64,000 nt of DNA from Kutzneria viridogrisea (GTDB lineage: Bacteria > Actinomycetota > Actinomycetes > Mycobacteriales > Pseudonocardiaceae): NCBI GenBank assembly GCA_014138725.1, contig JACJID010000002.1:1068001-1132000 (forward strand), read 5' to 3'. Shown here one piece after another: positions 1-64,000 of this stretch. A model generated the notes under the pieces. The model did no database searches. It was given only the letters and a program-made list of their open reading frames with translations, and was not told the origin of the DNA. A program made the position numbers and the translations under genes. Numbering within the stretch: position 1 is the stretch's first letter; each line of letters starts with the position of its first letter.

Positions 1-1
1 C

Positions 2-211
2 ATCGCCGAGGGCGTGGTGGTCGGCGCGCTGCGGCAGTCGGTGCGCGAGGCCGCCGAGGAGTTCGCCCGGCGGCACGAACTGGTGCCGGCGCAGGGCGAG
101 GGCCCGGCGTGGCTGAGCCAGCCGGTGCCGGTGCTGCGCGAGCACCTCACCGACTCCGCCGAGGAGGACCCGGACATCGAGCGGTTCCTCGCCGAGGAGG
201 AGCACCAATGA
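2..211 (+). CDS. C-terminal end of an unrecognised protein (partial, 5' end outside window)
   Basis: The open frame enters from the left edge and ends with TGA at 209-211, so only the last 69 residues are visible. They are charged and largely helical-looking, with an acidic tail (DSAEEDPDIERFLAEEEHQ). I recognise no domain. The stop overlaps the ATG of the next gene by 4 nt (ATGA), so it is translationally coupled to the TOMM maturation genes and is probably part of the same operon. Candidates by context would be an exporter, protease or other maturation component, but nothing in the visible residues decides this. Confidence 0.7.
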   Translation: MAEGVVVGALRQSVREAAEEFARRHELVPAQGEGPAWLSQPVPVLREHLTDSAEEDPDIERFLAEEEHQ

Positions 212-969
212 CCACGCTGGTGGCCGATCAGCGGTGGCGGGTGCGGTCCGCACCAGAGGGGGCCGTGCTGTCGGCCGGTGCCGACCTGTCCTACCTGCTG
301 CCCGAGCTGACCGCCGCCGAAGCCGCACTGCTGGCCGATTTCTTCGAGCCGTCACCAGGGGGGACGACCCGGAAGATCGACCCGCGGCGCGTGCCGGACG
401 CGGTGCGCCAGGTGTTGCCGCAACTGCGGACCCTGGGCGCACTGCGTCCGGCCGACCTGCCCACCGGGCCCCGGTTGCGCACCGGGCTGCGCTGGGCCGG
501 TGTGGAACTGCCGGAGTTCCCGTCCACTGTGGACGAAGACCCCGACCTGGTTGTCGTGGTGCGCACCACCGGGACCTGGCGCCAGGTCGCACGGATCGCC
601 GACGAGCTGACCGTCCCGCACCTGCTGCTGGACCTGTCCTACCACCACCGCGCCTCGATCGGCCCGCTCGTCGTGCCGGGGGCCAGCGCCTGCCTGGCCT
701 GCCTCGCCGTGCGGGTCGGCTGGCGCTGGGGCGACGAGCAGCCGCCCGCCCGTCCCCGCGCCACCGAGGACCTGACCTTTCCCGCCGCGCTCGTGCGGCA
801 CGCCGTGCGCCGCATCGGCGAGGGCTCGCTCGCGCTGCTGGAGCGGATCGTCAGCTACGACCTGGACGAGCTCACCAGCACCGCCGAGCAGGTGCTGCCC
901 TCGGCCAACTGCCCGGTGTGCCCGCACCAGCCCGTCGGCCGGACAAGACTGCCCTGGGAGAAGCCATGA
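208..969 (+). CDS. TOMM precursor leader-binding / SagC-like cyclodehydratase partner
   Basis: This 253-residue protein has two CxxC pairs (C162/C165 and C235/C238), the zinc tetrad of the E1-like/ocin-ThiF-type partner proteins that work with YcaO enzymes. Known role in the family: bind the leader of a ribosomal peptide and present its Cys/Ser/Thr to the YcaO protein for azoline formation. The ATG at 208 is chosen over an in-frame GTG at 109 because it gives the ATGA overlap with the preceding gene and removes an Arg-rich out-of-family extension. Its own stop overlaps the next ATG (966). There is no ATP-binding Rossmann core that I can identify, so the protein is probably a non-catalytic partner. 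The family call rests on the CxxC pattern and on the YcaO and SagB neighbours. Confidence 0.75.
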   Translation: MTTLVADQRWRVRSAPEGAVLSAGADLSYLLPELTAAEAALLADFFEPSPGGTTRKIDPRRVPDAVRQVLPQLRTLGALRPADLPTGPRLRTGLRWAGVELPEFPSTVDEDPDLVVVVRTTGTWRQVARIADELTVPHLLLDLSYHHRASIGPLVVPGASACLACLAVRVGWRWGDEQPPARPRATEDLTFPAALVRHAVRRIGEGSLALLERIVSYDLDELTSTAEQVLPSANCPVCPHQPVGRTRLPWEKP

Positions 970-1466
970 CCACGCTCGTCCGGTTGCCCGACCAGTTCAC
1001 CCCCGGCGGGGTCGCCGTGGAAACCGCCGCCACACCGACCTGTTGCTGCTGCTGTTGCGTGGCTTCCGTGGCCGCCGTCGCCACCGCGCTGCCCGCCGGG
1101 CTGGCACAGGACGTACGGACCACGGGAGAGCGGATCAGCCCAGTGATCGCCATGGTCCCGTTGGGCGGCCTGGGCATCGCACTGGCCCCGCTCCTCGCGA
1201 TGATCTCCGGCAGCCGCGCGATCCCCGGGTTCTGGGCGTGGCAGGTACTGGCCTTCGCGCTGGCGGGGATCTTCGTCTACGGGGTGAGCCGCGCGGTCGG
1301 GTCGCCCAGGCCGTGGCGGTCAGTGCTGCGGCTGTCGATGCTGGCGCCTTTGGCGGTGCTGGAGATGATGGTCGTCTTCTCCGCCGGGATCCTGTGGGCC
1401 GGGTTCCTGCTCGCCCCACTGATGATCATCGCTGTGATCGCCTTCTACGGCTTGGACAAGTCGTGA
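966..1466 (+). CDS. Membrane protein with an N-terminal SagA-like Cys6 precursor segment
   Basis: The protein has 166 residues. Residues 1-25 look like a RiPP leader (MTTLVRLPDQFTPGGVAVET, then AATPT). Six consecutive Cys follow at 26-31, coded at 1041-1058, then a small Ala/Val-rich stretch (VASVAAVATALPAG). From about residue 55 there are roughly four hydrophobic segments with short loops. The ...ETAATPT-CCCCCC arrangement resembles streptolysin S precursors (...VAETTQVAPGG-CCCCC), and the gene sits between the SagC-like and YcaO genes with 4-nt overlaps on both sides. I infer that the Cys run is the substrate of the YcaO/SagB enzymes. Either the mature peptide is released by proteolysis, or an azole-bearing membrane protein is the product. 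It could instead be an immunity or export membrane protein whose Cys run binds metal. Confidence 0.75.
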   Translation: MTTLVRLPDQFTPGGVAVETAATPTCCCCCCVASVAAVATALPAGLAQDVRTTGERISPVIAMVPLGGLGIALAPLLAMISGSRAIPGFWAWQVLAFALAGIFVYGVSRAVGSPRPWRSVLRLSMLAPLAVLEMMVVFSAGILWAGFLLAPLMIIAVIAFYGLDKS

Positions 1467-2584
1467 GGACCGCCTCCGCCACACTGCTGGAGCGTGCCGT
1501 CGGCTGGCGGCAGGGTGTGGTCCGCCAACTGCACGAGGTGCCGACCACACCCGCTGACGTGCCGGTCGGCAACTGGGCGGCGATCAGCGACTACGGCACC
1601 TCGGGCGGCGCGGGCTCGGGCGGACGGCTCGCGGCGCTGGCCGAGGCGTTGGAACGGCACGCGGCGGCGAGCTGCCCACTGGAGTCGCAGACCCCGCCCG
1701 CGGGCGCCGAGGTCTGGGACTTCTCCTTGCGCACCAAGGACTACACGCAGGTGTGGACGCTGCCGGGCAACGAGCCGGTCTGGGTGCCCACCGGGCTGGT
1801 CGGACTGAGCCCCGAGTTCGGCATGCAGGCGACCTCCTCCGGGTTGGCCGCCGCACCGTCCACCGAACACGCCCTGTTGCGCGCGTTGCAGGAACTCGTG
1901 GAACGGGACGCCTTCACCGTGACCTGGCTGCACGGCGTGGCGGCGCGGCGGGTCGAGACGCCCGAGGAGCTGGCCCGCCCGGTTGCCGAGCTGGGCGGCG
2001 AGATCACCGTGTTCGACCTGACCCCGGCCTACAGCCCGCACCCGGTCGCGGCCGTGGCGGGCACCCTGCCCATCGCCGGTCGACCGCGGCCGACCCTGGG
2101 GCTGGCGTGCCGCGGCGACTGGGGCGAGGCGGTGCGCAAGGCGTGGCTGGAGTGGTGCCAGGGCACGGTTTTCGTGTCGGTGTGGAGCGCCGAGCACGCC
2201 GAGCTGGCGCTGAGCCCCGAGCAGGTCACCGACTTCGAGCGACACGCCGGGTACTACTGGAGCCACCTGGACCAGTGGCGCCGACTGCCGCTGTGGGGCG
2301 GGCCGCTCGTGACACCAAGCCCTTCATGTCGCGACGACCTCACCACACTCGTGTCCACTTTGGACGCGAACGGGGTGCGCGCGGCATACCGGGAGCTGAC
2401 CACACCGGAGCTGTCGGCCCTGGGGCTGCGCGCGGTCCGCGTGCTCAGCCCGGACCTCACCCCGCTGCACTCCGACCACCGCAGGCCCTGGCTCGGCGGG
2501 CGGACCGGCGACCTGATGTGGCGCTACCCGTGGGCGCGCACGGCGAGGGTGTACCCGAACCCCAACCCGCACCCGCTGGGCTGA
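1463..2584 (+). CDS. YcaO-domain azoline-forming cyclodehydratase (SagD type)
   Basis: This 373-residue YcaO protein starts at a GTG that overlaps the previous stop (GTGA). ATP-binding signatures of the family are visible: an EALERH segment near residues 58-63, and STEHALLRALQELVERDA near 133-150. The C-terminus ends PNPNPHPLG, the PxPxP tail typical of azoline-forming YcaO proteins. Known chemistry: ATP-dependent phosphorylation of the peptide amide during cyclisation of Cys/Ser/Thr to thiazoline/oxazoline. The nearest candidate substrate is the Cys6 segment in the preceding gene. It is a stand-alone D protein, with the C-type partner encoded separately at 208-969. Confidence 0.88.
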   Translation: MRTASATLLERAVGWRQGVVRQLHEVPTTPADVPVGNWAAISDYGTSGGAGSGGRLAALAEALERHAAASCPLESQTPPAGAEVWDFSLRTKDYTQVWTLPGNEPVWVPTGLVGLSPEFGMQATSSGLAAAPSTEHALLRALQELVERDAFTVTWLHGVAARRVETPEELARPVAELGGEITVFDLTPAYSPHPVAAVAGTLPIAGRPRPTLGLACRGDWGEAVRKAWLEWCQGTVFVSVWSAEHAELALSPEQVTDFERHAGYYWSHLDQWRRLPLWGGPLVTPSPSCRDDLTTLVSTLDANGVRAAYRELTTPELSALGLRAVRVLSPDLTPLHSDHRRPWLGGRTGDLMWRYPWARTARVYPNPNPHPLG

Positions 2585-2587
2585 GGC

Positions 2588-3328
2588 GTGAACGCGTACG
2601 AGGAGTTCTGGGCCGCGAGCCGGTTGACCAGGCTCACCCAGCGGCGGCTGGTGGAGCAGCTCGCCGAATACCGCCCCAGGCCCGCGCTGGTCGACCGGCT
2701 GTCCGTGGGCGGCGCACCACTGCGGCTGCCCCAGTCGCGGGACTGGTTGCGGCGCCTGCACTTGCGCCGCCGCAGCGAGCAGGGCTTCGGCGCACGGCCC
2801 ATGTCCGCGCGCGACCTCGGTGCGGTACTGGGTGTGCTGGCGGCAGGCCCGGACGGCCGCCGCGGCTACCCCTCGGCGGGCGGGCTGTACCCGGTGCGGT
2901 GCTACCCGCTGCTGCTCAACGTGGCGCACCCGCTCGCGGGGCGGGTCACCCGCTACGAGCCGGTGGTGCACGCCGTGCAGGACGTGGCGCCCTGCCCGTC
3001 CTGGACCGAGCTCGCCGCGCTGCTGGGGGCCGTGCCCGGGGAGCAGGCCCCCGGCGCGGTGCTGGCGTTCGTGCTCGACGACGCCGACCTGCTGGCGAAG
3101 TACGGGGTTCGCGGCGGGCGGTTCGGCCTGGTCGAGGTCGGCGCCGCCGCGCAGAGCGTGGGGCTGCGGCTGGCCTCGCGCGGCCTGGCGGGCTGCCTGC
3201 TCGGCGGCGCCGCCGACGCGGAACTGCTCGCCCTGCTGGGACTGTCGGGCAGGCAGTTGCGCGTCGGCGGGGTGCTGGTCTGCGGCCGGGCTAGCCGAGG
3301 ATCCGGTGCTGCGACCAGAACGAGCTGA
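2588..3328 (+). CDS. SagB-type nitroreductase-fold azoline dehydrogenase
   Basis: The 246-residue protein has the SagB/nitroreductase signature PSAGGLYPVRCYPLLL (about residues 97-112) and the C-terminal GGRFGLVEVGAAAQSVGLRL helix that packs on FMN. Known role: FMN-dependent oxidation of azolines to azoles. The GTG at 2588 lies 3 nt after the YcaO stop, so it is the last cotranscribed gene of the TOMM set visible here. At about 246 aa it is shorter than many SagB proteins (often above 300), lacking much of an N-terminal extension. Its last 38 nt overlap the 3' end of the convergent M1 peptidase gene. Confidence 0.87.
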   Translation: MNAYEEFWAASRLTRLTQRRLVEQLAEYRPRPALVDRLSVGGAPLRLPQSRDWLRRLHLRRRSEQGFGARPMSARDLGAVLGVLAAGPDGRRGYPSAGGLYPVRCYPLLLNVAHPLAGRVTRYEPVVHAVQDVAPCPSWTELAALLGAVPGEQAPGAVLAFVLDDADLLAKYGVRGGRFGLVEVGAAAQSVGLRLASRGLAGCLLGGAADAELLALLGLSGRQLRVGGVLVCGRASRGSGAATRTS

Positions 3329-4637
3329 GGTTGGTCGAGGTCTTGGCCTGGGCCGCCGCCTTGAACTCGGCGGTGGTGGAGATGCCGTACCAGTGCGACT
3401 GCGCGTACTCCTTGAGCAGCTGCGCCATGGTGGTCGAGCCCAGCAGCCGGTCCAGGTCGTGCAGCGCGCACTTGCCGTAGCCGTACACCACGGTCGGGTA
3501 CCGGCCGGAGTGCTGGTCCCAGTAGGCCATCGGGTTGGTGATGTTCTCCGCCGAGGAGGACCAGGACACGCTGTTCCAGCAACCGGACCCGGTGCGGTTG
3601 AAGTACATGTCGGTGGCGTAGTCGGCGAACGCCTCGTCCAGCCACGGGGTGTTGTACTCGTCGTCGCCGACGATGCCGTACCACCACTGGTGCGCCAGCT
3701 CGTGCACCAGCGCCGTGCTGTTGATCGTCTCCAGGATGAAGCCCGGGTACTCCATGCCGCCGAACCAGAAGTTGTTGTCCAGCACCACGTCCACCTCACC
3801 GTACGGGTAGGCCCCGTACCTCGCGCCGTGCGAGTCCATCGCCTTGGCCGCCGTGCTCAACATGGACGCGGCGGTGCTGGTGCTGACCCCGCTGACCGCG
3901 TAAGTGTTGACCTTCACCCCGCTGGCCGAGGTGGTCGTCTGCTTGGCGAAGGGCCCGGCGCCCCAGGCGAATTCGCGCACCTTGCTCGCGGTGGCCGTGG
4001 TGATCGTGCGCCCGCTGGTGCCCGGCTTGTCGGTGGAGCTGCCGGTGGCCGGGATCAGCAGCGAGCTGGGGTGGTCCAGCACCACCGTGTAGTCGCTGGC
4101 GAGTTGGTAGAAGGCCTCCCCGTTGTTGGTGTACGGGTCCAGGTGCCAGCCCGCGCCGTCGCGCACGGCGAGCACCGGCAGCGCGTTGCCCACGAAGCTG
4201 TAGGCCCCGTCACGGCCGAACCGGTCGCTGGTGCCGGGCACCTTGATGGACAGGTCGAAACCCACGGTGGCCTGCGCGCCCTGGGCCAGCGGCGCGGGCA
4301 GGGTCACCTTCAGCGCGGTGCAGGCCACCTCCAGCGCGCCCGCCGTGCCGCCGGTGAGGTTGCTGACCGTGATCGGCGTGTTCGACGGGCAACTGCCGTG
4401 GTAGTTGTCCCACAGCCGCAGGTACACCTCGGTCAACGCCTGACCCGAGGCGTTGCTGAAGGTCACCGACTCCTTGCCGGTCCAGGTCGCCCCGGTGGAG
4501 TCGCTGCTCAGACTCACCGAGTAGGCCGCCTGGTACGGGGTGCGGACCGGGTCGGTGGCCGCCGAGGCGGTGACCGGGCCGGTGGTCACGAGCAGGGTCA
4601 GCGCGGTGAGCGCGCCGAAGAACGTTCGCCGTGGCAT
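3291..4637 (-). CDS. Secreted M1-family (aminopeptidase N-like) zinc metallopeptidase
   Basis: The 448-residue precursor has an N-terminal signal peptide (MPRRTFFGAL..., Ala-x-Ala near residue 25). The zinc site is HELAHQWW at 311-318, with the downstream glutamate in DEAFADY (E335). The exopeptidase motif appears as GGMEYPG (293-299), the variant used in place of GAMEN by many secreted bacterial M1 enzymes. Known role: removal of N-terminal residues from peptides outside the cell. The protein stops soon after the catalytic domain and lacks the long C-terminal helical domain of canonical aminopeptidase N, as expected for the short actinobacterial form. It is convergent with the SagB gene. A role in trimming the TOMM product is conceivable but not shown. 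Confidence 0.9.
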   Translation of the reverse strand: MPRRTFFGALTALTLLVTTGPVTASAATDPVRTPYQAAYSVSLSSDSTGATWTGKESVTFSNASGQALTEVYLRLWDNYHGSCPSNTPITVSNLTGGTAGALEVACTALKVTLPAPLAQGAQATVGFDLSIKVPGTSDRFGRDGAYSFVGNALPVLAVRDGAGWHLDPYTNNGEAFYQLASDYTVVLDHPSSLLIPATGSSTDKPGTSGRTITTATASKVREFAWGAGPFAKQTTTSASGVKVNTYAVSGVSTSTAASMLSTAAKAMDSHGARYGAYPYGEVDVVLDNNFWFGGMEYPGFILETINSTALVHELAHQWWYGIVGDDEYNTPWLDEAFADYATDMYFNRTGSGCWNSVSWSSSAENITNPMAYWDQHSGRYPTVVYGYGKCALHDLDRLLGSTTMAQLLKEYAQSHWYGISTTAEFKAAAQAKTSTNLSSFWSQHRILG

Positions 4638-4742
4638 GCGGCGTCCCTTCTCCCATGCGCGGTGCCCGCAGGGTGGGCGCCGCAGGTCGGCACAGGATAG
4701 GCAGCCGCGGGGCCCCGTGACCCCGGCCGAAAGGAGGGAGTG

Positions 4743-5408
4743 CTACTCGGCGGCCTCCATCAGGATCTCGAGCAGGGCCTGCGGCGCCTCACCCACGATG
4801 TCGTGCCCCACCGGCAGGGTGTGCACGTTCCACGTGGGTTCCCGGCGCAGCCGCTCGTACAGCTCGGTGAACGGCGTGCCCCGCCAATCGGACAGGTAGA
4901 TGAAGTCCTTGCGCCGGAAGCGGTCCAGCGAGCCGGTGAGCCGGATCCGTTGCAGGAACGAGGCCACCGGGTGCGGGGAGGCCCTCGGGTCCAGCGTCGG
5001 CGGCGGATCGACCGAGTGCCCGGTCGCCGCCGTGCCCGCCACGAACAGCTGCCGGAAGCCGTCCGTGGCCAGTTCCCAGCAGGACTCGCCGTCCCTCGGC
5101 ACGTAGGCATCGCTGTAGACCAGGGCGTCCACTCGCTCCGGTAACCGGTCCGCCGCACCGGTGATCACCATTCCGCCGTAACTGTGCCCGCAGAGCACGG
5201 CGTTCTCGATCCGCTCGTGCTCCAGCAGGCTCACCACGTCCTGGATGTGCATGTCCAGGTTTGCCCCCGCGGCGAGGTGCCCGCGCTCGCCGATTCCGCT
5301 CAACGTCACCGAGTACGCCTGGTGGCCCTGCTCGCGCAGCCCCCGCGCGATCGGTTCGAAATACCACCCGCCGTGCCAGCCTCCTGGCACGAGCACGAAC
5401 GTCGCCAT
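4743..5408 (-). CDS. Alpha/beta hydrolase, esterase-like
   Basis: The 221-residue single-domain alpha/beta hydrolase has an N-terminal FVLVPGGWHGGWYF strand-turn, nucleophile elbow GHSYGG (Ser in the GxSxG), a candidate acid in YSDAYVP and a C-terminal VGHD histidine. This pattern fits the EstX/salicylate-esterase-like group. The ATG at 5408 is preferred over an upstream frame extension because GGAGG (plus-strand 5413-5420) sits at correct spacing. The gene is divergent from the phospholipase A2 gene and shares its 166-bp upstream region. The substrate is unknown. Confidence 0.85.
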   Translation of the reverse strand: MATFVLVPGGWHGGWYFEPIARGLREQGHQAYSVTLSGIGERGHLAAGANLDMHIQDVVSLLEHERIENAVLCGHSYGGMVITGAADRLPERVDALVYSDAYVPRDGESCWELATDGFRQLFVAGTAATGHSVDPPPTLDPRASPHPVASFLQRIRLTGSLDRFRRKDFIYLSDWRGTPFTELYERLRREPTWNVHTLPVGHDIVGEAPQALLEILMEAAE

Positions 5409-5468
5409 CCCGGTTCCTCCCAGTTCCCACTGCACTTCGGACCGTAGCAACGACCCCTGACAAGTCCC

Positions 5469-5483
5469 GTTCCGCCGCGGAAC
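5469..5483. promoter_or_regulatory. Perfect palindrome in divergent intergenic region (putative operator)
   Basis: GTTCCGCCGCGGAAC is a 7-bp perfect inverted repeat around one central base. It lies between the divergent hydrolase (start 5408) and phospholipase A2 (start 5575) genes. Position and symmetry suggest a repressor site, but no regulator is encoded next to it. Confidence 0.3.
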
Positions 5484-5574
5484 AGGGGTGAAAAGTCATC
5501 GCGATAGGGGTGTTCAGCGCCGCGAACCGGTGGATATAACGGCGTTCACACCAATTCTTCCCAGGGGGAACACC

Positions 5575-6012
5575 ATGAGTCACCGGACTGTCCGCGGCCT
5601 GCTCGGCGCCGCCCTCGTCTCCGCCTCGCTGCTGGTCGGCGCCGGTTTCGCACAGGCATCGCTGAGCCCGTCGCAATTGCAGGCCACCACGGACAGCTAC
5701 CTGTTCCAGAACTCGCTCAGCTCCTTCATGTCCATCCGTTCCGGGCACCCCTACGCCGACCAGCTCGACTGGTCCACCGACGTGTGCTCGCACGTGCCCG
5801 ACCGTCCCCTGGGCTACGACTTCTCCAACCCGTGCATCCGGCACGACTTCGGCTACCGCAACTACAAGAAGCAGGGCCGGTTCAACGCCACCACGAAGAA
5901 GTCCATCGACGACAACTTCCGCAACGACATGTACTCGGTGTGCGGCAGCAGCAAGCTGTGCCGCGGCACCGCCGACGTGTACTACTGGGGCGTGCGCAAG
6001 CTGGGCAGCTAG
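5575..6012 (+). CDS. Secreted prokaryotic phospholipase A2
   Basis: The 145-residue precursor has a signal peptide (MSHRTVRGLLGAALVSASLL..., cleavage near AQA). The mature part has the bacterial PLA2 active-site helix CIRHDFGYRNY, with the catalytic pair H90/D91. Four cysteines (C71, C87 and two near the C-terminus) could form two disulfides, as in Streptomyces violaceoruber PLA2. Known reaction: Ca2+-dependent hydrolysis of the sn-2 acyl ester of phospholipids outside the cell. The ATG at 5575 is preceded by AGGGGGA. Its stop overlaps the convergent lipoprotein stop in the palindrome CTAG (6009-6012). Confidence 0.92.
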   Translation: MSHRTVRGLLGAALVSASLLVGAGFAQASLSPSQLQATTDSYLFQNSLSSFMSIRSGHPYADQLDWSTDVCSHVPDRPLGYDFSNPCIRHDFGYRNYKKQGRFNATTKKSIDDNFRNDMYSVCGSSKLCRGTADVYYWGVRKLGS

Positions 6013-6656
6013 TCCGGGTCCACGACCACGTCGAAGCTCGGCGTGCTGGGCCGCTGCGGGGCGTCGACCTTCTCCAGGCCGAGCACGTAGCGCCCGGACG
6101 GCAGGTCACCGATCCGCTGGTACCGGCCCGTGTAGTTCGGGCCGGTACCGGTCCAGTACCCGGCTCCGTTGTTCTTGACGATGCGCCCGGCCGGGTCCAC
6201 CACCCTCGGGTGCACCGCGGAGGGCTTCGCGCTGGTGAGTGTGAACCGCGCCCCCGCGTACGCCGAGGAGCCCGGCTTCCCGGTGAGCGTGAACGAGACG
6301 TACAGGGCGTGGAACGGAGACCCCGGCGTGAGCGGGTCGCAGCCGCTCAGCACGACCTTGGCGGTGATCACCCCCAGCTCCAGCGGGTGGCTGTAGGTGG
6401 TGTCCCCGCTGTGGCCCTGGCAGCTCACCGTGCGCGACCCGCTCGCCTTGGCCGAGCTCGTGCTCCTGCTGCTGCTGGTGGTCTTCGTCCCGAACACCGT
6501 GGTAGTGCTCTCCCTTGTGGGGCTTGGGCTTTCGGGGCTGTGACTTTCGGGGTTGGCGGTCACCGAGGCCGTCAACGCGCTCTGGGCGACCCCGCCCACC
6601 CCGCAGCCGCCCAGCAGCACCAGGCATCCCACCAGTGCTGTGCCCAGTCGGCTCAT
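6009..6656 (-). CDS. Putative lipoprotein, function unknown
   Basis: The 215-residue protein begins MSRLGTALVGCLVLLGGC, a type II signal with lipobox LGGC. A Ser/Thr/Pro-rich linker follows, then a C-terminal part that looks beta-rich, with two further Cys (around SCQG and SGCD). The ATG at 6656 is preferred because an upstream start would put charged residues ahead of the signal. I recognise no catalytic motif. It is probably an envelope-anchored hypothetical protein. The 3' end overlaps the PLA2 gene by 4 nt. Confidence 0.75.
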   Translation of the reverse strand: MSRLGTALVGCLVLLGGCGVGGVAQSALTASVTANPESHSPESPSPTRESTTTVFGTKTTSSSRSTSSAKASGSRTVSCQGHSGDTTYSHPLELGVITAKVVLSGCDPLTPGSPFHALYVSFTLTGKPGSSAYAGARFTLTSAKPSAVHPRVVDPAGRIVKNNGAGYWTGTGPNYTGRYQRIGDLPSGRYVLGLEKVDAPQRPSTPSFDVVVDPD

Positions 6657-6827
6657 CCCGGCTCCCGTCCTCGCTGTGACGCGCTGAACTTCGGACAGGG
6701 TCACCGAGTTGTTAGCCAGGCTCAGCCGAATGAGCAGTGACGACGCACTGGCGCTCGGCCCCGCCGAGGCAGCACTGCTCGTGCTGATCCCGTTACGGGC
6801 AGAGCGCCGATCTCGCCAGGACCGTGC

Positions 6828-6849
6828 GCACCGCGTTTGGCGCCGGTGC
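6828..6849 (-). terminator. Weak hairpin just downstream of ftsK
   Basis: GCACCG (6828-6833) pairs with CGGTGC (6844-6849), immediately 3' of the ftsK stop on the minus strand. The stem is short and there is no T-run, so termination here is only a possibility. Confidence 0.25.
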
Positions 6850-6850
6850 C

Positions 6851-9274
6851 CTACTCCTCGTCCCCGGAACCGCCCCCGTCGCCGCCGCGGATCGTGTAGA
6901 GCACGTTCTCCAACTCGTCCGGCTTGATCAGCACCTCGCGGGCCTTCGACCCCTCGGAGGGCCCGACGACGCCCCGGGTCTCCAGCAGGTCCATCAGGCG
7001 GCCCGCCTTGGCGAAGCCCACGCGCAGCTTGCGCTGCAGCATCGAGGTGGAGCCGAACTGGCTGGTCACGATCAGCTCGGTGGCCTGCAGCAGCAGGTCC
7101 AGGTCGTCGCCGATGTCGGCGTCGATCTCCTTCTTCTCGCCCGCCTTGGCCGAGGTGACGCCGTCGGTGTAGTCCGGCTGCGCCTGGTCCCTGGTGAACG
7201 CCACGATCTTGTTGATCTCGTCGTCACCGACGTAGGCGCCCTGGATGCGGACCGGCTTGCCCGCGCCCATCGGCAGGTACAGCCCGTCGCCCATGCCGAT
7301 CAGCTTCTCGGCGCCGGGCTGGTCCAGGATGACCCGCGAGTCGGTCAGCGAGGAGGTGGCGAAGGCCAGCCGCGAGGGCACGTTGGTCTTGATCAGACCG
7401 GTGACCACGTCCACCGAGGGCCGCTGCGTGGCCAGCACCAGGTGGATGCCCGCGGCACGGGCCTTCTGCGTGATCCGCACGATGGCGTCCTCGACGTCGC
7501 GCGGGGCCGTCATCATCAGGTCGGCCAGCTCGTCCACGATGGCGAGGATGTACGGCCTGGGCCGGTACTCCCGCTCGCTGCCCGGCGGGGCGGTGATCTC
7601 CCCGGAGCGCACCTTGCGGTTGAAGTCGTCGATGTGCCGCACCCGGTTGACCTGCATGTCCTGGTAGCGCTGCTCCATCTCCTCCACCAGCCAGGCCAGC
7701 GCCGCTGCGGCCTTCTTCGGCTGGGTGATGATGGGCGTGATCAGGTGCGGGATGCCCTCGTACGGGGTGAGCTCGACCATCTTCGGGTCGATCAGGATCA
7801 TCCTGCACTCGTCGGGCGTGGCCCTGGCCAGCAGGGACACCAGCATGGAGTTGACGAAGCTGGACTTACCGGAACCGGTGGAACCGGCCACCAGCAGGTG
7901 CGGCATCTTCGCCAGGTTCGCCGTGACGAACGCGCCCTCGATGTCCTTGCCCAGCCCCACCACCAGCGGGTGGGTGTCCTTGACCGTCTCCGGCGCGCGC
8001 AGCACGTCGCCCAGCCGCACCATCTCGCGGTCGCTGTTGGGCACCTCGATGCCCACCGCGGACTTGCCCGGGATCGGCGCGAGCAGGCGCACGTTGTCCG
8101 TGGCCGCCGCATAGGCGATGTTCTTCGTCAGCGCGGTGATCTTCTCGACCTTCACGCCGGGCCCGAGCTCAACCTCGTAGCGGGTCACCGTCGGGCCACG
8201 GGTGAAGCCGGTCACCTGGGCGTCGATGGAGAACTGCTCCAGCACGCCCGTGATCGCCTCGATCATGGATTCGTTGGCGCGGCTGCGGGTCTTGGGCGGG
8301 TCGCCGTCCTGCAGCACGTCCAGCGAGGGCAACTGGTAGTCGCCCTCCACGGTGCGCGTCGGGGCGGGCGGTGGCTTGGGCTTGCTCTTCTCCGGCGTGG
8401 GCTTGGCGGCACGCACCGGCGGCGCCGGCTCGTCCACCGGCAGTTCGAGCTGTTCGGCGGCGGAGGGCTCCTCGTCCATGCTGGCCTGGCGCCGGCGGGA
8501 GGGCCTGCGCAGCCGCACCGAGGACGGGTCCTTCTCCGTGATGTCCTCGTCGGCCGCCTTGCCCCTGCCGCTCCTCTTCTTGTTGCCGGTCTCCTCGGCC
8601 GGTTCCTCGGCCCGGTGACCGGTCACCAGGTCCCGCAGCCGGTTGGGCACCTCGCGGACCGGCGTGCCGGTCAGCAGCAGCAGGCCGTACACGGCGACCA
8701 GCGCGAGCAGCGGCACGGCCACCCACGCGGTGAGGCCCTGGGCCAGGAAGTTGCCCGCCATCCAGCCGATGGCGCCCCCGGCGTGGTCGCCCTCCGTGGG
8801 CGTGGGCGGCGCGCCCAGCAGCAGGTGCAGCAGCCCCAGCACGGCGAGCACGAACAGCGTCGCCCCGACGACGAGCCGCGGGCGGGTCTCCGGGGTCGGG
8901 TCGGTGCGCATCAGCACGATGCCGAAGCCGAGCAGGACCGCGGGCAGCACGAACGCGGCACTGCCGATGCAGGCGCGCACCGCGCTGTCCAGCCAGCCGC
9001 CGACCGGCCCGCCCGCGTGCCACCACACCCCGGCCGCCACCACGACGGCCAGCGCGATCAGCACCAGGGCCACGCCGTCCCTGCGGTGCGCGGGGTCCAG
9101 TTCCTTGGTACGCCCCACCGCGCGCGCGATGCCGCCGACTCCCCTGGCCAGCACGCCCCAGGTCTTGCGGACAGCTGTGCCGCCGGAGGCCGGTTTGCGC
9201 GCGGGTGCCTTGCCACGGGGCTTGGTGGTCCTCCCGCGGCTCGTGCTCCGTTTCGTCGTCGTCCGGCCAGCCAT
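6851..9274 (-). CDS. ftsK: DNA translocase FtsK/SpoIIIE
   Basis: The 807-residue protein starts at an ATG (9274) followed by a basic N-tail. Several membrane segments lie in the first ~200 residues, then an acidic/basic linker, then the RecA-like motor with Walker A GSTGSGKSS. It ends in a gamma winged-helix domain (FGSTSMLQRKLRVGFAKAGRLMD...). Known role: hexameric ATP-driven pump that moves chromosome termini through the closing septum and reads oriented KOPS/FRS sequences through gamma. The length and order match the actinobacterial family. It is divergent from the EamA gene. Confidence 0.95.
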   Translation of the reverse strand: MAGRTTTKRSTSRGRTTKPRGKAPARKPASGGTAVRKTWGVLARGVGGIARAVGRTKELDPAHRRDGVALVLIALAVVVAAGVWWHAGGPVGGWLDSAVRACIGSAAFVLPAVLLGFGIVLMRTDPTPETRPRLVVGATLFVLAVLGLLHLLLGAPPTPTEGDHAGGAIGWMAGNFLAQGLTAWVAVPLLALVAVYGLLLLTGTPVREVPNRLRDLVTGHRAEEPAEETGNKKRSGRGKAADEDITEKDPSSVRLRRPSRRRQASMDEEPSAAEQLELPVDEPAPPVRAAKPTPEKSKPKPPPAPTRTVEGDYQLPSLDVLQDGDPPKTRSRANESMIEAITGVLEQFSIDAQVTGFTRGPTVTRYEVELGPGVKVEKITALTKNIAYAAATDNVRLLAPIPGKSAVGIEVPNSDREMVRLGDVLRAPETVKDTHPLVVGLGKDIEGAFVTANLAKMPHLLVAGSTGSGKSSFVNSMLVSLLARATPDECRMILIDPKMVELTPYEGIPHLITPIITQPKKAAAALAWLVEEMEQRYQDMQVNRVRHIDDFNRKVRSGEITAPPGSEREYRPRPYILAIVDELADLMMTAPRDVEDAIVRITQKARAAGIHLVLATQRPSVDVVTGLIKTNVPSRLAFATSSLTDSRVILDQPGAEKLIGMGDGLYLPMGAGKPVRIQGAYVGDDEINKIVAFTRDQAQPDYTDGVTSAKAGEKKEIDADIGDDLDLLLQATELIVTSQFGSTSMLQRKLRVGFAKAGRLMDLLETRGVVGPSEGSKAREVLIKPDELENVLYTIRGGDGGGSGDEE

Positions 9275-9378
9275 GCCCCATACGGTAGCCCCAGACACAC
9301 CAGTCCCATTGGTCACGCGCTGAGGAGGGTGCCGAAACTGACCCGGGATTGTCAGAGGTGTCGGGCAGACTCGCAACC

Positions 9379-10317
9379 GTGACCACTCAGCTGTCCACAC
9401 CGGTCGGCCGACGTGCGGGCGCCACCGCGCTGACCGTGCTGTCGGCCGTGGCCTTCGGCGCCTCGGGCCCGCTTGCCAGGGCCGCGATGGACGCCGGGCT
9501 GAGCGCCCCGCAGGTGACCACCGCCCGCATCCTGCTGGCCGCGCTCATCCTGCTCGCGGGCTACCTGCCGCTGCGCGGCCTGCCCCGGTTCCGGCGTGAC
9601 CAGTGGCAGGTGCTGCTGGGCTACGCGCTGCTCGGTGTCGCCGGGGTGCAGCTGCTGTTCTTCGTGGCGGTGTCGCGGATCCCGGTCGGGGTGGCGATGC
9701 TGCTGGAGTTCCTCGCGCCGGTGCTGGTGGCGCTGTGGATCCGGTTCGTGCGCCGCACCCGATTACCCCACCTGATGTGGGTGGGCACCGCGTTCGCCGT
9801 GCTGGGCCTGGCCATGGTGGCGCAGGTCTGGGAGGGGCTGCGCCTGGACGGCCTCGGCCTGCTGGCCGGGCTGGGCACCGCGATCTGCACAGCCGCGTAC
9901 TACCTGCTCGGTGAGCACGCGGCGAGCAAGGGCGATCCGTTGGCGCTGACCGCGGCGGCGATGGTCATCGGCGGTGTTGTGGTCAGCGTGGTGAGCCCGC
10001 CGTGGAGCATTCCGCTGTCCACGTTGTCCGCACCCACCAAGATCGGCGTACCGGTGTGGCTGCTGCTCGTCCTGCTGGCCGGGCTGGCCACCGCCTTCGC
10101 CTACGTCACCGGCATCCTGGCGTTGCGGCACCTGCCCTCCGCGGTGGCCGCCGTGCTCGGGCTGATCGAGCCGGTCGTCGCCGCGGCCGGGGCCTGGCTG
10201 CTGCTTGGCCAGGCGCTGACCGTGCCGCAGGTGATCGGCGCCGCGGTGCTGCTGGCCGGTGCCGCGCTGGTGCAGTTCGCCAGCGGACGCAGGCTGGAGC
10301 CCGAGCCGTTGCCCTAG
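9379..10317 (+). CDS. EamA/RhtA-family drug/metabolite transporter
   Basis: The 312-residue protein has about ten hydrophobic segments in two EamA repeats (first near TVLSAVAFGASGPLARAAMDAG, second near LLAGLATAFAYVTGILALRHLPS). Known role of the family: export of amino acids or small metabolites. The GTG at 9379 is chosen over a TTG at 9349 because it starts directly before the first repeat. The stop overlaps the convergent lanC stop by 4 nt (10314-10317). I see nothing linking it functionally to the lanthipeptide genes. Confidence 0.85.
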   Translation: MTTQLSTPVGRRAGATALTVLSAVAFGASGPLARAAMDAGLSAPQVTTARILLAALILLAGYLPLRGLPRFRRDQWQVLLGYALLGVAGVQLLFFVAVSRIPVGVAMLLEFLAPVLVALWIRFVRRTRLPHLMWVGTAFAVLGLAMVAQVWEGLRLDGLGLLAGLGTAICTAAYYLLGEHAASKGDPLALTAAAMVIGGVVVSVVSPPWSIPLSTLSAPTKIGVPVWLLLVLLAGLATAFAYVTGILALRHLPSAVAAVLGLIEPVVAAAGAWLLLGQALTVPQVIGAAVLLAGAALVQFASGRRLEPEPLP

Positions 10318-11585
10318 TCCAACAGCAGGATCGTGTCCCACTCGGTGGTCGGCGGCCGACCGTTCGCGTAGGCGTTGAGTGCGAGCGCGATGCCCACACC
10401 GCCTTCCAGCAGCCCCGGCATGTCCAGGTGCACCTCGGCCGCCGCCTGCCAGTAGCGGTAGCCGAACGGCACCTCTGGGGTGAAGTCGCGCACGAGGCGC
10501 TGTGCGAGGTCGTCGGCGGCCTTCGCCAGCTCGGGATCGGAGGTGTCCCAGGCGAATCGGCACACGGTGTGCAACAGGCCGGCCCAGCCGTGGCACAGGC
10601 TGTGGTCGGTGATGCCCCACTGCCGCTCGGGACGGGCGAGCATCGCGCGCATCGCTTCCGCGGCCGACTCGACCAGGTCGGTCCGGTCCAGCGCTCGGCC
10701 CGCGAGCAGTAGCGCGCGAGCCGTTCCCGGCGTGCCGTAGCACCAGGCGGCACGGGCCGGTGGTGGCACAAGCGAGTCGCGGTCCAGGTAGTAGCTGAGC
10801 GGGATGTGCGCGGTCCAGTAGGAGCCAGCGGTGTCCTGCTCGCGCCACAGCACGAGCCACTCCGCCATGCGCTGGATCGCCTCGTCCTGGCCCGGAACCC
10901 GCACGCCGAGACGCCACGCGACCGCCAACAACGCGAGCGGGCCTGGAAACCCGTGCGCCAGGCCGAAGTTGACCTGCCCGTCCTCGTAGCCGGGGCGGAT
11001 CATCGTGGTGGGCGTGCAGTCGTACCACCAGCCCGGCACCTCGACCCCGCGCCAGGTGAAGTCCCCGGCCAGCTCGGTCAGGCAGGACAGCACCTCCCGT
11101 GCCGCCTCGTGCCCGCGGTGCAGCAGGTACCGGCCGACCCCGCTGAGCCCCTGCACGACGTCGATCACCGAGGGCGCCGTGGGCCGGTTCGCGCGCTGCA
11201 CCCCGACGAGCCAGCGCGCGTGCACCGCCATGTGCTCGTCGAGCCGGGTGAGCATCGCGGCGTAGTCCTCCGGCTGTCGTGCCGCCACCCGCACAGCACT
11301 GGCCAGCGCGCCAAGGCCCTCGAACGCCCCACGTGGTTGCTGGGTCTTGGTGTCCTCGGCCGCACGCGCGAGGAAGCGGTGGGCCTTCTCCTTGTCGCCG
11401 AGTTCGGCGTGCAGCAGTGCGGGCGCCGCGTGCCCCCTCGACAACGAAGTCGGTTCCCAGACCGGCGATGGGCTGCCCGCCACGTCCACGTGCGTGCCGT
11501 GTGCGGTCGTCGCGGCGTGCACCGCGTCCGGATCGCTCAACCGCGCCGCGAGTTCCGCCACCACTTCCGCTGCCGACGAGGTCAT
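10314..11585 (-). CDS. LanC-like lanthionine cyclase
   Basis: The 423-residue LanC-like protein carries the three zinc ligands of the family: C282 in WCYGTPG, and C331-H332 in CHGWAG. It also has the family landmarks GLAHGFPG and the C-terminal PGLLEGGVGIALAL. Known reaction: Zn-dependent addition of Cys thiols to dehydroalanine/dehydrobutyrine to form (methyl)lanthionine. The ATG at 11585 overlaps the lanB stop (ATGA), so translation is coupled. With lanB and the small precursor it completes a class I lanthipeptide maturation set. All ligands are present, so it should be active. Confidence 0.92.
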   Translation of the reverse strand: MTSSAAEVVAELAARLSDPDAVHAATTAHGTHVDVAGSPSPVWEPTSLSRGHAAPALLHAELGDKEKAHRFLARAAEDTKTQQPRGAFEGLGALASAVRVAARQPEDYAAMLTRLDEHMAVHARWLVGVQRANRPTAPSVIDVVQGLSGVGRYLLHRGHEAAREVLSCLTELAGDFTWRGVEVPGWWYDCTPTTMIRPGYEDGQVNFGLAHGFPGPLALLAVAWRLGVRVPGQDEAIQRMAEWLVLWREQDTAGSYWTAHIPLSYYLDRDSLVPPPARAAWCYGTPGTARALLLAGRALDRTDLVESAAEAMRAMLARPERQWGITDHSLCHGWAGLLHTVCRFAWDTSDPELAKAADDLAQRLVRDFTPEVPFGYRYWQAAAEVHLDMPGLLEGGVGIALALNAYANGRPPTTEWDTILLLD

Positions 11586-14542
11586 CCGCGGTGCCGCAGC
11601 TTTCCCAGGTAGGCGCGGACCACACCGCGCAGCACCCCGAAGGACCGCTGCTCGGCCTGTCGGTCCGCACCGAGCAGTCGGTTCGCGTGCATGTGCAGGA
11701 TGCTGCTCGCGTCGGTCGCCCCGGCCAGGGCACGCCACTTGGCGGCGGCTTCGGCTCGGCGCTGCCACGTGTCGAGCAGCGCCGGTCCGCCGTCGAGTTG
11801 GCGCAACTCGTCCCAGCGCAGGCTCGGGTCCACGAAGCGCAACGCCACGTCGCGGTGCGTGCGGAACGAGTTCTGCAACTCGACCGGGAAGGCGTCCACG
11901 ACCCAGCGCATCCAGTCCGCACCGCCGACGCTGCCGAGCAGGTCGGCGTGGTTCATCGCGGCGAGCACCTCGACCGGGATCGGGAGCGCACCTCGATCGC
12001 GCAAGCGAAGCTGCTCCAGGACCGCGAGGCTGTCAGCGTGGAACAACTCCTCGGCGGCCCGCATCGCTCCGGGACCGCCGTAGCGCTGCACCTCGGGCTC
12101 GTAGCTGTCGAGCACGAACTTGCGGATCGCACCGCGTTCGACAGCGCCGACGGCCCAGTCGCGCAGCTCGGGCAGCACCTCAGCGTTGAGCAGATCAGCC
12201 GGGCCGTGCAGCCGCAGGCGCAGGTGCGCGTCGGGGTCCCGGTAGCGCACGAAGAACCAGCGGTCCACGCAGTCGTGCTCGACCAGCCTGGCGAACTCCC
12301 TGCTCAGCAGGCTGTCCTGCAGGTCGGCGAGCAGGTACAGCTTGGCGTGCAGCCACTCGCTCCCCGGATGGTATACGACATTCGATGTGCAATCGGCGGG
12401 CGTGACCTCCGGGCGCTCCGCCTGCGAAAGCAGCGAGACCACCACCTCGTTGGCGTGACCGCCCGTCCAGCCCAGTTCACCGTCCGGTACTTCGTATACG
12501 ATGTGCGATTGCCTCTTGATCAGCTGGGTGCGCAGCAGCCGCTGGTGCAGCGGCACGGTCAGGTCCAGGTCCACGTGGTGGTCGAACACGCTCACCCGCA
12601 CCAGGTCAGGCACCGACCAGTGGTGTCGCCACTGAGCGAGGGCACGCAGCCACACCTCCCACGGGGTCCGCTCCTCGCACAGCACCGGGTCGGGCCGCCA
12701 CCGAGCAGGCGCGAGCACGGTCCGCCCGCATCGGACACGTGGCAAGCGGGGCAGCACGTCCGCGCGGCCCCACTGCCACGGGGTCCACGGACGGGTACCG
12801 CTCACAGCCACGGCGTTCACGAACCTCGCCACGTTCGGCGCCGACTTCTGCAGGTTCAGCATGTGCGGTGCCACAACTGACACCTCGTGCCACGTGGACC
12901 GGTCCACCAGGTAGAACCGCTCGGAGGTGGCGCCGACCGCGAGATCGCGGACGTCGAGCACCCGGTCGTCGTCCGGGTCGGCGAACGTACCGATCGGCAC
13001 CATGCGGTCACTGACCACGGGTGCGAGCACCACGTTCTCGGACCGGGCCTGAGCGGGCTGGAACACCAGCTGCACGCGATCTCCGAGCAGCTGGCGCAAC
13101 CGCTCCTCGCCGTCCAGCAACTCCGTGAACCGGCCCGACATGGCGCCAGCGGTGACCGACCCGCCAGCGCTGGCCACGGCGAGCTGGAACTCACCTCGGG
13201 TGAGCGCCTCGGGTGAGCGCGCGAAGACCTGCACGCAGAGGTCGAGCGACCTCGTCGGCGACAGGGCGCCGTCGTGCGCGAGCGAATCGACCAGTTCCTC
13301 GTCGAGCACGACCTCGTCCAGCAGCGCCAACCGCGCCACGATCTCGTCGCGGCTCACGGGGTACGAGGGCTCGTCGGGTGCGACGCGGTCCCCACCGGGC
13401 ACCTGATACCCCGCCGGCGGCCCGAGCCCCACGTGCGGATCGAGCAGGTCGAGCACGCTCACCGTGCGGTCCACTCCGTAGCGCTCCAGGAAGGCGGCGT
13501 GGTACTCGCGCAGGTAGGACACGCCGTCCACAGCCGGGGCGAGCCGCCACAGCACCGACGCGACCCGCTCGGTTTCGCGGAGCACCTCAGCTGGCAGCAC
13601 CACGTCGGCGTCCACGCGCAGGTCGACCTGGATCGGCGCCTTGTCGGTGCTGGCCAGTTCGCCCATCGCCGACACAGCACGGCGCCACGCGTCTTGCCCC
13701 TCGCCGAGCGGCCGTCGTGCGTAGTCGCCCAACAGGCGCTGGACGTGTCGCAGCTCGGCAACGGCCGGGTCGTCCACCTCGGCGAGCCGCGTCAGGACGT
13801 GGCCCAAGCGGTCCGGCTCGTCGAGCACGGCGGTGACGTCGGTGAGCAGGACCTCGCGCTCCACCAGCTCACCGAGCATGCGGTCGATGACCTCGTCGGC
13901 GGAACCGGCGAACTCGTCACGGAGTCGGCCGCGCAGCACATCGTATGCAATAGGCGATCGGGCGAGGCGGAGCACGGCGCTGACCGCGGGCGAGCAGCCG
14001 ATGGACAGTTCACGATCGCCGTTGCGCACGTAGGGCAGCACGAGCCGAGGCCCGCGCACGAGGCACAGGTTGTTCACGACAACACGCATCGCATCGCGCA
14101 CCGAGGGCCTGCGGCGCAGCTCGGTCAGCACGCTGGCGAGCCACTCCGCGTCCGGGCGCACCCCCTTGACGTGGTCCGCGCCCCACGAGAACCGGGCATC
14201 TGGCCCCGATGAGCTCGGGCAGACCCCGGCGAGCAGTCCGAACGGGGTGGGGCGACTGGCCATGCGCAGCACGTACCGGGTCGCGGCGAACGCGGCACGT
14301 TCCAGCTTCGCGCGGTCCACCGGCCGCCCCTCGTGCACCTTGGCCAGGGTCGCGGCGAGCGAGGCGCTGGACACCTCGATCGCCTCGTGCACGAGCGGGT
14401 CCTTGGTGAGGTCGCGCAGGTAGTCGGCGAGCCGCTGCTCGTAGCCCTCCTGCTCGGGCGCCAGGTCGACCCGCGTGAGATCGGCGCGCGTGCCGGGCAG
14501 CGCCGCGAGCCGGACCACCGCGTGATCAGCCGCTTGGAACAT
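11582..14542 (-). CDS. Full-length class I lanthipeptide dehydratase (LanB)
   Basis: The 986-residue LanB has an N-terminal glutamylation domain (YVLRMASRPTPFGLLAG near residues 90-110 is the family signature). Its C-terminal ~280 residues form the elimination domain (WFFVRYRDPDAHLRLRLHG and DSYEPEVQRYGG). Known reaction: glutamyl-tRNA-dependent glutamylation of Ser/Thr in the precursor, followed by elimination to dehydroamino acids. The ATG at 14542 has AGGGGGA upstream. Both domains are in one chain, which separates it from the split dehydratases of thiopeptides. It lies 67 nt downstream of lanA, with a hairpin between. Short AT-rich motifs (GTATACGA type) recur inside the gene. Confidence 0.93.
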   Translation of the reverse strand: MFQAADHAVVRLAALPGTRADLTRVDLAPEQEGYEQRLADYLRDLTKDPLVHEAIEVSSASLAATLAKVHEGRPVDRAKLERAAFAATRYVLRMASRPTPFGLLAGVCPSSSGPDARFSWGADHVKGVRPDAEWLASVLTELRRRPSVRDAMRVVVNNLCLVRGPRLVLPYVRNGDRELSIGCSPAVSAVLRLARSPIAYDVLRGRLRDEFAGSADEVIDRMLGELVEREVLLTDVTAVLDEPDRLGHVLTRLAEVDDPAVAELRHVQRLLGDYARRPLGEGQDAWRRAVSAMGELASTDKAPIQVDLRVDADVVLPAEVLRETERVASVLWRLAPAVDGVSYLREYHAAFLERYGVDRTVSVLDLLDPHVGLGPPAGYQVPGGDRVAPDEPSYPVSRDEIVARLALLDEVVLDEELVDSLAHDGALSPTRSLDLCVQVFARSPEALTRGEFQLAVASAGGSVTAGAMSGRFTELLDGEERLRQLLGDRVQLVFQPAQARSENVVLAPVVSDRMVPIGTFADPDDDRVLDVRDLAVGATSERFYLVDRSTWHEVSVVAPHMLNLQKSAPNVARFVNAVAVSGTRPWTPWQWGRADVLPRLPRVRCGRTVLAPARWRPDPVLCEERTPWEVWLRALAQWRHHWSVPDLVRVSVFDHHVDLDLTVPLHQRLLRTQLIKRQSHIVYEVPDGELGWTGGHANEVVVSLLSQAERPEVTPADCTSNVVYHPGSEWLHAKLYLLADLQDSLLSREFARLVEHDCVDRWFFVRYRDPDAHLRLRLHGPADLLNAEVLPELRDWAVGAVERGAIRKFVLDSYEPEVQRYGGPGAMRAAEELFHADSLAVLEQLRLRDRGALPIPVEVLAAMNHADLLGSVGGADWMRWVVDAFPVELQNSFRTHRDVALRFVDPSLRWDELRQLDGGPALLDTWQRRAEAAAKWRALAGATDASSILHMHANRLLGADRQAEQRSFGVLRGVVRAYLGKLRHRG

Positions 14543-14561
14543 CGTTCCCCCTGGATGCCGA

Positions 14562-14597
14562 GGTGGGTCGGCCGCGACGTGGCGCGGCCGACCCACC
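14562..14597 (-). terminator. lanA-lanB intergenic hairpin (attenuator-like)
   Basis: A perfect 15-bp inverted repeat (arms 14562-14576 and 14583-14597, loop ACGTGG) lies 12 nt after the lanA stop and 19 nt before the lanB start. No T-run follows. In many lantibiotic operons a hairpin here lets most transcripts stop after lanA, keeping precursor in excess over enzymes. I infer the same role, or 3'-end stabilisation of lanA mRNA. Confidence 0.7.
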
Positions 14598-14609
14598 AGC
14601 GGGATCAGA

Positions 14610-14768
14610 TCAACAGCAGGGCACGCACATGGCGATGCCGAGCCCGTAGGTGTTGACCGTGGTACGCGTCAGGGCGGCGTTCTCCTCGATCTCACGCACG
14701 GTGGTCTCGGTGGACGGCGCGGACGCGGGCACGACGTCGACGTCGAGCTCGAACACAGCGGTGCTCAT
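14610..14768 (-). CDS. Class I lanthipeptide precursor peptide (LanA)
   Basis: The 52-residue peptide begins MSTAVFELDVDVV, where FELDV corresponds to the FNLD/FDLDV box that LanB recognises in class I leaders. The acidic leader runs to about residue 33. The C-terminal part, TRTTVNTYGLGIAM then CVPCC, supplies four Thr (34, 36, 37, 40) and three Cys (48, 51, 52). That would allow up to three methyllanthionine rings and no Ser-derived lanthionine. The start at 14768 is preferred because GAGAGG lies about 10 nt upstream; an in-frame extension to 14879 lacks leader-like features. The leader cleavage site is not evident, and no protease or exporter gene is adjacent. The core is unlike the actinobacterial class I peptides I can recall (planosporicin, microbisporicin), apart from the terminal CC. 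Confidence 0.88.
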   Translation of the reverse strand: MSTAVFELDVDVVPASAPSTETTVREIEENAALTRTTVNTYGLGIAMCVPCC

Positions 14769-14888
14769 CCTCGTCACCTCTCGCTGCGGGATTCCCCAGT
14801 AGAACCCCCGGACCGGCAACGCTGTGTGATGCGGGCATGTCGTCACAAGAGTGACTTCAGCATCCTGCAGAGCACGCAACGGGCCAGG

Positions 14889-17518
<2,630 letters not shown>

Positions 17519-17527
17519 TCACCTGAC

Positions 17528-18154
17528 TCAGAGCCCCAGGTCCAGGCCTCGTACCCGGTTGACGGCAGTGGCGTCGCCCGCATAGTCCACAGTGGCCTGA
17601 TCACGGCCGAACGCGAGCAGCAGCAGCTCGCTGGGCTCGCCGGTGAGGGTGACGGGAGTCGGCGCCTTCTTGGCCACGATGTGCTCCCCGTTGGGGCGGC
17701 GCAGCACGATGCCGACCGGGCTGTTCCGGAAACTCATCCGCGCGGTCCTGGACAGCGCGCCCCACAGTGCGGCCTCCCTGCGCGGCTCGGGTTCGCGGGC
17801 GGTCCAGCCGGGCTGGGCGCGGCGCAGGTCCTCGTGGTGCACGAAGTACTCGGTGGCGTTGGCCAGTTCGTCCACGCCGGGGATGCCGAAGACGGACAGG
17901 GTGGGCGGGCCGCTGCGGATCAGGTCCACCAGCTTGGGCCAGGGCTTGGTGGCGAACTCGTCCTGCACGCGCTGGGTGTGCGCGGCCAGCGCGGGGATCA
18001 GGATGCCGGGCGCGGCGTCCAGCCTGCGCTCGCGGACCACCAGGTGGGCGGCGAGATCGCGGGCGGACCAGCCCTCGCACAGCGTCGGTGCATCGGGACC
18101 GAGGTCCTCGAACACCTCGCAGATCAGCCTGCGTTCCTCAGAAGCCACACCCAT
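17528..18154 (-). CDS. TIGR03085-type actinobacterial protein (maleylpyruvate isomerase N-like fold)
   Basis: The 208-residue protein starts MGVASEERRLICEVFEDLGPD and contains LCEGWSARDLAAHLVVRERR, the N-terminal four-helix signature of DinB/mycothiol-dependent maleylpyruvate-isomerase-like proteins. A VHHEDLRRAQPG histidine motif follows near the middle. The start at 18154 matches the usual MGVA-type N-terminus of the family and excludes a low-quality upstream extension that runs through the terminator hairpin. Function is not established; the fold suggests a metal- or thiol-dependent activity. Its stop is 31 nt upstream of the dapA start. Confidence 0.8.
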   Translation of the reverse strand: MGVASEERRLICEVFEDLGPDAPTLCEGWSARDLAAHLVVRERRLDAAPGILIPALAAHTQRVQDEFATKPWPKLVDLIRSGPPTLSVFGIPGVDELANATEYFVHHEDLRRAQPGWTAREPEPRREAALWGALSRTARMSFRNSPVGIVLRRPNGEHIVAKKAPTPVTLTGEPSELLLLAFGRDQATVDYAGDATAVNRVRGLDLGL

Positions 18155-18232
18155 ATACCGACGGTACGACAACGCGGTCATCGCCACCGCATCGCAGGTG
18201 GCGGTATCGGTCACATTCGACCGGAAACACAA

Positions 18233-18277
18233 CAAAAGCGGCATTCCTTGCACTTGATGCAAGGAATGCCGCTTTTG
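18233..18277. terminator. Strong Rho-independent bidirectional terminator downstream of thyX
   Basis: A perfect 20-bp stem (18233-18252 with 18258-18277, 5-nt loop CTTGA) is flanked by A4 and T4 runs at the stem ends. It lies 9 nt past the thyX stop and about 80 nt before the next minus-strand start. It is the clearest intrinsic terminator of the window. Confidence 0.88.
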
Positions 18278-18285
18278 CGTCCGGA

Positions 18286-19038
18286 TCAGCCCTCGGTGAC
18301 GTACGGGCTGGAGGCGACCTCCGAGCCGTCGGCCAGCTTGGAGATCACGAAGTCGTCGAACGCGTTGGCAGCGGCCTTCTGCAGCTGGCGCAGGCACTCC
18401 ACGGCCAGCTCGCGGATCTCCACGTCGGCGGCCTCGGTGGCGCGCATGGCGATGAAGTGCCGCCAGGCGCGGTAGTTGCCGGTGACCACGATGCGGGTCT
18501 CGGTGGCGTTGGGCAGCACCGCTCGGGCGGCCTGCCTGGCCTGCTTGCGGCGCAGCGTGCCGCTGGGCACGTCGGCGAACTTCTTCTCCAGGCCCTCGAG
18601 CAGTTCGGTGTACGCCTGCACGCTCGCCTCGGCGGCGGCCACGAACTTGGCGTGCAGCTCGGGGTCGTTCGCGATGACCTCGGGCTCGACCATGGCCGCG
18701 TCCCGCTCGGGCACGTAGCGCTGGGACAGCTGCGAGTAGGAGAAGTGCCGGTGCCGGATCAGCTCGTGGGTCAGCGAGCGGGACACGCCGCTGAAGTAGA
18801 AGCTGACCGAGCCGTGCTCGAGCACCGACAGGTGGCCGATCTCGATGATGTGCTTGATGTAGCCGGCGTTGGTGGCCGTGGCCGGGTTCGGCTTGGTCCA
18901 GGACTGGTAGCAGGCGCGGCCCGCGAACTCAGCCAGGGCCTCACCGCCCTCGGCGTCGGTGGTCCAGGGCACGTCGGCCGGAGGGAAGAACTCCGTCTTG
19001 GCGATGAGCTGCACCTTCGGCGGAACCATCTCGGTCAC
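18286..19038 (-). CDS. thyX: Flavin-dependent thymidylate synthase
   Basis: ThyX signature [14 protein letters not shown] is present, together with the FAD-binding and dUMP-binding context ([14 protein letters not shown] upstream; [21 protein letters not shown] downstream). Known reaction: FAD/NADPH-dependent methylation of dUMP to dTMP using methylene-tetrahydrofolate. I choose the GTG at 19038 because GAAGGAG ends 9 nt upstream and it yields 250 residues, the usual mycobacterial length. The longer ATG start at 19068 lacks a ribosome site. It is followed by the 20-bp terminator. Its upstream region is shared with the ribbon-helix-helix gene and contains the TGAYRTCA array. Confidence 0.94.
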
Positions 19039-19096
19039 GGCCGCGATCTCCTTCAACTGGTCAAACATCTGAGCCGAGACTAGACGACAGCAGCCA

Positions 19097-19169
19097 TGAC
19101 ATCATGGCGACACCATCAATGACGTCAGATCCCTTGACTGACATCACGAGTGATGTCACAGTGACGTCA
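19097..19169. promoter_or_regulatory. Array of five TGAYRTCA palindromic sites (putative RHH operator)
   Basis: Sites are TGACATCA 19097-19104, TGACGTCA 19120-19127, TGACATCA 19139-19146, TGATGTCA 19151-19158 and TGACGTCA 19162-19169. The third and fourth form a perfect palindrome (TGACATCA-CGAG-TGATGTCA). The last three are 12 and 11 bp apart, about one helical turn. The last overlaps the start codon of the RHH gene. TTGACT at 19134-19139 could be a -35 element for a leaderless transcript. Autoregulation by the adjacent RHH protein is my inference. Confidence 0.6.
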
Positions 19170-19813
19170 TGGATCTCACGCCGTACATCGTGACACTGCG
19201 CGAGGACCTCACGACCGCCGCCGCTGCTGGGGATGAGCAGACCCGGCGCACGGCAGCCGTGCTGTCCGCCGCGCTCGAACCCGCTGTCCGACTGGCCATC
19301 ATGAACGCGTTGTCGGACCTGGCCGCCGAGGTCACCGCCTCGCTCGAGGAGCACGTGGTCGACGTCCGCCTGGACGGCCGCGACGTGCAGGTGGTGGTCA
19401 CCGCCACGGCAGGCCCCGAGGACCCCGGGCCGCAGCCCGAGCCGGAGCCCGCCTTCACCGGTGACCCGACCGGGGACATCAGCCGGATCACCGTGCGGCT
19501 CATGGAGGAGCTCAAGGCCAAGGCCGAGCAGGCGGCGTCCGCCCAGGGCCAGTCGCTGAACTCCTTCGTGGCCCAGGCCGTGCAGGGCGCGGTGCAGGGC
19601 GCCTTCAACCAGCAGCAGCACGGGGGCCGGGGGCGCGGTCGGGGCCAACACGGCCACGGTCCGTGGCAGGGCCAGTGGTGGAACAACCCCGGCGCCTGGC
19701 AGCAGGGCGGTCCGGGCTGGTCCGGCTGGAACGACCAGCAGGGCGAGGGGCAGCGCGGGGGCCGTGGCGGGGGCAGGGGCGGCTCGCGGGTCACCGGCTG
19801 GGTCGAGGGCTGA
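19169..19813 (+). CDS. Ribbon-helix-helix (HicB-antitoxin-like) DNA-binding protein
   Basis: The 214-residue protein has a helical N-terminal region (1-80), then a ribbon-helix-helix motif at about 105-146 (SRITVRLMEELKAKAEQAAS followed by LNSFVAQAVQGAV). The C-tail (150-214) is Gly/Arg/Gln/Trp-rich and low in complexity. Known role of RHH proteins: dimeric DNA binding to short palindromes through the N-terminal ribbon. The gene has no ribosome site before the ATG at 19169, consistent with leaderless translation. It precedes the DUF4097 gene by 24 nt. The annotation HicB antitoxin is often given to this family, but no HicA toxin is present. Confidence 0.8.
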   Translation: MDLTPYIVTLREDLTTAAAAGDEQTRRTAAVLSAALEPAVRLAIMNALSDLAAEVTASLEEHVVDVRLDGRDVQVVVTATAGPEDPGPQPEPEPAFTGDPTGDISRITVRLMEELKAKAEQAASAQGQSLNSFVAQAVQGAVQGAFNQQQHGGRGRGRGQHGHGPWQGQWWNNPGAWQQGGPGWSGWNDQQGEGQRGGRGGGRGGSRVTGWVEG

Positions 19814-19837
19814 CACGGGTTCCGGGGAGGGGACAGG

Positions 19838-20758
19838 GTGAAGACGATGAGTGAGGAAGACGTGGACCTCGGTACCGAGGACGCACCGCCCGCGCGGCGG
19901 GAGGACTTCGAGGCCAACGGCCCGATCGAGATCGACATCGCGATCGGCACCGGCCGGATCGAGATCCAGCTGGTGGACGAGCCGGGGGTGCGGGTCGAGG
20001 TGCGGCACGCCCCGGAGTCCGACGACCAGTGGGTGCCGGGGTTGTCCGGGCTGCTCAACTGGGTCAGCGGGCAGTTCGGCGGCGGCCCCCAGGACAACTC
20101 GCCGGAGGAGACGGTCCGGCAGACCCGGATCGACCTGACCGGCAACCGGCTGGTGGTGCGCACGCCCAAGCCGCTGCCGATGCGCGGCATGCCGCTGTCG
20201 GTTGTGGTCAAGGCACCCAGCGGCTCCCACGTGGAGACCAAGAGCGGCTCGGCCTCCCTTGCCGTCACCGGCTCGGCGGGCCGGGTGAACGTGACCAGCG
20301 GCACCGGGGACATCTCGGTGGACCGGGCTGACGGGGCGGCCTCGGTGCAGAGCGCCTCCGCCAGCGTCCGGCTCGGGCCGATGCTGGGCGGGGTGCGGGT
20401 CAAGACCGGCAGCGGGGACCTGGAGGTCTCCTCGGTGGGCGGCCCGAGCCTGCTGTTCACCGGCACCGGGGACATCTGGCTGGGCGCGGTGCAGTCCGAT
20501 GTGACCGTGCGCACCGGCAGCGGTGACGTCACCGTGGCCGACGCCGCCTGCGGCCGCATCGAGGTGGTCACCGGCTCGGGGGAGCTGCGGGTGGCCGTCC
20601 GCTCCGGGGTCAAGGCCCAGGTCGACCTCGTGTCCTACTCGGGCCGGGCCTACAGCGAGCTGGCGCTGTCCGACACCCCGCCGCCCGGAGAGCCGAGCCT
20701 GTTCGTCCGGGGCCGCACCGGCTCAGGCACAGCCGTGATCACCACCGCGGTGGGCTGA
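19838..20758 (+). CDS. DUF4097 beta-strand repeat protein
   Basis: The 306-residue protein is built from repeated short beta strands with the recurrent GSGDxxV/GTGDIxV pattern (for example TGDISV, SGDLEV, SGDVTV), typical of DUF4097 right-handed beta-helix proteins. The GTG at 19838 has GGGGAGGGG 5 nt upstream; an ATG at 19847 is an alternative. There is no signal peptide, so it is probably cytoplasmic or inner-face. It is cotranscribed with the RHH gene, a pairing known in actinobacteria, which suggests the regulator controls or senses through it. The molecular function is unknown. Confidence 0.82.
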   Translation: MKTMSEEDVDLGTEDAPPARREDFEANGPIEIDIAIGTGRIEIQLVDEPGVRVEVRHAPESDDQWVPGLSGLLNWVSGQFGGGPQDNSPEETVRQTRIDLTGNRLVVRTPKPLPMRGMPLSVVVKAPSGSHVETKSGSASLAVTGSAGRVNVTSGTGDISVDRADGAASVQSASASVRLGPMLGGVRVKTGSGDLEVSSVGGPSLLFTGTGDIWLGAVQSDVTVRTGSGDVTVADAACGRIEVVTGSGELRVAVRSGVKAQVDLVSYSGRAYSELALSDTPPPGEPSLFVRGRTGSGTAVITTAVG

Positions 20759-20778
20759 GGACCACACACCGGGGGACT

Positions 20779-20809
20779 GGCGGGCCTGGGCCGGGGGGCT
20801 GGGCCCGCC
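20779..20809. terminator. Hairpin between convergent genes
   Basis: GGCGGGCC (20779-20786) pairs with GGCCCGCC (20802-20809) in the 61-bp gap between the DUF4097 stop and the convergent YcaQ-like stop. It is GC-rich without a T-run and is a likely bidirectional terminator. Confidence 0.5.
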
Positions 20810-20819
20810 TCACCCCTGT

Positions 20820-22028
20820 TTACCTCGTCCTGGCACGCAACGGAGCCGCGAGATCACCTCGCTCCCCCACGACCACGGTGTCCAGGCCCAGCCAGTCGGC
20901 CATGGACCGCAGCTCGGCGGCAAGCTCGGTGACCACCCGGCCGCGGTCGGCCCCCGGCTCGGCGAACGCGCCGGGCACCCGCAGTGCGCCGACCGCCCGG
21001 TCCGCCTTGAGGTCCACCCTGGCGACCAGTTCCCCGTCGAGCAGGAACGGGAACACGTAGTAGCCGTGCACCCGCTTCGGCTCGGGCACGTAGATCTCGA
21101 TCCGGTAGTGGAAGTCGAAGATCCGCTCCGTGCGCTCCCGGAAGAAGATCAGCGGGTCGAACGGGCAGAGCAGGGCACGCCCGCTGACCTGCCTCGGCGT
21201 GCGGGCCGCGACGTGCCGATAGCCCTGGTGCCGCCAGCCGGCGACCGAGACCGGCTCCAGCACGCCCTCCTCCACCAGTTCGGCCACCGCGCGCCTGCTG
21301 CGCTCGGGCCCCAGCCGGTAGTAGTCGCGCAGGTCGGGTTCGGTGCCCACGCCCAGCGCGATCGCCGACTTGGTGATCAGCCTGCGTGCCGCCTCGTCCT
21401 CGTCCAGTTCGGGCGCCCCGTGCACCTCGGGCGGCAGCGCCCGCTCGGTCAGCTCGTAGAGCCGCTCGAACCCGCGCCGGGCCCCGGTGGTCAGCTCGCC
21501 GATCGCGAACAGCCACTCGCAGACCTTCTTCACGTCCGAGCGGTTCCACCAGCTGCCCCGCGCGCGCTGCACCTGAAGCCCCAGCTCGCGCTCCAAGGCG
21601 CCCGCGCTGATCGGCCCGAACTCCTTGACCGCCGCGAGCACGTCCGCGGCCAGCTCCGGGGAACAGGCCGCCGCCTGCCAGTAGCGCCCCGGCGCGTCCC
21701 GGTACTGGCGCATCCGCCAGCGCAGCAGCGGCCAGTCCTCGACCGGCACCAGGCTGGCCTCGTGCGCCCAGTACTCCACCAGCAACCTGGGCCTGCGCGC
21801 GCTGTGCGACCAGGCGGCCTCCTCCAGCAGCTCCTGCGGGTAGGGCCCGAGCCGGGAGAACAGTGGGGCGTAGTGCGCCCGCACCGCCACGTTGACCGAG
21901 TCCAGTTGCAGCAGCTGGGTCCTGGACAGCGCGCGTTGCAGGTGTCGCCGGGTGGGCACGCCGGTGGGTCGCGAGTCGGCGAAGCCCTGCGCCGCCAGGG
22001 CTGTGCGGCGGGCCGCCGCGGGGGTCAT
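20820..22028 (-). CDS. YcaQ-like winged-helix DNA glycosylase family protein
   Basis: The 402-residue protein has the HTH_42/YcaQ family landmarks: the catalytic-type QxD motif in LLQLDSVNVAVRAHYAPLFS near residues 39-58, WAHEASLVP, and the C-terminal FDPLIFFRERTERIFDFHYR block. Known role of family members: unhooking of DNA interstrand crosslinks (E. coli YcaQ, Streptomyces AlkZ, often a self-resistance gene beside genotoxin clusters). The ATG at 22028 follows the family N-terminus (TPAAARRTALAAQGF); a longer start at 22067 is possible. No genotoxin genes adjoin it, so general repair is the simpler reading. Confidence 0.88.
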   Translation of the reverse strand: MTPAAARRTALAAQGFADSRPTGVPTRRHLQRALSRTQLLQLDSVNVAVRAHYAPLFSRLGPYPQELLEEAAWSHSARRPRLLVEYWAHEASLVPVEDWPLLRWRMRQYRDAPGRYWQAAACSPELAADVLAAVKEFGPISAGALERELGLQVQRARGSWWNRSDVKKVCEWLFAIGELTTGARRGFERLYELTERALPPEVHGAPELDEDEAARRLITKSAIALGVGTEPDLRDYYRLGPERSRRAVAELVEEGVLEPVSVAGWRHQGYRHVAARTPRQVSGRALLCPFDPLIFFRERTERIFDFHYRIEIYVPEPKRVHGYYVFPFLLDGELVARVDLKADRAVGALRVPGAFAEPGADRGRVVTELAAELRSMADWLGLDTVVVGERGDLAAPLRARTR

Positions 22029-22111
22029 CGTCTGCACAACCCGGATGCTGCCACCCACCCCTGACAACTAGCGCGGCGTCCAAGCCTCGGGTCGGGTGCA
22101 GGACATCACAA

Positions 22112-23089
22112 CTAAAGCTTGCGGGCCTTGCCCACCGCCGCGGCCAGCTCGCGCAGGACAGGCGCGAACCTGGCGTAGCTGAACGGGGTCTCCGAGCGCC
22201 AGGGGGCGACCTGCCCGGCCTGCACCGCGGGCAGCGAGTTCCAGGTCGGGTGCGTCCTGAGCTCCGCGAGGCCACCGGCCTGCGTGCGGTCGTCGTAGAG
22301 CACCAGGTCGGCCGGGTACTTGGTGGTGTTCTCCCAGCTCAGCGCCTCGAAGTAGGTGACACCGTCCCCGGTCGCGCCGCCCACGTCCATGCCCAGGGTC
22401 TTGTAGTAGGACAGGTCGGGCTGGTCGGAGGGCATGCCCACGTAGAAGTTCTCGGCCTTGGCGGAGACCGCCAGCACGCGCAGCCCCGGCTTGGCCGCCA
22501 GCGCCTGGCGCAACTCGTCCGAGGCCTTGTCGAAGTCGGCCTTCGCCGCGTCGATCACGGACTGCTGAGCGCCCAGCGACTTGCCCAGCTCGTTGAACCG
22601 CTCGATGACCTGCAGCACGTTCCGGCTGCGCTGGCTGATGCCCAGGGTCGGCACCAGGGCCTCGACCTTGGTCTTCACGTCATCGGTGACGTACCAGAGG
22701 TCCGGCGGCTTGTACATGCCGCTGACCAGCAGGTCGGGCCGCAGCGCCGCGAGCTTCTCCATGCTGAACTCGCCGTACTCCGCACCCACCGAGCCGACCT
22801 TGCTCAGGTCCACGACCCCGACCTGCGGGTCGTTGGAGCCGTCCTTGAGCTTCTGCGGGCCGAACACGCCCACCGGGTGCACCCCGAGGTCCCACAGCGC
22901 CGCCGCGGCGCTGACCTGCGCCACGATCCGGGTGGGCCGCTGCCCGAGGGAGACCTTGCGGTCGCGGTCGTCGGTGAAGCTCCAGGCACCGCCCGAGCCC
23001 GCGGCGGGCGAGTCGGTCCGGCCGCAGGCGGTCAGCAGCCCCACCGCGGCCACCCCCGCCAGGAAGCCTCGTCTGTTCATTGCAGTCAC
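22112..23089 (-). CDS. Iron-siderophore ABC transporter substrate-binding lipoprotein
   Basis: The 325-residue protein has an N-terminal twin-arginine-type signal (NRRGFLAGVAAVGLL) ending in lipobox TAC. A periplasmic-binding type III fold follows (RPTRIVAQVSAAAALWDLG, YFEALSWENTTKYPADLVLYDD). Known role: capture of ferric siderophores for an ABC permease. An iron-box palindrome lies 6 nt upstream of the GTG at 23089, and no ribosome site is visible. I therefore infer a leaderless, IdeR/DmdR-repressed transcript; the ATG at 23080 is the alternative start. No permease or ATPase gene is adjacent, so this is an orphan binding protein. Confidence 0.9.
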   Translation of the reverse strand: MTAMNRRGFLAGVAAVGLLTACGRTDSPAAGSGGAWSFTDDRDRKVSLGQRPTRIVAQVSAAAALWDLGVHPVGVFGPQKLKDGSNDPQVGVVDLSKVGSVGAEYGEFSMEKLAALRPDLLVSGMYKPPDLWYVTDDVKTKVEALVPTLGISQRSRNVLQVIERFNELGKSLGAQQSVIDAAKADFDKASDELRQALAAKPGLRVLAVSAKAENFYVGMPSDQPDLSYYKTLGMDVGGATGDGVTYFEALSWENTTKYPADLVLYDDRTQAGGLAELRTHPTWNSLPAVQAGQVAPWRSETPFSYARFAPVLRELAAAVGKARKL

Positions 23090-23095
23090 AAGGAC

Positions 23096-23109
23096 TTAGG
23101 CTAGCCTAA
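23096..23109. promoter_or_regulatory. IdeR/DtxR-type iron box
   Basis: TTAGGCTAGCCTAA is a perfect 14-bp palindrome matching the core of the DtxR-family consensus TTAGGTTAGGCTAACCTAA. It overlaps the expected -10 region of the siderophore-binding protein gene. Fe(II)-IdeR binding here would repress that gene under iron sufficiency. Confidence 0.85.
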
Positions 23110-23309
23110 CCAACAAGGCCACCCACCACTGAGCGTCCCCCACCACTCCCTGGGGGGGCGACCCCGACTCCAGCCTACCGCCCCCACCCCCTTGTTGATC
23201 TTGCTGGAGATCCACGTGTGGACAGCTCCGCACCTGTGGACAACTCGTCCCCGAGCAGCCGTCCCGAGCGGGTCGAGGAGTACCCTGCCGCACCCGCTAG
23301 GTTCTGCGC

Positions 23310-23870
23310 ATGGCCGATGCCACCGTGCGCCCCGCAGTCGCGGGCGACGCCCCCGAGATCGCCCGCATCCAGCACGACACCTGGCGCACCGCCTACGCGG
23401 AGCTGCTGCCCGAACAAGTGCTCGCCGACCTGGACCTGGCCGAGGCCGAGCAGTCCTGGCGCGAGGTGGTGACGAGCGGGAGCGCGCGGGTGCACGTGGC
23501 CCACGAGGGCGAGTGGACGGTGGGCTTCTGCGTGGCGGGCGCGGCGCCGGAGACCGAGACGGCGGAGGCGGACGGCACGCAGCCCGCCGACGCGGCGAGC
23601 ACCGGGCTGATCGCGCTGTTGCTGGTGGAACCGCGCTGGGGACGGCGCGGGCACGGCGGCCGACTGCTCGCCGCGGCAGCCGCCGACCTGCGCGAAGCGG
23701 GGCTGCACAAGGGCATCAGCTGGGTGCCCGAGGCCGACCGCGCCTCGCTGGGCTTCTACCGGGCCATCGGCTGGCAGACCGACGGCACGGTGCGCACCCT
23801 GGACGCCGGGGGCAGGCCGCTGCGCGAGATCCGGGTGACCGGCGGCCTGGACCTGCACCTGAAGCAGTAG
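23310..23870 (+). CDS. GNAT-family N-acetyltransferase
   Basis: The 186-residue GNAT protein carries an acetyl-CoA pyrophosphate loop of the type RWGRRGHGGRLL at about 109-120 and the C-terminal SLGFYRAIGW motif. An acidic loop (TETAEADGTQPADAAS) interrupts the sheet before the CoA motif. Known role: transfer of acetyl from acetyl-CoA to an amine; the substrate is unknown. The 220-bp upstream region is shared with the divergent binding protein and contains the iron box and two DnaA-box-like nonamers. Confidence 0.87.
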   Translation: MADATVRPAVAGDAPEIARIQHDTWRTAYAELLPEQVLADLDLAEAEQSWREVVTSGSARVHVAHEGEWTVGFCVAGAAPETETAEADGTQPADAASTGLIALLLVEPRWGRRGHGGRLLAAAAADLREAGLHKGISWVPEADRASLGFYRAIGWQTDGTVRTLDAGGRPLREIRVTGGLDLHLKQ

Positions 23871-23918
23871 ACAACCCTTATCACCCGTTCGGAGTCATAC
23901 CCGCCGGAAGGATCCGGA

Positions 23919-25610
23919 GTGGGAAGGGACCCGAGCGTGGCCGCACGTCACCGCACCAGCCGCCGCATCGACTACCCGAGGCGCGGCAGACAGGGCCTGC
24001 GGCGCTGGCTGCCCTCGTGGAAGCTGCTGCTCGGGCTGACCCTGCTGGGCACGGGCCTGCTGGTGACCGCGTTCCTCGTCGCGCTGTCGGTGGTGAAGAT
24101 CCCACAGCCCAACGAACTCGCCGTGCAACAGGCGACGATCTTCGAGTACGCCGACGGGCGCACCCAGATCAGCCACGTGGGCATGAACCGGCGCTCGGTG
24201 CCGATCACCGACATCCCGCAGGTCGTGCGCAACGCGGTGCTCGCCGCCGAGGACCGGGGCTTCTACTCCGAGCCCGGCGTGTCCCCGCTCGGGCTGATCA
24301 GGGCGCTGAAGAACAACCTCACCGGCAGCGGCGGCTCGTTGCAGGGCGGGTCCACGATCACCCAGCAGTACGTGAAGAACTACTACCTGAGCCAGCAGCA
24401 GACGCTCAGCCGCAAGTTCGAGGAACTGCTCGTCTCGATCAAGATCAGCAACGAGCTGCCCAAGGACACGATCCTGCAGAACTACCTCAACACGATCTTC
24501 TTCGCGCGCGGGGCCTACGGCATCGAGGCGGCGGCGCGGGCCTACTTCGGCGTGGGTGTGAACCAGCTCGCGAACGAACCGGCCAAGGCCGCCTACCTCG
24601 CGGCGGTCATCCAGTCCCCGTACTACTACGCCACGGCCGACAAGGACCCCGAGGCGGCACAGGCACTGCACAAGCGCTGGGACTACGTCGTGGACGGCAT
24701 GGTGGAGCAGGGACAGCTCACCGCACAGCAGCGCGCGCAACTGGTGTACCCGAACCCCGTGCAGTACCAGGCGGACGACATGGGCGGCATGAACGGCTAC
24801 ATGGTCGACGCCGCCATGGGCAACCTGGACCGGCTGCACAAGGAGGACCCGAGCGTGCCCGACTCGACCACCGTGGCGCAGGGCGGCTACACCGTGGTGA
24901 CCACGTTCCGGCCCGAGGTGATGCGGGCGGCACAGAAGGCCGCCGGGGACTCACTGTCCACTTTGGATCCAAACAAGGCCGCGGACAAGAACGTGCACAT
25001 CGGGGTGGCCGCGGTGGACGACGCGACCGGTGAGGTGCTGGGCTTCTACGGCGGACCGGACTACCTCAAGCAGGGGTTCAACGACGCGCTGCAGGGCAGC
25101 GGCCCACTGGGCAAGGTGGGCGACCTGCTCCTCAAGGCCGTGCCACCGGACCACCTGGCGGACCTGGGCATCGACAACATCGACAGCACGCACCGCATGA
25201 AACTCGACGGGGAGGTGCTCGCGACCACCCCGCTGCGCGCGGCTGCGGCGCTCAGCTCCCTGCGCAACCTGGGCGACTACCACGAGCCGCACTCGGTGGC
25301 GAAGGTGATCCGCGACGGCCAGGTGGTCTGGCAGGCCGACACGCGCACCACGCACCTGCGCGGGTCCGAACCACTGATGGAGCGGTCCTCCGACATCGGG
25401 TTCGCCCCGGCCGCACTGGGCACCGACATCCCCAAGCAGTGGGCCTGGTCCCTGTTCGACAACGGCCACATGTCGGTGGCGGTCACCATGTTCGCCACCC
25501 CACCGGACGGCAAGGGCAACCGCGCGATGCTGGGCATGACCGACCCGGACCCGGCCATCCGCACCTGGAACGTGCTCAGCGGCGTGGTCAGGAGCGCCGG
25601 GACCGGATAG
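23919..25610 (+). CDS. GT51 peptidoglycan glycosyltransferase with a degenerate transpeptidase domain
   Basis: The 563-residue protein has a basic N-tail, one membrane segment (about 31-56) and an intact GT51 domain: EDRGFYSEPGVSP, GGSTITQQYVKN and FARGAYGIEAAARAYFG are the catalytic and lipid II motifs. Known reaction: polymerisation of lipid II into glycan strands. The C-terminal part starts like a class A PBP (GVAAVDDATGEVLGFYGGPDYLKQGFNDA) but the SxxK, SxN and KTG motifs of the penicillin-binding fold are absent. The domain resumes at TPLRAAAALSSL and ends early. It is therefore probably a glycosyltransferase only. The GTG at 23919 has GGAAGGA upstream; GTG 23937 is an alternative. Confidence 0.85.
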   Translation: MGRDPSVAARHRTSRRIDYPRRGRQGLRRWLPSWKLLLGLTLLGTGLLVTAFLVALSVVKIPQPNELAVQQATIFEYADGRTQISHVGMNRRSVPITDIPQVVRNAVLAAEDRGFYSEPGVSPLGLIRALKNNLTGSGGSLQGGSTITQQYVKNYYLSQQQTLSRKFEELLVSIKISNELPKDTILQNYLNTIFFARGAYGIEAAARAYFGVGVNQLANEPAKAAYLAAVIQSPYYYATADKDPEAAQALHKRWDYVVDGMVEQGQLTAQQRAQLVYPNPVQYQADDMGGMNGYMVDAAMGNLDRLHKEDPSVPDSTTVAQGGYTVVTTFRPEVMRAAQKAAGDSLSTLDPNKAADKNVHIGVAAVDDATGEVLGFYGGPDYLKQGFNDALQGSGPLGKVGDLLLKAVPPDHLADLGIDNIDSTHRMKLDGEVLATTPLRAAAALSSLRNLGDYHEPHSVAKVIRDGQVVWQADTRTTHLRGSEPLMERSSDIGFAPAALGTDIPKQWAWSLFDNGHMSVAVTMFATPPDGKGNRAMLGMTDPDPAIRTWNVLSGVVRSAGTG

Positions 25611-25716
25611 TCCCAGGGGTGGACTTTTGTCTACCCCGCGTGGGACCTCAGGACGACTGACCCGCCGTGCCCGCTCCGGTAGCGTCGGGAGCTGACGGAC
25701 TGGGAGGCGGGCAGCG

Positions 25717-26247
25717 GTGGTGGTGACCTGGTTGGCGATCACACTCGGTGTGGCGCTCGGCTCGGCGATCTGCCCCCTGATCAGCGTGGAGGTGTTCCTG
25801 GTCGGGCTGGTCGCCACCAACGGGCACCACCCGCTGATGTCCTGCTGGATGCTCGGCGCGGTCATCGCGATCGGCCAGGTGGTCGGCAAGCTGCTCTACT
25901 TCTACGCCGCGCGCGGGGACGTGCCGCTGCCGAACTTCCTCCGCCCCAAGCAGCGGACCGGACCCGAACCGGTCACCAGGTGGCGGAAGTTCACCCGCCG
26001 CTGCGGGCAGTTGTTCACCCAGTTGCGGGACAAGTGCGAACGGCATCCGGGCTGGCTGATCGGCACCACCGGGATCAGCGCGCTCACCGGCATGCCGCCC
26101 TTCGCGGCCACCACGATCCTGGCCGGGGTGGCGCGCATGTCCGTGCTCGCCTTCCTGCTCACCACGCTCACCGGCCGCTTCGTGCGGTTCACCGCGATCG
26201 CGGCCTCACCCGATCTGCTCGCCGGAATGCTGCCGCACCTGAGCTGA
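25717..26247 (+). CDS. Small integral membrane protein, VTT/DedA-like
   Basis: The 176-residue protein has four or five hydrophobic segments around a central basic loop (FLRPKQRTGPEPVTRWRKFTRR). The C-terminal segment includes SALTGMPPFAATTILAG and TGRFVRF, which resembles VTT/DedA-domain proteins (the small-residue plus FxR pattern). Function is not assigned with confidence; that family is tied to lipid-carrier or lipid scrambling. The 3' end overlaps the convergent methyltransferase by 42 nt. Confidence 0.7.
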   Translation: MVVTWLAITLGVALGSAICPLISVEVFLVGLVATNGHHPLMSCWMLGAVIAIGQVVGKLLYFYAARGDVPLPNFLRPKQRTGPEPVTRWRKFTRRCGQLFTQLRDKCERHPGWLIGTTGISALTGMPPFAATTILAGVARMSVLAFLLTTLTGRFVRFTAIAASPDLLAGMLPHLS

Positions 26248-27042
26248 CCGCCGCCCCACCCCGCCGTAGAAGATGTAGTGCTCGGGGTGCGGGCGCAGCG
26301 CCCCGTCGGGTCGCCAGTCCGGGACGTAACAGAGACCGGGCGGCACGGATTCACAGTCCCTGAACAGTCCCGCGATCCACTCCGGGGTGCGTGCCTTGGC
26401 CGGGTTCGTGCTCCCCGCGTAGAGGCGTTCCAGCGCGGACATCTCCTCGGGGCGCGCCGCTGCCGTGGCGTGCGTGACCGCGAGCAGGCTGCCGGGGGCC
26501 AGGCGCCGCATGTAGCGGGACACCAGCTGCGCAGGATCCTCGTCATCGGGGACGAAGTGCAGCACCGCCAGCATCAGCAGCATCACCGGCTGATCGAAGT
26601 CGATCAGTGAGCGGATCACCGGGTGGGTGAGCAGTTCCTCGGGCCGGCACAGGTCGGCGTCGACGACCCCGGTGTTCCGGACCCCTTGCAGCATCATCTC
26701 GCTGTGCGCCACGGCGACAGCCTCGTTGTCCACGTAGACGACCCGGCAGTCCGGGCTGTGCTGCTGGGCGATCTCGTGCACGTTGCCCCGGGTCGGGATG
26801 CCCGAGCCGATGTCCAGGAACTGGCGAACGCCTTGGGAGACACCGAACTCCACGGCCCGCCGCAGGAAGGCGCGGTTGGCGCGGCACGCCCGGGAGACCC
26901 CGGGGAACACCTGCTCAGCGCGGCGGGCGAACTCGCGGTCCACCGCGAAGTTGTGACCACCGCCCAGGAACGCGTCGTACACCCGCGCCGCACTGGGCCT
27001 GGTCAGGTCAATCCCGTTCGGAATCCAACCCCGTTCGACCAC
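26206..27042 (-). CDS. DUF574/Methyltransf_19 SAM-dependent methyltransferase-like protein
   Basis: The 278-residue protein has the family N-terminus PSAARVYDAFLGGGHNFAVDRE, then FLDIGSGIPTRGNVHEIAQ (SAM-binding motif I), VYVDNEAVAVAHSE (acidic motif II) and the terminal YIFYGGVGRR. Known family: abundant in actinobacteria, crystallised with SAM, physiological substrate unknown. GTG 27042 is chosen because AGGGA lies about 7 nt upstream. A paralogue with the same motif order is at 62162-62983. Confidence 0.87.
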   Translation of the reverse strand: MVERGWIPNGIDLTRPSAARVYDAFLGGGHNFAVDREFARRAEQVFPGVSRACRANRAFLRRAVEFGVSQGVRQFLDIGSGIPTRGNVHEIAQQHSPDCRVVYVDNEAVAVAHSEMMLQGVRNTGVVDADLCRPEELLTHPVIRSLIDFDQPVMLLMLAVLHFVPDDEDPAQLVSRYMRRLAPGSLLAVTHATAAARPEEMSALERLYAGSTNPAKARTPEWIAGLFRDCESVPPGLCYVPDWRPDGALRPHPEHYIFYGGVGRRSAQVRQHSGEQIG

Positions 27043-27110
27043 TGTCGTCCCTACGCTTTCCGCCCCGTACGGAGAGTACACGACTGAGTGAGCCAGGTGA
27101 GCAAAACGGA

Positions 27111-29720
<2,610 letters not shown>

Positions 29721-29724
<4 letters not shown>

Positions 29725-31958
29725 TGGGCAGCGGGCTCCGGGGTGGCCTCGGCCTCGGTCTTGGCCTCGGCAGCCTCGTCCTCGCTGACCACCACCAGGC
29801 TGATCTTGCCGCGGTTGTCGATGTCAGCGATCTCCACGCGGAGCTTGTCGCCGACCTTGACCACGTCCTCGACCTTGGCGATGCGCTTGCCGTTGCCCAG
29901 CTTGGAGATGTGCACCAGGCCGTCACGGCCGGGCAGCAGGGAGACGAAGGCACCGAAGGCGGCGGTCTTGACGACCGTGCCCAGGAACCGCTCGCCGACC
30001 TTGGGCAGCTGCGGGTTGGCGATCGCGTTGATCAGGCCGATGGCGGCCTCGGCCGAGGGGCCGTCGGCGGCACCGACGTAGATCGTGCCGTCGTCCTCGA
30101 TCGAGATGTCCGCGCCGGTCTGCTCGGTGATCGAGTTGATCATCTTGCCCTTGGGCCCGATCACCTCGCCGATCTTGTCGACCGGGATGTTGATGGCCGT
30201 CACGCGCGGGGCGAACGGGCTCATCTCGTCCGGGCGGTCGATGGCCTCCTCGATGACCTCGAGGATGGTCAGCCGGGCGTCGCGCGCCTGGCCGAGCGCC
30301 TGGGCCAGCACCTCGGAGGGGATGCCGTCCAGCTTGGTGTCCAGCTGCAGCGCGGTCACGAACTCCTTGGTGCCCGCCACCTTGAAGTCCATGTCGCCGA
30401 AGGCGTCCTCGGCACCGAGGATGTCGGTCAGCGCCACGTAGCGGGTCTCACCGTCGACCTCGTCGGAGACCAGGCCCATGGCGATGCCCGCGACCGGGGC
30501 CTTCAGCGGCACACCGGCGTTGAGCAGCGACATGGTGGAGGCGCAGACCGAGCCCATCGAGGTGGACCCGTTGGAGCCCAGGGCCTCGGAGACCTGGCGG
30601 ATCGCGTAGGGGAACTCGTCCCGCTTGGGCAGCACCGGCACCAGCGCGCGCTCGGCCAGCGCGCCGTGGCCGATCTCGCGGCGCTTGGGCGAGCCCACCC
30701 GACCGGTCTCACCGGTGGAGAAGGGCGGGAAGTTGTAGTGGTGCAGGTAGCGCTTGTGCGTCTCGGGGGACAGCGAGTCGATCTGCTGCTCCATGCGCAG
30801 CATGTTCAGCGTGGTGACGCCCAGGATCTGGGTCTCGCCGCGCTCGAACAGCGCCGAGCCGTGCGCCCTCGGGATCAGCGCGACCTCGGCGGACAGCTGC
30901 CGGATGTCGGTCAGCCCCCGGCCGTCGATGCGCACCTTGTCGCGCAGCACGCGCTGGCGGACCAGCTTCTTGGTCAGCGAGCGGAACGCCGCGCCGATCT
31001 CCTTCTCGCGGCCCTCGAAGGCCTCGCCCTCGCCCAGACCGACCTTCTCCAGGGCGATCTTCTTGACCTCGTCCAGCCGCGACTCGCGCTCCTGCTTGCC
31101 CGCGATGGTCAGCGCCTGGGCCAGCTCCTCGGACACCGCGTTGCTGACGGCCTCGAAGGCGTCGGCCTCGTAGGCCGGGTACAGCGGGAACTCGCCGGTG
31201 GGCTTGGCGGCCAGCTCGGCCAGCTGCTGCTGGGCCACGCACAGCGAGCGGATGAACGGCTTGGCGGCCTCCAGGCCGGCGGCGACGACCTGCTCGGTCG
31301 GGGCCTGCGCGCCGGAGCCCACCAGGTCGATGACCTGCTCGGTGGCCTCGGCCTCGACCATCATGATGGCCACGTCATCGCCCACGATGCGACCGGCGAC
31401 GACCATGTCGAACACGGCCTTCTCCAGCTGCTCGTAGGTCGGGAAGGCGACCCACTGGCCCTCGATCAGGGCGACCCGCACGCCGCCGATGGGCCCGGAG
31501 AAGGGCAGCCCGGCGAGCTGGGTGGAGGCGGAGGCGGCGTTGATGGCCACCACGTCGTACAGGTCCTGCGGGTTGAGGCTCTGCACGGTGACCACGACCT
31601 GGATCTCGTTGCGCAGGCCGTCCACGAAGGCGGGGCGCAGCGGGCGGTCGATCAGGCGGCAGGTCAGGATCGCGTCGGTGGAGGGACGGCCCTCGCGACG
31701 GAAGAAGGCGCCCGGGATGCGGCCGACGGCGTACATCCGCTCCTCGACGTCCACCGTCAGCGGGAAGAAGTCGAAGTGGTCCTTGGGGTGCTTGGAGGCC
31801 GTCGTCGCCGACAGCAGCATGGTCTCGTCGTCCAGGTAGGCGACGACGCTGCCCGCGGCCTGGCGGGCGAAGCGCCCGGTCTCGAAGCGGACGGTGCGCG
31901 AGCCGAACCTGCCGTTGTCGATGGTGGCGGTCGTCTCGTGGATCTCGATATCGGTCAT
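29721..31958 (-). CDS. pnp: Polyribonucleotide nucleotidyltransferase (PNPase)
   Basis: The 745-residue protein has two RNase PH domains (the second with [20 protein letters not shown]), an all-helical linker, a KH domain ([21 protein letters not shown]) and an S1 domain ([26 protein letters not shown]). A short charged tail follows. Known role: phosphorolytic 3'-5' RNA decay. In actinobacteria it also makes RNA tails. ATG 31958 has GAGGAG upstream. It lies 209 nt downstream of rpsO with a 15-bp hairpin between, the classical rpsO-pnp arrangement. Confidence 0.97.
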
Positions 31959-32116
31959 GTAGTTCTCCTCGTCGTGCGCGCGCCTGGCACGCTCGGCGAC
32001 GAGGCCGGTCTTCGATCGAAGCCCCCGGGATGACCCGGGAACCACTACCGAGGACCGGCGGCCCGTTCCGCCGCTCGCGGTGCCTGGCTCGCGTGTTCTC
32101 TGGTTGTGTTGTGCCG

Positions 32117-32160
32117 AGGGGGTGGGTCCGGCGCCCACCTGGACACCGGACCCACCCCCT
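32117..32160 (-). terminator. rpsO-pnp intergenic hairpin
   Basis: A perfect 15-bp stem (32117-32131 with 32146-32160, 14-nt loop) begins 7 nt after the rpsO stop. No T-run follows. In E. coli the same interval carries the rpsO attenuator and an RNase III processing stem that controls pnp. I infer partial termination or processing here. Confidence 0.7.
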
Positions 32161-32167
32161 CCCTAGC

Positions 32168-32437
32168 TCATCGACGCAGGCCGAGCCGCTGGATCAGCGA
32201 ACGGTAGCGCTCGACGTCGGTCTTGGTGAGGTAGTTCAGCAGACGGCGGCGGCGGCCGACCATCAGCAGCAGACCACGACGCGAGTGGTGGTCGTGCTTG
32301 TGGGTCCGCAGGTGCTCGGTCAGGTCGCTGATGCGCTTGCTCATCAGGGCGATCTGCGCCTCGGGGGACCCGGTGTCGCCTTCCTTCAGCCCGTACTCGG
32401 CGAGGATGGTCTTCTTCTGCTCGGTGGACAGAGCCAC
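32168..32437 (-). CDS. rpsO: 30S ribosomal protein S15
   Basis: The 89-residue S15 has the family signatures [37 protein letters not shown] and [24 protein letters not shown] (only the landmarks are quoted in part here). It binds 16S rRNA early in 30S assembly. GTG 32437 is set by AGGAG at 7 nt and by the standard length. It is the first gene of the rpsO-pnp-M16-dapB run. Confidence 0.97.
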
Positions 32438-32579
32438 TCGTTCACTCCTGGATTTCTCGTCTGACCTCGTGTGTCCCGTGCAACCCCGCCCGAGGGGGCG
32501 GAGCCAGAGTCGGTACCAGCCGCCACGGACCGCAGCTGGACCCAAATACCGAGGTTAGCAGGTGTGCGCGCGAGGTTGC

Positions 32580-33086
32580 TCAGCGGGCGGTGAAGCGAAC
32601 ACGGTCGAGTGGCTCGTACCGGTAGCCGCCCCCGACCCGCTCGCTGGCGAACAGCACCGCCTCGCCCGCGGTCCACCACGGTCCCTCGTAGTCGATCAGC
32701 GGGGCGGGGTCCAGCTCGCCGTGCCGCTCGCGGGCGATCGTCAGGTGCGGGGTGAACGCGCGGTGCTCCACGTGGCCCTCGGCGTGCCAGCGCACCGCCT
32801 CGGCCGCCGCCGCCAGCGTGCCGTCCGGGTCCTGCACGCCGATCCACAGCACCCCGGGGAAGGCGGCGGCGGAGCGCAGCCTGATCCGGGGCGCCGCCAG
32901 CCCGGCGAGCCGCTCGCGCACCCATCCGGTTCGCGCCACGGGGTCGTCGCCGTCCCCGTGGAAGCAGAGCGTGACGTGCCACTTGTCGATCGAGGTGTGC
33001 CGGTCCCCGCGCACGGCCGTCACGGCCCGGACCAGGTGGTCGAGCACCGGCGCGTCCGGCACCAGCGCGGTGAACAGCCGGGTCAT
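32580..33086 (-). CDS. thpR: RNA 2',3'-cyclic phosphodiesterase / 2'-5' RNA ligase family
   Basis: The 168-residue 2H phosphoesterase has both HxTx motifs, HVTL (H37) and HLTI (H114), roughly 75 residues apart as expected. Known reaction: hydrolysis of 2',3'-cyclic phosphate RNA ends, with reversible 2'-5' ligation in vitro. ATG 33086 overlaps the stop of the XRE-type gene (ATGA), so the pair is translationally coupled. Confidence 0.9.
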   Translation of the reverse strand: MTRLFTALVPDAPVLDHLVRAVTAVRGDRHTSIDKWHVTLCFHGDGDDPVARTGWVRERLAGLAAPRIRLRSAAAFPGVLWIGVQDPDGTLAAAAEAVRWHAEGHVEHRAFTPHLTIARERHGELDPAPLIDYEGPWWTAGEAVLFASERVGGGYRYEPLDRVRFTAR

Positions 33087-33577
33087 CGGTCCTGCTGGGC
33101 GGGCGGGAACGAGGCACGCCGCAGCAGGTCCCCCAGCCAGGCGTGCCGGTTGCCGAGGGTCTCCGCGGCGGCCAGCAGGTCCTCGCCGCGGGCGACCCGG
33201 CGCAGGGCGGTCACCGCGGCCACGTCGGCGCGGGCGTCGTGCACCGGCAGCGCGTCGCGGTCCACCGTGGGCCGGGACTCGCGCACGTCGTCGAGGGCCT
33301 GCTGCATGGCAACCCGGTCCCCGCTGGCCACACCAGGTGTCAGGATCCTGCGCTCAAGCATGATCAGGCGTGCCAGCACGGCCGGGTTGCCGATCTTGGC
33401 GCGGCGCCCGCTCATCACCTGGCTCAGCATCGGCGCGCTGATGCCCAGCACATCGGCCAGGTACGCCTGGGAGATGTCGAAGGCCACCACCAGCCTGCGC
33501 ACCCGATCCCCCAGCGGCTCCCCGTACCACTCCCGCTGCAACGCGAGGTTGCGCTGGACGATCTTGTGGTCCTCCAC
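33083..33577 (-). CDS. XRE-family helix-turn-helix DNA-binding protein
   Basis: The 164-residue protein has an XRE helix-turn-helix at about 30-75 (ISQAYLADVLGISAPMLSQVMSGRR), followed by a helical C-terminal domain without a recognisable ligand motif. GTG 33577 gives a short N-terminus. It precedes and overlaps the 2'-5' RNA ligase gene. I do not know its targets; coupling to an RNA-end enzyme suggests joint control but not a mechanism. Confidence 0.82.
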   Translation of the reverse strand: MEDHKIVQRNLALQREWYGEPLGDRVRRLVVAFDISQAYLADVLGISAPMLSQVMSGRRAKIGNPAVLARLIMLERRILTPGVASGDRVAMQQALDDVRESRPTVDRDALPVHDARADVAAVTALRRVARGEDLLAAAETLGNRHAWLGDLLRRASFPPAQQDR

Positions 33578-33723
33578 CCTGGCTCTCCCCTGTGCCGGTC
33601 CGCCGGCGCGGTCCTGGCGGGCATCCTGCCACGCCGCGCGCTGCGTTCCGGCCGATCAGACCGACCGTTTGCATTCGCACTGAGGGCCGAGAGTACCCCG
33701 GCACGCCTGCCCGCGCACCGCGT

Positions 33724-34659
33724 TCAGGCCAGCAGTTCCCTCGTCCGCGCCACATCCAGGTGCATCTGCTCGATCAGGGCCTCGCTGGTGTCGTACTTCA
33801 CCTGGCCGCGCAGCCGGTCCACGAAGTCCAGGGCCACCCGCTTGCCGTAGAAGTCCTCGCTGACGTCCAGCACGAACGCCTCCACCCGGCGCTCCCGGCC
33901 CGAGTAGGTCGGGTTGGTGCCGACCGAGACCGCGGCGGGCAGCACCCGTTCGCCGCCAGCGCCGCGCAGCACGAAACGGCAGGCGTACACCCCGTCTGCG
34001 GGCACCGCGGCGAACCGGGTCACCGACAGGTTGGCGGTCGGGAAACCCAGGTCCTTGCCACGCCCGTCGCCGCGGACCACGATGCCCTCCAGCCGGTGCG
34101 GCCGACCCAGCGCCCGCTCGGCGGCCACCACGTCGCCCGCGTCGATGCAGGAGCGGATGTAGGTGGAGGAGAAGGTCACCTGCTCCTCGGTGACCAGGCA
34201 CGCGCCCTCGGTGTTGAAACCGAAGCGCTCACCCAGGGTGCGCAGCAGCGCCACGTCCCCGGCGGCGTGGTGGCCGAACGTGAAGTTCTCGCCGACCACG
34301 ACCGCCGCCGCGTGCAGCCGCTCCACCAGGAACTCGTGCACGAACTCGTCGGCGGGCACCCGCGAGGTCTCCAGGGTGAAGGGCAGCACGCAGAACACGT
34401 CCACCCCCAGCTGCTCCACCAGCTCCGCACGGCGCTGCAGCGTGGTGAGCTGCGCCGGGTGGCTGCCCGGTCGCACCACCTCGGCCGGGTGCGGGTCGAA
34501 GGTCATCAGCACCGAGGGCAGACCGCGCTCCGCGGCCAGCTCCACCGCCCTGCCGATGAGCGCGCGGTGCCCCCGGTGCACCCCGTCGAACACGCCGATG
34601 GTGACCACGCACCGGCCCCAGCCACTCGGAAGATGGTCCAGCCCACGCCAGCGTTGCAC
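33724..34659 (-). CDS. ribF: Bifunctional riboflavin kinase / FAD synthetase
   Basis: The 311-residue protein has an N-terminal FAD synthetase domain (TIGVFDGVHRGHRAL nucleotidyltransferase motif, FTFGHHAAGD, STYIRSCIDAGDV) and a C-terminal riboflavin kinase domain (GRGKDLGFPTANL, TNPTYSGRERRVEAFVLD). Known reactions: riboflavin to FMN to FAD. GTG 34659 is in good position. It lies 32 nt after truB on the same strand, a common actinobacterial truB-ribF pair. Confidence 0.96.
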   Translation of the reverse strand: MQRWRGLDHLPSGWGRCVVTIGVFDGVHRGHRALIGRAVELAAERGLPSVLMTFDPHPAEVVRPGSHPAQLTTLQRRAELVEQLGVDVFCVLPFTLETSRVPADEFVHEFLVERLHAAAVVVGENFTFGHHAAGDVALLRTLGERFGFNTEGACLVTEEQVTFSSTYIRSCIDAGDVVAAERALGRPHRLEGIVVRGDGRGKDLGFPTANLSVTRFAAVPADGVYACRFVLRGAGGERVLPAAVSVGTNPTYSGRERRVEAFVLDVSEDFYGKRVALDFVDRLRGQVKYDTSEALIEQMHLDVARTRELLA

Positions 34660-34691
34660 GAGCCCGAGCCTATCTCGCGGCGATCACCGGC

Positions 34692-35624
34692 TCAGTCGAT
34701 GGCCAGCACCACGAGCGGCTTGGCCGCGCCGGACTCGTCCACCGCCAGGGCCAGCACCCTGCCGTCCGGGCCGAACACCCCGTAGGGACCGGTGATGCCC
34801 GCGGCCGGGATACGCCTGCCGTGCGACAGGGCCGCCGCCGAGGGCAGGTCGATCTCGTGGCGCGGGAAGGCGGCGTCCACGGCCTGGCCCAGGTCCATCG
34901 ACAGCTCGGAGTTGTCCTCCAACTGCTCCAGGGTGCGGGCCGCGCGCAGGTCGAACGGGCCGACCCTGGTGCGGCGCAGGGCGCTGAGGTGCCCGCCGAC
35001 GCCCAGCGCGCTGCCCAGGTCCCGGGCCAGAGCGCGGACGTAGGTGCCGGAGGAGCACTCCACGATGACGTCCAGCTCGGTCGCGTTCTCCTCGCGGCGC
35101 AGCACCAGCAGGTCGAACCGGTGCACGACCACCGGCCGGGCGGGCAGCTCGACCTCCTCGCCCGCGCGCACCCTGGCGTAGGCGCGCTTGCCGTCCACCT
35201 TGACCGCGCTGACCGAGCTGGGCACCTGCTGGATCGGACCGGTCAGCTCGGTGATGCCCGCGCGGATCGCCTCCTCCGGCACGGCCGAGGCGTCGGCCTC
35301 GGAGAGGACCTCACCCTGCGCGTCGTCGGTGGTGGTGGCGGCGCCGAGCCGGATCGTGGCCAGGTAGGCCTTGCTGTCCATCGCCAGGTGGCCCAGCAGC
35401 TTGGTGGCCCGCTCGACGCCGAGCACCAGCACGCCGGTGGCCATCGGGTCGAGCGTGCCCGCGTGGCCCACCTTGCGGGTGCCGAGGATCCTGCGCAGCC
35501 GGGCGACCACGTCGTGCGAGGTCAGCCCGGCGGGCTTGTCCACCACGACCAGACCCGCGCCGGTGGTGCTACCTGGTGTTCGTTGCTTTCCCTGGAACCG
35601 ACGGGAACGAAGCGGTTGTGACAC
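34692..35624 (-). CDS. truB: tRNA pseudouridine(55) synthase
   Basis: The 310-residue TruB has the VVDKPAGLTSHDVV motif, catalytic aspartate in HAGTLDPMATGVLV, and the C-terminal TruB_C/PUA-like domain (actinobacterial type). Known reaction: conversion of U55 to pseudouridine in the tRNA T-loop. GTG 35624 begins with a short basic extension and has a weak ribosome site. Confidence 0.96.
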   Translation of the reverse strand: MSQPLRSRRFQGKQRTPGSTTGAGLVVVDKPAGLTSHDVVARLRRILGTRKVGHAGTLDPMATGVLVLGVERATKLLGHLAMDSKAYLATIRLGAATTTDDAQGEVLSEADASAVPEEAIRAGITELTGPIQQVPSSVSAVKVDGKRAYARVRAGEEVELPARPVVVHRFDLLVLRREENATELDVIVECSSGTYVRALARDLGSALGVGGHLSALRRTRVGPFDLRAARTLEQLEDNSELSMDLGQAVDAAFPRHEIDLPSAAALSHGRRIPAAGITGPYGVFGPDGRVLALAVDESGAAKPLVVLAID

Positions 35625-35666
35625 GGGAAACCATTCTGCCTCATGCGCTCGCCGGGCCGAGCCGCC

Positions 35667-36998
35667 TCAGGCCACCGCGGGCTGCGGCACCGGGTCGTCC
35701 CAGCGGCGCCTGCGCAACTGCACCGGCACCTGCTCGCCCCGTTCGGCCGCGAGCAGCACCACGGCCCTGGCCCGCCGCCACCAGGTCGCGGTGCGCCAGG
35801 TGCCCACCAGCTGCACCGCCACCACGGCGAGGAACGCGATCTGGAACGCGGGCCCCGAGCCCAGCGGCTCGGCCAGGCCGAGCAGCACACCGACCGCCAA
35901 CGCCGCGATCGTGGTGGCCACGAAGCCGCCGACGTTGACCACGCCGGTGGCCGTGCTCACGGTGCGCACCGGGTTGTAGTCCTTGGCCAGCGCGAAGGCC
36001 ACCGAGGAGGCCGGGCCGCCGAAGGCGAACAGCGCGAAGGCCAGCACCAGCAGCCACAGCGGGGCCTGCCCACCGGGCAGCGCCAGCAGCAGCGCCCACA
36101 CCACCGCCGAGGTCACCAGGTACGCCGCGACCAGCGGCATGCGCAGCTCCGGGCGACGGCCGATCGCGGCACCCAGCAGTGGGCTGCCGACCAGTGCGCC
36201 AAGCACCAGCAGGCTCAGCACACTGCCCGCGGCCTCAGCCGACAGGCCCTGTGCCTGCACCAGGTACGGCACACCCCACAGCAGACCCAGCGTGGTGGGC
36301 GCGACCATCGTGCTGAAGTGCACCCAGAAACCCAGCCGGGTACCGGGAACCTGCCACGCGCCAACCACCTTGCGCAGCACGGCCGTGGGCGGCGTGCTCT
36401 CCGCGACCGGAGCCGGGCTGCCCGCGGGCACGTCGCGCAGCCGAACCGCGGCCACCAAGCCGTAGACGGCGGTGGCCAGCCCCACTGCGAGGAAGGTCAC
36501 CGTCCAGCCCGGTTCGTGCAGTGCGGCGGTCAGCGGCACGGTCGCGGCGAGGTTGCCCGCGGCGCCAAGCATCGCGGACAGGGACATCACCACGGCGTAG
36601 CGGCGGGCCGGGAAGTGCGCGGCGATCAGGCGCAGCACGCTGACCCAGGTCATCGCGTCGCCCAGTCCGAGCACCGCTCGGGCCAGCAGGCCCAGCGGGT
36701 AGGACTCGGCCACCGCGAACAGGGTCTGGCCCAGGCCCATCAGTAGCGCGGCCACGGTCAGCACCCGGCGCGGCCCGAACCGGTCCACCAGCAGGCCGGT
36801 GGGCACCTGCATGGCCGCGTACACGGCGACCTGCAACACGGTGAAGGTGCTCAGCGCGGCGGGGCCCACCCCGAACCGCTCCCCGGCCGCCAACCCGGCG
36901 ACGCCGAGCGAGGACCGGTGGAACACCGCGAACAAGTAGACGACTACGGCAGTGGCCCAGACCACCCAGGCATGACGGGTGGCGCGCGCGACGGGCAC
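35667..36998 (-). CDS. Major facilitator superfamily transporter
   Basis: The 443-residue protein has twelve hydrophobic segments. The MFS loop 2-3 signature appears as GLLVDRFGPRR, and the helix 4-5 region as RAVLGLGDAMTWVSVLR. GTG 36998 has GGAAGGACAG upstream; a longer start at 37055 adds an Arg/Ser-rich non-family tail. Known role of the superfamily: H+-coupled transport; the substrate is not predictable. It sits between truB and the MATE gene, on the same strand as both. Confidence 0.88.
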   Translation of the reverse strand: MPVARATRHAWVVWATAVVVYLFAVFHRSSLGVAGLAAGERFGVGPAALSTFTVLQVAVYAAMQVPTGLLVDRFGPRRVLTVAALLMGLGQTLFAVAESYPLGLLARAVLGLGDAMTWVSVLRLIAAHFPARRYAVVMSLSAMLGAAGNLAATVPLTAALHEPGWTVTFLAVGLATAVYGLVAAVRLRDVPAGSPAPVAESTPPTAVLRKVVGAWQVPGTRLGFWVHFSTMVAPTTLGLLWGVPYLVQAQGLSAEAAGSVLSLLVLGALVGSPLLGAAIGRRPELRMPLVAAYLVTSAVVWALLLALPGGQAPLWLLVLAFALFAFGGPASSVAFALAKDYNPVRTVSTATGVVNVGGFVATTIAALAVGVLLGLAEPLGSGPAFQIAFLAVVAVQLVGTWRTATWWRRARAVVLLAAERGEQVPVQLRRRRWDDPVPQPAVA

Positions 36999-37111
36999 GG
37001 CTGTCCTTCCGGAGCAGGAACGAGGGGAGCGCCCCCGGCTGCCGCCGAGGTGCACAACTCGTCCATCGCGTGCGCTAAACCTCTGTTAACCGCTTCAGTT
37101 CGTGGAGTGCG

Positions 37112-38428
37112 TCACACCGGCGCGCCGACCACCGCCCACCGCCCGGACCGGGTCCGGTGCACCACCGCGAACAGCCTCACCAGCAAGAAGAGCGCCAGCC
37201 CCGACCAGATGCCGAGCAGTCCCCAGCCGAACGCCAGCGAGAGCCACACCAGCGGCAGGAAGCCCAGCACGGCACTGATCACCGTGGCAGTGCGCAGATA
37301 GGCCGCGTCCCCGGCGCCGAGCAACACACCGTCCAGGGCGAACACCACCCCAGCTGCCGGCTGCATGGCCACGAACAGCCACCACGCGTGCGGGATCTCC
37401 GCCAGCACCCCGGGCGCGGAGGTGAAGACCTGGGGTAAGGCGCCGGACAGCGCGGCGAAGACCACCCCCAGCCCGGTGCCGAACACCAACCCGTACCAGC
37501 ACACCCGCCACGCCAGCTCCTTCGCCTGGCGATCACGGCCCGCGCCGAGTGCGGCGCCGACCAGGGACTGCGCCGCGATCGCCAGGGAATCCAGCAGCAG
37601 CGCGAGGAAAGTCCACAGCTGCAACACCACCTGGTGCGCCCCGACGGCCTCGGTCGAGGTGCGGGCGGCCACCGCCAGCGCGGACACGAAGCAGGCCTGG
37701 AACGCCGCGGTCCGCACCACCAGGTCGCGGCCGAGCCCGAGCTGTGCCCGGATCACCGGGTACAGCGGTCGCAGCGGCACCCCCTCGGTCACCAGCGCGC
37801 GCAGGAACAGCCCTGCGGACACGGCCTGCGCGCCAACGTTGGCCACCGCGGAGCCGACCAGCCCCCAGCCGCCGAAGTCCCCGAGCCCGTGCACCAGCCA
37901 CGGCACGGCCAGCGCGGACAAACCGTTGCCCAGCAACACGAAGTACAGCGGTCTGCGGGTGTCCTGCACTCCGCGCATCCAGCCGTTGCCCGCCATCGTG
38001 ATCAGCACCATCGGCGCGCCGAACAGGGCGATCCGCAGCCAGCTCACCCCGGCGGCGGCCACCTCGGCGTTGCCCGCGAGCACGGTGGCCACCGGCTCGG
38101 CCAGCAGCTGGCCCAGCACGAGCACCACCAGCCCGACGGCGGCCGCCAGCCAGGTCGCCTGCACCCCCTCGGCCACGGCATCGGCCCGCCGACCCGCCCC
38201 GTGCAGCCGGGCGGCCCGCGAGGTGGTGCCGTAGGAGAGGAAGGTCAGCGCGCTGGAGACCTGGGAGAACACCAGCCCGCCCAGGGCGAGCCCGGCCAGC
38301 GGCAACGCGCCGAGGTGACCGACCACCGCCGTGTCCACGAGCACGTACAGCGGCTCAGCGGCGAGCACACCCAGCGCGGGCACGGCGAGCGAGAACACCT
38401 CGCGCGCCGACCCCACTCGATCCCCCAT
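37112..38428 (-). CDS. MATE-family (DinF-like) multidrug efflux protein
   Basis: The 438-residue protein has twelve membrane segments in two MatE repeats (FSLAVPALGVLAAEPLYVLVDTAVVGHLG at the start of the first). ATG 38428 is chosen because GGAGG lies 9-10 nt upstream, whereas the GTG at 38437 abuts that site. Known role: Na+ or H+-driven export of organic cations and other toxic compounds. In actinobacteria a dinF-like MATE gene near nrnA/rbfA is common. Confidence 0.92.
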   Translation of the reverse strand: MGDRVGSAREVFSLAVPALGVLAAEPLYVLVDTAVVGHLGALPLAGLALGGLVFSQVSSALTFLSYGTTSRAARLHGAGRRADAVAEGVQATWLAAAVGLVVLVLGQLLAEPVATVLAGNAEVAAAGVSWLRIALFGAPMVLITMAGNGWMRGVQDTRRPLYFVLLGNGLSALAVPWLVHGLGDFGGWGLVGSAVANVGAQAVSAGLFLRALVTEGVPLRPLYPVIRAQLGLGRDLVVRTAAFQACFVSALAVAARTSTEAVGAHQVVLQLWTFLALLLDSLAIAAQSLVGAALGAGRDRQAKELAWRVCWYGLVFGTGLGVVFAALSGALPQVFTSAPGVLAEIPHAWWLFVAMQPAAGVVFALDGVLLGAGDAAYLRTATVISAVLGFLPLVWLSLAFGWGLLGIWSGLALFLLVRLFAVVHRTRSGRWAVVGAPV

Positions 38429-38518
38429 GCCCGTCACCCTCCGAACCAGCCGTGTGCCATGTCCAGCTCAAGCTACGACAGGGCACCGACAATTCCGGGT
38501 GGGCCGGTCAGCGGGGGC

Positions 38519-38908
38519 TCACACCTCGGGCGCCTCGCCGATCGGGTGGATCTGTACGGGCTGGTTCACCGGGGCGCCGCCGGGGCCGGGCGTGACGGAG
38601 ATGCGGGTGGCGATCTCGACCACGCGGCGCTCGTCGGCCACGTCCACCAGCCAGTACCCGGCCAGCACCTCCTTGGCCTCCGGGAACGGCCCGTCGGTGA
38701 TCACCGGCTCGCCGTCCGGCCGCGCCTGCACCTTCTTGGACTGCTCGGGGTTGCCCAGGCCCTGCGCGTCCAGGAGCTCCCCGGAGTCGGCGAGCTCCTT
38801 GTTGAGCTGGTGCATGTAGTTGACCATCGCCCGGATGTCGGCGAGCTCCCAGCCCAGCCCCTCGGACATGGCCTCGACGTTCGCGTGGATCATCAGCATG
38901 TACTTCAC
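38519..38908 (-). CDS. YCII/DGPF-domain protein
   Basis: The 129-residue protein starts VKYMLMIHANVEAM and contains ITDGPFPEAKEVLAGYWLVD, the DGPF signature of YCII-related proteins. The GTG at 38908 is preferred because GAGGAG lies 6 nt upstream and it gives the usual KYMLLI-type N-terminus. Family members are small dimeric proteins with a conserved His/Asp pocket, often near ECF sigma factors. None is adjacent here, so the function is open. Confidence 0.88.
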   Translation of the reverse strand: MKYMLMIHANVEAMSEGLGWELADIRAMVNYMHQLNKELADSGELLDAQGLGNPEQSKKVQARPDGEPVITDGPFPEAKEVLAGYWLVDVADERRVVEIATRISVTPGPGGAPVNQPVQIHPIGEAPEV

Positions 38909-39037
38909 GGTCTGCTCCTCGGTTCGGTTGCTCACCAGGGACGTCGGAGCCGGTCCACGATTCTCTACACCTTCGCGGACAGGCCGCCGCGAATGCGCCC
39001 TTCGGGGCAGCGAACGCCCCGAAAGCAGCCATCGTGA

Positions 39038-40039
39038 CTAGAGCAGGGTGGCCTGGTCCAGGGCAGCGCGCAGCTCGGCGAGCACCTGTCCAGGTTCGCC
39101 GTACGCGGTGAAACCGGCGGCCATCCGGTGCCCGCCGCCGCCGAGCCGCTGCGCCGCCGAGCGCACGTCCAGCGCTCCGGTCGAGCGCAGGGACACGGTC
39201 CACTCCCCCTGCGCGAACTCCTTGAACACCGCGGCGACCCCGGCCTCGGCGGTGGTGCGCACCACGTCGACCACGCTCTCCACCTCCTCGGCCCGCAGCC
39301 CCTCGTGGTCGGCGAGCCGGATGTGCGTGTGCACCAGGCCAACACCCTGCGCCGCCTCGGGTTCCAGCTGCGCGCGGCCCAGCACGGTGGACAACATGTG
39401 CAGCCAGCCGAAGGGGTGGCTGTCCATGAGCTGGCGCAGCATGGCCGGGGCGTCCACACCGGACTCCAGCAGGCGGGCCGCTGACCGGTGCGCGGCAGGG
39501 CCGGCGAAGCGGAACGACACGGTGTCAGTAGCCAGCCCCGCGTACAGGCAGCGCGCGATCGGCTCGTCCAGCGGCACGTCGAGCGCGTCCAACAGCCGCA
39601 GCACGAGCACCGCGGTGGCCTCGGCGCGGTCGTCCACCACGTGGTGGGTGCCGTACCTGGTGTTGGACACGTGGTGGTCCACCACGAGCACCGTCCCACC
39701 GGCCTCGGTGGTGGCGGCCACCCGGTCGGCGAGCGCGCCGAGCCGGTCCACGCTGCCGGTGTCCAGGGCGACCAGCAGCGGCGGGGCCGCGGGCACGGCC
39801 TCAGCGGGCACGATCAGCCCCGCGGAGTCCAAGCCGCGCAAGGACTCCGGGGTCTGCTCGGGGCCGCCGAAGGACACCCGGACCCGGGCACCGCGCCGGT
39901 GCAGGGCCAGGCCCAGCGCCAGCGCGCTGCCCAGTGCGTCGGCGTCCGGGTTGACGTGCGCCAGCAGCGTCACGTCCTCGGCGGTGGCGAGCAGCGGGAC
40001 GGCAGCGGCGATCTGATCATCAACGGAGACGCTCACCAC
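39038..40039 (-). CDS. nrnA: Bifunctional oligoribonuclease / pAp phosphatase (DHH-DHHA1)
   Basis: The 333-residue DHH phosphoesterase has AHVNPDADALGSALAL (metal motif I), ALDTGS, VVDHHVSNT (DHH) and a C-terminal DHHA1 domain with RLGGGGHRMAAGF. Known reactions: degradation of 2-5 nt RNA and pAp, and in mycobacteria also cyclic dinucleotide linear products. It follows rbfA by 6 nt, as in other actinobacteria. GTG 40039 and GTG 40036 are equally possible starts. Confidence 0.94.
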   Translation of the reverse strand: MVSVSVDDQIAAAVPLLATAEDVTLLAHVNPDADALGSALALGLALHRRGARVRVSFGGPEQTPESLRGLDSAGLIVPAEAVPAAPPLLVALDTGSVDRLGALADRVAATTEAGGTVLVVDHHVSNTRYGTHHVVDDRAEATAVLVLRLLDALDVPLDEPIARCLYAGLATDTVSFRFAGPAAHRSAARLLESGVDAPAMLRQLMDSHPFGWLHMLSTVLGRAQLEPEAAQGVGLVHTHIRLADHEGLRAEEVESVVDVVRTTAEAGVAAVFKEFAQGEWTVSLRSTGALDVRSAAQRLGGGGHRMAAGFTAYGEPGQVLAELRAALDQATLL

Positions 40040-40045
40040 CGCAAA

Positions 40046-40504
40046 CTACGCGTCGTCGTCCTCGGTGTCGTCCTCGCGGGGCACCCGGTACGGGTCCGCA
40101 TCGCCCGCGGGCTGCGCGGTGGAGGCGAGCTCGGCGACCTCGGCGTCCGAGGCGCGGGCCTTGGCCAGCAGCTCGTTGATGCGTGCCGCGTCGGTGGGCA
40201 CGGTGTCGGCCACGAAGCTCAGCGTGGGCGTGAACCGCACGCCGGTCTGCTGACCGACCTTGGTGCGCAGCACGCCCGTGGCGCTGGCCAGCGCGGCGGT
40301 GACCCCGGCGAAGTCGGGCGCGGAGTCCAGGTTGTCACCGAGCACGGTGTAGAACACGGTCGCGTCGTGCAGGTCGGGGGTGACCCTGGCGTCGGTGATC
40401 GTCACCCGGGCCAGCCGGGGGTCCTTGACCTCGTGCTCCAGCGCGGACGCGACGATCTGGGCGATGCGCTTGGCAAGCCTGCGGGCGCGGGCCTGGTCGG
40501 CCAC
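40046..40504 (-). CDS. rbfA: Ribosome-binding factor A
   Basis: The 152-residue protein has the KH-like RbfA core ([34 protein letters not shown]...) and an acidic C-tail ([10 protein letters not shown]). It acts in 30S maturation and cold adaptation. GTG 40504 is preceded by AGGAGGAG. It is downstream of the DUF503 gene in the infB region. Confidence 0.96.
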
Positions 40505-40537
40505 GGCGCTCCTCCTCTGGGTTGAACCGAACTAGAA

Positions 40538-40834
40538 CTAGTCGTCCTCGGGACCCAGCAGCCTGTGCCGGGCGGAGAGGAGCTGCAACTCGGGACGTGA
40601 GGCGATCAACCGCTCGCAGGCGTCGAGCACCTCACGGACGTGCCCGGCTTCGGCGGCCACCACCGCGACCCCGATCAGGGCACGGCGGTGCAGGTCGAGA
40701 TGACCCGCCTCGGACACGGAGACTTCGAAGCGCCGTCGGAGCTCGGCCAGTACGGGCCGCACGGCGGAGCGCTTCTGCTTGAGCGAGTGGACGTCCCCGA
40801 GCAGGACGTCCAGTTCAAGCGCACCAACGAACAT
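40538..40834 (-). CDS. DUF503/YlxP-like protein
   Basis: The 98-residue DUF503 protein starts MFVGALELDVLLGDVHSLKQKR, the family signature. In Firmicutes and actinobacteria it lies between infB and rbfA, as here. It resembles a ferredoxin-like small protein; YlxP is thought to assist RbfA in ribosome assembly, though its activity is not established. The infB hairpin lies just upstream. Confidence 0.92.
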   Translation of the reverse strand: MFVGALELDVLLGDVHSLKQKRSAVRPVLAELRRRFEVSVSEAGHLDLHRRALIGVAVVAAEAGHVREVLDACERLIASRPELQLLSARHRLLGPEDD

Positions 40835-40876
40835 GGCACTCAGGTTGGGTACGGCGACCTGGCACGCCGACTAGGA

Positions 40877-40910
40877 CCGGGGTCCGGGACCTCACGGTCC
40901 CGGACCCCGG
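40877..40910 (-). terminator. Hairpin downstream of infB
   Basis: A perfect 15-bp stem (40877-40891 with 40896-40910, loop TCAC) starts 7 nt after the infB stop and ends 42 nt before the DUF503 start. It lacks a T-run. It probably reduces read-through from nusA-infB into DUF503-rbfA. Confidence 0.7.
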
Positions 40911-40917
40911 CTGTCGA

Positions 40918-43900
40918 TCAGTTACGCGGCTTCTCGCGCATCTCGTAGGTCTCGATCACGTCGTCGACCCGCAGGTCGCCGTAGTTGCCGAGAGTGAGAC
41001 CGCACTCGAAGCCCTCGCGGACCTCGGTCACGTCGTCCTTGAAGCGACGCAGCGAGGTCAGCGTCAGGCTCTCCTGGACCACGACGTTGTCGCGGATCAG
41101 GCGGGCCTTGGAGTTGCGCTTGAGCTCGCCCGACATCACCAGGCAACCAGCGATCGTGCCGACCTTGGAGGACTTGAAGACATCGCGCACCTCGGCCCTG
41201 CCGAGCTGCACCTCCTCGTACTCCGGCTTGAGCATGCCCTTCAGGGCCTGCTCGATCTCGTCGATCGCCTGGTAGATGACCGTGTAGTAGCGGACCTCGA
41301 CGCCCTCGCGGTTGGCCAGCTCGGTGGCCCGGCCCTCCGCACGGACGTTGAAGCCCAGCACGATGGTGTTCTCCGCGGTGGCCAGGTTGATGTCGCTCTC
41401 CGTGACACCACCGACGCCGCGGTGCACCACGTGCAGCTGCACGTCGTCGCCCACGTCGATCTTCAACAGTGCCGCTTCGAGCGCCTCGACGGTACCCGAG
41501 TTGTCACCCTTGATGATCAGGTTGAGCTGGCTGGTCTCCTTCAGCGCCTCGTCCAGGTCCTCCAGGCTGACGCGCTTGCGCCGCGAGGCGTTGAGCGCGT
41601 TGCGGGTCCGGGCCTGGCGGCGCTCGGCGATCTGCCGTGCCACCCGGTCCTCGTCCACCACCAGGAAGGTGTCACCGGCACCCGGCACCGAGGTCAGACC
41701 GATGACCTGGACCGGACGCGACGGGTACGCCTCGATGACGTCCTCGTTGTGCTCGTCGACCATGCGACGGACACGGCCGTAGGCGTCACCGGCGACGATC
41801 GAGTCGCCGACCCGCAGCGTTCCGCGCTGCACCAGCACCGTGGCCACCGGGCCGCGACCGCGGTCCAGGTGCGCCTCGATCGCGACGCCCTGTGCCTCCA
41901 TGGCCGGGTTGGCCCGCAGGTCCAGCGCGGCGTCCGCAGTGAGCAGGATCGCCTCCAGCAGCCCATCGATGTTGATGTTCTGCCGGGCCGAGATGTCCAC
42001 GAACATCGTGTCGCCGCCGTACTCCTCGGCGACCAGGTTGTACTCGGTGAGCTGCTGGCGGATCTTCTGAGGGTTCGCACCCTCCTTGTCGATCTTGTTC
42101 ACCGCCACCACGATCGGCGCACCCGCGGCCTGCGCGTGGTTGATCGCCTCCACCGTCTGCGGCATCACACCGTCGTCGGCGGCGACCACGATCACCGCGA
42201 TGTCGGTGGAGTTCGCACCGCGGGCACGCATGGCGGTGAACGCCTCGTGACCGGGGGTGTCGATGAAGGTGATCAGCCGGTCGTTGCCCTCGAGCTGGGC
42301 CGTGACCTGGTAGGCACCGATGTGCTGGGTGATGCCGCCCGCTTCGCCCTCGTGCACGTTGGACTTGCGGATCGTGTCCAGCAGTCGGGTCTTACCGTGG
42401 TCGACGTGACCCATGACGGTCACCACCGGAGGCCGCACGACGAGGTCGTCCTCGTCGCCCGCGTCCTCGCCGTAGGTGATGTCGAAGGCCTCGAGCAGCT
42501 CGCGATCCTCCTCCTCGGGGCTGACCACGTTGACCCGGTAGTTCATCTCGGAGCCGAGCAGCTCCAGGATCTCGTCGGAGACCGACTGGGTCGCGGTGAC
42601 CATCTCACCGAGGTGGAACAGCACCTGCACCAACGCGGCCGGGTTCGCACCGATCTTCTCGGCGAAGTCGGTCAGCGAGGCACCGCGCGGCAGCCGGACG
42701 ACCTCGCCGCTGCCCTTGGGCAGGCGGACGCCGCCGACGCTGGGCGCCTGCATGTTGTCGAACTCTTGACGCTTCTGGCGCTTGGACTTGCGGCCACGGC
42801 GAGCCGGACCACCGGGACGGCCGAAGGCACCCGCGGCACCGCCGCGACCACCGGGACCACCCGGACGGCCACCGCCGCGGAAACCGCCGCCACCGGCGGG
42901 CGCACCCGTGCCGCCACCGGGGCCACCGCGGAAGCCGCCGCCACCGCCGCCGCCACCGGGACCGCCACGGAAACCGCCGCCACCGCCGCCGCCACCAGGG
43001 CCGCCACGGAAACCGCCGCCACCGCCGCCGCCACCAGGGCCGCCACGGAAGCCACCGCCACCGCCGCCGCCACCAGGGCCGCCACGGAAGCCACCGCCAC
43101 CGCCGGGACCACCCGGACGGCCACCGCCGCCACCGGGGCCGCCGCGACCGCCACCGGCGGGACGCGCCGGCCGGGGCGGCATCATGCCCGGGTTCGGCCT
43201 GGGCGGCATGTTGCCCGGCGAGGGCCGGGGACCGCGGTCCGCTGCCGCCGGACGGTCACCGCGCGGCGGACGGTCGGGACGGCCGTCGGCGGGACGCGCC
43301 GGACGGTCGCCGCCACCGGCAGCCGGGCCGGGACGCGGGGCCGAGGGACGCGGCGCGGGCGCGTTGGCGCCGACGCCGAAGGGGTTGTTGCCGGGACGCG
43401 GCGCGCGCGGACCGGGCTTGGGACCCTGCTGCCTGGGCGGCACCACGGCCTGCGACTCCGGCGCGGGACGCGGACCGGGTCGCGGACCCGGCTTGGCGCC
43501 GGGAGTCGACCTGGGGGCCTGCGGAGCGGTGGGAGCCGCCGAGGCGGCAGCCGGGGCCGGGGCGGCCGGGCGCTGCTGAGCGGCCGGCTGCGGTGCGGCG
43601 GGCCGCTGCGTGGCAGTGGGCTGCGGCGCGGGCGCCGGAGCCGCGGGTGCGGCCGGGGCCTTCGCGGCGGCCGGAGCCTCCTGGACCGGCTTCGGACCGG
43701 GCCGGGGGCCAGGACGCGGGCCGGGCATCGGCGGACGCTGCCCGGGACCGGGCACCGCCTTCGGGGCGGCCGGGGCCGCGCTGGACTGGGCAGCCGGGGC
43801 TGCCGGGGCCGCGGCCGCCGGAGCGCTCGGCTTGGGGCCGGGCCGGGGGCCGGGCTTGGGGGCGCCGGAGCGGGCCGGCTTGCCCTCGTAGGCGTCCCGC

Positions 43901-44040
43901 AGACGGCGGGCCACCGGGGCCTCCACCGTGGAGGACGCGGACTTCACGTACTCGCCCTGCTCGGCGAGCTTGTTGAGAACTTCCTTGCTCGTGACACCGA
44001 GCTCTTTCGCCAGCTCGTGCACGCGGGCCTTGCCTGCCAC
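40918..44040 (-). CDS. infB: Translation initiation factor IF-2
   Basis: The 1040-residue IF-2 has an N-terminal IF2_N motif ([21 protein letters not shown]). A very long Pro/Ala/Gly/Arg-rich linker (about residues 55-420) follows, then the GTPase with G1 GHVDHGKT and G4 NKID, and the C-terminal fMet-tRNA-binding domains. Known role: GTP-dependent delivery of initiator tRNA to the 30S subunit. GTG 44040 has GAGGAG upstream. The linker includes a tandem Gly repeat listed separately. Actinobacterial IF-2 proteins are usually about 900-1050 aa, so this is at the upper end. Confidence 0.97.
42920..43115 (-). repeat. 39-bp tandem repeat coding FRGGP-Gly8 in infB linker
   Basis: FRGGP recurs every 13 residues, with copies beginning at 42920, 42959, 42998, 43037 and 43076. 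They are separated by runs of eight Gly codons (GGC/GGT), and spacing is exactly 39 nt for the last four. The copies differ by a few synonymous changes. Such an array is prone to slippage, so copy number may vary between strains. Confidence 0.85.
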
Positions 44041-44159
44041 TGCTCTCCTCGTCTAGATGAGGCCGGGCGGCAAGTCCCGCTCGACCTCGTCCTATCGTCG
44101 CGCGATCATGTCTTCAGCTTCACGGCTGACTCATGACGGGTCGACCTGCTTCCTCTTCC

Positions 44160-44522
44160 TCAGCCACCGCGGGTGTGTCCCGCGGTGTCGTGCCCCGGCA
44201 CGCCGGGGTCCGAGCCTGTCGAGCCGCTGACCGCCCCGATGTGGGCGGCCAGTGCGGCGAGGTCCAGCGCTCCGGTCAGGCGGAAGGCCCTGGGGAACGC
44301 CCGACGCCGCTCGGCGGTGCGCAGGCAGTCCGGGTCGGGGTGCACCCAGGCACCTCGACCGGGCAGCCTGCGCCGGGGATCGGGGAGGACGGCGCCCCCC
44401 ACGACCACCGCGCGCAACAGCTCGGAGTCCGACGTTGCGGTACGACACCCGACACACGTCCGCACCGGGCCCCGTGGAGCAGGGCTGACGTGCTGGGGTA
44501 CCGGTTCCTGACGACGAACCAC
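44160..44522 (-). CDS. ylxR: YlxR (DUF448) RNA-binding-like protein
   Basis: The 120-residue protein contains RTCVGCRTATSDSELLRAVV and RGAWVHPDPDCLRTAERRRAF, the two blocks of the YlxR family. The gene lies between nusA and infB, its standard place. GTG 44522 is the best start: it is 22 nt after the nusA stop, with AGAGGAG upstream. An ATG at 44570 would overlap nusA. Known: small basic protein in the nusA operon, reported as a nucleoid- or RNase P-associated factor in Bacilli; the role in actinobacteria is unknown. A Gly/His/Thr-rich C-tail extends past the family core. Confidence 0.88.
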   Translation of the reverse strand: MVRRQEPVPQHVSPAPRGPVRTCVGCRTATSDSELLRAVVVGGAVLPDPRRRLPGRGAWVHPDPDCLRTAERRRAFPRAFRLTGALDLAALAAHIGAVSGSTGSDPGVPGHDTAGHTRGG

Positions 44523-44544
44523 CAGTGATTCTATCTCCTCTGAC

Positions 44545-45570
44545 TCACTCTGCCGAACCGGATACCGCACCGCCCTGCGGAGCGCTGCCAGCGCCCACCT
44601 CGGCGTCGCTGCGGATGTCGATCCGCCAGCCGGTCAGACGGGCTGCCAGGCGGGCGTTCTGGCCCTCCTTGCCGATGGCCAGCGACAGCTGGAAGTCCGG
44701 CACGACAACCCGTGCGGTCTTGGCCCGTTCGTCGAGCACGCGCACCGAGACCACCTTCGCCGGGGACAGCGCGTTGCCCACGAAGGTCGCGGAGTCCTCG
44801 GAGAAGTCGATGATGTCGATCTTCTCACCGGCCAGCTCGCTCATGACGTTGCGCACCCGCGCGCCCATCGGCCCGATGCACGCGCCCTTGGCGTTGACCC
44901 CGGCCACCGTGGACCGCACGGCGATCTTGGACCGGTGACCGGCCTCCCTGGCCACCGCAGGGATCTCCACGGTGCCGTCGGCGATCTCGGGCACCTCCAG
45001 CGCGAACAGCCTGCGCACCAGGTTCGGGTGCGTGCGCGACAGGGTGATCTGCGGCCCGCGCGAACCGCGGGAGACGCCCACCACGTAGCACTTGATCCGG
45101 GCGCCGTGCTCGTAGCGTTCGCCGGGCACCTGCTCGGCGGGCGGCAGCACGCCCTCGGTGTCGCCGATCTGGACCACGACCATGCCCCGGGAGTTGGCCC
45201 GCGCGTCGCGCTGCACCACCCCGGCGATGATCTCGCCCTCCTTGGCGGCGAACTCGCCGAAGGTGCGCTCGTGCTCGGCGTCGCGCAGCCGCTGCAGGAT
45301 GACCTGGCGGGCGGTGGTCGCGGCGATGCGCCCGAAGCCCTCCGGGGTGTCGTCCCACTCCTCGGCCACGGTGCCGTCGCTGGCCAGGGTCTGGGCGATC
45401 ACCCGGACCAGCCCGGTCTTGCGGTCGATGTCGACCTTGGCGTGCGCCTTGTGGCCCTCGGTGTGCTTGTACGCGGTGAGCAGTGCGCTCTCGATGGCCT
45501 CCAGCACGGTCTCGAAGGGGATGTCCTTGTCCCGCTCGATCGCCCTGAGGGCGGCGATGTCGACGTTCAC
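44545..45570 (-). CDS. nusA: Transcription termination/antitermination factor NusA
   Basis: The 341-residue NusA starts at GTG 45570 ([19 protein letters not shown]), with AGGAGGAG upstream. It has the N-terminal RNAP-binding domain, S1 domain ([23 protein letters not shown]) and two KH domains ([49 protein letters not shown]). It lacks the acidic C-terminal repeats of E. coli NusA, as usual for actinobacteria. It overlaps rimP by 4 nt (GTGA). Confidence 0.96.
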
Positions 45571-46088
45571 TGGGACTCCTCCTGACAACCGCGCTCCAGA
45601 AGCGCCAATTCCTCGACCGGCGGCTGCCGGAACTCCACTTCCACCACGGCCCGCTCCACCCCGGCCAGGGGCAGTTCGCGCAACTGGCCGTCGACCAGCA
45701 GCTGGACCGCCTCCTCGCCGACCTTGCCGACCCGCCCGGTGAGCTCGCCGCCCTCGGTCAGGCGCACCTTGACCAGGCGGAACTTGGCCCGGCGCCAGTG
45801 CCTGGGCGCGGTCAGCGGCCGATCGATGCCCGGCGAGGTCACCTCCAGGGTGTACGGCCCGCCCAGCACGTGGTCGTGCGCGTCGAGCGCGGCCGAGACG
45901 ACCCGGCTGGCCTCCGCGATCTCGTCGAGGCCGACGCCCTGCTCACCGTCGACCACCACTTTCACCAGGCGGCGACGTCCAGCCTGCTGCACGTCGAGCA
46001 GCTCAAGGTCGAACCCGATCGTGGACACGGCGTCCCTGACGACCGGTTCGAGCTGCGCGGATATCTCCCCGCGCGGCGCGCTGGACAC
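45567..46088 (-). CDS. rimP: Ribosome maturation factor RimP
   Basis: The 173-residue protein has the RimP N-domain ([35 protein letters not shown]) and the [29 protein letters not shown] block, followed by the SH3-like C-domain. It acts in 30S assembly. GTG 46088 is set by GGGAG 8 nt upstream and by the family length. It is the first gene of the rimP-nusA-ylxR-infB operon. Confidence 0.95.
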
Positions 46089-46256
46089 GTACTCACTCCC
46101 GAAGTCTCGGTGCAGGCGGTGTCGCTCTGCGGACGCGACTGAACCGACCGGCGCTGCACTCACCGGTCGTGGTCGCCAAGAGTATCCCCTTTGTGGACCA
46201 TCAGGGCGCACACGCCAGCTCAGGACGCCATCGCACTCCTGGCAAGATGACTCACC

Positions 46257-46745
46257 GTGACCCCCGTTCCTCCGCCGGTGAGCCGCCGCGGCCTGCTGCG
46301 CCTCGGCCTGCTCGCGGCCGCCGCGCTGCCGCTCGCCGCCGCGTGCACCGGGCAGCCGGCCGCTCCCCCGGCCCCCGACCCCCTCGCGGACCTGGCCCGT
46401 GCCGCCGAGACCGATGCCGCGACCGCCCGCGAGGTGGCCGCCCGGTTCCCCGGCGTGGCCGCACAGGCGGGGTTGGTCGCCACCAACCGCTCCGCGCAGG
46501 CCACCGCCCTGCGCAAGGAGATCGACCGCGTGGCACCGCCGACCAGCAGCACCCCGGCGCCCACCGCCAACTCCGCGCCCACCGTGCCCGGCGACCAGGA
46601 GTCGGCGGTGGCCGCGCTGGTCAGCGCCCTGACCGCCGCCCAGAAGCAGGCCGCCGAGGCCGCGTTGACCGTGCCCAGCTACCGCGCGGGGCTGGTCGGC
46701 TCGGTGGCCGCGGGCTGCGCGAGCCTGAAGGAGGTGCTGGCGTGA
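46257..46745 (+). CDS. Putative Tat-exported lipoprotein
   Basis: The 162-residue protein has an N-terminal SRRGLLRLGLLAAAALPLAAAC signal with twin Arg and a lipobox ending at Cys near residue 30. The mature part is an Ala-rich helical domain with a Pro/Thr linker (TSSTPAPTANSAPT). It overlaps the DUF4439 gene by 4 nt (GTGA), a conserved pairing in actinobacteria next to rimP. The function is not known. Confidence 0.8.
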   Translation: MTPVPPPVSRRGLLRLGLLAAAALPLAAACTGQPAAPPAPDPLADLARAAETDAATAREVAARFPGVAAQAGLVATNRSAQATALRKEIDRVAPPTSSTPAPTANSAPTVPGDQESAVAALVSALTAAQKQAAEAALTVPSYRAGLVGSVAAGCASLKEVLA

Positions 46746-47206
46746 CCACACCCAGCCAGTCCGGGGTGCTGCCCGCCGAGACGGTGGAGGCCCTGCAACG
46801 AGCGCTGGCCGCCGAGCACGCCGCGATCTGGGTGTACGGCCTGGTCACCGCGTTCCTGCCCGGGGCGCAGACCGCTGCCATGGAACAGGGGCGGCTCGCG
46901 CACACCAAGCGTCGCGACGCCACCGCCAAGCAGTTGACCGGTGCGGGCGCCACGCCCAAGTCCTCGGAGGCGGCTTACGTCACCCCGCAGCCGGTGACCA
47001 ACCAGTCCTCGGCGCAGGCGGCTCTGGCCGTGGCCGAGTCGGACGCGGGCGCGGCGTGGCGTTCGGTGCTGGAGTTCACCGCCGACAGCGCCGTGCGGGG
47101 CACGGCGGTGGCAGCGCTGACCGATTGCGCGGTGCGGGCCACGAAGTGGCGGAAGGCGGGCGGTCAGACGCCCTCAGCGGTGCCGCTGCCCGGCCAGCCG
47201 CAGTGA
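46742..47206 (+). CDS. DUF4439 ferritin-like protein
   Basis: The 154-residue protein has the family start ...ETVEALQRALAAEHAAIWVYGLVTAFLPG and a second helical pair with AWRSVLEFTADSAVRG. It forms a ferritin-like four-helix bundle, but I see only part of the usual di-metal E/H set, so iron binding is doubtful. GTG 46742 is translationally coupled to the preceding lipoprotein. Confidence 0.85.
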   Translation: MTTPSQSGVLPAETVEALQRALAAEHAAIWVYGLVTAFLPGAQTAAMEQGRLAHTKRRDATAKQLTGAGATPKSSEAAYVTPQPVTNQSSAQAALAVAESDAGAAWRSVLEFTADSAVRGTAVAALTDCAVRATKWRKAGGQTPSAVPLPGQPQ

Positions 47207-47208
47207 TG

Positions 47209-47242
47209 TGGCACGGGGTGCCGAGTCCGACACCCCGTGCCA
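47209..47242. terminator. Bidirectional terminator between convergent genes
   Basis: A 12-bp perfect stem (47209-47220 with 47231-47242, 10-nt loop) fills the 39-bp gap between the DUF4439 stop and the convergent stop at 47246. Confidence 0.75.
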
Positions 47243-47245
47243 GCA

Positions 47246-48130
47246 CTACTTCGCCTGCGTGCGCAGCGCGTCGTTGCTGATGTCCTTGAGCAGGGCGTTG
47301 TCCTGGTGCCCGCCCACGAACGCGGACAGCGCGATGGTGACGGTGCTGCCGCTGGCACCCGAGGCGTAGCCGCCCTCCTGCAACTGGCCGGAGGTCGGCG
47401 CGCTGGGCACCTGCACGCCCTCGCGGATCAGGTCGGCGACGTTGCCGGTCTGGTCCCCGTTGGTCAGGGCTCGCAACTGCCCGGCCGAGGCTTCGTCGGC
47501 CATGCGCACCACGGCGACCGAGGTCATGGCCTGCAACCCGTCGGGCAGGGTGGTGCTGTAGACCGCGCGCAGCAACTGCTGGCACGGGTGCTGTTGGAAA
47601 AACTGCTGGGTCTTGCCGAAGGAGTGCGCGGCGCAGTCGGTGTCCGTGGCCGGACCGGCGACCCTGGTGAAGGTGTACTTGCCCTGGGTCGTGGCCGTGC
47701 CCTGCGGAGCCGCCGTGCCGCTCTCGTGGCCCGGCTGGAACGCCCACCAGACCAGGCCGGAGACCAGCGCCACGCCGACCAGGCCGAGCCCTTGGTACAA
47801 GCGGATCACGCCCTTGCCGCGGGCGGGCTGCTCGGTTGGCGGGAGGTACTGCGCGGGAGGTATGCCGTAGGGCGGCGTGCCCACGGGCGGCATGCCCTGT
47901 TGGGTCGTGCCCGAGCGCGACGGCCCCGGCTGCGGCATGCCCTGCGGGGGCGTGCCGTGGCCGGGTACGCCGAACTGGGGCGTGCCCTGCGGAGGAGTGC
48001 CCGGCTGAGGGGCACCCTGCGGGGGCGTGCCGAAGCTCATCGGCGGAAGCGGCGCTGTGTCGGACGGGCTGAGCCCGACCGGGCTGGTCCGCCACTTCGC
48101 CTGTTCCTGTGGTTGGTACGGATCCGACAC
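47246..48130 (-). CDS. Membrane-anchored protein with Pro/Gly/Gln-rich cytoplasmic tail
   Basis: The 294-residue protein begins SDPYQPQEQAKW and has a repetitive GTPPQG/GMPQPG-type tail to about residue 100, then one membrane segment (VIRLYQGLGLVGVALVSGLVWWAF). The extracellular domain contains two Cys (DTDCAAHSF and QHPCQQL) that may pair. I recognise no catalytic motif. GTG 48130 is the most likely start, since the frame upstream carries unrelated sequence. The tail repeats resemble those of actinobacterial membrane proteins with low-complexity cytoplasmic heads. Confidence 0.75.
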   Translation of the reverse strand: MSDPYQPQEQAKWRTSPVGLSPSDTAPLPPMSFGTPPQGAPQPGTPPQGTPQFGVPGHGTPPQGMPQPGPSRSGTTQQGMPPVGTPPYGIPPAQYLPPTEQPARGKGVIRLYQGLGLVGVALVSGLVWWAFQPGHESGTAAPQGTATTQGKYTFTRVAGPATDTDCAAHSFGKTQQFFQQHPCQQLLRAVYSTTLPDGLQAMTSVAVVRMADEASAGQLRALTNGDQTGNVADLIREGVQVPSAPTSGQLQEGGYASGASGSTVTIALSAFVGGHQDNALLKDISNDALRTQAK

Positions 48131-48189
48131 AGCTGACCACCGTAACGGGTGCGCCAAAGAGTGACGACCGGAGTAGCGGTCACGCACTG

Positions 48190-49221
48190 CTATTGGGCGA
48201 GTGCGTTCAACGCCACGTTCACGTCCTCGGCGGTGCTGGACAGCGAACACGCCAACCGCACCCGGCCGTCCCGCAGCGCGAAGCGGACCCCGGCCGCGGT
48301 GAGCCGGTCCTGTGCGTGCGCGGCGTCCAGGGAGATGATCGCCGACTCGCCCGGTGGCAGCCCGAGCCCCGCCAGCAGCGAGTTGGCCAGGCCGACGCAG
48401 TGCGCGCGCACCTCGGACAGGTCCAGGGCGGCGAGCCACGGCAGTGCCGCCGCCGCGCCGACCTGCGCGATCCAGGTGGGCGAGAGGTCGAAGCGCCGCG
48501 CGTCCTCGGCCAACCGGAGCGGCAGCCCGTAGACGGTGTCCCACCGGGACTCCCCCGCGTACCAGTTGGCGGCAAGCGGCCTGGTGAACTCGCGCGCGCT
48601 CGGGCTGAGCCAGAGCCAGGCCGCGCCCCTCGGGGAGAGCAGCCACTTGTAGGCGGCGCCGACCACCCAGTCCGCCCAGCCGAGGTCGAGCGGCATCCAG
48701 CCCGCGGCCTGCGTGACGTCGAGCAGCACACGCGTGCCAGTGGCCTCGGCGACCTCGCGCACCGCGGCCAGGTCGAGCACGGACCCGTCGGCGGACTGCA
48801 CGACGCTCACGGCGAGCAGGTCGTGATCGCACATCGTATGCGGTATGCGATCCAGGCTCTCCTCTGTCACGACAACCCCGCGGTGCGCCTGCGCGGCGAA
48901 CGGGAAGCTCACGCTGGTGAACTCCGCCGCAGCGGTGAGCACCCTCGTGCCGTCCGGCACGCTCGCCGCGACCAGGGCCACCAGCTGGGAGACGCTGGCC
49001 CCGGTCGCCACCCCGGACGGGTCGACGCCGACCAGGTCGGCGAAAGCGGCGCGGGCGGCGGCAACCGGGGCGTCGAACGCGGAAGCACTGTCCGAGCCGG
49101 TGCGCCAGCGGTGCAGGGCCCCCTGCACGGCATCGGCGACGAACGTGGGCGGCACACCGATGCTCGCGGTGTTGAGGTAACCGAGCGGGACGTCGAAGGT
49201 TTCGCCGAACGCGGTTCGCAT
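48190..49221 (-). CDS. Class V aminotransferase-like PLP enzyme (cysteine-desulfurase fold)
   Basis: The 343-residue fold-type I PLP protein has the Schiff-base lysine K192 in GAAYKWLLSPRGAAWLWL and the PLP-binding DVTQAAGW (D169, Q171). The substrate is not predictable; class V members include desulfurases, kynureninase-like and isopenicillin-epimerase-like enzymes. No Fe-S or kynurenine gene is adjacent. A GCATACGATGTGCGAT-type motif lies at 48826-48841 inside the gene. Confidence 0.87.
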   Translation of the reverse strand: MRTAFGETFDVPLGYLNTASIGVPPTFVADAVQGALHRWRTGSDSASAFDAPVAAARAAFADLVGVDPSGVATGASVSQLVALVAASVPDGTRVLTAAAEFTSVSFPFAAQAHRGVVVTEESLDRIPHTMCDHDLLAVSVVQSADGSVLDLAAVREVAEATGTRVLLDVTQAAGWMPLDLGWADWVVGAAYKWLLSPRGAAWLWLSPSAREFTRPLAANWYAGESRWDTVYGLPLRLAEDARRFDLSPTWIAQVGAAAALPWLAALDLSEVRAHCVGLANSLLAGLGLPPGESAIISLDAAHAQDRLTAAGVRFALRDGRVRLACSLSSTAEDVNVALNALAQ

Positions 49222-49242
49222 GAGATCAACCTACGGGCGAAC

Positions 49243-49713
49243 TCACCTCATCCGGACGGTGTTCCCGGTGACCGAGCGGGCAGCGGTCGAAGCGAGGAAC
49301 GCGACCACACGGGCGACTTCCTCGGGCTGCGCCACGGTGAACAGCGCCGAACTCGCGGCGACGTGTGCGCGCACCTCGTCGGTGCCCCAGCCCGTGTCGG
49401 TGACGGGCGGGTGCACCAGGTTCGCGGTGACCCCGTGCGGCCCCAGCTCGGCCGCCGACGACAGGGTGAAGTGCTCAAGCGCGGCCTTCGCGGCACCGTA
49501 GGACACCTCGCCGAGAAAGCCGAGCTCCCCACCCGAGGTCAGACCGATGATCCGGCCCTACGTGGCACCCCGTGCCAGGTACTCGACCACCTCGTCCGGA
49601 CCGGGCTCGCCCAGGTAGGCCACGAGCACGGCGACGTCCTGCGCGGCCAGTTCCCGCGCGATCGCCGCGCCGATGCCCCGGTTGGCGCCGGTGACCAGTG
49701 CGATGTGCTCAAC
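49243..49713 (-). pseudogene. Short-chain dehydrogenase/reductase remnant
   Basis: Reading minus-strand from about 49713, the Rossmann start IALVTGANRGIGAAIARELA is followed by only about 30 residues and an in-frame TAG (49558-49560). The same frame then continues with GRIIGLTSGG, the active-site helix VSYGAAKAALEHFT (YxxxK) and the C-terminal half to 49243. Compared with a normal SDR of about 250 residues, roughly 80 residues holding the NNAG strand are missing. No ATG/GTG/TTG initiates the N-terminal piece in frame. Deletion, stop and lost start together indicate a decaying gene. A short product starting at 49506 would lack the cofactor site. Confidence 0.85.
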
Positions 49714-49738
49714 GGCCGGGCAGCCTACGGTGGACCGC

Positions 49739-50149
49739 GTGCGCAGTGAGGAGATCCGGATCCGGACCGGCTCGACCGAGGTTGTATACGATCTAACGGA
49801 GGAGTGCGCCCGATTCCTCGCCGGGGAGCCGGGCGCCGAGGGCCTGCTGCACGTGTGGGTACCCCACGCCACGGCGGGCCTGGCGGTGCTGGAGACCGGG
49901 GCGGGCAGTGACGAGGACCTGCTCAGCGCCCTGGACCGGCTGCTGCCCCGCGACGACAGGTGGCGGCACCGGCACGGCACGCCCGGCCACGGTCGCGACC
50001 ACGTGCTGCCCGCGCTGTTGCCGCCCTACGCCACGATCCCGGTGATCGACGGCCGCCTCACGCTGGGTACCTGGCAGTCGGTGTGCCTGGTCGACACGAA
50101 CGTGGACAACCCGGTGCGCACCGTTCGGCTGAGTCTGCTCAGGGGCTGA
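49739..50149 (+). CDS. YjbQ / UPF0047 family protein (secondary thiamine-phosphate synthase type)
   Basis: The 136-residue protein contains LLHVWVPHATAGLAVLETG and the HGTPGHGRDHVLPALLPPYATIPVIDGRLTLGTWQSVCLVD core of UPF0047. Known: these proteins can replace ThiE weakly in thiamine phosphate synthesis; the physiological role is uncertain. GTG 49739 is divergent from the SDR remnant. The 3' end overlaps the convergent methyltransferase by 11 nt. Confidence 0.88.
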   Translation: MRSEEIRIRTGSTEVVYDLTEECARFLAGEPGAEGLLHVWVPHATAGLAVLETGAGSDEDLLSALDRLLPRDDRWRHRHGTPGHGRDHVLPALLPPYATIPVIDGRLTLGTWQSVCLVDTNVDNPVRTVRLSLLRG

Positions 50150-51008
50150 CCGCGCGCACCAGCAGTCCCTCGACGAACTGCTGCCCCACCCCGGCCCGTG
50201 CGGCGCTGCCCTCTACCTCGGGGTCGAACACCGGCGGCACGGGCCGCTGGTAGGCGACCGCGCGCTCCGCCGGGTTGGTGGCCGAGGTCCGCCAGCCGCG
50301 CTGCGCGAGCCAGGGCAGCGGGTCGTCCCGAACCCCGTCGCCGACCAGGTTGACCAGGTCGACCCCGGACAGCTCGGTCATGCGGCGCATCAGCGGGGCC
50401 TCGAACACCGCGGGGTCGTCGTGCTCCAGGGTGATCCGGCTGCCGATCGCTGACACCGAGTGCACAACCGTGAGCAGTGCTCTCGCATCGGCCCCGGTGA
50501 GGTAGGGCAGCAGCCCCTCGGCAATCCACACCGTGCGCCGGTCCGGGGCGAAGCCCGCCGTCAGCAACGGACCCAGCCAGTCCTCGCGCAGGTCGGCCGG
50601 GACCACGAGCCGCTCGCAGCTCGGCACCAGCCCCGAGGCCTGGATCACCCGCTCCTTGAAGGCCAGCACCTCGGGCAGGTCGAGCTCGAACAGGCGCGCC
50701 CCCGTGGGCAGGTCCAACCGGAACGCGCGCGCGTCCAACCCGGCGCCGAGCACCACCACCTGGTCGCAGCCCTCGGCACAGGCGTGTTCGGTGCAGTCGT
50801 CGAAAAAGCGCGTACGAATCGCGAAGTAGTCACCCACCAGGGCGGCCGGTTCCGCCAGCTCGGACTCGGGCAGCCGGTCCATTCCCGCGGCTTCCACGAA
50901 GAACCGGGCCAGCGGGTCGCTGAACAGCCGGTCCGCACGAACGCTCTCCCTGGCCCGCCCGAGCGCGACCCAGAGCGCGGTCGAGCCGACGTCGGTCAAC
51001 TCGGTCAT
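50139..51008 (-). CDS. PPM/TIGR00027-type SAM-dependent methyltransferase
   Basis: The 289-residue protein has the family start TDVGSTALWVALGRARES. It then has VVVLGAGLDARAFRLDLP (SAM motif) with LFELDLPEVLAFKE, and the ...WIAEGLLPYLTGADARALL block. It belongs to the leucine-carboxyl-methyltransferase-like group that is expanded in mycobacteria and other actinobacteria; substrates are unknown. ATG 51008 is preferred over a TTG at 51017. Confidence 0.9.
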   Translation of the reverse strand: MTELTDVGSTALWVALGRARESVRADRLFSDPLARFFVEAAGMDRLPESELAEPAALVGDYFAIRTRFFDDCTEHACAEGCDQVVVLGAGLDARAFRLDLPTGARLFELDLPEVLAFKERVIQASGLVPSCERLVVPADLREDWLGPLLTAGFAPDRRTVWIAEGLLPYLTGADARALLTVVHSVSAIGSRITLEHDDPAVFEAPLMRRMTELSGVDLVNLVGDGVRDDPLPWLAQRGWRTSATNPAERAVAYQRPVPPVFDPEVEGSAARAGVGQQFVEGLLVRAVSP

Positions 51009-51225
51009 ATCCGCCAATCAATCAGGGTGTGACCACACTGTCCATAACCCACACGGGGGTAAGCACAGTCACAGGACCGGAAAGTCGACAAAAGATTCTC
51101 GTTTTCCGTCCAACGGGATTCCGTGATTGCGTTTGCCGCAAACACGCCCACTTGCCCGGTGCGGAAAAGGCTGGCATTCTTGGCGCGATGTCCACCACAG
51201 TTCCGCCCGCAGCAGGAGTGTCGCC

Positions 51226-54150
51226 GTGACCGGCCGTCGCATGCCAGGGCACCCGACCAAGGACAACTCCGGGCGGCAACCCCTGGTGGGCCGCAAGGAC
51301 CCGCTGCGAACACTGGACCGGGCGCTGGACCGGTGTGTGCGGGGCACCTTCCAGTTCACTCAACTGGTCGGCGAACCAGGGGTGGGAAAAACTCGCCTGC
51401 TGGTCGAAGTCGCCGAGGCTGGGCGCAAACGCGGCATGGTGACCCTGCTCGGCCGGGCTTCGGAGTTCGAGCAGGACGCCCCGTTGGCCGCGGTGGCCGA
51501 GGCCCTGGACGACCACCTGGAGCACCTGGGCAGCAAACTGGCGGACCGGCTCGACGAGTCCGAGCGCAGGCTCCTCGGCGGGGTGTTCGCCGGGCTGGCC
51601 ACCGAGAGCCACTCCGAACCAGTGGAAATCGGTGCGCTGCGATATCGACTGTTCCGCGCGGTGCGCACCCTGGTGGAATTGCTGGCCGAGTCCGGCGGGC
51701 TCGTACTCGTACTGGACGACGTGCACTGGGCCGACGAGAGTTCGGTGGAACTGCTGGACCACCTGTTGCGCCACCCGCCTCGGGGAAAGGTGCTCATCGC
51801 GGTGGCGTACCGGCCCTCGCAGGCCTCACCCCGGCTGGCCGCCGCGCTGGGGCTGGCCGAGGGGGTGCGCGGGGTCCGCGTCGACGTCGGACCGCTCTCC
51901 CGCGAGGAGGCCGAGGAGTTCCTCGGCAGCGAGGTCAACCGCAGCCATCGCAACTGGCTGTACGAGGCCAGCGGCGGCAACCCCTTCTACCTGGAGGCGC
52001 TGTCCCGCATGGGCAGCGGCAAGGTGCCCGCCCCGCGCGAGGCCACCGGTGACGACATGGACATCCTCACCGAGGTGCCCGACACGGTGCGCGCCGCGCT
52101 GCTGCTGGAACTGACCCGGCTGCCGGACACCGCCCAACTGGTGGCCAGGGCCGCCGCCGTGGTCGGCGACGAGTTCGAACCGGCCTCGATCGCGGCGGCG
52201 GCCGTCATCGAGGAGGACGAGGCCCTCAAGGCGCTCGACGAGCTGGTCGCCAGGGACGTGGTGCGACCGGAGTCCGGCGCGCGCTTCCGGTTCCGCCACC
52301 CGCTCGTGCGGCACGCGGCCTACGCCTCGGCGCTGGCCGGGTGGCGGGTGGCCACGCACGCGCGGGCCGCCGACTTCCTGCGCACGCGCGGCGCGCAGGC
52401 TCAGGCGCTGGCGCACCATGTGGTGCGCTCGGCGTCCTTCGGCGACATGGCGGCGGTGGCAGTGCTCGCCGACGCCGCGGCCGCGGTCGGCTCCCGGGCA
52501 CCGGCCACGGCCGCGCACTGGCTGAGCACCGCGCTGCGGCTGCTGCCCGCGACCCCGCAGACCCTGGCCACCCGGCTGAACCTGCTGGTGTTCCTGTGCA
52601 TGGCGCACTCGATCAGCGGCCAGTTGCGGGCAGGCCGGGACGCCGCCCGTGAGGTCCTCGCCCTGTTGCCGCCCGAGGACTGGGCGCGGCGGGCGGGCGC
52701 CGCCAGGATGTGCGCCACCACCGAGCGCATGCTGGGCTCCCCGGAGGCGGCCAAGTCGGTGCTGATGTCGGAGCTGCGCAGGCTGCCCGATCCGCACATG
52801 GCCGAGGCCGCCCCGCTGTACCTGCGGCTGACCGTGGAGAACATGGGCACCGGCGACAACCCGGAGGCCATGCGGCTGCTGCACGAGTTGGCGGCCATGG
52901 AGCTCGACCCCTCCACCACGTACGCGGCGGCGGCGCTGCGGCCGATGCCCGCCTACACCGCGGGCGACACGACCGCCGCGCTGGCCTACCTGGACGAGGC
53001 GGGTCGGCTGATGGCCCAGCTGGAGCCCGCGGAGATCGCGCCGTGGCTGGACATCACCGCCTGGCTCTGCTGGGCGGAGATCATGGTGGGCAGGCACGAC
53101 AGCGCGCTGGAACGGCTGGAGCGCACCATCGAGATCGCGCGTTCCTCCGGGCAGAACTACGTGGTGTCCTACCTGTACGCCAGCAAGGCGTTCGCGCTGG
53201 GCCGGTTGGGGCGGCTGACCGATGCCATCGCGCTGGCCGAGGAGGCCACCGACATGGCGCGGCTGGTCGACTCGGGCGAGACCCTGACGATGGCGCTGAC
53301 CGCGCAGACCCTCGTGCTGAGCTGGGCGGGCGACTACCACGCCGCGCTGCGGGCGGGTACCGAGGCGGGCGAGGTCTGCGGGCCGAGCCGGGTCTGGTGG
53401 TCGGTGATGGCCCGCTGCGCGCGCAGCCTGGTGTTGATCTACTCCCGGGACGTGGCCGCCGGGCGCGCGGCCGTGGAGGCGGCGTGCGAGGAGTTCGAGT
53501 CCGGCGCGCGGGACGAGACCCTGCTGCTGGTCTGTCTGGAGGCGATGGCGCACGCCGAGGCCACCAGCGACACACCGGACGCCGCGAAGCCGCTGGCCGA
53601 CCGCGCGGAGCGGGCAGGCCACCGGGACAACCCGGTGAACACAGCGGTGGCCTGGCTGGTGCGGGCGCACGCCACCGGCGGTAGCGACCCGGCCGGGTCA
53701 GCCGCGCTCGCGGCCCGCGCCGCCGAGGCCTTCGCCGCGACGGGCCTGCGGCTGGAGGAGGGCCGGGCGCGGCTGCGCGCGGGCCTGAGCCTGGTCACCG
53801 CGGGCGAGCGCGAGCGGGGGCTGGCCGAGCTGGCCACCGCGGCCGAGTTGTTCGCGCGCTGCGGGGCGCGCGGCTTGCAGGCGCAGGCCGCCAGCGCACA
53901 GCGCAAACTGGGCCAGCGGGTCCCGGTCCCGCGCGGGCGCAGGCCGGAACTGCCGTTCGGGCTGTCCCCGAGGGAGATGGACGTGGCCCGGCTGGTCGTG
54001 GAGGGCCGCACCAACGCGCAGATCGCCGAACGCCTCTCGCTGAGCCTGCGCACGGTGGAGACGCACCTGTCCCACGTGTTCGGCAAGCTGGGCATTCCGT
54101 CACGCGGAGGACTCGGCAGGCTGCTCGCTCCGTACCTCGATCAGCCCTGA
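51226..54150 (+). CDS. LAL-type LuxR-family transcriptional regulator (ATPase-HTH)
   Basis: The 974-residue protein has an AAA/STAND-type NTPase at the N-terminus: Walker A GEPGVGKT at 49-56, Walker B LVLVLDDVHWADE. A long helical, TPR-like middle follows, and the C-terminal LuxR HTH is LSPREMDVARLVVEGRTNAQIAERLSLSLRTVETHLSHVF. GTG 51226 has AGGAG 7 nt upstream. Known role: ATP-dependent activators (MalT-like), many of them pathway-specific in actinobacterial clusters. It is immediately upstream of, and codirectional with, the hydrolase-GMC-condensation genes (86-nt gap) and is a candidate activator for them. Confidence 0.92.
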   Translation: MTGRRMPGHPTKDNSGRQPLVGRKDPLRTLDRALDRCVRGTFQFTQLVGEPGVGKTRLLVEVAEAGRKRGMVTLLGRASEFEQDAPLAAVAEALDDHLEHLGSKLADRLDESERRLLGGVFAGLATESHSEPVEIGALRYRLFRAVRTLVELLAESGGLVLVLDDVHWADESSVELLDHLLRHPPRGKVLIAVAYRPSQASPRLAAALGLAEGVRGVRVDVGPLSREEAEEFLGSEVNRSHRNWLYEASGGNPFYLEALSRMGSGKVPAPREATGDDMDILTEVPDTVRAALLLELTRLPDTAQLVARAAAVVGDEFEPASIAAAAVIEEDEALKALDELVARDVVRPESGARFRFRHPLVRHAAYASALAGWRVATHARAADFLRTRGAQAQALAHHVVRSASFGDMAAVAVLADAAAAVGSRAPATAAHWLSTALRLLPATPQTLATRLNLLVFLCMAHSISGQLRAGRDAAREVLALLPPEDWARRAGAARMCATTERMLGSPEAAKSVLMSELRRLPDPHMAEAAPLYLRLTVENMGTGDNPEAMRLLHELAAMELDPSTTYAAAALRPMPAYTAGDTTAALAYLDEAGRLMAQLEPAEIAPWLDITAWLCWAEIMVGRHDSALERLERTIEIARSSGQNYVVSYLYASKAFALGRLGRLTDAIALAEEATDMARLVDSGETLTMALTAQTLVLSWAGDYHAALRAGTEAGEVCGPSRVWWSVMARCARSLVLIYSRDVAAGRAAVEAACEEFESGARDETLLLVCLEAMAHAEATSDTPDAAKPLADRAERAGHRDNPVNTAVAWLVRAHATGGSDPAGSAALAARAAEAFAATGLRLEEGRARLRAGLSLVTAGERERGLAELATAAELFARCGARGLQAQAASAQRKLGQRVPVPRGRRPELPFGLSPREMDVARLVVEGRTNAQIAERLSLSLRTVETHLSHVFGKLGIPSRGGLGRLLAPYLDQP

Positions 54151-54236
54151 TCCTGCCCTGACGGACGAAGGCGACCACGCAATGTCGTGGGTTACCACGA
54201 TGGAAATCCGTGGACTCGTCCGACAGGGTGATGGCC

Positions 54237-55331
54237 ATGGAACGCCAGATCCCGTTGTTCACGCTGGATGGTGTGCGTGACGCTGACGTCTCCTCGCACC
54301 CTGTCACCACCGAGGACGGACTCGGCCTGAACCTGGTCCGGTTCCTGCGCGAACCGGGCGAAGACGTCGTGCTCCTGGTGCACGGCCTGACCTCCTCCAC
54401 GGACATGTTCGTCATGCCCGAGCACCGCAACCTGGTCAGCTACCTGTTGGACAACGGGTTCGGCGAGGTGTGGACGCTGGACTCCCGGATGAGCAACCGG
54501 CTGCCGTACAACCTGGCCGCGCACCGGTTCACCCTCGACGACCTCGCCCGCTACGACTACCCGGCGGCGCTGGCCGAGTTGCGCGCGCACGTGGGCGACC
54601 GGCGGGTGCACGTCATCGCGCACTGCCTCGGTTCGGTGTCGTTCCTGATGAGCCTGTTCGGCGGCGCCATCCGGGACATCGCCAGCGTGGTGGCCAACAG
54701 TGTGTCGCTCACTCCACGCGTGCCGGTCTGGTCCGCGCTGCGCCTGCTGGCCGGTCCGGACGTGGTCGAGTACGGGCTGGGCCTGCCGTACCTGGACCCG
54801 CAGTGGGGCAGCGCGCCCCGGTTCACCCGCGGCTGGCTGGCCGCCAAGTTCGTGTCGCTGACGCACCCCGAGTGCGCCGTGCCCGCGTGCCACATGCTCA
54901 GCACGATGTGGGGCTCCGGCTGGCCCGCCATGTACGAGCACGCCAACCTGCTGCCGGTGACGCACGCCCGCGTCGGCGACCTGTGCCAGGGCTCCGGCAT
55001 GAACTACGACCGCCACGTGCGCAAGATGGTGCTGGCCGGGCGGGCGGTGAAGTACGACGCCACCGACCCGCGCTACCTGAACCTGCCCGCCGACTACCTG
55101 AGCGGGATCGACGAGGTGAGCACCCCGCTGCTGCTGATGACGGGCCGGCACAACCGGGTGTTCGCCGACTCCCAGCAGGTGTTCCACCGCAAGCTGGAGA
55201 AGGTGGCGCCGGGCAGGCACGAGCTGCGGGTGCTGCCCGGCTACGGCCACCTCGACCCGTTCATCGGCAAGCACGCCGACCTTGAGGTGTTCCCGCACGT
55301 GCTGGACTTCCTGAAGCGGCAGGCGGTGTGA
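54237..55331 (+). CDS. Alpha/beta hydrolase with cysteine in the nucleophile elbow
   Basis: The 364-residue alpha/beta hydrolase has HG oxyanion motif LLVHGLTSST (about 47-56), nucleophile elbow VIAHCLGSVSF where the usual Ser is Cys130, and a C-terminal histidine in GYGHLDP. An acid is plausible in TPLLLMTGRHNRVFADSQ. ATG 54237 is chosen from AGGG spacing. It ends 4 nt before the GMC gene. This hydrolase type is often fused to, or next to, cholesterol-oxidase-like GMC proteins; I infer a sterol- or lipid-ester-directed role, but the substrate is not shown. Cys nucleophiles suggest acyl transfer as much as hydrolysis. Confidence 0.87.
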   Translation: MERQIPLFTLDGVRDADVSSHPVTTEDGLGLNLVRFLREPGEDVVLLVHGLTSSTDMFVMPEHRNLVSYLLDNGFGEVWTLDSRMSNRLPYNLAAHRFTLDDLARYDYPAALAELRAHVGDRRVHVIAHCLGSVSFLMSLFGGAIRDIASVVANSVSLTPRVPVWSALRLLAGPDVVEYGLGLPYLDPQWGSAPRFTRGWLAAKFVSLTHPECAVPACHMLSTMWGSGWPAMYEHANLLPVTHARVGDLCQGSGMNYDRHVRKMVLAGRAVKYDATDPRYLNLPADYLSGIDEVSTPLLLMTGRHNRVFADSQQVFHRKLEKVAPGRHELRVLPGYGHLDPFIGKHADLEVFPHVLDFLKRQAV

Positions 55332-55335
55332 GGCC

Positions 55336-57657
55336 GTGAACACCGAACACGCCGACGTGGTGGTCGTGGGCTCGGGCTTCGGCGGCTCGGTCAGCGCCTA
55401 CCGGCTGGCCGCGGCGGGACTGTCCGTGGTGCTGCTCGAGCGGGGACGCGCTTACCCGCCGGGCAGCTTCGCCCGCACTCCCGCGGAGATGCGCCGCAAC
55501 TTCTGGGACCCGCAGCGCCGTACCTACGGCCTGTTCGACGTGCTGGAGTTCCGCGGCTTCGACTCGCTGGTCTCGGCCGGGCTCGGCGGCGGCTCACTGA
55601 TCTACGCCAACGTGCTGCTGCGCAAGGACGAGCACTGGTTCGTCCGGGACGAGCCGGTGCCCGGCGGCGGCTACGAGACCTGGCCGGTCAGCCGGGCCGA
55701 CCTGGACCCGCACTACGACGCCGTGGAGCGGATGCTCAGCCCCGTGCGCTACCCGTTCGAGCACCCCGTCTACGCGGACACGCCCAAGACGCACGCGATG
55801 CGCGAGGCAGCGGCCGGGCTCGGGCTGGACTGGCAACTGCCCCCGCTCGGGGTGAGCTTCGCGCCCCGCCCCGGCGCGGAACCGGGTATCGGGCTGCCGA
55901 TCATCCCCGCGCCGTACGGGAACCTGCACGACGCGCTGCGCCGGACCTGCCGGTTGTGCGGGGAGTGCGACGTGGGCTGCAACGACGGCGCGAAGAACAG
56001 CCTGGACCACACCTACCTGTCGGCGGCGGCCGCCGCGGGCGCGGACCTGCGCACGCTGTGCGAGGTGCAGGCGCTGCGGCCCGGGCCGCGCGGCGGCTAC
56101 CAACTGCGGTACCTGCGCCACGACCCGCTCACCGGTGAGGCGGTCTCGCAGCGCATCGACTGCGACCGGCTCGTGCTGGCGGCGGGCACGTTCGGCACGA
56201 CCCGGCTGCTGCTGGGCAACCGGGCGCGCCTGCCCGGTCTGAGCGACGCGCTGGGCACGCGCTTCTCCGGCAACGGGGACGTCATCGCGTTCCTGCTGCG
56301 CGCCCACAAGGACGGCGTGCCCCGGCCGCTGCACGCCAGTCGCGGACCGGTGATCACCAGCACGCTGCGGGTCCCCGACGGCCTGGACGGCCACCCGGGC
56401 ACCGGCCGCGGCTTCTACCTTCAGGACGCCGGCTACCCGCTGTTCCTGGACTGGCTGGTGCAGAGCGCGGACCTGCCCGGCGAGGTGGCCAGGATGGCCG
56501 CGTTCGCGGCCAACCGGGTCGGCGCACTGGTCGGCTCGCTGCTCGGCCGGAACTCGCCCGACGACCTGGAGCACGGCATCGGTGCGCTGCTGGGCGACGG
56601 CACGCTCTCGGTGAGCTCGCTGCCGCTGCTGGGCATGGGCCGGGACGTGCCGGACGGGGTGATGCGCCTGCGCGACGGGGAACTGGACGTCTCGTGGACC
56701 ACCGCGACCAGCCGGGAGTACATCGACCGGGTGCGGGCCACGATGCGGGCCATCGCGCAGGAGCTGGACGGGGAGTACCTGGACAACCCGCTCTGGCTGC
56801 GCAAGCGGACCGCGGTGGCGCACCCGCTGGGCGGCGCCCCGATCGGCCACCACCCCGGCGAGGGGGTGTGCGACCCCTACGGGCAGGTGTTCGGCCACCC
56901 GGGCCTGTACGTGGCCGATGGCGCGGCCATGCCCGGCCCGGTCGGCGCCAACCCCTCGCTCACGATCGCCGCACTGGCCGACCGCCTGTGCGATCAGCTA
57001 CTGGAGCGCGGCAGGCCGGGGAGGACCTGCGCGCCCCCCGGTCGGCGCCGTTCAGGGGGAACGGCGCCGACCGGTCGCCAGGTGCCGGCCCGCCAATTCG
57101 GGGGTCGGGCCGGCACCGCCGCCCTGTCGTTCACCGAGGAGATGACCGGGGAGCTCGACCTCGGTGAACGACAGGGGGTCCTGACGCTGGACCTGACCGT
57201 CACCGCCATCGACGTGGACCGGTTCCTGGACTCCACCCGGCACGAGGCGCGCGCCACCGGCTGGGTGGAGTGCGCCGAACTCGGCGGGCGCCACCGGGTC
57301 ACCGACGGGGTGGTGAACCTGATGGTGGACGGGGAGGGCCAGAACCTGAGCCGGATGCTGTACCGGCTGCCGCTGACCGACAACACGGGGCGGCGACTGG
57401 TGCTGGAGGGGCACAAGGACCTGCGGGCCGGACCGCTGACCGCGATCTGGCCGGACACCACCACCCTGCACGTACGTCTGCTCGACGGCGAACTCACCCT
57501 CGGCACCGGCGTGGTCCGGCTGAGCACCCGGAGCTTCCTCCGGCAGCTGGGCACGCTGCGCGCCAGTGGCCCGAGTCCACTTCGGACCCTGGAGCGGTTC
57601 GGCGCGTTCTTCCTGTGCTCGTTGTGGCGGGTCTACCGGCCACGGATCTCGGCCTAG
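55336..57657 (+). CDS. GMC oxidoreductase (cholesterol-oxidase-like) with extra C-terminal domain
   Basis: The 773-residue protein has the FAD-binding VVVGSGFGGSVSAYRLAAAG at residues 9-28 and GLGGGSLIYANV. A CRLCGECDVGCNDGAKNS Cys-rich loop lies near 210, and the catalytic region runs AHPLGGAPIG ... GANPSLTIAALADR. After an Arg/Gly/Pro linker (about 560-595), a second domain of about 180 residues carries FLDSTRHEARATGWVE and LVLEGHKDLRAGP. I recall this domain from fused GMC-hydrolase proteins, in which the hydrolase is on the same chain; here it is a separate upstream gene. Inferred role: oxidation of a sterol or other lipid alcohol. Confidence 0.9.
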   Translation: MNTEHADVVVVGSGFGGSVSAYRLAAAGLSVVLLERGRAYPPGSFARTPAEMRRNFWDPQRRTYGLFDVLEFRGFDSLVSAGLGGGSLIYANVLLRKDEHWFVRDEPVPGGGYETWPVSRADLDPHYDAVERMLSPVRYPFEHPVYADTPKTHAMREAAAGLGLDWQLPPLGVSFAPRPGAEPGIGLPIIPAPYGNLHDALRRTCRLCGECDVGCNDGAKNSLDHTYLSAAAAAGADLRTLCEVQALRPGPRGGYQLRYLRHDPLTGEAVSQRIDCDRLVLAAGTFGTTRLLLGNRARLPGLSDALGTRFSGNGDVIAFLLRAHKDGVPRPLHASRGPVITSTLRVPDGLDGHPGTGRGFYLQDAGYPLFLDWLVQSADLPGEVARMAAFAANRVGALVGSLLGRNSPDDLEHGIGALLGDGTLSVSSLPLLGMGRDVPDGVMRLRDGELDVSWTTATSREYIDRVRATMRAIAQELDGEYLDNPLWLRKRTAVAHPLGGAPIGHHPGEGVCDPYGQVFGHPGLYVADGAAMPGPVGANPSLTIAALADRLCDQLLERGRPGRTCAPPGRRRSGGTAPTGRQVPARQFGGRAGTAALSFTEEMTGELDLGERQGVLTLDLTVTAIDVDRFLDSTRHEARATGWVECAELGGRHRVTDGVVNLMVDGEGQNLSRMLYRLPLTDNTGRRLVLEGHKDLRAGPLTAIWPDTTTLHVRLLDGELTLGTGVVRLSTRSFLRQLGTLRASGPSPLRTLERFGAFFLCSLWRVYRPRISA

Positions 57658-57687
57658 CACTCCAGGTTTCGACGGGGGATTCTCGAG

Positions 57688-58965
57688 GTGACCACCTTTT
57701 CCGCCACACGCTGGCCGCTGTCGGCCGCACAACAGGGCATCTGGTCGGCGCAGCAGCTGGAGCCGGACAGCCCGGCACACACCGTCGCCGAGTACGTGGA
57801 CATCAGCGGACCGCTGCGGCTGCCCGAGTTCGAGGCGGCGGCGTACCAGGCCGTCGCAGAGGCAGAGACCCTGCACACCCGCTTCGTCGAGGACGGCGGC
57901 CAGGTGTGGCAGCAGCTGCTGCCTGCCGAGTCCTGGCGGCTGAGGCTGATCGACGTCAGCGGGCACGGGGACCCGGTCGGCGCGGCCCTGGACTGGATGC
58001 GCACCGACCTGGCCCGTCCGGTGGACCTGACGCGCGGGCCGCTGTTCGGGCAGGCGCTGTTCGCCCTGTCCCCGAACCGGTTCCTCTGGTACCACCGCGC
58101 GCACCACCTCGCGCTGGACGGCTTCGGCCTGTTCCTGCTCAACCGCAGGGTGTCCGAGCTGTACTCGGCGCTGGTCAGCGGTACCGGCACCGGGGGCGAG
58201 CCGTTCGACCCCTTGCGCCCCGTGTTCGAGCAGGACTCCGCCTACCTGGGCTCCCGCGGGCACGAGCGGGACCAGCGGTTCTGGACGCAGCGCTTCGCCG
58301 ACGCACCGATCCCGGTGACGCTGGCCGGTCGCGGCGCCCCGGCCGGCGCGCTCCCGCTGCGGCGGTCCACCGCGCTGTCCCCCTCGGTGATGGACGGCTG
58401 GACCGACGCGGCGCAGCGCTGCGGCACCAGTTGGGCCACCGTGGTGACCGCCACCGTCGCGACGTACCTGAGGCACATAACCGGCGCGGGCGAGGTCGTG
58501 CTCGGCCTGCCCCGGCTGTGCCGCAGGCGATCACTGTCGCTGAACGTGCCGTGCTCGGCGGCCAACGTGGTGCCGCTGCGGGTGCGCACACCACCCGGAG
58601 CGGGTCTGCACGAGCTGTCCCGCGCGGTGGCCGACGAGGTGCTCGCGGTGTGGCCGCACGAGCGGTACCGGTCGGAGTGGCTGCGTGCCGAGCTGCACCC
58701 GGACACGCCCACGCGAAGACTCCACGGGCCAGTGGTCAGCGTCAACCCGATCGGGTACGAGCTGTCCTTCGGCGGTCACCGGGGCACGGCACGTCCGCTG
58801 TCCCGCGGAGCGGTGGACGACCTGTCCATCACGGTGCAGGGCGGTGACATCGGCACGGGTCCCCGCGTCGACCTCGAAGCGAACCCCGCGCTGTACTCGG
58901 CCGATGACCTGACCGTGCACATGAGGGCACTGCTGGACCTGCTCGACACGGCCGCCGACTGCTGA
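57688..58965 (+). CDS. Stand-alone NRPS condensation-domain protein
   Basis: The 425-residue protein is a single C domain with the catalytic motif HHLALDG (H139, H140, D144, G145) and the N-terminal WPLSAAQQGIWSAQQLEPDSP of starter/LCL-type condensation domains. No adenylation or carrier domain is encoded in the window. Known role: amide or ester bond formation between carrier-bound or free acceptors. It starts 30 nt after the GMC gene, so it is probably cotranscribed. It might acylate a sterol or lipid alcohol, or a small amine, using a carrier encoded elsewhere; this is inference only. Confidence 0.9.
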   Translation: MTTFSATRWPLSAAQQGIWSAQQLEPDSPAHTVAEYVDISGPLRLPEFEAAAYQAVAEAETLHTRFVEDGGQVWQQLLPAESWRLRLIDVSGHGDPVGAALDWMRTDLARPVDLTRGPLFGQALFALSPNRFLWYHRAHHLALDGFGLFLLNRRVSELYSALVSGTGTGGEPFDPLRPVFEQDSAYLGSRGHERDQRFWTQRFADAPIPVTLAGRGAPAGALPLRRSTALSPSVMDGWTDAAQRCGTSWATVVTATVATYLRHITGAGEVVLGLPRLCRRRSLSLNVPCSAANVVPLRVRTPPGAGLHELSRAVADEVLAVWPHERYRSEWLRAELHPDTPTRRLHGPVVSVNPIGYELSFGGHRGTARPLSRGAVDDLSITVQGGDIGTGPRVDLEANPALYSADDLTVHMRALLDLLDTAADC

Positions 58966-59151
58966 GGGGCAGTTCCGGCCCTGTCGCGTGTTCAGTTGTG
59001 GGGTCGAGCAATCAGCACCACCTGCCTCCCTGTTGTGCGACCGAAGCTACGCCGCACCCCTGACAATCCGAGCCGCGCTCGCACACGGCAGGCGCGACAC
59101 GGGCGGTACTGGGACGAGGTGCCCGCGAGTGGCTGACTAGCCTTGGGCACT

Positions 59152-59895
59152 GTGCTGGTGCTGCTCCCTCCCTCCGAGACGAAGGCCGACGGTGGCCTCG
59201 GGTCGCCGCTCGACCTCGACGCGCTGTCCTACCCCGAGCTCGGACCGGCCAGGAGAAAACTCAGCGCAGCACTGGTCGAACTGGCCGCCGACCTGCCCGG
59301 GAGCCTGGCGGCGCTGGAGTTGTCTCCCCGCCAGGCGGCCGAGGTCCAGCGCAATGCCGAGCTGTTCGACTCGCCGACGATGCCCGCGCTGTCCAGGTAC
59401 ACGGGGGTGCTCTACGACGCGCTGGACGTACCCGGACTGACCAAGGCCGAACTGGCCAGGGCGCACCAGCGGCTCGCCGTGGCCTCGGCGCTGTTCGGGC
59501 TGGTGGCCGCGGGGGACCCGATCCCGGCGTACCGGCTGTCCGGCGGCAGCGTGCTGCCGGGCATCGGCGGGCTGCGCGGACTGTGGCGCTCCGAGCTGGA
59601 ACCCGTGCTGGCCACGGCCGACGACCTGGTGGTGGATCTGCGCTCGGGGGCTTACGCGGCGCTGGCGAAGGTGCCGCACGCGATCACGGTGCGGGTGCTC
59701 AGCGAGGACGGTGCGGGGCGGCGCAAGGCCGTGAGCCACCACAACAAGGCGCACAAGGGCAGGCTGGCCCGCGCGCTCGCGGCCACCAGGTCCGAGCCGA
59801 AGTCCGCGGCCGGGGTCGTCACCGTGGCACGCCGTGCCGGGCTCGTGGTGGAACACACCGGGCAACAGTGCCTCGATCTCGTCGTGCCGGCCTGA
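59152..59895 (+). CDS. yaaA: Peroxide stress protein YaaA family
   Basis: The 247-residue YaaA-family protein starts VLVLLPPSETKADGG (GTG 59152) and has YTGVLYDALD, GLWRSEL and the C-terminal SHHNKAHKGRLARALA block. Known role in E. coli: lowers intracellular iron during H2O2 stress; DNA-binding has also been reported. The upstream 186 bp hold no gene that I can see. Confidence 0.9.
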   Translation: MLVLLPPSETKADGGLGSPLDLDALSYPELGPARRKLSAALVELAADLPGSLAALELSPRQAAEVQRNAELFDSPTMPALSRYTGVLYDALDVPGLTKAELARAHQRLAVASALFGLVAAGDPIPAYRLSGGSVLPGIGGLRGLWRSELEPVLATADDLVVDLRSGAYAALAKVPHAITVRVLSEDGAGRRKAVSHHNKAHKGRLARALAATRSEPKSAAGVVTVARRAGLVVEHTGQQCLDLVVPA

Positions 59896-59942
59896 ATCGG
59901 GCTAAGGTCATCGGAACACCGCGCACAGGCATGAGAGGGGTC

Positions 59943-62108
59943 ATGGCTGACGAGCAAGAGCCGTCGGCGAGAGACCACGAGCAGGGTGGGGCACTGGACC
60001 CGGGCCTTGCGGAGTTCGCGCGCCTGTGGACCGGCGCGGTCATCACCACGAGCAACGTGCCGCTGTCGCGCAAGGAGCTCCGCGGCATCCTGACCGGCTT
60101 CGCCGAGGTGCTGGCCGAGTCCCTGCGCCGGGCGGACCCCGAGGCGGTCACCGAGATCGGCCGTGGGTTGGTGGCCGCGCAACTGGTCGGGCCGCACGCA
60201 CTGGACGCCACGCTGCGGGTGGTCGGCAGGTCGCTGCCCGCCGCGGCCGGCCTGCCCCAGTGCCCGGAGACCACCAACCAGGTGATCGACCTGCTCGGCG
60301 CGCTGTCCGCCGGGTACATGGACGCGTTGCGCGAGCACATCTTCGGGCAGCAGGAGACGATGAAGAAGGCGGTGTTCCGGGCCCGCGACGCCGCCGAGCG
60401 CGCCCTGCGCGCCAGCGAGCGGAGGTTCCGCACGCTGTTCAGCGAGTCCGTGGTGGGCATCGCGATCGGGGACATCCAGGGCCACATCGTCAGCTCGAAC
60501 CTGGCGCTGCAGGAGATGCTCGGCTACAGCGCAGACGAACTGCGCCAGCGCACCGCCTACGACCTGATGCCCGCGCAGGACGCCGAGGACATGGCCAAGG
60601 CGTACCGCAAGCTCATCAACGGCACCTACACCTCGCTGCGCTCCGAGCAGCGCATGATCCGCGGCGACGGCGAGCCCATCTGGGTGCACATCGCGGTCAC
60701 CCTGATCCGCGACGAGAACGGGCTGGCCGACTACCCGGTCGTCATGATCGAGGACATCACCGACCTGCACCTGCTCCAGGAGCGCTGGCGGCACCAGACC
60801 CTGCACGACCCGCTGACCGGTCTGCTCAACCGCGCGCTGTTCCTGTCCAAGACCGAGACGGCCATCGGCGGGCTGGCCCCCGGTGAGCGGGTCGGCCTCG
60901 CGGTGTTCGGCGTGGACGGCTTCGGCGTGGTGAACGGGGCCCTGTCCGACGAGGTGGGCAACCGCGTGCTCAAGACCATCGCCGACCGGCTGCGCGGGAC
61001 GGTGGACGAGGACACCGGTCTGCTGGCGCGGATCAACGGCGACCGCTTCGGCATGCTCGTACTGCGCTCCTCGGCGCGGGGCGTGGTCGAGGTGGCCGAG
61101 CGGGCGCTCAAGCGGATCAGCGAGCCGATCGCCGCGGAGGGCAGGCAGCTGTCGCTGACCGCCAGCGTGGGCATCGTGGAGCGTCCGGCGGACCGGGCGG
61201 AGCCGACCGAGCTGCTTCGCGACGCCGAGATGGCGCTGGGCTGGGCCAAGCTGGAGGGCAAGGCGCAGTGGGCGCTGTACGAGGAGGACCGGGGCGGGCC
61301 GGAGCGGCGTGCGCTCGAACTGGCGACCCAGCTGCCGCAAGCACTGGTGGACGGCCAGCTCTCACTGGAGTACGAGCCGCTGGGCAAGCTGTCCGACCGC
61401 ACGCTTGCCGGGGTCGAGGCGCGTCTGACCTGGGAGCACCCGGAACTCGGCGTGCTGGGCCCAGAGGAGTTCCTGGCCGCGGCCGAGCGGACCGGCCAGG
61501 TCGGCGTGCTGGGTCGCTGGGTGGTGCGCGAGGCGGCCGAGCAGGCCGCGGCGTGGGCTGAGGAGTTCGGCGAACGGGCCCCGGTGGTGTGCATCGGCCT
61601 GCCCAACCGGCAGAGCTGCGACCAGGACCTGATCCGCCAGTTGATGTCCGTGGTGGACCAGACCGGGGTGCGACCCGAGCTGCTGCAACTGGAGGTGGAC
61701 CAGAGCGTGGTGCGCGACCGGGACGGCGAGCCGCTGGAAGCGTTGTCAGTCATGGTCGACAACGGGTTCCGGGTGGTCGTGAGCGGGGTCGGCGCAGGCG
61801 GTTCCGGTCCGCTGGCGCTGGCGGGGCTGCCGGTGCACGGCATCAAGCTGGCGTCCGGTTTCGTGGCCACCCTCGGTGACGGGGACAAGCCGGATCCGAC
61901 GGCCGAGCGGGCGATCGGTACCGCGGTCTCGCTGGCGCACCTGGCCGAGCTGACCGTGCACGCCGCGGGTGTCGACCGCGAGCAGCACGCGGCCACGTTG
62001 CGCGAGCTGGGCGTGGACGTGGGCCAAGGCCAGCACTTCGGGCCTCCGGCGCTGCCGTTCGAGGTCGAGCCGATGATCACCTCGGGGACGGTCGACCCCG
62101 AGTGGTGA
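59943..62108 (+). CDS. PAS-GGDEF-EAL protein with degenerate catalytic motifs
   Basis: The 721-residue protein has an N-terminal helical region (WTGAVITTSNVPLSRKELRGIL near 29-50), a PAS domain (about 161-275), a GGDEF-like domain starting HDPLTGLLNRALF and an EAL-like domain from about 455. The GGDEF active-site motif reads NGDRF (365-369) and the EAL motif reads EAR (492-494), so neither diguanylate cyclase nor phosphodiesterase activity is expected. Inferred role: c-di-GMP- or PAS-ligand sensor/regulator. ATG 59943 has GAGAGGGG upstream. Confidence 0.88.
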   Translation: MADEQEPSARDHEQGGALDPGLAEFARLWTGAVITTSNVPLSRKELRGILTGFAEVLAESLRRADPEAVTEIGRGLVAAQLVGPHALDATLRVVGRSLPAAAGLPQCPETTNQVIDLLGALSAGYMDALREHIFGQQETMKKAVFRARDAAERALRASERRFRTLFSESVVGIAIGDIQGHIVSSNLALQEMLGYSADELRQRTAYDLMPAQDAEDMAKAYRKLINGTYTSLRSEQRMIRGDGEPIWVHIAVTLIRDENGLADYPVVMIEDITDLHLLQERWRHQTLHDPLTGLLNRALFLSKTETAIGGLAPGERVGLAVFGVDGFGVVNGALSDEVGNRVLKTIADRLRGTVDEDTGLLARINGDRFGMLVLRSSARGVVEVAERALKRISEPIAAEGRQLSLTASVGIVERPADRAEPTELLRDAEMALGWAKLEGKAQWALYEEDRGGPERRALELATQLPQALVDGQLSLEYEPLGKLSDRTLAGVEARLTWEHPELGVLGPEEFLAAAERTGQVGVLGRWVVREAAEQAAAWAEEFGERAPVVCIGLPNRQSCDQDLIRQLMSVVDQTGVRPELLQLEVDQSVVRDRDGEPLEALSVMVDNGFRVVVSGVGAGGSGPLALAGLPVHGIKLASGFVATLGDGDKPDPTAERAIGTAVSLAHLAELTVHAAGVDREQHAATLRELGVDVGQGQHFGPPALPFEVEPMITSGTVDPEW

Positions 62109-62161
62109 GTGGTCCGCGAATCGAGATGATCACTAGGCTGCCCGCGAGTCACGGAGGTGCG

Positions 62162-62983
62162 ATGCGGGTGAATCGTCCTGACTGGGCGCCGAGGGACGTC
62201 GACATGGACCGGGCCAGCGCTGCCCGGCTCTACGACTTCTTCCTCGGCGGCAGCTTCAACTTCGAGGTCGACCGCGAGCTGGGCAGGAGGGTCGCCACCG
62301 TGGCCCCGGCCGTGTTCGACTTCGCACGGTTGAACCGGGCCTTCCTGCGCAGGGCCGTGCGCTTCCTGGTCAGCCAGGGCGTCACCCAGTTCCTGGACAT
62401 CGGCTCCGGCATCCCCACCGCGGGCAACGTGCACGAGGTCGCCCAGCGCGTGCGGCCCGGCTGCCGGGTCGTCTACGTGGACAACGACCCGGTCGCGGTG
62501 GCGCACAGCGAGGTGCTGTTAGCGGGCAACCCGCACGTGGTGGCCGTGCAGGCCGACATGCGCGATCCCGGGGCGCTGCTCAACGACCCCGGCACGGCGC
62601 GGCTGCTGGACTTCAGCGAGCCGATCGGGCTGCTGATGGTGGCCGTGCACCACTTCCTGCCGCCCGCCGACGAGCCCGAACGGCTGATGGCGCGCTATCG
62701 CGAGGTCCTGCCGCTGGGCAGCTACCTCGCGCTGTCGCACATCACCAGCGACGCGGTGGCCGAGCAGGTCAGTGCGCTGGTCGAGCTGTACCGGGAGAGC
62801 ACGCACCCGGTGACGGTGCGGTCCAAGGCCGAGGTCGCGACCCTGTTCGAGGGGTTCGAGCTGGTGCAGCCCGGCCTGGTCTTCACCCCGCAGTGGCGGC
62901 CCGAGTCCCCGGAGGACCTGGACGAGCACCCGGAGCACGCCGGGGTGTACGCCGGGGTCGGGCGCAAGTCGGCCCTCGGTTAA
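62162..62983 (+). CDS. DUF574/Methyltransf_19 SAM-dependent methyltransferase-like protein
   Basis: The 273-residue paralogue of 26206-27042 has ASAARLYDFFLGGSFNFEVDRE, FLDIGSGIPTAGNVHEVAQ, VYVDNDPVAVAHSEVLL and the terminal YAGVGRKSA. ATG 62162 has GGAGGTG upstream. Substrate unknown; the two copies share motif order but their middle and C-terminal regions differ, so they are not a recent duplication. It starts 53 nt after the PAS-GGDEF-EAL gene. Confidence 0.88.
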   Translation: MRVNRPDWAPRDVDMDRASAARLYDFFLGGSFNFEVDRELGRRVATVAPAVFDFARLNRAFLRRAVRFLVSQGVTQFLDIGSGIPTAGNVHEVAQRVRPGCRVVYVDNDPVAVAHSEVLLAGNPHVVAVQADMRDPGALLNDPGTARLLDFSEPIGLLMVAVHHFLPPADEPERLMARYREVLPLGSYLALSHITSDAVAEQVSALVELYRESTHPVTVRSKAEVATLFEGFELVQPGLVFTPQWRPESPEDLDEHPEHAGVYAGVGRKSALG

Positions 62984-63060
62984 TTCGGTTGCGCACGGCC
63001 GCCCCGCACCGGCATCGTGCTCATCGTTCAGCGGATCGGTTCTCTTCGAGGAGGTGCCCC

Positions 63061-63135
63061 ATGTCGACGACTGCCGTCCGGGACGTGGCCGAGCTCCGTC
63101 CCACCGCCCCGCTGGCCGCGGCGCTGGATCACTAG
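63061..63135 (+). CDS. 24-codon open frame with strong ribosome site (possible leader peptide)
   Basis: ATG 63061 is preceded by GAGGAGGTG at 6-8 nt and codes MSTTAVRDVAELRPTAPLAA ALDH before TAG (63133-63135). Nothing resembles a known peptide. It lies 52 nt upstream of the RIO kinase start, with a hairpin between. It could be a regulatory leader peptide, a small protein, or the relic of a longer gene. Confidence 0.45.
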   Translation: MSTTAVRDVAELRPTAPLAAALDH

Positions 63136-63150
63136 ATCGCGCCGACCCGC

Positions 63151-63173
63151 CGGTGGGGTGACACTTCCCACCG
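63151..63173 (+). promoter_or_regulatory. Hairpin just upstream of the RIO kinase ribosome site
   Basis: CGGTGGG (63151-63157) pairs with CCCACCG (63167-63173) around a 9-nt loop, abutting GAGGAGA (63173-63178). It could mask or expose the ribosome site depending on translation of the upstream 24-codon frame. Confidence 0.35.
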
Positions 63174-63187
63174 AGGAGAACTCTCCA

Positions 63188-64000
63188 GTGCGCGAGCACG
63201 ACTTCGAGTACGACCGTGATTCCGACCTGCCCGCACGCGCCAAGCGCCGTCGTCGCGGGCGCTTCGACGACGAACCCGCCCCGGAGCGGCGTGGGCGGCT
63301 CACCGAGGAGGCGCGGGTCCGGCTGGCCGCCGCGCGCGCCGACGCCCTCGACGCCGAGGAGCTGCCCGAGGCCGCCGACCGCTGGTCGACCTGGGGTGAC
63401 GGCGACCAGGGGCCACTGCCCAGGCCCGACTGGGTGATCACCGAGCTGGGCGCTGTCGACCACGAGCTAGGCACCGTGAAGACCGGCAAGGAGGCCGACG
63501 TGCACCTCGTGCGGCGGTCCCTGCCGGGCACCGACCGGGTCAGCCTGCTGGCCGCCAAGCGGTACCGCAGCAACGACCACCGCATGTTCCACCGCGACGC
63601 GGGGTACCTGGAGGGCCGCCGCATGCGTAAGTCGCGCGAGATGCGCGCGGTGGCGACGCGCAGCTCCTTCGGCCGCAACCTGATCGCCGAGCAGTGGGCG
63701 GTGGCCGAGTTCGCCGCGTTGAGTCGCTTGTGGACGGTCGGCGCCCCGGTCCCGTACCCGGTGCAGCGCAACGGGACCGAGCTGCTGCTGGAGTTCCTCG
63801 GCGAGCAGGACGGCTCGGCGGCGCCCCGGCTGTCCCAGTTGCGCCCCGAGGGTGCGCAGCTGCGCAGGCTGTGGTTCGAACTGGTGGACGCGCTGCACGT
63901 GCTGGCCTCGCTCGGGCTGACGCACGGCGACCTGTCCGCGTACAACCTGCTGGTGCATCGGGACCGGCTCGTGCTGATCGACCTGCCGCAGGTGGTGGAC
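63188..64000 (+). CDS. RIO-type serine/threonine protein kinase (partial, 3' end outside window)
   Basis: The 271 visible residues have a basic/acidic N-tail, then the RIO nucleotide motif KTGKEADVHL, AAKRYRSNDHRMFHRD, the catalytic loop HGDLSAYNLLV and the metal-binding IDLPQVVD at the right edge. Known: RIO1-like kinases occur in archaea and eukaryotes in ribosome maturation and in many actinobacteria with unknown substrates. GTG 63188 has GAGGAGA 9 nt upstream. About the last 20-40 residues of a typical family member would lie beyond the window. Confidence 0.9.
   Translation, partial: MREHDFEYDRDSDLPARAKRRRRGRFDDEPAPERRGRLTEEARVRLAAARADALDAEELPEAADRWSTWGDGDQGPLPRPDWVITELGAVDHELGTVKTGKEADVHLVRRSLPGTDRVSLLAAKRYRSNDHRMFHRDAGYLEGRRMRKSREMRAVATRSSFGRNLIAEQWAVAEFAALSRLWTVGAPVPYPVQRNGTELLLEFLGEQDGSAAPRLSQLRPEGAQLRRLWFELVDALHVLASLGLTHGDLSAYNLLVHRDRLVLIDLPQVVD

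Follow-up and report, generated by a model that had tools for sequence, protein, structure and literature searches.

The 64-kb window of Kutzneria viridogrisea DNA analysed here contains a gene that joins a leader, a run of six Cys and a polytopic membrane module in a single open frame, between the genes for a TOMM F protein and a YcaO (D) protein and ahead of the gene for a dehydrogenase (B) (Table 1). There is good support for the genetic fusion and for its linkage with the F, D and B genes. What is heterocyclised is very probably the Cys run of this protein. With a slight preference, we propose a TOMM-type pathway that would act on a polytopic membrane protein, whose cytosolic arm would be the substrate; the resulting polythiazol(in)e arm would stay tethered to the membrane. 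The chemistry, the topology and the retention are what we infer from the sequences.

Table 1. Features of the cassette and its upstream neighbour (window coordinates; residues numbered in the fused protein).
Feature	Position	Strand	Basis
MerR-type regulator gene, 3' end (whole gene at 11387-12211 of locus L004)	1..211	+	PF13411, E 1.9e-18
F protein, 253 aa, TOMM leader-binding (ocin-ThiF-like)	208..969	+	TIGR03882, E 1.4e-12, above cut-off
Fused precursor, 166 aa	966..1466	+	Translation; conservation across copies
Leader, residues 1-25, RLPDQFTPG...AATPT	966..1040	+	Identity across representatives; invariants
Cys6 run, residues 26-31	1041..1058	+	Shuffles; codon conservation
Post-Cys segment, residues 32-49, VASVAAVATALPAGLAQD, probable core end	1059..1112	+	Identity drop after it
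Charged linker, residues 50-59, predicted cytosolic, candidate cleavage zone	1113..1142	+	Identity; charge counts
Membrane module, residues 60-162, four hydrophobic segments	1143..1451	+	Hydropathy; conservation
YcaO cyclodehydratase (D protein), 373 aa, ends PNPNPHPLG	1463..2584	+	PF02624, E 2.6e-33, above cut-off
B protein, nitroreductase-fold dehydrogenase (SagB/McbC-type), 246 aa	2588..3328	+	PF00881

The frame of the fused gene starts at an ATGA (966-969) and ends at a GTGA (1463-1466), overlapping the F gene and the YcaO gene by 4 nt each. Its N-terminal leader reads MTTLVRLPDQFTPGGVAVETAATPT and is followed by the six Cys codons TGT TGC TGC TGC TGT TGC. The window has a single stretch of six consecutive TGY codons, none of 100 dinucleotide shuffles has one, and the 10.25-Mb genome has four such places (seven overlapping matches). 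At all four, the window included, an alternative frame reading Leu or Gln is longer than the Cys frame; in the window the Cys frame is open for 449 codons and the Leu frame for 594. Frame length alone is no proof of the Cys reading. The Cys frame in the window is settled by codon-position conservation across 11 representative copies of the 32: within the Cys run, codon positions 1, 2 and 3 differ in 2.8, 3.1 and 45.3% of comparisons, and within the leader in 22, 19 and 44%. A chance Cys run, or a Leu or Gln repeat read in the wrong frame, was thus ruled out by conservation and shuffles, not by ORF length. Leader, Cys run and membrane part share one frame in all 35 intact copies (32 loci). This confirms the claim of the first-pass annotation that a leader-like N-terminus, six Cys and membrane segments are translated together, and supports its interpretation that the precursor is carried on a membrane protein rather than being a short free peptide. 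A promoter and terminator scan found nothing.

The fused-protein family was sampled in 390 genomes of the source's taxonomic family, with the 166-aa protein and, separately, the YcaO protein as queries. A fused-protein homologue was found in 30 genomes (E <= 1.1e-10; next best 5.3e-5), and this YcaO in the identical 30 (E <= 1e-30), which belong to six genera; 22 of the 30 loci are in one genus (g25). The 29 loci besides the window all have F, D and B, with 31 copies of the fused gene between F and D. Tandem precursor pairs occur at L050 and L060 of this taxonomic family and at L101 from genome G663, one of two further carriers found by a profile search of 396 genomes of the phylum. The other is G642 (L102), and both, from two other families, keep the order F, fused gene(s), D, B. 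As carriers amount to 30 of 390 genomes plus two from other families, the fused-protein family is rare but spread across the phylum. Samples of the class (394 genomes) and the order (318 genomes) yielded no new carrier, only known ones, the decayed cassette of G075 and one false match; the two small families to which G663 and G642 belong (2 and 6 genomes, respectively) yielded no further carrier either. A plasmid search with two family members gave no useful match. Absence is soft in the genome searches because they scored 5-11 first-look candidates per genome. The first-pass annotation had proposed to see if conservation of the leader and the Cys run is confined to homologues that adjoin sag genes. 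Both are found in the same 30 of 390 genomes as the YcaO gene, with copies between F and YcaO in 29 of 29 loci. It had also named Cys-less homologues in TOMM operons as contrary evidence; none of the 32 intact loci has only a Cys-less homologue, and an extra Cys-less ORF at L063 sits beside a Cys-bearing copy. The decayed locus L065 of G075 has F and YcaO broken up and the Cys run interrupted (about 7000-9400), so these parts decayed together. Three weak matches were rejected: that in G667 (E 5.8e-5) is cation-efflux-like and has neither leader nor Cys run, and the loci of those in G085 and G371 (L064, L066) have no F, D or B match. In one genome (L044, 8407-8589) an extra 60-aa hydrophobic ORF lies between the F gene and the precursor.

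Conservation is distributed unevenly along the fused protein. Mean identity among the 11 representatives is 71.5% in the leader, 45.5% in the post-Cys segment, 18.4% in the linker, which is the least conserved stretch, and 25.7% in the membrane module. P8, F11 and A22-T25 are invariant in 14 diverse copies. After ATPT, all 35 intact copies have 6-10 Cys or Ser, the only residues that the run-length pattern counted, and the window's run is the shortest. Over these copies the run comprises 283 residues, 277 Cys and 6 Ser, and the departures from Cys among the representatives are Ser codons. Codon positions 1, 2 and 3 differ in 61, 50 and 54% of comparisons in the membrane module and in 62, 66 and 62% in the linker; there is no third-position excess in either, and selection is therefore visible mainly in the N-terminal part. 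To judge from these comparisons, the leader and the Cys codons are under strong purifying selection and the membrane part diverges. Since the leader is much more conserved than the module, it appears to be kept like an enzyme-recognition site, and exchange of Cys for Ser, another heterocyclisable residue, would be the pattern expected of a cyclodehydratase substrate. The family is described by the motif LPDxF[TS]PG...ATPT[CS]6-10 ahead of hydrophobic segments and beside TIGR03882 and YcaO genes, distant copies varying in the first part. As this motif is simple, the family is directly searchable and testable.

The Cys run could instead be a metal or redox thiol cluster that is not heterocyclised, with F, D and B acting on something else. 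Poly-Cys is able to bind metals, and no product is known for the cassette. This explanation is highly unlikely given the strict co-occurrence of fused protein and YcaO in the same genomes, a leader more conserved than the membrane part and the six Ser among the run residues, which fit a cyclodehydratase better than a thiol ligand. In addition, no plausible alternative Cys-rich precursor was found in an ORF scan of the 32 loci. An ORF counted as a candidate if it had a Cys-rich run and no more than 130 aa. There are none in the window's own locus (L004, 19 kb), in L101 or in L102; 20 of the 32 loci contain some, several of which overlap known genes or the precursor itself. A separate short Cys-rich gene upstream of position 1, the other observation that would have counted against the first-pass annotation, is absent from L004, which reaches 12 kb upstream. 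An SCCSC-containing ORF recurs on the opposite strand in 9 of the 22 g25 loci. It was rejected as an off-frame reading, because a conserved ATPase-like gene occupies the same DNA and stops interrupt the ORF in several loci.

We then consider the enzymes. The first-pass annotation described 4-nt coupling on both sides of the fused gene, with a SagC-like gene before it and a YcaO gene after it. The coupling and the YcaO gene stand, and the gene before is better described as a TOMM F protein, as TIGR03882 matches all 12 aligned F members (E <= 0.01). Four Cys are invariant in these members (C162, C165, C235 and C238). Against solved structures, the F profile matches the C domains of TruD (E 4.5e-6) and LynD (E 0.0016), with no match for the leader-binding part in the same profile search; the AlphaFold model of the F protein has a pLDDT of 36.2. 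The YcaO protein matches TIGR03604 with E 6.2e-38, below the cut-off of that model, and its C-terminus is P.P.PHPLG in 12 of 12 aligned members, an ending of the kind described for azoline-forming YcaO proteins. Its profile matches TruD, LynD, MusD, McbD and two stand-alone YcaO structures. The B gene starts 3 nt after the YcaO gene. TIGR03605 matches all 12 B members (E <= 0.001), the window copy scoring 46.4 bits, below the cut-off of 78.4, and the best solved match is McbC (E 1.3e-7). McbC needs a Lys-Tyr pair, and K171-Y172 is invariant in the B proteins. Because family matches, invariants and structural relatives are kept, the F, D and B set looks competent.

The membrane module has roughly 105-135 aa and is fused in 35 of 35 copies. 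No fitting family for the fused protein or the module was found in Pfam, NCBIfam or the PDB. Single members of the module family match PF13828 (E 3.8e-4) and NF001958 (E 8.4e-4), and PF21971 gives weak matches in 26 of 32 members (best E 0.048), which in the window copy cover residues 25-37, that is, the Cys run. A single-sequence model of the fused protein consists of helices only, at low confidence (pLDDT 61.6). Hydropathy gives four hydrophobic segments in residues 60-162, as the first-pass annotation had estimated; over the whole protein it gives five in 10 of 14 copies and four in the other 4, the first being the Cys stretch itself. The linker carries 3-7 Lys/Arg in 13 of 14 copies and 2 in the window copy. 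In the same 14 copies the first outer loop has 0-1 Lys/Arg, except for 3 in one copy, the loop before the E133 segment 0-4 and the C-terminal tail 1-6. Asp/Glu equal Lys/Arg in the linker of at least three copies. This pattern agrees with four spans and cytosolic N- and C-termini, an orientation in which F, D and B could reach the arm; for the window copy the assignment is weak because the positive and negative charges of its linker balance (2 Lys/Arg, 2 Asp/Glu). E133 (1362-1364) is kept in 14 of 14 diverse copies and R122 (1329-1331) in 13, and the conserved Glu and Arg suggest that the module does more than anchor the arm.

At L063 (8312-8569, minus strand), an 85-aa ORF without leader or Cys is coupled by 4 nt between the precursor and the YcaO gene. 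It is related to the C-terminal half of the module (hhalign probability 82%; pairwise BLAST alone was not significant), which hints at an independent role for the module. A stretch resembling this ORF was also seen by eye in L065. The relative has its own start, and internal start-like codons such as M63 are present in the fused gene, as would be needed if an internal start gave a separate membrane protein and the full-length form were only a precursor. The fused frame is kept in 35 of 35 copies despite a variable linker length, and we regard such a pair of products as very unlikely, the least probable of the explanations.

In the pathway that we propose, membrane insertion would leave the N-terminal arm of the fused protein facing the cytosol, as the charge pattern suggests. 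The F protein would grip the leader motif LPDxF[TS]PG, as expected from its family. Thiazolines would then be formed on the Cys run by the YcaO protein and oxidised to thiazoles by the SagB/McbC-type enzyme, two steps suggested by the enzyme families and by the selection on the run. The polythiazole arm would finally stay tethered to the membrane module and work in the producer's own envelope. Two observations favour retention: the core belongs to the same chain as the module, and among the ORFs listed within about 8 kb no gene for a protease or exporter was recognised as accompanying the cassette. More tentatively, and at somewhat short of an even chance, a dedicated YcaO/F/B cassette may permanently arm a resident actinobacterial integral membrane protein with polythiazole, so that the chemistry would serve a component of the producer's own membrane instead of a secreted antibiotic.

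The serious rival to retention is release, in which the modified N-terminal part would be cut in the linker (about residues 50-59) and leave the cell, the module being a docking site, an exporter or an immunity protein. The sharp fall in identity from the post-Cys segment to the linker is what release would lead one to expect, although a drop at residue 50 is as compatible with a tether as with a cleavage site. The separate L063 relative, which indicates that the module may stand alone, and the tandem precursors of three loci, an arrangement known from peptide-antibiotic clusters, also point this way. However, no protease or transporter was recognised by eye among the listed ORFs common to the genera in neighbourhoods of about 8 kb, although genes for such proteins may lie elsewhere in the genome. 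All 30 loci of the taxonomic family have one gene order, and 22 of these loci belong to a single genus, a pattern that a strain-specific antibiotic would not typically show. We regard release as rather unlikely. An ABC-transporter-like pair and a metallopeptidase-like ORF were seen by eye within 5 kb of the cassette on the opposite strand in G642 (L102, 3685-7635, minus strand). In the window, an EamA-type permease-like ORF lies beyond FtsK (9358-10317, by eye), and a similar ORF starts beyond FtsK in L062.

The surroundings of the cassette are also conserved. In 29 of 29 other loci of the taxonomic family the order is PspA-like, ClgR-like, RimO, acetyltransferase, MerR, F, precursor, D, B, phospholipase A2 and FtsK, and the window agrees over the part that it covers. 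MerR and phospholipase A2 were tested as such; the other neighbour names (PspA-like, ClgR-like, RimO, acetyltransferase and FtsK) are those that we presume. G663 and G642 share only F, precursor, D and B with these loci. The MerR gene overlaps the F gene by 4 nt and, in all intact loci except L101 and L102 (30 of 32), precedes it, and the phospholipase A2 gene (PF09056; 5575-6012 in the window) is downstream of the cassette in 30 of 32. Five of five same-genus genomes have MerR at the site and lack F, precursor, D and B (L103-L107), and in the non-carriers L109 and L110 the phospholipase A2 gene is near the acetyltransferase gene without the cassette. Both genes were rejected as cassette parts, since both occur at the site in cassette-less genomes and therefore look like neighbours. 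MerR is thus probably a neighbour, which may regulate the cassette. Across 29-30 loci, the distances between cassette proteins correlate with those between neighbours (r 0.93-0.97 with RimO, 0.78-0.84 with FtsK); within g25 (22 loci) the coefficients are low and vary widely (r -0.08 to 0.64). The cross-genus distances appear to track chromosomal neighbours, as for a resident trait. In the window's own locus alone among the 32, an M1-type peptidase gene and an alpha/beta hydrolase gene (3291-5450, minus strand) lie between the cassette and the phospholipase gene.

Compared with known systems, the cassette shows the genetic hallmarks of TOMMs, or linear azol(in)e-containing peptides, in its D protein, F protein, B dehydrogenase and conserved leader with a Cys/Ser/Thr-rich core; in place of a short free peptide precursor, all 35 copies are fused to the membrane module. 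The solved relatives of B (McbC), D (TruD, LynD and McbD) and F (TruD and LynD) come from McbBCD, the microcin B17 synthetase, and from TruD/LynD, whose substrates are soluble peptides. With streptolysin S and the TOMM cytolysins (SagA, SagB, SagC and SagD) the cassette shares the B and D enzyme families and a set of contiguous heterocyclisable residues after an N-terminal leader, an arrangement that passages of PMC4513790 and PMC4603692 describe for SagA. SagA, however, is a short free peptide, whereas the core here precedes a polytopic membrane module. The cassette also has an F protein where streptolysin S has a full SagC, and no SagE-like protease or SagGHI-like transporter was recognised by eye among the listed ORFs common to the genera within about 8 kb. 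TIGR03602, which describes SagA-type sequences, has no significant match in the fused protein (2 of 32 members, best E 0.86), and of the first-pass label "streptolysin-S-like" only the Cys run is left. According to a passage of PMC4603692, members of the streptolysin S family have at least 10 contiguous heterocyclisable residues after a Gly. In the fused proteins AATPT or ATPT stands instead of the Gly, and the run has 6-10 Cys/Ser, or 7-11 residues with the preceding Thr.

The TOMMs that depend on an F protein, such as heterocycloanthracin and the thiopeptides, resemble the cassette in their ocin-ThiF-like F, YcaO D and B proteins. They differ in that the cassette's D protein is a separate gene without a fused C domain and its precursor is a membrane protein. 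The portion of PMC4603692 on F proteins outside the heterocycloanthracin and thiopeptide classes counts only two, both orphans, and the word "membrane" has no occurrence in the main text of that paper. TMcins, described in a preprint of June 2026 (PMC13252029), are RiPPs whose precursor is likewise located in the producer's membrane. According to passages of the preprint, they have a single helix that is part of the product, disulfide chemistry with two conserved Cys, and a dedicated intramembrane S2P-like protease, DsbA-like protein and ABC transporter; these passages mention neither YcaO nor thiazoles. The fused protein has instead a poly-Cys run, several hydrophobic segments and F, D and B as neighbours. 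The same portions of PMC13252029 state that no RiPP enzymes have been characterised as acting on transmembrane proteins.

By their sequences, the enzymes F, D and B are of known kinds. The new part is a probable TOMM-type substrate that forms the front of a polytopic membrane protein, outside the narrower streptolysin S family. No TOMM precursor fused to a polytopic membrane protein was found in literature titles and abstracts, with few subscription papers covered. Because RiPP precursors are usually sought as short ORFs, one at the front of a membrane protein readily escapes notice. YcaO chemistry extends to polytopic membrane proteins if the arm is modified; if the arm also stays in place, thiazole chemistry would have a role in the cell envelope besides that in secreted toxins.

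Other biosynthetic genes were observed in the window and the genome. A class I lanthipeptide cluster at 10314-14768 (minus strand) encodes a LanB-type dehydratase (PF04738, PF14028) and a LanC-like cyclase (PF05147). Just upstream of these genes, a 52-aa ORF (14610-14768, minus strand) with an FELD motif ends in MCVPCC, and we take it to be the likely precursor, of the FxLD type. At 55336-58965, a GMC-oxidoreductase-type protein beside a condensation-domain protein (PF00668) marks the probable start of a nonribosomal peptide cluster. Elsewhere in the genome, two further YcaO matches lie side by side (G000:C10:302633-305240), and two consecutive YcaO ORFs are described for Kutzneria albida in a passage of PMC4210621.
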